From Clostridiales bacterium (lineage in GTDB: Bacteria > Bacillota > Limnochordia > Darwinibacteriales > B1SED10-159), in contig PUOC01000069.1 in the NCBI GenBank assembly GCA_003551965.1, forward strand, positions 1-37,643: a stretch of DNA of 37,643 nucleotides, read 5' to 3'. Position 1 is the stretch's first letter; each line of letters starts with the position of its first letter. Below the pieces are notes generated by a model. That model made no database searches. It was not told the DNA's origin and saw only the letters and a list, made by a program, of their open reading frames with translations. Positions 1 through 37,643 of the stretch are shown in pieces. A program made the translations under genes and the position numbers.

Positions 1-87
1 AATCCCATCTCCCAGCTGTGACACCAGCCGTCCGCAGAACAGCAGGCCAAAATCCCGATTGATGAAGAAACTCGTCATTGCTTTCAT
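1..87 (-). CDS. MFS transporter, N-terminal fragment truncated by the window edge
   Basis: Reverse complement of 1..87 reads MKAMTSFFINRDFGLLFCGRLVSQLGDGI, typical of an MFS N-terminus (NxxFxxLxxGxxxSxLGDxI); GAAGGGAAGAGGA Shine-Dalgarno-like sequence just upstream. Not in the ORF track because it is short and open at the edge. Confidence 0.7.
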   Translation of the reverse strand, partial: MKAMTSFFINRDFGLLFCGRLVSQLGDGI

Positions 88-187
88 GTTCCTCTTCCCT
101 TCGTCTGGTGATAACCGCAGCGGCCGTGTACCGATAACAGATGAACCACGGAAGTGTCTCTACAGGGTTTTCCGGTGCTGCGCCCCT

Positions 188-210
188 AATGAATGATTGC
201 TTCATTCATT
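188..210. promoter_or_regulatory. Perfect inverted repeat AATGAATGA-TTGCT-TCATTCATT, putative repressor operator
   Basis: 9 bp arms and 5 bp spacer, in the divergent intergenic region between the MFS gene and the sulfatase; same half-sites as 300..316. Confidence 0.6.
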
Positions 211-299
211 TTTCTGCCAAAATTTGCCTTCAGCTGCCAGGTCGCTGCACAGTGCTGCTCCCTAGTGAAGGCCTGCCACCATTGGTTGTCTGCCATGGT

Positions 300-316
300 G
301 AATGAACCATTCATTC
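300..316. promoter_or_regulatory. Second copy of operator-like palindrome GAATGA-ACCAT-TCATTC
   Basis: Half-sites GAATGA/TCATTC and 5 bp spacer match the core of the 188..210 palindrome. Confidence 0.6.
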
Positions 317-457
317 TCTAATCTAAGAATATCCCGAATGACAGTGGATGTCAATACCCTTGCCAACATTTTTTCGCTTTAATTCCAGCGAATCTTCTGA
401 TATTCTATAACCATACTAGCAAAGATTGTCAGCGGGTACTCAAAAGGAGGCTTCTCC

Positions 458-2179
458 ATGCCGCAGAACGTTGTTTTCATCATCACAGACGATCAGGGAT
501 ACGGGGACCTTGGCTGCACAGGCAACCCTGTTATTTCCACACCGCATCTGGACTGCCTGTATGAGGAAAGCGTCCGCTTCACTGACTTTCACGTAGGACC
601 TACGTGTGCGCCTACTCGTGCCGGTCTCATGACGGGCCGTTTTCACAACAGCACCGGTGTTTGGCATACCGTCGGGGGCCGCTCCCTGCTGCGCAGGGAT
701 GAAGTCAGCCTGGCCGATATATTTCGGTGCAACGGATACAAGACCGGCATCTTCGGCAAGTGGCATTTAGGAGACAACTACCCCTACAGGCCCCAAGACC
801 GCGGGTTCGACGAAGCAGTCGTTCATGGGGGAGGCGGCATTGGACAGACACCAGACTATTGGGGAAATGATTACTTTGACGACACCTATTACAATATGGG
901 AGCCGCCGAGGCTCACCAAGGCTACTGCACGGATGTTTGGTTCCGCTTAGCCATGGACTTCATGACCCGGCAGCAAGACAATCCCTTCTTCTGCTATATC
1001 CCTACAAATGCCCCCCACGCACCCTTTCAGATCGCTGACGTCTATGCCGACCGCTACCGAGACACCGAACCAGAAGTGCGTGCCCGGTTCTACGGCATGA
1101 TCAGCAATATCGATGAAAATGTCGGCCGCCTACGAACTTTTCTGGACGACGCAGGTCTTGCAGACAACACCATCCTCATCTTCATGACCGACAACGGAAC
1201 CGACGGTGGCTGTGTCCAGGAGGACGGATTTGTCGTCGATGGCTATAATGCCAATATGCGCGGCAAGAAAGGATCTCCCTACGAAGGCGGCCACCGCGTG
1301 CCCTTCTTCCTGCACAGACCCGGCATGGGCTTCGCCGGTGGACGGGACATCGACACCCTGGCCGCTAACGTAGACGTCCTCCCGACGATTGTCGAACTAG
1401 TTGGATTGGATCTGCCTTGCAACCTCGACCTTGATGGCCGCAGTCTGTATCCGCTGCTGCAGGGCCGATCCGTCTCCTGGGAAGAACGGGTCCTGGTCAC
1501 GGACTCGCAACGCGTTCCCATACCTGTAAAATGGAAGGACAGTGCCATAATGAAAGGCAAGTGGCGGTTGATCAATGGGTGTCAACTCTACGACCTGACA
1601 ACTGATCCCGAGCAGCGGAATGACTGTGCAGGCGTTAATCTAAAGCTCACGGCAGCGATGCGGACTGCCTACGATATCTGGTGGAACAAAGTGTCCAGCC
1701 GCTTCGAGGAAGAAATTCCCATAAGTATCGGATCAGTGCGGGAGCCCACGACCCGCATAACTTCCCATGATTGGCGCGGCGATGTGGGTGACTGCGCGTG
1801 GAATCAAGGAGAAATCCGCGCCGGCAAAGAATGCAATAGCTATGTGGAACTCTTTGTGGAACAAGCCGGGACCTACAGCTTTGAACTGCGGCGTTGGCCG
1901 CAAGAGGAAGACCGAGCACTTGCCGAAGGGATACCCGGCGATCGGCTCGATTGGTTCACCGGCGGAGAAGCGCTGCCGATTCGCCAGGCAGTCATCCGCG
2001 TGGGAAACCAAGAGCGGTCCGCCGAAGCTGATCCCAGGAGTCCATCGGTTACCTTTGAGCTGCGCCTAGAGCCGGGCCCCACCCACATGCAGACATACTT
2101 CATAGATGAGACGGGTTCAGCCAGGGGAGCGTACTTTGTCTATGTGACCAGAGCCCATGCCGCTAGCGCAAGCCAGTAA
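458..2179 (+). CDS. Type-I sulfatase (arylsulfatase-like) with C-terminal extension
   Basis: N-terminal metal site IITDDQGYGDLG; formylglycine motif C-A-P-T-R-A-G-L-M-T-G-R; GKWHLGD; NAPHAPF; MTDNGTDGG. RBS AAAGGAGG at 443-450. Confidence 0.95.
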   Translation: MPQNVVFIITDDQGYGDLGCTGNPVISTPHLDCLYEESVRFTDFHVGPTCAPTRAGLMTGRFHNSTGVWHTVGGRSLLRRDEVSLADIFRCNGYKTGIFGKWHLGDNYPYRPQDRGFDEAVVHGGGGIGQTPDYWGNDYFDDTYYNMGAAEAHQGYCTDVWFRLAMDFMTRQQDNPFFCYIPTNAPHAPFQIADVYADRYRDTEPEVRARFYGMISNIDENVGRLRTFLDDAGLADNTILIFMTDNGTDGGCVQEDGFVVDGYNANMRGKKGSPYEGGHRVPFFLHRPGMGFAGGRDIDTLAANVDVLPTIVELVGLDLPCNLDLDGRSLYPLLQGRSVSWEERVLVTDSQRVPIPVKWKDSAIMKGKWRLINGCQLYDLTTDPEQRNDCAGVNLKLTAAMRTAYDIWWNKVSSRFEEEIPISIGSVREPTTRITSHDWRGDVGDCAWNQGEIRAGKECNSYVELFVEQAGTYSFELRRWPQEEDRALAEGIPGDRLDWFTGGEALPIRQAVIRVGNQERSAEADPRSPSVTFELRLEPGPTHMQTYFIDETGSARGAYFVYVTRAHAASASQ

Positions 2180-2217
2180 GACCGGATCCGACTTCCCACG
2201 CATCGGAGGATACCGAG

Positions 2218-3708
2218 ATGAACACTGATCCCCGTCCAAACATTCTGTGGTACTGCACCGACCAACAGCGGTACGATACGATCCACCGCCTGGGAAACAG
2301 CTTTATCCGCACGCCGGTTCTGGATTCACTGACGCAGACCGGAACCGCTTTTGTCCGCGCCTACACCCAGAGCACTGTCTGCACCCCGAGCAGAGCCAGC
2401 TTCCTGACCGGCCGCTACCCGGCAACGCATCATGTCCACCGCAACGGGAACGCGTACTTCCCTGGCACAGAGACGCTGGTAACGAAGCTTTTGGCGGATG
2501 CCGGCTATGACTGCGGACTCGTTGGCAAACTGCACCTGTCCAGTGCAGCCCACAGGCTCGAAAAGCGGCCGTCAGGCGATGGGTATCGGTTCTTCCAGTG
2601 GAGCCACCATCCCAACCCTGATTATCCTGAGGGCCACGACTATGCCGACTGGCTGGCCAACGAAAAAGGAGTCGATCCCGCCGCCCTGTACGGGAAACTT
2701 CAGGGAAGCATCGGGCCGGGTGTGCCGGCAGAGCTGCATCAAACCACATGGTGTTCCGAGACGGCCATTGGTTTTATCAGGGAAGAGCGGCAGGCACCTT
2801 GGTTGCTGAGCATCAACCCGTTTGATCCCCATCCGCCCTTTGATCCTCCCCAAGAATACCTGGATCGCTACAATCCTCAAGAACTCCCCTATCCGCTGTT
2901 CCAGGAGTCTGATCTGGAGCATCAAGAGCTCTTTCATCGCATCGATCAGCAGACACGACGCGCCACAAACCCGTATCAACAGCCGGAAAAGGCAGCCGAC
3001 ACTGGCAGCATTAAACGGGGTGATATGGGCTCCATCCCCCCTGCTGCCTATGACGCCCGTCTCGTGAAGGCGTGCTATTATGCCATGATCGAACAAATCG
3101 ACGAACAGCTCGGACGCATCATAGCAGCCCTGAAAGAAACCGGGCAGTACGAGAACACGATAATCGTCTTCACCGGCGATCACAGCGAACTTCTCGGCGA
3201 CCACGGTTTGATCTACAAAGGCTGCCGTTTCTTTGAAGGATTGACCCATGTGCCGCTGGTGATATCTTGGCCGGCCGCGGTGACAGCCGATGTCACCAGC
3301 CGCGCTTTAGTGGAACTGGTGGATATCGCGCCTACCTTGCTGGAAGCAGCTGGCCAACCGGTTCCCGCATATATGCAGGGCTGCAGCCTGCTTCGGCTCT
3401 TGAAAGGAGAAGCCGCAACCCATGACCACAAAGCCTCCGTGATTTCCGAGTATCACGGTGCCGTTGGCGGCTCCGCCATGCCCGACCAAACCCACGGGTT
3501 CATGTACTTTGACGGGCGGTACAAGGTCTGCATCTACGAAGGCCACGACGTGGGTGAGATCTACGATCTAGACACGGACCCCGGGGAATTCGATAATCTC
3601 TGGTTCAAATCCGGTTACAGTACACTGCAAGCCGACCTGCTTTGGCGGGCTGCCAAACGCTACCTGTCAACCAGCGGCCCCGGAATTGAGCGCACTGCAC
3701 CCTACTAG
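2218..3708 (+). CDS. Type-I sulfatase
   Basis: NILWYCTDQQRYDT; formylglycine motif C-T-P-S-R-A-S-F-L-T-G-R-Y; GKLHLS; FTGDHSELLGDHGL. RBS CGGAGGA upstream; 38 nt after the first sulfatase. Confidence 0.95.
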   Translation: MNTDPRPNILWYCTDQQRYDTIHRLGNSFIRTPVLDSLTQTGTAFVRAYTQSTVCTPSRASFLTGRYPATHHVHRNGNAYFPGTETLVTKLLADAGYDCGLVGKLHLSSAAHRLEKRPSGDGYRFFQWSHHPNPDYPEGHDYADWLANEKGVDPAALYGKLQGSIGPGVPAELHQTTWCSETAIGFIREERQAPWLLSINPFDPHPPFDPPQEYLDRYNPQELPYPLFQESDLEHQELFHRIDQQTRRATNPYQQPEKAADTGSIKRGDMGSIPPAAYDARLVKACYYAMIEQIDEQLGRIIAALKETGQYENTIIVFTGDHSELLGDHGLIYKGCRFFEGLTHVPLVISWPAAVTADVTSRALVELVDIAPTLLEAAGQPVPAYMQGCSLLRLLKGEAATHDHKASVISEYHGAVGGSAMPDQTHGFMYFDGRYKVCIYEGHDVGEIYDLDTDPGEFDNLWFKSGYSTLQADLLWRAAKRYLSTSGPGIERTAPY

Positions 3709-3870
3709 GAACAGAAGTCCATGGACCTGCGGGCGGCCCTCGTACAAAAGAGAGTTCCTGGGGGAATGCACAGCCTGTCCCCGCACCGGTTGTGCAACCT
3801 ACGTGAGAAGGCCGAATTTTCTTCTGCAAAGAAGGATTTTGGCAACCGTTATCTAAAACAAACAATACCT

Positions 3871-3876
3871 TATAAT
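3871..3876 (+). promoter_or_regulatory. Candidate -10 element TATAAT upstream of the 3973 gene
   Basis: Perfect TATAAT in an AT-rich stretch of the 3709-3972 intergenic region; no clear TTGACA at 17 bp spacing. Confidence 0.35.
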
Positions 3877-3972
3877 ACTTCCAATATTCACCATGCTGTC
3901 GATGGTCAAAGTCACACCGCTGGCGCGGTCCAACAAAGGCAGTGCCAGTCAAGGGGAGAGGAGAATGCCGAC

Positions 3973-6867
3973 GTGAGAAAGTTACATCGGAAACGGTCCC
4001 TGATCATGGTCGGATGGATCAGCATTGCTGTGATCATCATGGCCGCTTCGGCTTCTGCCCAATGGGGAGATTACTGGCAGCAGCTGCCCCTGGCAGAAGA
4101 TTGGGATCCAGTGGCGAAATCACAGGCCGTGGCTTCCCAACTGCTCCAGGCGCAGCGGCCCGACGAAGTGGAAGCGATTCTGTATGATGTTTTGGAGCGA
4201 ATTGGCTTGGGCGTCTATACCGCCGAGGGTGAAGTCATCGTGGTCGGAAACGAATCCGACGCTGACGACTTCTATCTCTACGATTTCGAAGTGGCCTTAT
4301 TGGCCCGCGCCTTCTTGAATGAACAGTATGTAGCTCTGACATCCTATGCACAGCAGTGGCAGCAGTACGGCATTCACATTCGTCCACTAGACCGCCCTTT
4401 CTTGGTTGAAGCCATCACCGCCGCTGATGTGGAAACGGCCCTGCGGAAGAAGCGCCAGTACGCGCAGGACAATCCCGATCTGCATCAAGGGTTTGTTGTT
4501 CGCTTGATTGACGAGCTGGGCGATCGCGAGATTCGGCCCTTTGACCTATTGGAGGATGAGGAGGAAGACCCGGAGTTGATAGGGATCCGGGCCCAACTAC
4601 AGGAGGGAATGGAGATCATCCGGGAAGAGGCGTCGCAGGACGGTGACTGGGATACAGTGGCCTGGGCTGACGAAATGCTCGACGGCGGCCTCGACGAAAT
4701 GTATGAAGCAGCACTGGCCGGCGACCAGCAGGCGTTTATGCGGGAAATTATGGCCGGCGCCGGCTTGGATCAGGCAGAGCTGGCTGAATGGGAACGGGAT
4801 TTGGCCGGTGTCCTCGGGGACATCGATGGCATGGAAGCGACGCATGCAGCCATCCATGACCTGGTGGGATCCATGCGCCATGTTCTGCAGGGCGGCGACA
4901 GTGACATCTTCTTGCAGAGCCTCGAAACCGTGCGGATATCCCAGGAAGATATGCAGAGGCAGATCGACGAAAAAGTCCAAGAGCTGATTGCAGACATAGA
5001 AAAACGACGGAGCAGCATTGGTGACCCGGGCCGCAATACCGCCAGGGCCGTGCTTACCATCGAACAGGATTTTGCCCACGGCCTCTCCGGCTTCGCCGCG
5101 GCCCAAAGCCGGCGGGAAGCCATGACCGCCATGATCGAAGAACGGGAGGACGATTATCGGAAAAGCATGGAAGAATGGCAGGAAATGATGCAGGAACCCG
5201 CCGGTTTCCCCGTCCTGCCTGAAGAAGACGACAGCAGTCTCTACTTCGATCCCATTCAAGCTTTTCTAGTACACGTGGACCTATTCTTAGCCGCTAGGGA
5301 TCCGACGACAAGCGGTCTGTCGCTTCCGTGGCCCGGAAGCCGCACAGCGCAGGCGTCAGTTCTCGACCCCTGCGCCCATATTGGCAATCTCGAAAGCAAT
5401 CACCCTGATCTCTACGGTGGCCTGACCACTATGTTAGACATCGCTGCAGCGACCCAGGGCGCCGTGTCCGAATTCCGTGAGCTGAATATGAAGCGAGCCT
5501 TAATGCGTGTCGCCCGAGGGGTCTTCAACACCGTCACCACGGAAATCAGTGCCAGGATTGAGTACAAACCTCCGGAGAACGACGGCATCTTAATGCGTTT
5601 TTGGCATGATGACCCGAAAAAAGCAGAGATCCATGTGGAAGTACGAGATATGGTACCGGATCTACTGCCGGAACCAATTCGCAACGCCCTGCAGGGTGCA
5701 GCCTCGGCCACGGAAGTCTGCGGGCCTCTGCTTGATGCAGCCAATCTAATCGGCGGCGGAGCCGGTGAGTTGGCCGGCGAGCTGGAAGCCATCCAGCGTT
5801 TGGCCGAAGGTCGAGACTTAAGCAATATACCCGTAATCTTCAAAATGGAGGCGCAGCACTGGCATGTCATCGATCCCCGTCCTGCAGACTGGGAGCTGAT
5901 CCGAGCCGGCACCCACTTTATGCAGCGTACCGACGACGACGGCAGAACGGTCGGCCCATTTCGGCCCGGCCTGGACGGTTTGGATGTGGGCGGCTGGCGC
6001 ACCGAAGTGCGGGTACCCATTGATATCCAAGCTCGCATCCATGAAAGTGCCAGTGTGATCTGGAACCCTGCCAACTGGGGTCTGGCTGTGGGTGAAGATC
6101 TGTTTTCTCCCATTGAAACCACAGTGGCTCTATCCATCTATGAATTAGAGCCCCTGCCCATGACAGGGCAGATTACCATACGGAGAACCGTCAGAGCAGA
6201 AGGGGCTGCCGAATACGCAGATGAGGACGGTGAGTCCGACATAAAAGAAAAAGGGTCAGCCACGGCCACTCTGAGGTTGACCAATGTAGAAATCAACAAA
6301 GATGGGATCGCCGGAACAAGCAAGGCGTCTCTCAGCATCGTCGGCGATTGGGAAGGAGAATACTATGAGGAATCCGCCTGCGACGACGGCGGCACTAGCA
6401 CTCTGAGGCAGACAGCCACGGGCAGCATCGACGATTCTGAACAGGGAACGCTGCCGGGAGTGCGTCTGCAGGTGGACTCGAGATCAGCCCTGCACGACTT
6501 CAACATCGGCAAAATTATGTCCCTGGCCGGGAGCATGGCCCATTCTATACAGGGCACCCAAACCATCAAGGAGCGGGGCACATATTGCTCGGGTGAAAGC
6601 TATGCCCGCGATCCGCAAACCGCCTCCGCCTCCCTTCCGGATGGTCTATTTGACCATCTGTTCCACTCGCTTCCGGCGCGGATTCCAGCCCGGGAGCGCC
6701 CGGAATTTGAACGTACGGCACAGCAGGTAACAGGACAAGCTTCATGGGACGAACGATATCCTTCCAAAGCCGTCGAGATGCTTCGAGCACGCATGGGCCG
6801 GCCGCCGCATCAAGTCGTCTATAATGTGCATACCACCGTAGATTGGAGTTTTACTCGACATCGTTGA
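3973..6867 (+). CDS. Large secreted protein of unknown function (964 aa)
   Basis: ORF track gives 3721..6867, but GTG at 3973 follows AGGGGAGAGGAG and yields VRKLHRKRSLIMVGWISIAVIIMAASASAQ, a convincing signal peptide. No family recognised. Confidence 0.8.
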   Translation: MRKLHRKRSLIMVGWISIAVIIMAASASAQWGDYWQQLPLAEDWDPVAKSQAVASQLLQAQRPDEVEAILYDVLERIGLGVYTAEGEVIVVGNESDADDFYLYDFEVALLARAFLNEQYVALTSYAQQWQQYGIHIRPLDRPFLVEAITAADVETALRKKRQYAQDNPDLHQGFVVRLIDELGDREIRPFDLLEDEEEDPELIGIRAQLQEGMEIIREEASQDGDWDTVAWADEMLDGGLDEMYEAALAGDQQAFMREIMAGAGLDQAELAEWERDLAGVLGDIDGMEATHAAIHDLVGSMRHVLQGGDSDIFLQSLETVRISQEDMQRQIDEKVQELIADIEKRRSSIGDPGRNTARAVLTIEQDFAHGLSGFAAAQSRREAMTAMIEEREDDYRKSMEEWQEMMQEPAGFPVLPEEDDSSLYFDPIQAFLVHVDLFLAARDPTTSGLSLPWPGSRTAQASVLDPCAHIGNLESNHPDLYGGLTTMLDIAAATQGAVSEFRELNMKRALMRVARGVFNTVTTEISARIEYKPPENDGILMRFWHDDPKKAEIHVEVRDMVPDLLPEPIRNALQGAASATEVCGPLLDAANLIGGGAGELAGELEAIQRLAEGRDLSNIPVIFKMEAQHWHVIDPRPADWELIRAGTHFMQRTDDDGRTVGPFRPGLDGLDVGGWRTEVRVPIDIQARIHESASVIWNPANWGLAVGEDLFSPIETTVALSIYELEPLPMTGQITIRRTVRAEGAAEYADEDGESDIKEKGSATATLRLTNVEINKDGIAGTSKASLSIVGDWEGEYYEESACDDGGTSTLRQTATGSIDDSEQGTLPGVRLQVDSRSALHDFNIGKIMSLAGSMAHSIQGTQTIKERGTYCSGESYARDPQTASASLPDGLFDHLFHSLPARIPARERPEFERTAQQVTGQASWDERYPSKAVEMLRARMGRPPHQVVYNVHTTVDWSFTRHR

Positions 6868-6886
6868 AACAATAGTCTTGCGGACC

Positions 6887-6925
6887 AGCCCAGCCCCTCT
6901 CATTAAGCGGGGCTGGGCTTTTTTT
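6887..6925 (+). terminator. Intrinsic terminator
   Basis: AGCCCAGCCCC-(loop)-GGGGCTGGGCT followed by a run of T, 20 nt after the 3973 gene. Confidence 0.9.
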
Positions 6926-6930
6926 GGGCT

Positions 6931-8079
6931 CTATTCCGCGGCAGAGGCAACCCAATCTGGTATGCGGCCATCACCGGTGGCATTGCCTGCTAAGAGCCAA
7001 CGCAGGGTAAATCGGGCCATATATCCGCGCTCATAGCAGTGTTCTTGACCACCTTCGTACTGCAGATAGATCCACCCTTCGCTGGCCGTTCCCCGCCGGC
7101 CCGCTGCCAGCGACGAGTACGCAAAGGGACCGGGGTGGACTAAGCGCTTGCACGGCCAGGAATGCCCGCCGTCAAAACTTGCCCAGACCGTGCCATGACG
7201 GCGTTCATGCCCTGCCTCATCGGTGTTGCTGTAGATGAGAATATCGGCATCATCGACGGGCAGGCGAACCAGGCCTGCACAGAGACCGAAATGCCCATTG
7301 TAATTGTGGCCGCATGGTTCACACCCGCGGTAACGCGGCCCATCGGGAATGACCGTACAGACGTGCCCCCCCTGCCACGTCTCCCCGCCGTCGCCGCTGT
7401 AAGCGGCCCAACGGCGCCAACTCCAGCGATCCTCGGAAGAAGCGAAGAAATGTTTGCGGCTGTTGTGGTACACACGTCCGTCGTCAAACTCTGTTATGGC
7501 ACTTTCTCCCGTGCCCTCTTCGGGGAACGGCTGCGATGCATGCCACTGCATTCCGCCGTCGTCACTGAACACCGCACTGGTATAACCGCGCGGTTTATCG
7601 TAGACGCGGGCCGGACGAATCAAACGTCCGGCCTGCATCCCCCGCTGCAGAGTTATACCGTGTTCACACATGTGAAAGCTTGGAACACAGCCGTTCATAT
7701 CCGGTGCCACTGTGAACTCCTGCTGCTCCCATGTCTTTCCGTGGTCGCCGCTGCGGTATAGTTTGGTGCCCGTAAGCTGGGTTTGGGGCGTTGTCGGCGG
7801 ATGCCCGGCTTCCACGAAAACCAATACGGAGCCGTCCGTTTCATTGACAATGGCCCCGCCGCCGTGAAAACCAGGATCCGCCACAACAATGCCTTCGTGC
7901 CAAGAGAAACCACCATCTTCGCTGCGCCGCACAACAAAGCGCTCCTGCCCCCACGTAGCCACCACCGTACCGTCACAGGCAACGACCACATTGGGAAAGC
8001 GGCCGCCCTCAAACAGCGTCTCTGCATGGATTTCTTTCGCTCCCAAGAAGGAAGCCAAACTGGCACTCGGTTTCTTCAT
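6931..8079 (-). CDS. BNR/Asp-box sialidase-like glycoside hydrolase
   Basis: Repeated Asp-box motifs: RSEDGGFSWHEG, RSGDHGKTWEQQ, FSDDGGMQWHAS, YSGDGGETWQGG, ASFDGGHSW. Confidence 0.85.
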   Translation of the reverse strand: MKKPSASLASFLGAKEIHAETLFEGGRFPNVVVACDGTVVATWGQERFVVRRSEDGGFSWHEGIVVADPGFHGGGAIVNETDGSVLVFVEAGHPPTTPQTQLTGTKLYRSGDHGKTWEQQEFTVAPDMNGCVPSFHMCEHGITLQRGMQAGRLIRPARVYDKPRGYTSAVFSDDGGMQWHASQPFPEEGTGESAITEFDDGRVYHNSRKHFFASSEDRWSWRRWAAYSGDGGETWQGGHVCTVIPDGPRYRGCEPCGHNYNGHFGLCAGLVRLPVDDADILIYSNTDEAGHERRHGTVWASFDGGHSWPCKRLVHPGPFAYSSLAAGRRGTASEGWIYLQYEGGQEHCYERGYMARFTLRWLLAGNATGDGRIPDWVASAAE

Positions 8080-8080
8080 A

Positions 8081-9238
8081 CTATGACCTCCCCGGTCTGC
8101 GGCTATGGCACCCGATTGCGCCTATGCGCCGCTCAAGCTGCTGCGGATGGAACTGGACCGCTAAGACATAGGGTTGCGCATCCGATGCCCAATGCCCGTA
8201 AGTCATGGTTGTGACCATTCCGTTCGGAAGTACATGAACCCCGGGATAGGCGCAATCCCACTTGCGGTGATTGGCGTGGATCCTGATGCGATAGCTGCCT
8301 TCTCGGCCGCTTCGGATATCTTCATACGTTCCCACCCAGGCGGCCCAATCTCCCTGGGAAGCACTGTGGCGGGCTGTATCCCGAAATACAACCACAACAC
8401 GCCCGTCCTGAAGATACCGGGCTGTGTGGCGGTCACCGGTTAACGCAGCCGGCAGTTCCTGGGGTTCCGACCAGGTTCGGCCTTCATCGCGGCTGAAGCT
8501 GGCAAAGGAATTAAACTGACGGGTGTTTTCCCGCAGCAAGATGGCGATTTCGCTCCCGTCGGGCGATCGCAGCGCCCCTGCCTCACAGAGATGGCCGCGG
8601 GGATGCTCTATAATGACCCGAGGTTCGCCCCAGGTTAATCCGCCGTCAAAGCTCTCCACAGCATAAATGCGCATACCACCGTCGGCCTCGCCGGCCGGTG
8701 ATCCCCAGTGCTCATAGGGACCGCCGCGGAGCATCCGTCCATCGTCGTGAAAGAAGGCCAGGTAGTGCCCGGGCATTTGGAGAGGAACCAGATCGCTCAT
8801 GGCCACGATGCCGCCATAATCTCCAATGGGTGTCAACGCAGACCAGGTGTTTCCTTGATCCTGGGAATAGGCCATGCGAATCGGATATAAACCGGAGAAC
8901 AACAGCCAATACTCCTGCCCCGAAGGGCCAAATGTGCGGTACAAGGTCGGAACTTCCCGGGATGTTGCCCAGCTCTTGGGCGTCGGCAAGCGCTCCGACC
9001 AGGTCCTTCCCCCGTCTGGACTGCGTTTAAGGACGATGGGCCCCCGTCCGTGCCCCTTCGGATAGACAGCGTAGATCGTTTGGCCATCCTCCAGCAGAAT
9101 GCTGGTCACATGACCCAAGTATTGCCGCGCCTCACGGTCAACCACAAACCGACGCTTATCCTCCCAGGAAATGTCCAGCATGGGTATGGTATAACCGGGG
9201 GACCTTGCTTGGGCCTTGGATGGGCCTGACCCTGTCAT
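8081..9238 (-). CDS. BNR/Asp-box sialidase-like glycoside hydrolase
   Basis: Asp-boxes RSPDGGRTWSERL, YSQDQGNTWSALT, ESFDGGLTWGEPRV, FSRDEGRTWSEPQ; 1 nt gap to the following gene. Confidence 0.85.
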   Translation of the reverse strand: MTGSGPSKAQARSPGYTIPMLDISWEDKRRFVVDREARQYLGHVTSILLEDGQTIYAVYPKGHGRGPIVLKRSPDGGRTWSERLPTPKSWATSREVPTLYRTFGPSGQEYWLLFSGLYPIRMAYSQDQGNTWSALTPIGDYGGIVAMSDLVPLQMPGHYLAFFHDDGRMLRGGPYEHWGSPAGEADGGMRIYAVESFDGGLTWGEPRVIIEHPRGHLCEAGALRSPDGSEIAILLRENTRQFNSFASFSRDEGRTWSEPQELPAALTGDRHTARYLQDGRVVVVFRDTARHSASQGDWAAWVGTYEDIRSGREGSYRIRIHANHRKWDCAYPGVHVLPNGMVTTMTYGHWASDAQPYVLAVQFHPQQLERRIGAIGCHSRRPGRS

Positions 9239-10206
9239 GGCCGTTCCCCCTTCCCCTGCTTGACCGAAGTCAAGAGCCCAACCTCAAGCAGTATGTCACG
9301 AACATGGCGTTCCTCAACCAATCCGAGCCCTTCAAAGGGCGGGGCCATGTGTGATGTATCCAGCACTCGCAGCCATTTCAGCGCAGCTTTGAAAGCAGAC
9401 AGGGCCCGGGCGGAATGGGACTTTTCCTGATCCGGTGTGGAACAGATATCGAAGAGCCGAATCATGCGATTCTGCAGATGACGGGCTTCATCCCACCGTT
9501 CCTCTCGGCAGAGCCGGTACAGAGCAGCATATTCCTGCGGCGCCACATTGGCCAAGCCAGGAACCACCCCCGCGGCCCCGGCATGCAGCACCGTATCCAC
9601 CAGCAGTTCCATGCCGCTCATGACCGAAAAGCCGGGTAAGTTTTCGGCGGCGATGAGCAGTCGGCGAAAAGCCTGCATGTCACCGCTGCTGTCTTTCACT
9701 GCGCAGATAGTCCCCTCCCCAGCCAAGGATATCAGGGTGTCCACGTACAGAGGCACTTTCACCAACAGCGGCACCGTGTAGGCAATCAGAGGTGCGTGCG
9801 ACTGCTCGCGGAGAATGCGGAAATGGTCGCATACTTCCCTTTGGGTATGGAGATAGTAGTATGGCGGGGTGACAACGAAATGCTTTATACCGTAACTGGC
9901 TGCCTGCCGCATGTATTCCATGGCTATGGCCGTACCCGGAGCTGCAATGCCCGCCAGCACGGGGACTCTTCCCCGAACGGTGTTTTGAACCGTAGAAATA
10001 ACCGTGTCTCGCTGGTCCATGGTCAGACTGCAAAATTCACCGCTGGATCCGAGAATGAAAAGGCCGTCAACCCCGGCCTCTATTTGATAATCCACCAAAC
10101 GCTGCAGCGAAACCGCATCAACGTTGCGCTGCTGGTCAAAGGGGGTAATCAGTGGTGGTATGACACCCTCAAAACGCTGTGACTGGCCTTTGGATGCAAT
10201 GGCCAT
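9235..10206 (-). CDS. DHDPS/N-acetylneuraminate lyase family aldolase
   Basis: FEGVIPPLITPFD, GVDGLFILGSSGEF, VVTPPYYY, AVKDSSGD. ORF track starts at 10491, but ATG 10206 (MAIASKGQSQRFEG) fits the family N-terminus and has AAAGG upstream. 4 nt ATGA overlap with the next gene. Confidence 0.85.
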   Translation of the reverse strand: MAIASKGQSQRFEGVIPPLITPFDQQRNVDAVSLQRLVDYQIEAGVDGLFILGSSGEFCSLTMDQRDTVISTVQNTVRGRVPVLAGIAAPGTAIAMEYMRQAASYGIKHFVVTPPYYYLHTQREVCDHFRILREQSHAPLIAYTVPLLVKVPLYVDTLISLAGEGTICAVKDSSGDMQAFRRLLIAAENLPGFSVMSGMELLVDTVLHAGAAGVVPGLANVAPQEYAALYRLCREERWDEARHLQNRMIRLFDICSTPDQEKSHSARALSAFKAALKWLRVLDTSHMAPPFEGLGLVEERHVRDILLEVGLLTSVKQGKGERP

Positions 10207-10535
10207 GGAACCAACTGCCTTTCTCTGCCAAGTATGCCCTGGCCGTTTTCGTGCAAGCCGCGACGTCAGGGAGGCATTCTGCCTTTGTTGCTTGTGTTCT
10301 CTTTGTCGGCGCTGTGGACCTCCAGGCCTGGCAGAAATCTGACGAACACTGCCTCTTGGGGGGTGCAGCATCCTTAGGCAAGGGAAAAACAGCTGTTCAT
10401 AAATCAGCCGTCTGTAGGCTCGCAGCCGGTACCCGCTGCCATCATTCCACGCGGACAGGGCCACAGCACGATAGCAGTCGGGTTGATCCAAGAAGTCCTT
10501 GTCTTTTACAATGGATCAATAAAGGGGTGGTTGCT

Positions 10536-12518
10536 ATGATTCTACGGCTAGAACACGGCGAAATACTACTCCAACTTCTGCAGGCCTCTAAACCAGTTCC
10601 TGTAGAAACATTGGAGCCACAGCCTGCTCTGTATGAACTCCACCTAGCCGGCATTGTGCGCCAAGATGATCCGAACTGCTGGATCTTAACCGATCAGGGG
10701 GGGGAATTGGCCTTGGCGTTGGACCAGCTGATAGAGCCTCCCGATAACCACCAGTGGAGCACCGCCAGCCATGACGACGATGAAAAAACCATTCTCGAAA
10801 AACCAGTCCTGCCCGCCCCCAAAGAATGGTCGGCGGACTTCCGTCTGCTCGGCAGCGAAGTGATCGATCTTCTCGATGCCGCCCGCCGCGGCGGCCGAGT
10901 TGGGCCCGAGGGACAGCAGCCGCTGTGGGCCCGGGGCTTGGCACAGCACGTACGCTATACCAAGCGCAAGCGTGAACGAATCGAGCTGACGGCAGAGGCC
11001 CAACAGATACTGGCGGTGTACAAGGCCGTGAAACCCCGGCTGGAAATTGACTCCGGATTGGCTGCGATCATCCGCAAGCTCCCGCTGGGCCCTACAGAAT
11101 CCAGCCACATGGAGCTAGAGGCATATGATCGGCACAGGCTCGAAAACATGCGTCTGCTGTCCTATTCGCAGCCGGACTCCCGCTTCGCGGCCTTCACGGC
11201 CCTTGGTCAAGCAGTGAAGCGAGCGCTGAACACAGGGGGCTTTGCACCGGAAGGGACTGTACTGTCCGAGGATATCCTGCATGCCATAGACGAAATAGGA
11301 CAGGGAAAGAACATTCCTGCGTCTCGTTTGGCTGTTGTTCAGCAACTATGCTATGTAGGCAGTGCCGGGGAGCTGCTTCCTGCGGGCAGAGAAGCTCTGG
11401 AAGTGCTGCGGCTCTACCGTGACGGACCAGATAGGACCACTTGGAGTTTTTCGATCGATGCCGACGAAGCTGAGATACTGCAGACTGTGGAAGCGCTTTG
11501 GGAGGAGACGCAAGAAAACCCGGACAGGGTACCCACCTTTGATCAACTGCGGCACGAAATGGTGGATCGCAAATCCAAACAGTATAGAGAGCTAATCAAG
11601 TGGTACGGGCGTGAACTCAAAGAGATGCCCGAAAAGCAAAGGAAATTGGCAGAGAAATACGACGCTGCTGCCAATAAGCGCCAGTGGTACGAGGAAAACT
11701 TCGACCTGCGCGCCATGCTCCACAGCCTGGAGTCCTTTGATCTGATTCGCAGTGAAGAAGACGAGAAAAATCGCACTGTCTTTCACCTCACTGAATCCGG
11801 AACGAAGGTCAAACGAGATCAAGATAGAGGGCTTCGCACCGTTTCTTCTCGAGCCGTAAAGGCTATCACGCTGACCAATAAGGAGTTTTCAACGGCACAC
11901 AGCGATTGGATCTCCGAGAGCAAGCAAGCAGGCCTGTTAGGTTCGTTTGAAGCGACCGATGCCGGTCAGATGTACGCTTCACTGGCTTACAACGTATTTC
12001 GCACGCCTTACTTGTCCCATTATGAACTGCTGGTACTGCAGGCTGCACCGGACTACGGATGGAACGAACAAGACCTGATCGACAACATGACCGGTGAAAT
12101 GAACCGTGAATGGACGCGTTGGGCCTTGGACAGACTGGAATCCCGAGAGCTGCTGGAACGCCTGGTAGACGGCAATATTGTCAAAACCAAACCGGGCATT
12201 CTGATGGGCCATGCCCTGTCCGGTGTTCCGAAGGGCATGGGTATGCCGATCAACCCGAGTATCTACCGTGTAGTCAAGGGCATGGCAGCAGCGGGTACCA
12301 TCTACAGCACCGAAAAGAAGGTGCGTGTCTCTTCCGATGGCCTGGCCCAAGCAGTTCAGGAGAGCGGCTTGGCTCCCGAACAGTTTGAACGCTCGGCCCA
12401 GGCAGCCAGAGCCGCAGGGTTCATTGGCGAGAACAGCGTCAATGAGGCGGGGCAAAAGCTTCTGGAAGCCGTGGAACACCTCCAAAGAGCTGCAAGCCAG
12501 GATAGTTATCATGCCTAG
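10536..12518 (+). CDS. Uncharacterised ~660 aa protein with repeated winged-helix-like segments, possibly DUF505 family
   Basis: ATG 10536 preceded by AAAGGGGTGG; sequence MILRLEHGEILLQLLQ...LYELHLAGIV...WILTDQGGELAL resembles helix-turn-wing repeats. DUF505 assignment is from memory and uncertain. Confidence 0.6.
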   Translation: MILRLEHGEILLQLLQASKPVPVETLEPQPALYELHLAGIVRQDDPNCWILTDQGGELALALDQLIEPPDNHQWSTASHDDDEKTILEKPVLPAPKEWSADFRLLGSEVIDLLDAARRGGRVGPEGQQPLWARGLAQHVRYTKRKRERIELTAEAQQILAVYKAVKPRLEIDSGLAAIIRKLPLGPTESSHMELEAYDRHRLENMRLLSYSQPDSRFAAFTALGQAVKRALNTGGFAPEGTVLSEDILHAIDEIGQGKNIPASRLAVVQQLCYVGSAGELLPAGREALEVLRLYRDGPDRTTWSFSIDADEAEILQTVEALWEETQENPDRVPTFDQLRHEMVDRKSKQYRELIKWYGRELKEMPEKQRKLAEKYDAAANKRQWYEENFDLRAMLHSLESFDLIRSEEDEKNRTVFHLTESGTKVKRDQDRGLRTVSSRAVKAITLTNKEFSTAHSDWISESKQAGLLGSFEATDAGQMYASLAYNVFRTPYLSHYELLVLQAAPDYGWNEQDLIDNMTGEMNREWTRWALDRLESRELLERLVDGNIVKTKPGILMGHALSGVPKGMGMPINPSIYRVVKGMAAAGTIYSTEKKVRVSSDGLAQAVQESGLAPEQFERSAQAARAAGFIGENSVNEAGQKLLEAVEHLQRAASQDSYHA

Positions 12519-12887
12519 AATGCATGGATGGAGCATCCCTCGGAGTGACGCCCGAAACTGAACTATGTTTATCCGGGGATGGCTCCAGTCATGTGCGGTC
12601 GCTCGGAGGCCTGTATAGCGAAGCACGCGCTCCTCAATGGGCACGCTCCCCGGTTCTGGGACTGCATTTTCTGAGCTAAGGGCAAACACCGCCAATTGAA
12701 AGGGCCTTATCCGGGCCGTCAGGCGGTCTGACGCGAGCAGATTACCCGTTAAGTCGGCAGCGCGTGTCGCCGCCGTGTACCGTTAGCGAGTGTTGTCATG
12801 CCCCCATATGGTGGGCAAAAAACCTGGAAAACGCGGTTCATATGCCGGAATAGGGACAATATGCGGTGATAAAGAACAGCAATCAGG

Positions 12888-12931
12888 CACCGATTCACGC
12901 CCCGTTTAGGCAGAGAATCGGTGTCTTTCTT
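12888..12931 (+). terminator. Intrinsic terminator
   Basis: CACCGATTC-(18 nt loop)-GAATCGGTG followed by TCTTTCTT. Confidence 0.75.
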
Positions 12932-13288
12932 ATGAGGGAAACAACTCTACGCTGCCCTGCACGGTCGGAATTGTCTTTGGGCGCCGGCGGATCCCTTTTG
13001 GTTAAATGTGTTCTCATGCATCCCGAAGATGTGGTCTAGCTTGACCCCCACAGCCCGTTAAAAGTGCCTTGGTGGCTTATCCCACATGAGTTTCCGCTCA
13101 ATGGAGCCAAAACACTTGTCTCGCAATTGCTCTGTCATGAACCCCAAGTGCTATCGTGGTTCATCGAGGCCGCAAATATATGCAGATCAGGGCCGCCGAC
13201 CACCCAGACGCATTCATATCCGTCATTGGCGCCTAAGCCGCCGATCTGCTGGCGTGCGATGCCGGGCCAGGTATTCACGGGCAAACCT

Positions 13289-13708
13289 TCAATGTTGAGC
13301 AGCATCCAGATATGCCTGATGGAGCACCGGATGGATCTTACGCATGGATACGGGCCGAAAGGTGTCCTTGCGCACACAAACGTGCAGCGACCGTCCGGTC
13401 ACACAGACACCGTTGCCAGCCGTCGCAATTTCGTAACCATAGGTGATTCGCAGACCATCGTAGGATTCCACCCATGTGGTTACGGTGACATCATCGCCGT
13501 ACTTTACCGGTCGTTTGAAGGATGCCTGAATATCCACCACCGGAGCCACCAACCCAGATTCTTCAAAGTCGCAATAACTGTAGCCGAGATCGTCAAAAAA
13601 CGCCGTCCGTCCCAACTCGAACCAGACCAGGTAGTTCGCGTGATACACCACACCCATCTGATCCGTTTCTGCATAGCGAACTTGGATCGGTATCTTGGAT
13701 TTGATCAT
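13289..13708 (-). CDS. Acyl-CoA thioesterase, 4-hydroxybenzoyl-CoA thioesterase/YbgC family (hotdog fold)
   Basis: VRYAETDQMGVVYHANYLVWFELGRTAFFDDLG is the diagnostic motif. ATG 13708 preceded by CAGGGGG; the ORF-track start at 13876 is probably too early. Confidence 0.9.
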   Translation of the reverse strand: MIKSKIPIQVRYAETDQMGVVYHANYLVWFELGRTAFFDDLGYSYCDFEESGLVAPVVDIQASFKRPVKYGDDVTVTTWVESYDGLRITYGYEIATAGNGVCVTGRSLHVCVRKDTFRPVSMRKIHPVLHQAYLDAAQH

Positions 13709-13890
13709 CGGGCAGCCCCCTGTTCTAGCCGACGCATGTTGGAAACAGTTTGACACATGCCAGGTGTCTTTGACATACTGAAGTACAAATTTTTCGATCC
13801 GGCACGGCGCTCGTATCATATGGTCAAACCCTGCTGGCACGGGCCGGCGGGGTTCGATTTCGAGTTTCTCCCCCACGACCTGCTAAGAGT

Positions 13891-14787
13891 CTACTTCCTA
13901 CGCCCGAGATCCTGCCGTGGATCAAAGGCATCCCGCAGACCGTCACCGACGAAGTTAATGCTGAGCACCACCAGGAAAATTGCCGTCCCTGGAGCCACCC
14001 ACATCCAGGGCATATTGGCCAAGATATGGAGCGGTCGTGCCCGGCTGAGCATATTGCCCCATGACGGTGCCGGCGGTGGAACGCCCAGCCCTAAAAAACT
14101 CAAAGCAGCTTCTGAGAGAATGGCCACAGCCACGCCCAACGTAGCAGATACCAGCAGCGGCGAGAAGGCGTTGGGTAAAATGTGGCGGAACATGACTGCT
14201 AAAGGCCGTGCTCCGATGGCTGTGGCAGCCGCAACAAAATCGACATTCTTGAGCTTCAAAAACTCTGCCCGAAGCAATCGCGCACTGCCCGGCCACGACA
14301 ATAATCCCAGAATGATCATGATATTATAAACCGAGGGGCCCAGCACCGCGGTTGCGGTAATGGCCAAAATCAGGAAAGGAAAGCTGTAGAACACATCGGC
14401 CAGGCGCATAATGACCGTATCGACAGCACCACCCGAGTATCCAGACAGAGCTCCAAAGAACGTGCCAATGGTAAGCGAGATGCCAACGGACACTAAGCCA
14501 ACCGACAGCGAAATACGGCCGCCATAGAGCGTTCTGGCCAAAATATCGCGACCCATGTCATCGGTGCCGAAGAGATGTTCACTAGATGGTGCCTGGTTCC
14601 GAGAGCGAAGATTTGCCCGGTTCGGATCATGGGAAGTAAGAAACGGTGCAAACACAGCAGAAAAAACAAAAATCGCCAGCAGGATCAACCCCGCCAGACC
14701 CAAGCGGTTGCGCCGAAACCGCCGCCAAAACTTATTTCTGGGAGAATCAGATTTCATGGATATACTTGCTTTTGCTTCCAAAACCAA
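13891..14787 (-). CDS. ABC transporter permease, DppC/OppC type
   Basis: EHLFGTDDMGRDILARTLYGGRISLSVGL; GARPLAVMFRHILPNAFSPLLV EAA-loop-like region; multiple TM segments. Start (TTG 14787 or ATG 14754) uncertain. Confidence 0.9.
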   Translation of the reverse strand: MVLEAKASISMKSDSPRNKFWRRFRRNRLGLAGLILLAIFVFSAVFAPFLTSHDPNRANLRSRNQAPSSEHLFGTDDMGRDILARTLYGGRISLSVGLVSVGISLTIGTFFGALSGYSGGAVDTVIMRLADVFYSFPFLILAITATAVLGPSVYNIMIILGLLSWPGSARLLRAEFLKLKNVDFVAAATAIGARPLAVMFRHILPNAFSPLLVSATLGVAVAILSEAALSFLGLGVPPPAPSWGNMLSRARPLHILANMPWMWVAPGTAIFLVVLSINFVGDGLRDAFDPRQDLGRRK

Positions 14788-14793
14788 CGCCCC

Positions 14794-15753
14794 CTAATCG
14801 TAGCGGATCCGAGGATCCGCCACAGCGTAGGACACGTCGGCGACGATGCTGCCGATAAAAACCAAGACGGCAAACATTAAGTTGATCCCCATTATCACAG
14901 GATAGTTTCGTTCGCTTACAGCTTGAACAGCCAGTGAACCCAAACCCGGCCAGGCAAAGATGTTCTCCACAATGACTGCTCCAGAGAAAATCGTTGGAAT
15001 TAGGAAACCTATCAGCGTCAAAATGGGCAGCAGGGCATTGCGCAGGGCATGCTTGTAGATTACCATATTCTCCCGCAGCCCCTTGGCCCGGGCTGTGCGC
15101 AGGTAATCCTGACTGATGACCTCCAAGAGACTAGCCCGCATGTAGCGGGCAATGCTGGCGATGGTACCCAAGCCCAATGTTAACGCTGGCAGTATCAAAT
15201 AGGTGAAGTATCCCATCAGGGTACGGGCTTCACCAGCCATGAAGAAGCCCCCGGCTGGAAGCACGTTCAATTGGGCAGCAAAGATATACAGTAGGATCAA
15301 ACCGAAAAAGAAGCTAGGTATGGATATGCCCACAAAGGCAAAAAACGTTATAGCGTAGTCGAACACAGAATACTGATACCGTGCGGAGAGAATTCCTATC
15401 GGTATTCCAATGCCCCAGCCTAAAAGAATGGATGCCAGACTGAGCAGTATTGTGGCCGGCATCCGTTCGCGGATTAGGTCCGCAACAGGCCGACGCCCCG
15501 AATCAAAGGAGCGTCCCAAATCGCCCCTTAAAGTGCGGCCGAGCCATCGGAGGTACTGAACAATGAATGGCTGATCAACACCTAACTGCGCCTGCCGTTG
15601 GGCAACAACGCCAGGATGCAGATCAGGAATGCCGCGCAGGTGACTGACTGGACTTCCCGGAGCAACGGTAATCATTAAGTACAATAAGAACGTAAAACCC
15701 AATAACACTGGAACACCCTGAAATAGGGTTCTGCGTATCAGATATCTCCACAT
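14794..15753 (-). CDS. ABC transporter permease, DppB/OppB type
   Basis: MWRYLIRRTLFQGVPVLLGFTFLLYLMITVAPGSP; YLRTARAKGLRENMVIYKHALRNALLPILT; preceded by GAGGTGAT. Confidence 0.92.
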   Translation of the reverse strand: MWRYLIRRTLFQGVPVLLGFTFLLYLMITVAPGSPVSHLRGIPDLHPGVVAQRQAQLGVDQPFIVQYLRWLGRTLRGDLGRSFDSGRRPVADLIRERMPATILLSLASILLGWGIGIPIGILSARYQYSVFDYAITFFAFVGISIPSFFFGLILLYIFAAQLNVLPAGGFFMAGEARTLMGYFTYLILPALTLGLGTIASIARYMRASLLEVISQDYLRTARAKGLRENMVIYKHALRNALLPILTLIGFLIPTIFSGAVIVENIFAWPGLGSLAVQAVSERNYPVIMGINLMFAVLVFIGSIVADVSYAVADPRIRYD

Positions 15754-15772
15754 AGTATCACCTCACAACAGA

Positions 15773-15799
15773 GGGAGCAGCAGAAGCGCTGCTGCTCCC
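15773..15799. other. Intercistronic hairpin between SBP and permease genes
   Basis: Perfect 11 bp arms GGGAGCAGCAG-AAGCG-CTGCTGCTCCC; no T-tract on the coding (minus) strand. Confidence 0.7.
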
Positions 15800-15897
15800 C
15801 TATTGCTTCGTCCTCATTTAACAGACTTTGCTTGAAAGTACGCCCCGGTTGCAGACGGCCTGCTGATTTGGCGGTTCCGTTCAACCAAAGAGCGGCT

Positions 15898-17511
15898 TTA
15901 CTGTTCCAACCAGACGCTGCGCAGCAGTTGACGGCCTACCAATGGACCATACGGACCGGGATCCGTGTCCAGACCCCGCACCCGCCCATTGGCCGCACCA
16001 ATGGTAACAGCGTAATTTAGGAAAATATACGGCAGTTCACGGTTGATGAGCTGCTGCCACTCAGCATAAAGCTCCTGACGAGTTTCCATATCGGTTTCGG
16101 AACGGCCCATTTCGATCAGTTCATCGGAGCGGTCGTTGTAAAAACCAGGATCGTTCCAGGGCACTGTAGAATGCCAGATGCCGTACGGATCGGGATCCAC
16201 AGACAGGCTCCAGCCCATGGCAAACATGTCAAATTCACGGGCGTCGATGCGGTCCGCGGTGGAACTGAAGTCCATAAACATCAAGTTGACCTTGACACCC
16301 AGGTCTGCCATGTTCTGCTGGAACAGTAAAGCCATTTGCTCATCGGTGCGGCTGCCCTCGGGAACAAGCAGCTCGAATTCCAGACGCATGTCATCTTTCT
16401 CTAAGACACCATCTCCAGATTCTGTCCAGCCGGCTTCAGCCAGCATCTCGGAGGCCAATTCTGGTTTGTACGGGTAATCATGGACGGCTTCATCACTGAA
16501 GGCCCAGGAGGCCTGCGGCATGGGAGCGTTAGCCACAATACCGAACCCTTCGAGAATGATGTCGACATAGGTTTCACGGTCAAAACCGTATTTCAAAGCT
16601 TGACGCACATGCACGTCAGCAAAACGGTCCTGCCGCAGGTTGAACGCGATATAGGAATAGTTGAGAGCTTCGTAAACGTAGATGTCAACGAAGTCCATGA
16701 CGTCCACTTGGGGATAATGCTCAGGCGAAATTTCAATGAAATCAACACGGTTCTGCTGCAGATATATCGGCGCCGCATGGGCGGCTACTTTCTGGAAGAC
16801 TAAAGTATCGATGTTTGGGCGCCCGCGGAAGTACTCTTCGTTGGCTTCCAAAATCACGTGCTGGCCAGTGGAAAATTCAACAAACGTGAACGGACCGGTA
16901 CCAATGGGATCGGCGTTGAAATCAGCCATTTCCAACTGGCCCACAGGAATGTCCGCCAGCAGATGCGATGGCAGAATCCCGTAGTTCATTTGAACCAACA
17001 GCGGCGCAAATGTTTGGCGAGTACTGAAACGAATGGTGTAGTCATCCAGGACTTCGATGCCAGGCACGAAATCGGTTTCGCCAGCTTTGTATTCCTCGGC
17101 GCCGTCGAGAACTCGGAAGTTACCGTAGCGAACACCGGTATATTCCGGATGCAGAATGGTCAGGTACGTATACTCCACGTCCTTCGCTGTAACTTCCACA
17201 CCATCATGGAACTTGACACCCTCGTTCAAATGAAAGGTAATGGACAGTCCATCTGCAGAGATTTCCCAGCTCTCCGCCAAGTTCGGCTGCGGCTGCAGTT
17301 CGGCATCAATTTCAATCAGACCATCGAACACAGCATCGATAACCCAACCATCGTAAATTTCGGTGTACAGAATGGGGTTGAACATACCGCGAGGATTTGT
17401 CGTCATCCCGTAGCGGAACGTACCTCCCTGCACGGTCTCGGCTTGAACGGCTATACCGAAGGATGTCACTAACAGTAACACCAATGCAACGGCAAAAATC
17501 TTATTCAACAT
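15898..17511 (-). CDS. ABC transporter substrate-binding protein, family 5 (DppA/OppA type)
   Basis: Signal peptide MLNKIFAVALVLLLVTSFGIAVQA; PNLAESWEISADGLSITFHLNEGVKFHDG; VRQALKYGFDRE. ATG 17511 preceded by GGGAGGGA; the ORF-track start at 17565 is probably too early. Confidence 0.93.
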   Translation of the reverse strand: MLNKIFAVALVLLLVTSFGIAVQAETVQGGTFRYGMTTNPRGMFNPILYTEIYDGWVIDAVFDGLIEIDAELQPQPNLAESWEISADGLSITFHLNEGVKFHDGVEVTAKDVEYTYLTILHPEYTGVRYGNFRVLDGAEEYKAGETDFVPGIEVLDDYTIRFSTRQTFAPLLVQMNYGILPSHLLADIPVGQLEMADFNADPIGTGPFTFVEFSTGQHVILEANEEYFRGRPNIDTLVFQKVAAHAAPIYLQQNRVDFIEISPEHYPQVDVMDFVDIYVYEALNYSYIAFNLRQDRFADVHVRQALKYGFDRETYVDIILEGFGIVANAPMPQASWAFSDEAVHDYPYKPELASEMLAEAGWTESGDGVLEKDDMRLEFELLVPEGSRTDEQMALLFQQNMADLGVKVNLMFMDFSSTADRIDAREFDMFAMGWSLSVDPDPYGIWHSTVPWNDPGFYNDRSDELIEMGRSETDMETRQELYAEWQQLINRELPYIFLNYAVTIGAANGRVRGLDTDPGPYGPLVGRQLLRSVWLEQ

Positions 17512-19815
17512 AAGTCCCTCCCTTTGATAGCATCGCCTCTCGGATGGTTCCAAGGTCCGTGGCAAACGTGTTTTTTCATGTGTCAGCGTTCGGTCGTCCC
17601 TTCTATTATTCGGCTGCGCAGAGATGGGTTGTCGCGGCTTCGATCTGACGCCATACGCATTGGCTTTTTGGCATTCGCCCCACTATGACCGCGAGAGGAA
17701 CTATGCTCCTTGTCAATTGGTCTGTGCGTTACGTGTTCACGAAGCCTGTCGGGATTCCCCATGAGCAATCCCGAACTTTTGCCCTCGAACAATTCCAAAT
17801 ATGGGGCTGGTTCCCTATTGGTGCATCGTCACAGTGATTGGCCGGTCATGGCCAAGCTGTGGATGACAGATCTGTTTTGGATTGCCTTACTCATAAACGA
17901 CAGTTATTCCGGCTAAGAACGGAAGCCTGGGGATCTATCGCTGTGTTGCATTCGTTCCTGTTGTTTTGCCAAAACCACCTATTGCTCGGGTTAACGGTAT
18001 GTATGGGCGGAAGACCTGCATGGCGTCGTACGGTGCGCTCAGGGGCTGTCAACGCGGAAGTATTCCCGTGTTAAATCGCCGTCTTTGGAACGCCGATGGG
18101 AAATATCGCAACCCGAACGCCAGCCCAAGAAGAAAAATTCGACACGGTGCAACAAGAAAGCCACCGAAGGCCACGGGATTGCAGGCAAACCGCGTTCACT
18201 GCCAACCCGACTATGAGTACGGCTGGGATTGTTCGACACAACCGTACTTCACAGGCCACCCCCTATATGTCGTCTCGGCCCCCTTATGGTCGCCACGATC
18301 TGCGACGGCACGAAAAGCTGCAGCCAATTTCCCGAGATGACTCGATCAGTCTCGTCATAGGCTCCTTCCACCGGCATCAACACTGGACATTGGTACTCCA
18401 AAAGCGCATCTCGCTCAGTACGGCCCATGATCGCCAAAGGCAGCGCTGTCCCCGTGCCTCGGAAACCAGCAACTCTTATGAACAACGCTGTTTCGACGCT
18501 AAGTACGGCAGAAGGTCGATGCCCATTCGAAGCAGGTCGACATCACTCTAGCACCATGTGTTACATACGACTGTACAGCGGCATGATCGGCCCACACATG
18601 GATGCTTGGTGTGCTGTCCGCCAAGACTAGCTGACGTCCCTGAAAAGCACACCTTTCCGTGCAGCGGCTCAGGCCTTGCCCCGGCAAAACACACCCTTGC
18701 AGCTTGCTTTGAGCTGTCGCTCCGCAAGCGACTCTCCAAATGACCGAACCAACCGCTTCACACTCAACAATTTTCTAAAAATTACGCTCCTTTTAGCCGT
18801 GAAGTCAGACCTCCTTTCCAAGAGGGTGCCAGTTGTTCGGTGCCAAAACGGCACGGTCATGGTTCCATGGTGCAGCATCCTGTATGTCTATTCTGTACGT
18901 GTGTTTGACTTCCTTGCCCTTCTTTCCGAATCATGACTTCTATATTTCGCCGTTTCCAGGCAGTCCTCCTTCAGCGAACACTGTCCCTAAAAGGTAATTC
19001 ACTGCTGGGCAAAGACACCGGCCGTTGGCTTTGTCCCAAGCAACTTGCCTCCGGCGAATGTAGTTATACCACAGGCTCGCTCCGGTGGAACAGCGATCAC
19101 ACCGCCACCACCAGCTGCGATCTCTCCCAGTCGTACCAACACGCCTCTCCGATTGACGGGGTTCATACATGCCGAAAATTCCAGACAACCATGCACCATG
19201 GTACGAAAGATGCAACGAGGAGACACAAGCGAGTGCCGGGTCATGACTTGGTCCGCATCCCGTAGCTGCCGTTGATCACAATAGGCCGTGCCCCACTCTT
19301 GACGAAGCGCAGCACGTTTTCTGAAACTAACAACCCTAAAGCCAGGCCACTCGAATCTACCTAGATGCCATCACCGGGTGAAGCCACTTCCCGGACAGTG
19401 TACCACCAGACCTCCTTAACCCCCAGCCAGATCTCCGGAAAAGCGGTCGACTGCCCCAAGGAAATGTTTCAGGGTTTCCCATGGAACACCAGCGCGATCA
19501 ACAGGACCGCCCGCAGCGATCTGCACACTGCCGTCATGGGTTGCCAGTGAAAGCTTGGTGGTTTCGCCAGCTCTGCTTGGGGAGTCTATCTCTGGCGGCT
19601 TGAGACAAGCAATGCCGCGGCCAAGCGGGAAGCGAGTTTGGAGGATCAGTCTTCGCACGCCGCAGACGCAGCTTGACAGCCAACTCGAGGGAGGCGGGGC
19701 CAAGTATGGTGTTGGATTCTCACATGCTACACCTTCGACAAGTGTTTCCCGGTTCGCCATAGGCATCTTCTGCATAGCTGAGGAGTGGCGCTCATGAGGA
19801 CCGTATTCGGGGCAT

Positions 19816-20076
19816 TTGTTGGCCGTAGGCACCGAGGTTCGGGGGTTCAGCCATATTGAGAGGATTCTACTGGGCTTGCAGCGGTTTTTGAAAGATGAAG
19901 AACAGATACGCTTTCTCAACGAGAAGGTCATAAAGCAAGCTTTCTTGCATGAGGTCGAACGCAGGGTAACGAACGATGCTACTGTTTCCGTCAAGAAAAT
20001 TGAATTTGAGGTCCCACAATTTTTCTCTGGGCATCGGATAACGATTCCCTGTGGGCCTGCAAGTCGGATGACTTGA
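19816..20076 (+). pseudogene. Relic of a DDE transposase (IS481-like/Mu-C-like C-terminal region)
   Basis: FLKDEEQIRFLNEKVIKQAFLHEVERRVTNDATVSVKKIEFEVPQFFSGHRI resembles the C-terminus of integrase-type transposases (..FLxRxxRKVxxDATISLxxxxYEVPxxxxGxxV); no intact catalytic domain upstream. Confidence 0.6.
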
Positions 20077-20118
20077 CTACTGCCTATTTGACACACCCTG
20101 CGGAGGACCGACTCCTCT

Positions 20119-20781
20119 TCATGCCATGAAGGCTATGGCTCCCATGGCTAGGAAATTGGCGACAACATGGGAAAGCACCGGGTACCGAATGGAGTCGGTC
20201 TTCCAAGCCGCCCAGCCCCAACAGAGTCCAAACAAGGTTCCCCCGAATGTCGCCAAGACCGCTCCTTCCACTCCAAAATCTGGCATGACAGCGTAAGGAG
20301 CGATGTGCCAGAGTCCAAACACTGTGCTAGGAAAGAGATATCCGAGAAAACGCTTACCTGGAAAGACTTTGACATAGACGCCTCTTCAGAGCATTTCCTC
20401 GAGAGTTCGGTTAGTAACGGCCACCGGTAGAGAGAGCAGAACCACGGCTATGCTGATCTCTCCCCAGACTTCTGGCAGAGAATACGCCGGGTAGGCAACG
20501 ACAGGTAGAAGGAGCAGAGCCCAACTGAGTCCGTCTATACCATTCCTGGGCGCTGAAAACATCCTTCTGAACGCATTCCAACCCATCATCCATAGAGGGA
20601 GTAGAATGCACCGGAACCCCCAATAGAAGATGTACCCATAGAGAAGGCCTCTAGCTATACCGAACCTGTTTACCAAGGGCGTTAGGACCAGGTAAACAGT
20701 GAGCATCAACACGAATGGAACCAACAGTGCTATGCAGACCTTTGATCCCTCTTCTACCCATAATGACATGGGCCGAAACAA
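20119..20781 (-). pseudogene. CPBP family intramembrane metalloprotease interrupted by one in-frame TGA
   Basis: ORFs 20386..20781 and 20119..20322 lie in the same frame. Joined across TGA 20388-20386 they read ...TNRTLEEML[TGA]RGVYVKVFPGKRFLGYLFPSTVFGLWHIAPY...HVVANFLAMG, with CPBP motifs EExxxR, FxxxH and HxxxN. Confidence 0.75.
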
Positions 20782-20810
20782 TGCAGCCTCTATCCATGGG
20801 CTATTCGGGC

Positions 20811-20866
20811 GACGTAAAGGACCAAAGGCTTGCCAAAAAGGGCTTGCCTGGCCTTGTCCTTACGTC
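20811..20866. other. Long imperfect hairpin in the EcfA-CPBP intercistronic region
   Basis: GACGTAAAGGAC (20811-20822) pairs with GTCCTTACGTC (20856-20866) with one bulged A; inner AAGGC/GCCTT extends the stem. No T-tract. Confidence 0.6.
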
Positions 20867-22304
20867 ACCTGACAAGCCGCTTGAAATATGTGTTCACTAG
20901 ATCCCCCTCGCCTTCCTCCACAATTTGCCCGCTATCCATGATTAGAACGCGGTCAGCCAAGGCGTAGGCTGCTTGCTGATCATGAGTCACGGTCAGAATT
21001 GTTGTATTGTGCTTTTCGTTGAGGCGATCAATCACGTGGATCAGATTGTGCAGATGGGCATAGTCCTGACCGATGGTTGGCTCGTCCAAGAGCAATATGG
21101 GTCGCTCTGCGGCTGCCACGGCGGCAGTAGCCAGCAATCGCTTTTGCCCTTGACTGAGAATCAAGGGATGTCGATCTCGCAGCTTCGTCAACCCGAACAA
21201 TTCGAGGAAATGATCCACTCGGTTGGGACCTCCGGCAGCCAGTTCCACTTCCTGATATACGCTCTCCATAAAGAGCTGATGATTGGGGTTCTGAAACACC
21301 AAACCCACGCGACTGCGATTGAAGGAAGCATCCCGAGCGCTATGGGGTTGACCCAACAGTTTAAATGTCCCATAACTGAGACGTCTACCGCGGCAGAGGC
21401 CAGCCAAGATTTTCATGAGCGTTGATTTGCCGCTGCCGTTCTCCCCGAGAATCACCACACGCTGCCCCTGCGGTACGTGAAGACTGAGATCCCTCACTAC
21501 GGGATCCCGGCCAAACCTATACGAGGCTTCCTCCAGTTCAATGGCTGGATGTGCGGGCTTCGCTTGGCGTTTCTTTGGCATCATCGTCGAGAGGCGCCGC
21601 CGGCGGTCCTCGGCGACAATGTCTTGGGTGTCACTCCAGTCACGCTGAAGTTCGCCATCCTTGAGGTAAAGCAGTCGGTCCACATGGGAACTGGCTAGGT
21701 CTAGCCGGTGTTCGGCCATCACCACGGTTTTGCCTTGCCTGGTCAGTTGCTTGAGGAACAGCAACAGTCTTGCGGCACTCTGAATATCCAGGTTAGCCAG
21801 GGGCTCATCGAGCAAAATAACATCAGGCAGCGTAGCCAGAACCGACGCAATGGCCAGACGCTGCTTCTGCCCGCCGGAGAGATGCTCCACAACCGCATCC
21901 AGATCCACCTGGACGATCTCCCGCAGTCGCTGCAGACGTTCTTCCATCTCAGCCAACGGTACGCCCAGATTCTCCATGCCAAAGACCAACTCGTCCTCCA
22001 CCGTTAAGTGCAGCACCTGGGCATCCACGTCCTGCCATACGGTTCCAATCCTCGCAATCAGTTCCACCGGACTAAATGCCTGCACAGAGTGACCATTCAA
22101 CCGCACCTCGCCCGAGATGGTACCCAACCAAAAGTGGGGGATCACTCCATTGAGACATTTTAGCAAGGTGGATTTGCCGCTGCCGCTTTCACCGCTCAAG
22201 AGTACAAACTCCCCTTGGGACAAGGAAAAACTGATGTTCTTTAGCAGTGCGTCCTCATTCTCCGGCAGAGTATAGGTTAGTTCGCAAACGTCTAGAATCG
22301 CCAT
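20865..22304 (-). CDS. ECF transporter ATPase with two fused ABC domains (EcfA-EcfA')
   Basis: Two Walker A motifs (GESGSGKSTLLKCLNG, GENGSGKSTLMKILAG), signatures LSGGQKQRLAIA and LSQGQKRLLATA, two Walker B motifs (VILLDEP, ILLLDEP). Confidence 0.93.
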   Translation of the reverse strand: MAILDVCELTYTLPENEDALLKNISFSLSQGEFVLLSGESGSGKSTLLKCLNGVIPHFWLGTISGEVRLNGHSVQAFSPVELIARIGTVWQDVDAQVLHLTVEDELVFGMENLGVPLAEMEERLQRLREIVQVDLDAVVEHLSGGQKQRLAIASVLATLPDVILLDEPLANLDIQSAARLLLFLKQLTRQGKTVVMAEHRLDLASSHVDRLLYLKDGELQRDWSDTQDIVAEDRRRRLSTMMPKKRQAKPAHPAIELEEASYRFGRDPVVRDLSLHVPQGQRVVILGENGSGKSTLMKILAGLCRGRRLSYGTFKLLGQPHSARDASFNRSRVGLVFQNPNHQLFMESVYQEVELAAGGPNRVDHFLELFGLTKLRDRHPLILSQGQKRLLATAAVAAAERPILLLDEPTIGQDYAHLHNLIHVIDRLNEKHNTTILTVTHDQQAAYALADRVLIMDSGQIVEEGEGDLVNTYFKRLVR

Positions 22305-22999
22305 CGAATCGTCCCCATTACTACCAAATTCGCAAGCAAAAAGAAAAGATCATAACTTCCGAAGGATACATCCCGATACCTCGTCTGCTGCCGTTTCGTT
22401 CCAAAACCGCGCATCTGCAAGTTCATGGCAATCTGGTCGGACAAGCTCATCATCCGGAACAAAAACGGTACCAGCATCCCCCGGTACATCAACCCAAGAC
22501 GGCGCTGCCCTTTGTCCACTCGCAGGGAAAAGGACTGGATAATCTTCGTCATATCTTCCTTCAAAACCGGAATAAAACGCATGGTTATCAGTAAACCCAC
22601 CCGGAGCATCCAGGGCAAACGCGCCTGGTGGAGAGCCCGCAGGAACTCGTTGGGACTCGTCGAGCCAACGAACAGCGTGAATGAAAAGAAAAGATAAAAG
22701 AAGCGCACAGCGGCCGCCAGTGCCATTGGGAATGTGCCGCCGAACAGCCAACCCACCACGAACACAATAACAGCGGCCGCGCTAACATACGGCAGGGGAC
22801 CCCGCAGTTGGCCCCCGAGACCAGCCAACAACAGAAATCCCCAGAGAAGGAATAGGTACAAGAGCAGTGCCGTTGGACTTGGTGTGGCAAGAGCGTAGAT
22901 GAAGATAAGAATCGTTGTGATCAATTTGACAATGGGGTGCAGCTCTCTCAAAAAGGGAGCTACCCCGGCAAAGGCGCTGCCTTGCATCACTTCACCCAC
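22292..22999 (-). CDS. ECF transporter transmembrane component EcfT
   Basis: ELHPIVKLITTILIFIYAL; MYRGMLVPFLFRMMSLSDQIAMNLQMRGFG coupling region; 13 nt overlap with the ATPase gene. Confidence 0.88.
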   Translation of the reverse strand: MGEVMQGSAFAGVAPFLRELHPIVKLITTILIFIYALATPSPTALLLYLFLLWGFLLLAGLGGQLRGPLPYVSAAAVIVFVVGWLFGGTFPMALAAAVRFFYLFFSFTLFVGSTSPNEFLRALHQARLPWMLRVGLLITMRFIPVLKEDMTKIIQSFSLRVDKGQRRLGLMYRGMLVPFLFRMMSLSDQIAMNLQMRGFGTKRQQTRYRDVSFGSYDLFFLLANLVVMGTIRWRF

Positions 23000-23548
23000 T
23001 TAACGCATAATGGTGGTACGCCGAAACTCACTTCCAACACGGATTCCCAGCACAGCCCCCATGCCGCCAGTCACTGCGCACAATATCGCCACAGCGGCCA
23101 ATACAGGTGTGCTGCGGAAGAGGTCACCCAAGGGCATTTCGCCCAGAAACAGCGCCCCGAACAAAGCACCTACCACAGCCATCACAGCCATGTACAGGCC
23201 CGAAGCTCCAATGATTCGACTGCGCTTGGGAAGGCCTCGCTGCGTCAGAAAGTAGAAAAGGTCTGCAGCCACACCGCTGATCAAGAGGAACCCCAGGATC
23301 ACCGGTGATATGAAGAGCAGTACCACGCCAGTGAAAAACGAGATCAACGTGAACAGCCCATGTTTGTCGATTCGCATCAAAGCCAGAGCCATCAGCAGTC
23401 CATAAAAGGGAGCCACCACTAAGTTGCGCAGACCTGGAACGGGTACGGCCACAACCAGCGGAACGGTTACGTAGCTGAGCACATTCATAGCAGCGGCAGT
23501 CATAGCGCTGTAGGTGATATCCTTCAGATTGTACTGCATTGTCTTCAT
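23000..23548 (-). CDS. Predicted ECF substrate-specific (S) component, substrate unknown
   Basis: 182 aa, about 5-6 hydrophobic helices, immediately upstream of EcfT with no gap. Confidence 0.75.
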   Translation of the reverse strand: MKTMQYNLKDITYSAMTAAAMNVLSYVTVPLVVAVPVPGLRNLVVAPFYGLLMALALMRIDKHGLFTLISFFTGVVLLFISPVILGFLLISGVAADLFYFLTQRGLPKRSRIIGASGLYMAVMAVVGALFGALFLGEMPLGDLFRSTPVLAAVAILCAVTGGMGAVLGIRVGSEFRRTTIMR

Positions 23549-23636
23549 CCTCTCGCATATCTGCTGCTTGCCGGTTACGGGTGCCCTTCGCGAACCTTAC
23601 GGAAGAACAGCCCTTACGGGTTAGCACACCCTATCT

Positions 23637-25832
23637 TCAAGCGCTCTGAGCACTGTCCTCAACCACAAGCACTTCTCCCTTGTAGGCATCAACCACCAGT
23701 GGCGTGCCATCGGCCACATCCATAATGTTCTTAGCTGAGATCACACAGGGGATACGCCGTTCGCGGGCTAGAATCGCAATGTGGCTCAGCATAGCCCCCG
23801 TTTCCGCCACGATGGCGCCGGCCTTTCGCAGCAGCGGCAGATAACCCATCTCAGCGTTTTGCACCACGATAATGTCTCCTTCATCCACTTTCCCAAAATC
23901 CTCTAGCCCCCGGACAACGCGGGCTGGCCCCTGTACCCTTCCTGCAGAAGCGGGGTAACCCTGGAATCTATCTTGAATCTCCGACTCTGCTAGGATAAAA
24001 GGTGGTTCATCGCCTTTGATAATCGCTGGCAGCCGGTATTCCTGCGCTTTCATCATATCTTCTTTCACTCTTGCGGCCTTGGCCTGGTAACTGGCACCCG
24101 CAAACTGAACGATATCGTCTAGATTCAGGTAGAAGATGTCATCAACGGCTGCCAGAGCATCCTGTTCCACCATCACCGCACCTAAGCGCAAAAACAGCTT
24201 CCGGAACAGGTGATAGCTGTAGGCGTAAAAATAGCTCAACTTGTTCTTCTTGTGCGTTGCCAGATCAGCCTTCGCCTTCTGACGCAGAAACCTGCGGCTC
24301 AGCACAGGCCGTCCCTCTGAAGTATCGGCTTCGGATCCATCCGCTGTCGCAAGCAGGGTATCGAGAATATCCTGTTTTTCCCTCCAAGTAGGTTGGGAGA
24401 AGTCATTGGTGTTGGCACTAAAGTGCCCGAAGCGCTCAAGCATCAACGCCTTCTGCTCCTCACGACTCCGCGTTCTTTTCCAGCTTAGAAAGCTATCAGG
24501 TTCATAGAGCGCGTTTTCCTGCAGATAAGCCGAAGCTGGCAACTGCATCTGCATGTCCTTCACAGCATTAAGGTAGCGCCTTTGCTTGGAGTAGATCATC
24601 AACGGCAGGATGATGTTGTACATAGCACCCTTTTGGTTGTGGGCCTGCAACTGTGGTAACAGCTCCAACAACTGTTCGTAAGACCTCGCCTCTGCAATAG
24701 CCGTTTCAAGCTGCAGCGACCGTTGATGATAGGCCTCCAGCTCCTTATCCAGGTTGCGGTACGTATTCTGGAACCGGCGATACACTGAAGCCATGCGAGG
24801 CAGCATCCGCAGCATGCCCAAGGTTGGTCGGAACTTGACCTGCACCCGCTCATCGTGAATGCCCTGCAGCTCTTCCAGAAACGCTTCGCGAAAGCCCATC
24901 TTTCTGAATGCGCCGCCCAAAACCCCCATATTGAAGTAGGCCTGGTAATGGAAGGGTTTGGCCAACTCTTCGGGATGGAGACCCGTGTCACCGATAATCG
25001 ATTCGAGAAGCTCCACCCATGCTTGATTCACTACAGGAATGTTGATATCCCAGACTAACGGCTTAATCAAGCCTGGAAGGTAGTTCTTGGCAATATCGTT
25101 CTTGTACACATTATATGCCTGGCCGGTAGTAATCGGTCGCACCTGCAGCCAGATGAAGGCGGAGCCATCGTAGGCCCATTCTACGTCAATAGGTACACCT
25201 ACACGCCGTTCCACACGTGCCGCATCCCGGCAAAACGAAACAACCTTTGCGGCGGGGATAGGCAGTTGCTCGTCAGAATCATACAACAGCTGCTTCCACT
25301 TGTACTTCAAACGGATGGGTGCAGTGCCCCCTTGAACCAGTTGATCTCCCAAACCCTGAACGGCCTCCAAGAGCAATTCATTGGCGCTGGTCACAGGATT
25401 TTTGCTGAAGAGAACGCCGGAATAGACGGGTTTAATCATCTCTTGAACCATAATAACATCCTGCTTCGAAGAATCGCTGCCGGCAACCGCCTCATAACTG
25501 GCGGCCACCTCCTCCATTCCGTGGTACACCTCTTGAACGGTGGCCAAGTCCAACACCGTAACAAACTGGCCGGCTTTGGAACTATCGAGACTATCCTCCT
25601 CGCCCTTGGCCGAGCGAACGCAGTATCTCATATCTGCATCCAACTGCGCTGCCAGGAAGTCCTCGATCATGGGCCTCTGGGCACGCACCGCTTCCACAGT
25701 AATGCGATCCGCCACTAAGCCATACGTCTTCGGAATCTTGATACCGCTGCGCTTCAGTTCACTAAGCCCAAAGAACTTGTAGCTCATGTTCGCAACGGCT
25801 TCGTCGATCGTTACCCATTTCATGCTTGGCAC
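23637..25832 (-). CDS. PEP synthase/PPDK-type dikinase lacking the PEP-binding TIM barrel (rifampin-phosphotransferase-like architecture)
   Basis: N-terminal ATP-binding domain (YCVRSAKGEEDSLDSSKAGQFVTVLD, VIMVQEMIKPVYSGVLFSKNP, EAVQGLGDQLVQGG) and C-terminal swivelling phosphohistidine domain (GDIIVVQNAEMGYLPLLRKAGAIVAETGAMLSHIAILARERRIPCVI). ORF ends right after the swivelling domain. Confidence 0.88.
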   Translation of the reverse strand: MPSMKWVTIDEAVANMSYKFFGLSELKRSGIKIPKTYGLVADRITVEAVRAQRPMIEDFLAAQLDADMRYCVRSAKGEEDSLDSSKAGQFVTVLDLATVQEVYHGMEEVAASYEAVAGSDSSKQDVIMVQEMIKPVYSGVLFSKNPVTSANELLLEAVQGLGDQLVQGGTAPIRLKYKWKQLLYDSDEQLPIPAAKVVSFCRDAARVERRVGVPIDVEWAYDGSAFIWLQVRPITTGQAYNVYKNDIAKNYLPGLIKPLVWDINIPVVNQAWVELLESIIGDTGLHPEELAKPFHYQAYFNMGVLGGAFRKMGFREAFLEELQGIHDERVQVKFRPTLGMLRMLPRMASVYRRFQNTYRNLDKELEAYHQRSLQLETAIAEARSYEQLLELLPQLQAHNQKGAMYNIILPLMIYSKQRRYLNAVKDMQMQLPASAYLQENALYEPDSFLSWKRTRSREEQKALMLERFGHFSANTNDFSQPTWREKQDILDTLLATADGSEADTSEGRPVLSRRFLRQKAKADLATHKKNKLSYFYAYSYHLFRKLFLRLGAVMVEQDALAAVDDIFYLNLDDIVQFAGASYQAKAARVKEDMMKAQEYRLPAIIKGDEPPFILAESEIQDRFQGYPASAGRVQGPARVVRGLEDFGKVDEGDIIVVQNAEMGYLPLLRKAGAIVAETGAMLSHIAILARERRIPCVISAKNIMDVADGTPLVVDAYKGEVLVVEDSAQSA

Positions 25833-26290
25833 CGCCTTTTGTGCTTTTCCAATAACCTCTCCAACCGGGGCCTATTATGCCGCTGGATCATAATGAATGG
25901 AATATCAAATATCGTTAGTCCCACTGCCCAAAACAGGCCGAATGGGAACGGATGCAGTAGGCAATAGATCACCAGCGAACCCAAACCCAACCAGTGAATA
26001 GCCTCCGCTCGCATGGTCTCTAAGACGAAGGTCCCCAAATAGGCTGTCTGTGACGATTCTAGGCGCGCCTTGGCAAATCCGCGATCGTTGATCTGCCCAC
26101 CGTCGGGAAACAGGTGTTTCCAGCGGTGGATGAAAAACCAGCGCTTGTACACCTGGCCACCCTGCTCCCACCCACGCGGACGAAACCATGCCCGGTACTT
26201 GGCATACACTTTATCAGGCGTCTTGTGGCAGATATATACTGCAAGCATATGTAAGCTGAACCAGATCAGAGCATCCCGCAGTATCCACAT
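25820..26290 (-). CDS. Glycosyl-4,4'-diaponeurosporenoate acyltransferase (CrtO)-like protein
   Basis: KRWFFIHRWKHLFPDGGQIND, ETMRAEAIHW and IPFIMIQRHNRPRLERLL match the pattern of Staphylococcus aureus CrtO as I recall it. 13 nt overlap with the dikinase gene. Confidence 0.75.
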   Translation of the reverse strand: MWILRDALIWFSLHMLAVYICHKTPDKVYAKYRAWFRPRGWEQGGQVYKRWFFIHRWKHLFPDGGQINDRGFAKARLESSQTAYLGTFVLETMRAEAIHWLGLGSLVIYCLLHPFPFGLFWAVGLTIFDIPFIMIQRHNRPRLERLLEKHKRRCQA

Positions 26291-26295
26291 CGACG

Positions 26296-26883
26296 TTACC
26301 GCCCCACCCCTGCATATTTAAAATCATCTCGCTGTTCGCGATTCTGCGTGGCTAAGAGCACAACCAATGCCATCGCCAGCCCAAAGATCAACCAACTCCC
26401 TTCCACAATGAAGAGCAGCAGTGGACTCGCAGCTAAAGCCACACCAACGCCGATCCGGGAGTTCTTGGTTACAAAGAACAAGAAGCCCCAAAGCACCAGC
26501 AAAACTGCTGTGGCCAAGGGTGCCAACCAGAGCAGCCCCCACATAGTGATCGTCCTGGCCTTACTTCCCCGAAATCGAAGAAAGACCGGGAACACGTTCC
26601 CGATGATCAAGGCGGCCAAGAGGACGTAGAGCTCATCTCGCCCAAGTCCCAACCAATACTGGGCAGCGAGCAGGACAGTAAACACCTTCAACACATCCGT
26701 CAGCACCGAAATATAACCTACCCAGCATGGGGCGTGTTGGAATGTGTTGGCAATACCCACATTCTTTGTCCCCACCTTCTGGAGCTCGACGCCAGTGGTC
26801 CACCGAGTCAAGATGTAACTGACCGGGATACTTCCGACCAAGTATGCGACTAGAACCAGTGCCGCCAGCAAGGCCAGGTCCAT
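26296..26883 (-). CDS. PlsY-like (glycerol-3-phosphate acyltransferase family) membrane protein with divergent motifs
   Basis: AYLVGSIPVSYILTRW, KVGTKNVGIANTF (cf. GSGNxGATN), IGNVFPVFLRFRGSKART (cf. GHxFPVFLxFKGGKGVAT). Confidence 0.85.
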   Translation of the reverse strand: MDLALLAALVLVAYLVGSIPVSYILTRWTTGVELQKVGTKNVGIANTFQHAPCWVGYISVLTDVLKVFTVLLAAQYWLGLGRDELYVLLAALIIGNVFPVFLRFRGSKARTITMWGLLWLAPLATAVLLVLWGFLFFVTKNSRIGVGVALAASPLLLFIVEGSWLIFGLAMALVVLLATQNREQRDDFKYAGVGR

Positions 26884-26948
26884 ATCCTCCCTCCTTCAAC
26901 TCTCAAGCACGCCTCGGCTTCAGGCGGGTCAAGGTCCGTCATCGGCCT

Positions 26949-27755
26949 TCATGAGAACAAATCGCGTTTGACGAATAACGACATGAGAAAACGCCACACG
27001 ATTTTTCGCGGCGTTAGCCAGCTGATACGCGTTCCCGTTCTTGGGCTGCGGTCGATCCGTTGCGCAAGAAACTGTGTAACAGTCTCGGGCTTGTCCCCCA
27101 AGATGTTAAAAACTCGAACCACTTCGGGTCTTGGTGCCACCGAAGACCCAAAGCCCGCCGGATGCTTCACGAGATCGGTCACCACCATACCCGGACTCAA
27201 GAGGCACGCCTTGACACCGGAACCCCGCAGTTCCTTCGCCAGGGCCTTGGTGAAATACGTCAACCCCCTTTTGGTGCTTCCGTAAAGACTCAGTCCCCGG
27301 CGCATTTCGTTATTGCTGCCGAAGCCTTCCATGTTGTAGATGGTGCCATACCCCTGTTCGATCATACCAGCAGCGGCCACTTGCGAGCCATAAACAACAC
27401 CCACAAGGTTCGTGTCCACCAACCTCTGCACCTCGTCAGCAGTCACCTCCCATATGGATGTCTCTGTATGGACGATCCCAGCATTGTTGATCCATATGTC
27501 CACAGTCCCCCAATGGCTCTGTGCCCGTCGCCACAACGTCTCGACTTCCTTGCGATCTGTAACATCGCAAAGCACGCATTGCACTTGATAGCCTTGGGTC
27601 GCCAAGGATGCGGCGGCCCGGTGGAGATTATCGCTGTTGACTCCAGATAAGGTAACCCTGTATCCCATCTCTAAAAATCGTTGTGCCAAGGCAAACCCGA
27701 TTCCTCTGCTGCTACCTGTAATGACAATGTTTTTCACGCCACCTACCGCCTTCAT
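26949..27755 (-). CDS. Short-chain dehydrogenase/reductase, NYC1/NOL-like subfamily
   Basis: IVITGSSRGIGFALA; IYNMEGFGSNNEMRRGLSLYGSTKRGL (YxxxK); LLSPGMVVTDL; C-terminal FNILGDKPETVTQFLAQRI...ISWLTPRKIVWRFL resembles chlorophyll b reductase NOL/NYC1. Confidence 0.85.
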   Translation of the reverse strand: MKAVGGVKNIVITGSSRGIGFALAQRFLEMGYRVTLSGVNSDNLHRAAASLATQGYQVQCVLCDVTDRKEVETLWRRAQSHWGTVDIWINNAGIVHTETSIWEVTADEVQRLVDTNLVGVVYGSQVAAAGMIEQGYGTIYNMEGFGSNNEMRRGLSLYGSTKRGLTYFTKALAKELRGSGVKACLLSPGMVVTDLVKHPAGFGSSVAPRPEVVRVFNILGDKPETVTQFLAQRIDRSPRTGTRISWLTPRKIVWRFLMSLFVKRDLFS

Positions 27756-27892
27756 AGTTACAGTTACAAGACCTAACTATTCCTATTAGAATTATTGTAT
27801 TCCATAGCGCACAGTGGATATCCTTTGAAAAACGTACACGTTGCGCTCTGAAATCCAGCCCCCATTGCCTCGGTCCGAGAGTCTACACACCA

Positions 27893-27912
27893 TGACGTGT
27901 ATTGTCACGTCA
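27893..27912. promoter_or_regulatory. Inverted repeat TGACGTG-N6-CACGTCA upstream of the SDR-led cluster
   Basis: Perfect 7 bp arms with 6 bp spacer, in the noncoding region upstream of 27755. Confidence 0.45.
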
Positions 27913-27945
27913 GAGTCTCATTTGCTTCGAACTTTGCGACTGACT

Positions 27946-27966
27946 ACCATCAAAGAATCTGATGGT
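27946..27966. promoter_or_regulatory. Inverted repeat ACCATCA-N7-TGATGGT upstream of the SDR-led cluster
   Basis: Perfect 7 bp arms, about 33 bp beyond the TGACGTG repeat. Confidence 0.4.
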
Positions 27967-28921
27967 ATAGCAAACGAGAGCAACAGCGGATTACTGCGTC
28001 ACTGAAATCCCACGGCACTTAAGACATGCTCTCGCGCGGCGAAAACGAAATCTCCCGATGTTTTGTCGACACTTGTGTGGACAAAATTCAATGGGCTTCA
28101 CTCACCGAAATGCCACTCGTTGTTCACCGTTCATCACTACGCTCTGTTCACTGCCCTTCCAAAGCTGAGCTCTGCTAACTATCGCGATTCGTCTAACAAG
28201 ATCTCTGGCTGCTTCCACGCGTTGAAGATGCACACATCGCAGTTCCTTTCGTCTTTTTCATCCGTCGCGCGAGCCTGAAAACAAAAATGAGTATGTCCAT
28301 TTTCGATACCCCGCCATCCATTTTATGACAAAAACTCCAGAAATCTGACGGGTTTTTCTCGAGGAAGCCGTCATTCTGCATAGTAGAGTTTTCAAGGAAC
28401 ATTGATGCAATCCCGCACCACAACAGGCACGACACTGATACCGTCACCAAAACATCTACCTGCTACGATGGCAGAAACCAACCTTTATCACGTTTCCATT
28501 CTCGGCGGACAGTACCACAAACTCAGAAAGACCGGATAGATATCCTGCCCGAGGCCCATCGTCCAGATCCTGGAGTTCTTAAAAGTCATTTGCTTCGCCC
28601 TGATCCGGGACTATCCTTCGGATCGGAGTTCGTTGTCCGCCGACTTTCGGGCCGGCCCTCCCCGGACGTCAACGGATCGAGGAAAAAGCAAAATACACCG
28701 GTCCCAGAAACCGAGGTCGCTGGGCTGTTGTGTAGCTTTTTGGACGACAGCTCGTCGAAAACAATCTCGAACGTATAGCCGTCGAAGATGTTGATTGCCA
28801 CCGCTTCGTCGTCCCAACGGACGCTTGCCCGCAGATAAGCCATGAACTAGTGCAGATGCCAGTTAGGGCTGGAATGGGCCGATCGCAGCACACCGCCGTA
28901 TTGGCCCGCGCCCCACTCGAC

Positions 28922-30220
28922 CTAAAACGTCACGCTGTAACGCAGCCCGGCCACCCACTGCGTGCTACTAAAGCCAAACTCCGCCATGTCATCCCCGTAG
29001 TACCAGCTAACGCCGGCGTAGGGTCGGATGTCGTTCCAGCCGCGGTGGCTGATCTGCGCCGTCACCTGGCCAGACGCGTCGTCCAAATTCCCCAGCCACA
29101 GGCTTGTTGCCGAAAACCGAGTCCGCAGCAGTTCGCTCCACTGCAGAGACAGAGCTCCGTAGTGGCGCCCCGGCTGACTCAGGTCTGCTGGCGCCAGTTC
29201 GCCCGACAAGAGCAGCAACGGAAATGCGGGGTGCCCCAGTACACTCGCGTCCTTATATCCCTCACCATTGTAGAAATACTGCCCGGCGGCGCCGATAGTA
29301 AAGAGACGATCTGGATCGCGCCGATTCACACGAAACCCCACCGATGCCTGCAGCTGCAGATCCTCCCGGCTCTCGGCCCGCAGCCGCCCATCCTCACCCA
29401 CGACAGCATAGCGGCGATCCGTTCCGGCCGCTACCACCGCCTCGCCAAAGACGGCCACAGTCCCCGCGATCGTCGACGAAAGCGTCAACATCGCCCGAGG
29501 AACTCGATCCGGCCGATAGAAGGCACCAAGTCCCCACTCCGTCCGGCCCGTCACAAACGTCAACCGCGGCGCCACCGCCAAGCGAACGCCATCGTCTGCC
29601 TCATCCCACAACGTAAACAGATGGAAATCCCAGTGCCGCTGGGGATAGTGCACCCGCAGCGCTATAGGCCCTTCCCGCAACGCCTCAGGCTCTTCCGGAT
29701 CCAGGCGCCCTACACTGATGACATCGGCCGGGCTGAAGAAATACCCCACACCCCAGCGCACTGTCTGCTTTCCCGTGCGGAAGAAAACCTTCTGGGAAGC
29801 GTTCCAGTCGACAAACCATTCCAACAACCGGCCCTTGAGATGCCCATCGTCCGGATACTCTAACTCCAGATCCCCCTGGACAAACAGCCGCGTCGCAGCA
29901 CTCGGGCGCCAGTCTGCATAGAGCCGCGTACTGCCGACCGCTGACGCACCCTGTCGACTAACCAACGAGTCTGCATCCGCGTGCGTCCACTCCCAATCCA
30001 GCCCAAACCGGCCGCCCAAATCCAGCGAACCTGGCGCAATGAGCAGTGTGGCGTGATCAGCCTGCGAATCTTCGTCAATAACCAGCATTTCATCACCAAA
30101 CAAATCATCACCAAACAGTTCGTCCCTCTCGCTCGCTTGAGCCAGACCTACATCCAGCTCCACTAGAACCACCAGTAGGCTTGCTGCCACTAAAAGGGTC
30201 AGCGCTGCCCATCGTACCAT
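28922..30220 (-). CDS. Predicted outer-membrane beta-barrel protein (porin-like/DUF1302-like)
   Basis: Signal peptide; alternating amphipathic strands rich in aromatics (TRLYADWRPSAATRLFVQGDLELEY, RLLEWFVDWNASQKVFFRTGKQTVRWGVGYFFSPADVIS); C-terminal strand WVAGLRYSVTF ends in Phe. Confidence 0.75.
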   Translation of the reverse strand: MVRWAALTLLVAASLLVVLVELDVGLAQASERDELFGDDLFGDEMLVIDEDSQADHATLLIAPGSLDLGGRFGLDWEWTHADADSLVSRQGASAVGSTRLYADWRPSAATRLFVQGDLELEYPDDGHLKGRLLEWFVDWNASQKVFFRTGKQTVRWGVGYFFSPADVISVGRLDPEEPEALREGPIALRVHYPQRHWDFHLFTLWDEADDGVRLAVAPRLTFVTGRTEWGLGAFYRPDRVPRAMLTLSSTIAGTVAVFGEAVVAAGTDRRYAVVGEDGRLRAESREDLQLQASVGFRVNRRDPDRLFTIGAAGQYFYNGEGYKDASVLGHPAFPLLLLSGELAPADLSQPGRHYGALSLQWSELLRTRFSATSLWLGNLDDASGQVTAQISHRGWNDIRPYAGVSWYYGDDMAEFGFSSTQWVAGLRYSVTF

Positions 30221-30236
30221 GACCTCCAGCTCCTTC

Positions 30237-31016
30237 CTAGCGGTTCACCTGCTCGAGATAAGCCCTTGTAAACACATAGTCCGGGATCGGCTGCACTGAC
30301 ATCTCGCTGAACGCGATCTGGGTTCGCTGCCCCTCGGCCAGCTCGTCCACGAACACCATTTGGCGAGGTATCACACTGTCACCCACACGCGCGTAACTGG
30401 GAAACAAAGCCGTGCGCATCAGCCGCTGCGTCAGCGAATACTCTTCCACTTTTAGGATTAGCGCGTTCTCTTGCGTCACCCACAGCTTCAAATAGGGGTA
30501 GGTCACCTCATCGTGCAGCGCCGCCAGCAACACAATGTACACGCTGTTGACACCGAGTTGCCCCTCCGTGTACTCCGTGATCTCGTAGTCCTCGGCGTAA
30601 CTCCAGGCCGTGAAATCGGAATTGCGCGCATCCGAATCCTGAAACGTCTCCTTGAGTGATGTGTGGGAAAACTGGCGGCTGGAGGGATCATAGAACCAAA
30701 GATTCTCGCCGTCCATCAGGTAGCCCTGGCCCCGCTGCACTCGCGGTTCCTGGATGAGCATCGCGAACTGGTCCTCCCGATCGCGACGAAACTGCCGGAC
30801 AACTGTCTGCTCCACACCTTTCTCCGGATCCTCGGTAATCACGGTCAACAGGGCCGCAAAGTCGCCGTCTCCAAACGTACTGCGCGTGTCCACCTCCCGC
30901 AGAATCGTCTCGATATGGGCGAAATCCTCCGCCCCCGCCGCCGATTGCAGGCCGCCGCCCAACACAAGCAGCATTCCCAAGACAACAGCTGCCCGCAGGC
31001 AAATGGTGTTCCTCAT
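30237..31016 (-). CDS. Outer membrane lipoprotein-sorting (LolA-like) protein
   Basis: Signal peptide; GYLMDGENLWFYDPSSRQFSHTSLKETFQDSDARNSDFTAWSYAEDYEI resembles LolA-like lipoprotein-sorting proteins. Confidence 0.82.
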   Translation of the reverse strand: MRNTICLRAAVVLGMLLVLGGGLQSAAGAEDFAHIETILREVDTRSTFGDGDFAALLTVITEDPEKGVEQTVVRQFRRDREDQFAMLIQEPRVQRGQGYLMDGENLWFYDPSSRQFSHTSLKETFQDSDARNSDFTAWSYAEDYEITEYTEGQLGVNSVYIVLLAALHDEVTYPYLKLWVTQENALILKVEEYSLTQRLMRTALFPSYARVGDSVIPRQMVFVDELAEGQRTQIAFSEMSVQPIPDYVFTRAYLEQVNR

Positions 31017-31092
31017 GGGTTTTCCTCCTATCGTTAGAGCTTCGTTAACTGACGCTCAAAAGTTCCAAAACGCCACCACTGCAGCCCTCGCG

Positions 31093-32403
31093 CTAGAGAT
31101 GGCCGCCGAGAGCCTTGATTGGAGGTAAGTCAGCCGCCGAACGCGCCGGCCAGTACGCCGAGGCCAGACAGACGAAGGTCAAGATTGCAAAGTGCAACAG
31201 GACCACCTGCGGAACTAGCTGGAACGTAAACCTCCCTTGGGCGAGAAAAAACTGCAGGCCCGGTTCGGCCACCGTCAGCCGGGACACCACCGTCATGGCT
31301 CCTAAGGCCAACCCGAGGCCGACAACGCCGCCGAACAGTCCGAGAAACGCTGCCTCGGCCAGGAAGATGCGCCGCACCGTGGGACGCTGCATGCCTAGGG
31401 CCCGCATGGTGCCGATCTCCTTCGTCCGTTCGAGGACGATCATTCGGAACGTATTCGTAATTCCTACCACAATGATAACCAGCAGCACTGCGAACACGCC
31501 CAACGACAGCCGGTCAAGTACCAGCACCACGGCTTCAATCGGTTCCATGATGTCGTTGATCGTTGCGATCGTGAAGCGGATGCCGTCCCAGGGTTCAGGG
31601 GCCTGCTGCTGGCCGAAGGGTCCGAACCCGAAGGCCGCAGCCTGGTCGTCCCCATCTTCCCCAACCGGCCGCAGAGGCAGCACGTCGCGGAACTGGTCGG
31701 CCATCTTGTCCGCCGCAAACAGATCATGCAGGAACAGGTTGAGAGACTGGTAGCTGTCCGATGGGAGGTTCAACAGTGTATTGACGTATGCCCGGTGGCC
31801 GAATGCCGCCGACATACCGAGTTCCGCCTGGTCTTCAATGAACGCCCGCACCCAAAACTCGCCGACGTTGCGCTGCCCAGTCACGGTATCCAGGCGTATC
31901 AACACCGTCTCTCCCAGCTCCACCCCCAGGCGCTGAGCCAGAGAGTCCGGCAGGGCAATCGCTTGATCGTCTTCCATCACCGCTTCCAGACTGCCGGCGG
32001 TGACCGCAACACTCGTGCGCAGCCGCTCTTCGGCCTGGAAGTCTACACCGTAGAGCATCTGGGCCGACTGCCGCGAGCCGAAGACGACGGTTCCGAACGT
32101 CTGGGAACGGCGGGTGATGGACGCGATCTCGGCGCTGTTCGTTTCGAGCAAGGTCTGCAGTCTATCGTCGAAATCGATGCGGGAAACCACGCGCCCGGTC
32201 TCGGTGATCTCCTGTCCGCTGACAAAGACGTGACCGCCCAGCGCATGTGACAGATTGTCTCGCACATTGGTCAGCATGCCCTCGGTGAATCCGTTCATCA
32301 GGGTAATCATCAGCATGCCGAAGGCGATAGCCCCGGCCAGAAGCAGCGAACGCCGTTTCTGTCGGAACACGCTGCGGACAGCTGTCTTTAGTACCGTACG
32401 CAT
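31093..32403 (-). CDS. FtsX-like ABC transporter permease (LolC/E or MacB-type)
   Basis: N-terminal TM, large extracytoplasmic domain; VVGITNTFRMIVLERTKEIGTMRALGMQRPTVRRIFLAEAAFLG. Confidence 0.9.
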   Translation of the reverse strand: MRTVLKTAVRSVFRQKRRSLLLAGAIAFGMLMITLMNGFTEGMLTNVRDNLSHALGGHVFVSGQEITETGRVVSRIDFDDRLQTLLETNSAEIASITRRSQTFGTVVFGSRQSAQMLYGVDFQAEERLRTSVAVTAGSLEAVMEDDQAIALPDSLAQRLGVELGETVLIRLDTVTGQRNVGEFWVRAFIEDQAELGMSAAFGHRAYVNTLLNLPSDSYQSLNLFLHDLFAADKMADQFRDVLPLRPVGEDGDDQAAAFGFGPFGQQQAPEPWDGIRFTIATINDIMEPIEAVVLVLDRLSLGVFAVLLVIIVVGITNTFRMIVLERTKEIGTMRALGMQRPTVRRIFLAEAAFLGLFGGVVGLGLALGAMTVVSRLTVAEPGLQFFLAQGRFTFQLVPQVVLLHFAILTFVCLASAYWPARSAADLPPIKALGGHL

Positions 32404-32412
32404 GTGCTCACC

Positions 32413-33897
32413 TCATTCACTGTGAATGGCCTTGACCGGCGGCGTATTCAGGATTATCGCAGTCGGGTAGAGACTCGATACCACGGCCACTGCCACCAGA
32501 AGGGCCAACGACACGGCCACCGACGCCCACGAAAGCGTCGGGTGCAGGACGGATCCGCCAAAAATGATCTCGAAGAACATGTTCGGCGCCTGGATACCCT
32601 GTGACCTGAGCAACGTCAGCAGCACGCCTCCCGCCGCGATGCCCACCGCGCCCGAGATTACGGAGAGGAGCAGCGCTTCCCACAACATCATTCGGCGGAT
32701 GAAACCTTTCTGCGCTCCAATGGCCCGCATGGTGCCGAACTCGGACAGGCGCTGCGTCACCGATATGACCAGTGTGTTCATGATGATAATGACAGCGACG
32801 ACAGCGATCACCAGGACCACGGCATTGAACGCCCATCGCACACCGAACGAAACGTCAGCCATGGGGCCCGCCGCTTGTCGCCAATCGGCCACCTTTCCGC
32901 TGACATTGCGGGCGTCGAAAAAAGCGTCGATGTCGGCCCTGGCCTGATAGAGATACCGCTCGTCCGTAAGCCGCAGCAGAACGAAGTGCCAGGCGGCGGG
33001 ATCCTGCCAGTCCGGCAGAGCTGATTCAGCATCGGTATCCGGGCCGAGGATAGCGAGAAAATCCTGCTCACCGGCGGCGCCTTCCTCGGCTACATCCACG
33101 AGGAAGTCATCGGTTTGAGCGAACAGCTCGTCGACTTCTTGAATCTCGAAAACCCGCTGCTGTTCGGGGCTTAATTCGCCGGGTTCGACGCGAGTCAGCG
33201 CCATGCCGCTGAGCGCCCGCAGCGTGGTGATGTCTACTAGCGACACCATGTCCAACTGGGGGTTGGAGTGATGAAAGGCGTACATACCCACGACGGGGAC
33301 TTCTCGAATCCGCATCCCACCTATCGTGCTTAGGCTGGTCAGAAGCAATTTGTCTCCGGTTTCAAGGGGCGCCTCAAGGCGTTCATTCAAAAACTCGGCG
33401 GCAGTCGCACTGAGGAGCACACCCGTTTCGCCTGGTTCCAGAAAACGGCCGGCCGTCAGGCGAATATTGTTCGGGAAGGCATCCTGGTAGGCCGCTGGTT
33501 CGATGCCGAACAGGGATACAGGCGTTCGAGCGTCCCCACGGGCTTCTGCCAGGGCAAAACCCGTGCCCTGTGGGCTGGCGGCCGCTGTGTACGGTTGATC
33601 ATGCAGAAAATCCAGGAGTTCAGCATAGGCTGGCACCAGCGGAATTGCTCGGTCCATGGCCGTCATGTCTTGGTAGCCGAACATGGTCAGCCGGCCGGGA
33701 GCCGCGCCGCTGATCATCAGGTGGCCTGTGAAGTTCTGGATGTAGAGGCGCTCGATCCCCTGCGCCGCCGAATCCATGAGCGAATTGCCCACCACCAGAA
33801 CCAGCATGCCTATGGCCAGCAGTGTTCCGACGATAACCGTTTTAGCGCGATGTTCCCGGAGGCTCCGCCACGCGATAGTAGCGATGAGAGTGTTCAT
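32413..33897 (-). CDS. FtsX-like ABC transporter permease (LolC/E or MacB-type)
   Basis: IIIMNTLVISVTQRLSEFGTMRAIGAQKGFIRRMMLWEALLLSVISGAVGI; N-terminal TM and periplasmic domain. Confidence 0.9.
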   Translation of the reverse strand: MNTLIATIAWRSLREHRAKTVIVGTLLAIGMLVLVVGNSLMDSAAQGIERLYIQNFTGHLMISGAAPGRLTMFGYQDMTAMDRAIPLVPAYAELLDFLHDQPYTAAASPQGTGFALAEARGDARTPVSLFGIEPAAYQDAFPNNIRLTAGRFLEPGETGVLLSATAAEFLNERLEAPLETGDKLLLTSLSTIGGMRIREVPVVGMYAFHHSNPQLDMVSLVDITTLRALSGMALTRVEPGELSPEQQRVFEIQEVDELFAQTDDFLVDVAEEGAAGEQDFLAILGPDTDAESALPDWQDPAAWHFVLLRLTDERYLYQARADIDAFFDARNVSGKVADWRQAAGPMADVSFGVRWAFNAVVLVIAVVAVIIIMNTLVISVTQRLSEFGTMRAIGAQKGFIRRMMLWEALLLSVISGAVGIAAGGVLLTLLRSQGIQAPNMFFEIIFGGSVLHPTLSWASVAVSLALLVAVAVVSSLYPTAIILNTPPVKAIHSE

Positions 33898-34577
33898 GGT
33901 TGGCTCACCACCTGGCCGTCGAGGAGTGGGATCACGTGGTGCGCCATGGACACAATGCTGGGATCATGGGTAGAGAAAATGAATGTCGTGTTCAGCTCTT
34001 CGTTCATCTTGTGCATGAGCTCCACGATGGACTGCCCCGTCTTGGAATCCAAGTTAGCCGTCGGTTCGTCGGCTAGGACGATATGCGGTTTTGTGACCAA
34101 GGCGCGGGCAATGGCCACCCGCTGCCGCTGCCCGCCAGACAGTTCGCTTGGGCGGTGGCGGATATGTTCGTGCAGGCCGACGGCCTCTACAAGGTACTCC
34201 AGCCAGTCCTTTTTGGCACCGCTATCCATAATGGGCTTGCCCAGAAGCAGCGGGAACTCGATGTTTTCCAGCACGTTCAGAACCGGGATCAGGTTGAACG
34301 ACTGAAAGATAAAGCCCAGCGTGCGGTGGCGCAGCACCGTCAGCTGCCTGTCCTTGAGGCCGCTGGTGCACTGGCCTTGGATGTATACCTCTCCCTGGGT
34401 CGGGGTGTCAATGCAGCCGATCATGTTGAGGATCGTCGATTTTCCCGAACCGGACGGTCCCGTGATAGAAACAAAATCTCCAACGTCGATCTGCAGGCTC
34501 ACACCCCGCACTGCGGGAACCTGCGTTTTCCCCAACTGATACACTTTGTGTACGTCCCGCAGTTCCACAATGCTCAT
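33894..34577 (-). CDS. LolD/MacB-type ABC transporter ATP-binding protein
   Basis: GPSGSGKSTILNMIGCIDTPTQGEV; FIFQSFNLIPVLNVLENIEFPLL; LSGGQRQRVAIARALVTKPHIVLADEPTANLDSKTG. ATG 34577 preceded by GGAGAT; 4 nt overlap with the permease. Confidence 0.93.
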   Translation of the reverse strand: MSIVELRDVHKVYQLGKTQVPAVRGVSLQIDVGDFVSITGPSGSGKSTILNMIGCIDTPTQGEVYIQGQCTSGLKDRQLTVLRHRTLGFIFQSFNLIPVLNVLENIEFPLLLGKPIMDSGAKKDWLEYLVEAVGLHEHIRHRPSELSGGQRQRVAIARALVTKPHIVLADEPTANLDSKTGQSIVELMHKMNEELNTTFIFSTHDPSIVSMAHHVIPLLDGQVVSQP

Positions 34578-34821
34578 ACTGTCATCTCCTAGACGGGAAA
34601 GAATCACATTTCCTACTATTAAGAATATCACGTTTCGGGTGGGGCGGGAAGATGATATCCATTGGGAATCAAGGCAATCGAACCCGACCCTTTCCACAAG
34701 CATGGGGCTTTTCCCAACCATAACCAACCACTACAACACCGGTGCACTCGACATTCGTGGGTCATGGTATGGCAGGTAGGTTGTATTCGCAGTTCCTGTG
34801 CAAAGTGGTTCACTTTTTGTG

Positions 34822-35185
34822 TTATAGAATACATGCAAAAAAAGCGGCATCGGCTACGTAGTAGAATCCGCTGCGATCGACCTTGTGCTGTTGCAATAAG
34901 GTGGCGGCATCGTCTATGGTCACGTTGTTGTAAGTTTTATCATCTTCATTGCCGGAGAGGACTTTGGCATCACAGATAATACCGTCAGCGGTTCCCAAAC
35001 CGACTTTCAATTGGTTCTTATCCGGCCGTTTGTCTTTGCTGTGGCCTACGGTGATGGAAATGGCGCCGACTTTCCCGCCTTCGTCTTGGTATTCTCCCCA
35101 CATCACCTTGGATGTCGTATCGTAATTGAGGGCGCGGATACTGAGGGGGTAATGGGAAAACGCATGGTTAGCGATTGTCGAGAAA
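34822..35185 (-). pseudogene. Truncated IS1634-like transposase fragment
   Basis: Minus-strand frame reads FSTIANHAFSHYPLSIRALNYDTTSKVMWGEYQDEGGKVGAISITVGHSKDKRPDKNQLKVGLGTADG...GNEDDKTYNN, the YDTT...GHSKDhRPDlkQ pattern of IS1634 transposases; truncated on both sides. Confidence 0.75.
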
Positions 35186-35214
35186 ATCGATCGAGGTCCC
35201 TAATCGAGAGCCTG

Positions 35215-36024
35215 TTCTGCGGAATATGGGATGGCGACATGTACGTCTAGAACGTGGTTCAAGCAGTCCGAGAAACCTATGCAACAGTAGGAGCGGAGGC
35301 GGCGTTGGGCCACAAGTAAAAGAACGAGCCCCCCAATCGAGCCTAAACGCACCGGTAATGTGGAAGCCAGGATCATTGCGCTTGGTTGCATGGAAAGCAA
35401 TTTGAGTTAGAGATCATTGCATCCATTTCCCATATGTCTGTGGACAGGTCCCAAAAAACGGATTTAAACCTCATCTGAAGAAGTGTTAGTGCATTCCGCT
35501 CGAACAGAATGCAGCCTTTGTGGCCACTATGGAAGACGCTTTGGGCATCCACTCGGCGGTGCAATCGTAAAGTCCCAGTCACTTGCATGGATGAAAAGCC
35601 ATATCTACTCTTCGATGAAGCCAGAAAACCAATTCCAGCGACACCAGGGCACGTCCGAAAAGAAGACGATGAATATGTCCGAAAAGAAACTTTCAGCATT
35701 ATGCTGTTCACAGAACCGTCGGGAGGATGGCGCCTCTGGGACGTATCTGAGCGCGGTACCCAGCAGGATTGTGCAGAACAGATGCGAATCGCACGAGAAG
35801 AGCATTATCCAGACTGAGAAACGGTTGTCCTTGTGATGGATAGTCTCAATACCTACAAGACATCAGCGCGGTACGAACGATGTACGGCTGCCCCGGCATT
35901 TCGCCTCAACCAGAGGCTGGAGATCCGCTATACACCCAAACATGGCAGCTGGTTTAACATCACCGGAATTGAGCTCGGTGCACTCAATGCCCAAATCGTC
36001 GGATGCCATTCAGTAAAACGATGA
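35215..36024 (+). pseudogene. Frameshifted IS630-family transposase
   Basis: Fragments in shifting frames: AVRETYATVGAEAALG, GNVEARIIALGC, LEIIASISHMSVDR, CIPLEQNAAFVATMEDALGI, VTCMDEKPYLLFDEARKPIPATPGHV...GGWRLWDVSERGT, VVLVMDSLNTYKTS, LEIRYTPKHGSWFNITGIELGAL. Confidence 0.85.
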
Positions 36025-36118
36025 GGTAAGAAATAGGAAGTTGGGCGTCAAAGCTCAGCAACTGCCAACGGTCAGTAGACTGGCAATGTGATGTGACTAA
36101 CGCACGCTCTAAAAGGTA

Positions 36119-37525
36119 CTAGCCCGCTTTTCGCATCTGCAGGGCAGACGATAAGATGCACGCCGCCCCAACCATCAGCAAAGCCCACGCTAACCACTCT
36201 GCACCTCGAGGGAACACTGAAGTCACAAAGAGGTAGTCCTGACCTAAAGACCATACCACGAGCAGAATCAAAGCACTCCCGACACCCAGCTGAAAGACTG
36301 CTCTTCGCCTATTGCGTCTAGCGCTCTGCCCAAACACATCTATGCAGAAAAGTGCACCCAAAATCACGAAGGCAAGAAGAACAGATAACGCCCGGAGCAA
36401 ATGTTCGCCGCGGATAATGGCACTCATACCTGGCGCTTCCACGCCTAGCCCGTCGCTCCATAGTCGGAGCAACGCCCCCACAAACGGCCAGCTACGTTGA
36501 CTATTCGTCAAAACAACCAGCGCATCACCAGTCTCAGGAATAGCATGAAAGTGTGTCATGAGACCATTACCTTGACCCCCATGCCATACAGCCCTAACTC
36601 CAGGTTGTAAGCTCTCGACAAAATAGCCCAAGCCATAGGATGGTGAAATCAAGCCATAAATGCCTGAAACTTCCACCTCAGGTGCATACATCGTTTGTAC
36701 AAGACTCTCAGGCAATACCGGATTTTTCGCCATTCCAGCAATCAAGAAGTGCGCTACGTCCTCGGCGGTAGCGAAAAGACCTCCAGATGCCCGCCCCGGA
36801 TATACGTAGACTGGCACCGGATCACCTTGGAAATTGTAACCCGTTGGTATTGGCGGATCGAAATCTTCGGACCAATTGAAACTAGCAGATACCATCCCTA
36901 AGGGCAGCAACACAGTCTCCTCCATGTACTGCGCAAAACTGATCCCTGTGACGTCTTCGATGAGCACCTCTAAGAGGTTGTACCCAGGATTAGAATAGGC
37001 AAATGCTCCACCTGGATTGCGGTCCCATTGAGCCTCCCTGCTTAGACTATCCCTTACGGGGGGAACATTAGCCCAAGGTGCGTATTGATCCATGACATCA
37101 CCGATGGGTAGGCCCGACTGGTGGGTTAAGAGATGCCTGATCGTTGTATCTTGCCACTGCGGGCTTTCCGAAGACCAGCTGGTTATGTACTGTGCTACCG
37201 GTGTGTCCAGTTCGACAACACCATTTTCCACAAGGTGCATGACACCCCAAGCGGTGACCGGCTTACTTATCGACTGAACTCTGCAACGAGTCACGCCTGT
37301 CATAGGAGTACCCTCTTCACTGTCAGCCCAGCCAAAGCCTTGATTCCATACCAACTCACCACCAGAGACCAATGCCACACTAACGCCGGTAATATCATAC
37401 ACGTCCATAATTTTCAGTATAGTTTCTTCCAGAAGTTCAGGCATGGTTTGCTTGGCCTCAGAAGCGGCCATTCGTGATGCCAGTAAGAAAAGGAAGAAAA
37501 AAATTAATGCTTTTTGATTAGTCAT
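36119..37525 (-). CDS. Class-C beta-lactamase-type serine hydrolase with C-terminal TM segments
   Basis: SxxK motif in VQSISKPVTAWG; YxN in AFAYSNPGYN; HGG motif in VWHGGQGNG; N-terminal signal peptide; about 3 hydrophobic segments at the C-terminus. Confidence 0.9.
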   Translation of the reverse strand: MTNQKALIFFFLFLLASRMAASEAKQTMPELLEETILKIMDVYDITGVSVALVSGGELVWNQGFGWADSEEGTPMTGVTRCRVQSISKPVTAWGVMHLVENGVVELDTPVAQYITSWSSESPQWQDTTIRHLLTHQSGLPIGDVMDQYAPWANVPPVRDSLSREAQWDRNPGGAFAYSNPGYNLLEVLIEDVTGISFAQYMEETVLLPLGMVSASFNWSEDFDPPIPTGYNFQGDPVPVYVYPGRASGGLFATAEDVAHFLIAGMAKNPVLPESLVQTMYAPEVEVSGIYGLISPSYGLGYFVESLQPGVRAVWHGGQGNGLMTHFHAIPETGDALVVLTNSQRSWPFVGALLRLWSDGLGVEAPGMSAIIRGEHLLRALSVLLAFVILGALFCIDVFGQSARRNRRRAVFQLGVGSALILLVVWSLGQDYLFVTSVFPRGAEWLAWALLMVGAACILSSALQMRKAG

Positions 37526-37643
37526 AATTTTCTGAGGTAATTCTACGAATTGCTGGACAGTATTATCATTTTTAGAAAATCAAAAATATTAAGTACGATT
37601 TATTACTAAATGATCAGTAAAGGACCTGGAATTTTCAGTTAAT

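Follow-up and report, generated by a model that had tools for sequence, protein, structure and literature searches.

A recurrent gene set encoding a PlsY-like protein, an RPH-type dikinase and an ECF transporter as a candidate small-molecule uptake-and-modification operon in Bacillota

The window analysed here, a stretch of 37,643 nucleotides from contig PUOC01000069.1, carries seven open reading frames on the minus strand between positions 27755 and 20865 (Table 1). Coordinates and strand were checked, and the co-directional arrangement and junctions are as described in the initial annotation: the CrtO-family and dikinase genes overlap by 13 nt, as do those for EcfT and EcfA, and EcfS and EcfT adjoin with a gap of 0 nt. 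The remaining gaps measure 65 nt (SDR to PlsY-like), 5 nt (PlsY-like to CrtO) and 88 nt (dikinase to EcfS). Pfam support was strong for six of the seven proteins, EcfS being the exception. Promoter and terminator patterns showed no excess over shuffled sequences in the cluster region, no Rfam elements or tRNAs were found, nor was structured RNA in the 88-nt gap, and PADLOC, which covers anti-phage defence, returned no match for the dikinase, CrtO-family or PlsY-like proteins.

Table 1. Genes of the cluster and the adjacent CPBP gene, with positions in the window, supporting evidence and assigned role.
Feature	Positions	Strand	Evidence	Role
SDR oxidoreductase, FabG-like	26949..27755	-	adh_short 6e-44	accessory, window's own family only
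PlsY-like membrane protein, divergent paralogue	26296..26883	-	G3P_acyltransf 1e-28	core
CrtO-family (PF18927) putative acyltransferase	25820..26290	-	CrtO 5e-30	accessory, three of four lineages
RPH-type small-molecule dikinase	23637..25832	-	PPDK_N 5e-21 and PEP-utilizers 3e-18	core
EcfS, substrate-binding subunit	23000..23548	-	assigned by position, size and relatives	core
EcfT transmembrane coupling subunit	22292..22999	-	CbiQ 3e-15	core
Fused tandem EcfA-EcfA ATPase	20865..22304	-	two ABC_tran domains	core
CPBP (Rce1-like) gene, interrupted	20122..20781	-	PF02517 2.3e-10 in the part after the stop	outside the system

A CPBP protease had also been placed after these genes. Its frame contains an in-frame TGA at 20386-20388, within an apparent EExxxR motif (TLEEML*RG), and, because the segment beyond the stop still matches PF02517, the gene is either broken or mis-sequenced. 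A near-identical relative (L027, 98% identical) has no CPBP gene downstream of its ECF genes, a transposase judged by eye to be of IS110 type standing there instead, and the CPBP gene was thus left outside the set.

Relatives of the cluster genes occur in four further genomes, designated G001, G002, G455 and G337 (loci L027, L030, L028 and L078, respectively), the window's own genome being G000; a scan of genome contigs yielded two relatives only. In G001, MAG contig PWMW01000091, with a 98% identical dikinase, preserves the order CrtO-dikinase-EcfS-EcfT-EcfA and starts inside the CrtO gene. G002, which belongs to the window's family, carries SDR-PlsY-CrtO-dikinase at 62-67% identity; EcfS was not found in this genome, which is 79% complete and whose contig ends inside the dikinase gene. 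In the Tissierellia MAG G455, a short CPF_0552-family gene is followed by PlsY-CrtO-dikinase at 42-50% identity, and the ECF module (72-80%) lies on a second contig, behind a different upstream gene and not adjoining the dikinase. With similar G+C contents (0.352 and 0.365; the window has 0.55), these two contigs show that the ECF match does not stem from contamination by the window's species. The distant genome G337 encodes in a row, on one strand, the PlsY-like protein, an alpha/beta hydrolase, a methyltransferase, EcfS, EcfT, EcfAA and the dikinase, with identities of 39% for the PlsY-like protein, 37% for EcfS, 29% for EcfT, 39% for EcfAA and 32% for the dikinase; the hydrolase and methyltransferase take the place of SDR and CrtO. 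In every dikinase lineage with upstream sequence available, a PlsY-like orthologue is found within a few genes.

An SDR orthologue is present in L030 (65% identity) and was found in neither G337 nor G455 (best matches 27-32%), and G337 likewise gave no PF18927 match; SDR and CrtO are therefore regarded as accessory. Judged by this distribution, the set of seven can be divided, the core consisting of the PlsY-like protein, the dikinase and EcfS-T-AA. Conservation elsewhere, the check proposed at the outset, was largely confirmed: the core recurs, SDR and CrtO are lineage-specific, and the ECF genes lie apart from the dikinase in G455. The case named initially as a refutation, dikinase and ECF genes without each other as neighbours in further genomes, did not materialise, the two being adjacent in G337 and within the same genome in G455. 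Among 398 genomes drawn over the phylum, a dikinase profile built without the G337 sequence had its two top scores in G000 (1637 bits) and G337 (348 bits), the next match reaching 96, and an EcfS profile built with the G337 sequence included scored 338 and 298 bits in these genomes, the next reaching 102; strong matches to either protein lie in these two genomes only. Dikinase homologues on plasmids of Roseobacters and Rubrobacter reached at most 29% identity among dissimilar neighbours, and nothing relevant was found on plasmids for the PlsY-like protein or EcfS. The recurrence of the core in distantly related Bacillota MAGs probably reflects a real pathway.

Enzymes and importer do not diverge in parallel: comparing G000 with G455, identity is 72-80% for the ECF proteins but 42-50% for the enzymes, whereas both sets show 28-40% identity to G337. 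The contrast is not easily explained by a difference in constraint alone, and suggests that the two halves had separate histories ending in the same genome. It would be explained if the ECF module had been exchanged and then kept in enzyme-bearing genomes. A truncated EcfS in a further genome, G357 (72% identity over 61 residues), located in a region with apparent transposase genes, fits such mobility.

The dikinase is a single chain comprising an ATP-grasp domain (about residues 1-240), a middle substrate domain and a C-terminal swivel domain with His684; Pfam matches span residues 61-172 (PPDK_N) and 650-719 (PEP-utilizers), and rifampin phosphotransferases (RPH), its nearest solved structures, align at both ends. 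RPH Lys22, Arg117 and Thr136 correspond to K19 (matched by motif position, outside the HMMER alignment), R73 and T92, and the swivel His to H684, the Thr being replaced by Ser in L028 and L078; the roles of these residues have been described for RPH (PMC4844700). Leu occupies the position two before the swivel His, where PEP synthase has a regulatory Thr (PMC12167813). The RPH Arg666-Glu667 pair, needed for phosphotransfer to rifampin, aligns with Lys-Asn in the window and Lys-Glu in L078, as read across an alignment gap; since the pair is not kept, a rifamycin substrate is unsupported. PEP synthase and pyruvate phosphate dikinase were considered and rejected, the swivel domain being C-terminal and no PEP/pyruvate-binding barrel being found by Pfam. 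For the protein called a PEP-free dikinase at the outset, RPH-type small-molecule dikinase is the better name. Its AlphaFold model (mean pLDDT 40) was too poor to use.

Two acyltransferase-family proteins had been recognised in the cluster, and both matches (PF02660 and PF18927) stand, but the PlsY-like protein probably does not act as a glycerol-3-phosphate (G3P) acyltransferase, most of its binding residues being replaced. When four family members (window, L030, L028 and L078) were aligned with Aquifex aeolicus PlsY and the genome's own canonical PlsY, the changes S35T, T41A, H92N, G103S, S142V/M and H177N were common to all four; Lys104 is kept, Asn180 varies (Q/E/N), and Arg45 is Gln in the window only and Arg in the homologues. 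The PlsY phosphate clamp (Ser35, Arg45, Lys104, Asn180), together with Ser142 and His177, is hence not preserved, nor are the acyl-phosphate contacts Thr41 and His92, which are Ala and Asn in all four. PlsY mutants at these residues lose most activity, S35T keeping 17%, as reported in the work that assigned the residue roles (PMC5700162). Because most G3P and acyl-phosphate residues are lost and a canonical PlsY is present elsewhere in the window's genome, we consider the PlsY-like protein, by its residues, a repurposed paralogue; replacements this consistent speak for a new pair of substrates rather than decay.

The ECF transporter proved complete, as originally proposed, with an S component, a CbiQ-like T component and two ATPase domains; EcfT and EcfA were identified by Pfam, and the S component by position, size and its MptD/Trep_Strep relatives. 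EcfS has no Pfam or NCBIfam match of its own, weak matches to the MptD/Trep_Strep S-component family come from its orthologue and relatives, and an EcfS profile found nothing in the PDB. EcfS has one His in the window and none in the G337 orthologue, so that no His is conserved. The nearest other complete S-T-AA module (EcfS 29-33%, EcfA 39-43% identity) is found in G414 (locus L106), where its neighbours are two ABC half-transporters, one of them CydDC-like, and two NEAT-domain proteins, one of which is a MarR protein, both NEAT matches lying below the Pfam cut-off; no dikinase or PlsY-like gene was found near it.

Among the accessory proteins, the SDR, initially called NOL-like after chlorophyll-b-reductase, has the YxxxK catalytic motif with Tyr158, and the solved structures closest to it belong to generic SDRs of the FabG-like kind. 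The CrtO-family protein matches nearly the full PF18927 model with 104.7 bits (cut-off 27.3). Other PF18927 loci, in 12 genomes, have no dikinase or PlsY neighbours, and CrtO alone is therefore not diagnostic; its AlphaFold model (mean pLDDT 63.5) gave no fold match in the PDB.

Starting from what the sequence shows, namely the gene order and families, the intact ATP-site and swivel-His residues of the dikinase, the altered pocket of the PlsY-like protein and the recurrence of the core, we tentatively read the cluster as a small-molecule uptake-and-modification operon, a reading that we place somewhat short of an even chance. The dedicated ECF transporter (S-T-AA) would import a small, probably lipophilic, molecule; the dikinase would then move the beta-phosphate of ATP, via the swivelling His684, onto a hydroxyl or carboxyl of that molecule, thereby trapping and activating it. 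By analogy with the acyl-phosphate donor of PlsY, the PlsY-like paralogue could use the phosphorylated compound to transfer a moiety to an acceptor other than G3P, and lineage-specific enzymes (SDR and the CrtO-family protein here, the alpha/beta hydrolase and methyltransferase in G337) would tailor the substrate or product. What we infer is which way the transporter works, what the substrate is and that it is lipophilic, that the PlsY-like protein takes over the product of the dikinase, and in which order the steps follow. As Thr41 and His92 of PlsY are also changed, the donor may be other than an acyl-phosphate; the separate place of the ECF genes in G455, the missing EcfS match in G002 and the G414 module without a dikinase likewise weigh against the reading. 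The more specific version, an undescribed pathway in which a lipophilic acid or alcohol delivered by the ECF transporter receives a dikinase-made phosphate and is transferred by a PlsY fold with a new pocket to a non-G3P acceptor, appears rather doubtful.

The lipid-like or isoprenoid-like substrate suggested initially is just one possibility. Since the nearest other S-T-AA module stands among NEAT-domain (haem/iron) genes in G414, salvage of a tetrapyrrole or metal chelate, in which haem, a haem-like tetrapyrrole or a siderophore would enter through the ECF transporter and then be modified enzymatically, is a serious rival, albeit an unlikely one. Precedents exist in LhaSTA, an ECF importer for haem (PMC7299338), and EqbHIJ, an ABC importer for a siderophore (PMC3672683), and the additional G337 proteins, a UbiE-type methyltransferase and an alpha/beta hydrolase weakly resembling BchO, would be in keeping with it. 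LhaS, however, is reported to coordinate haem through histidine (PMC7299338), whereas EcfS has the single His in the window and none in G337; moreover, at 30% identity one S component cannot be assigned the substrate of another, and a dikinase and a PlsY-like protein, neither of which is near the G414 module, are unexpected in haem uptake. Tailoring of a carotenoid or an isoprenoid glycolipid, in which CrtO would act as in staphyloxanthin synthesis, would account for the PF18927 match, but it is quite improbable: no carotenoid genes were recognised in the cluster or the scanned neighbouring proteins, CrtO is missing from G337, and the other PF18927 genes of the phylum lack dikinase or PlsY neighbours.

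The dikinase itself points to a further option, in which phosphorylation would modify or detoxify an antibiotic or a phenolic from the environment, given that its closest solved relatives are rifampin phosphotransferases and that small-molecule dikinases are known to phosphorylate antibiotics and phenols, such as rifampin by RPH and acetovanillone by HpeHI (PMC4844700, PMC12167813). We rate it slightly below tetrapyrrole salvage, as the RPH Arg666-Glu667 pair is Lys-Asn here in our reading across the gap, every rifamycin-inactivation model stays below its cut-off, and a resistance gene needs no conserved ECF importer or PlsY-like partner. It is also conceivable, with the same low probability as tetrapyrrole salvage, that two independent operons, SDR-PlsY-CrtO-dikinase and an unrelated ECF importer, are adjacent by chance; the 88-nt gap between dikinase and EcfS is compatible with this, as is the separate location of the ECF module in G455, with its own rate or history. 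Yet enzymes and ECF genes are also adjacent in G337, in a different order, and strong dikinase and EcfS orthologues are confined to the same genomes.

The component families are all known, whereas the literature searched contains no description of the combination in which they are conserved, nor any paper combining these gene families; the set matched no described pathway, as had been stated for this locus at first sight. If the more specific pathway, with a lipophilic acid or alcohol as substrate, is correct, it would be, to our knowledge, the first instance of a PlsY fold paired with a phosphohistidine dikinase. The cluster would pose a defined substrate question for three poorly assigned families, orphan MptD/Trep_Strep-like S components, orphan small-molecule dikinases and PlsY paralogues that probably are not G3P acyltransferases, and the high ECF identity across genomes with G+C contents of 0.55 and 0.36 suggests lateral exchange of importers between distant Bacillota.

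Among known systems, the route by which FakAB and PlsY use exogenous fatty acids offers a common idea, in that an imported acid is phosphorylated and passed to a PlsY-type enzyme; in Firmicutes, the handing of a kinase-made acyl-phosphate to PlsY is established (PMC12594616, PMC9136124). The kinase families are unrelated, however, and the present cluster has a dedicated ECF importer and a proposed acceptor that is not G3P. With PlsY, the acyl-phosphate:G3P acyltransferase, the PlsY-like protein shares family PF02660 and the retained Loop3 Lys104 and Asn37, but phosphate clamp and acyl-phosphate residues are consistently replaced in the four homologues. PF18927 is likewise shared with staphyloxanthin CrtO; the CrtO-family gene of the cluster has no carotenoid genes nearby and an accessory role in the system. 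In dedicated ECF operons such as that of the LhaSTA haem importer or those with MptD/Trep_Strep S components, the S and T components are also encoded together with two fused A domains, although here the module is linked to a dikinase and a PlsY-like protein and lacks a conserved His. The order ATP-grasp, middle substrate domain and C-terminal swivel His is shared with RPH, HpeHI, CreHI and phenylphosphate synthase, and the ATP-site Lys, Arg and Thr and the swivel His of small-molecule dikinases are kept, without a regulatory Thr before the His; in contrast to RPH-type dikinases, the middle domain is strongly diverged, the acceptor-site Arg-Glu is not conserved, and the protein is shorter (731 against about 870 residues) and encoded among ECF and PlsY-like genes.

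Among the genomes compared, a truncated and frameshifted EcfS gene in G357 retains 72% identity to the EcfS of the window across 61 residues, and its region contains genes resembling IS transposases. The CrtO domain (PF18927) is enclosed in longer open frames of ~390 aa at three loci (L038, L039 and L041), whose hosts have small genomes and belong to a single genus.

Within the window, the DUF505 model is matched over its full length by a 779-aa protein (4e-175). The CPBP (Rce1-like) gene, downstream of the ECF genes, carries an in-frame TGA falling just within an EExxxR-like motif. Elsewhere, a LolA-like gene, two putative FtsX-type permeases and an ABC ATPase are adjoined by a gene for a 432-aa protein of no assigned family, a candidate outer-membrane barrel; a diderm Bacillota host would fit this set of genes.

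Coordinates of the features discussed
Feature	Sequence	Positions
DUF505 protein	window	10179-12518
CPBP gene	window	20122-20781
In-frame TGA	window	20386-20388
LolA-like/permease/ABC ATPase region	window	28922-34727
LolA-like outer-membrane lipoprotein-sorting protein	window	30237-31016
ECF locus with NEAT-domain proteins	L106 (G414)	4977-13014
Truncated EcfS	L107 (G357)	8470-8787

In G414, two ABC half-transporters and NEAT-domain proteins, one of them a MarR-type protein with a fused NEAT domain, adjoin the ECF S-T-AA module; this is a candidate haem/iron ECF locus.
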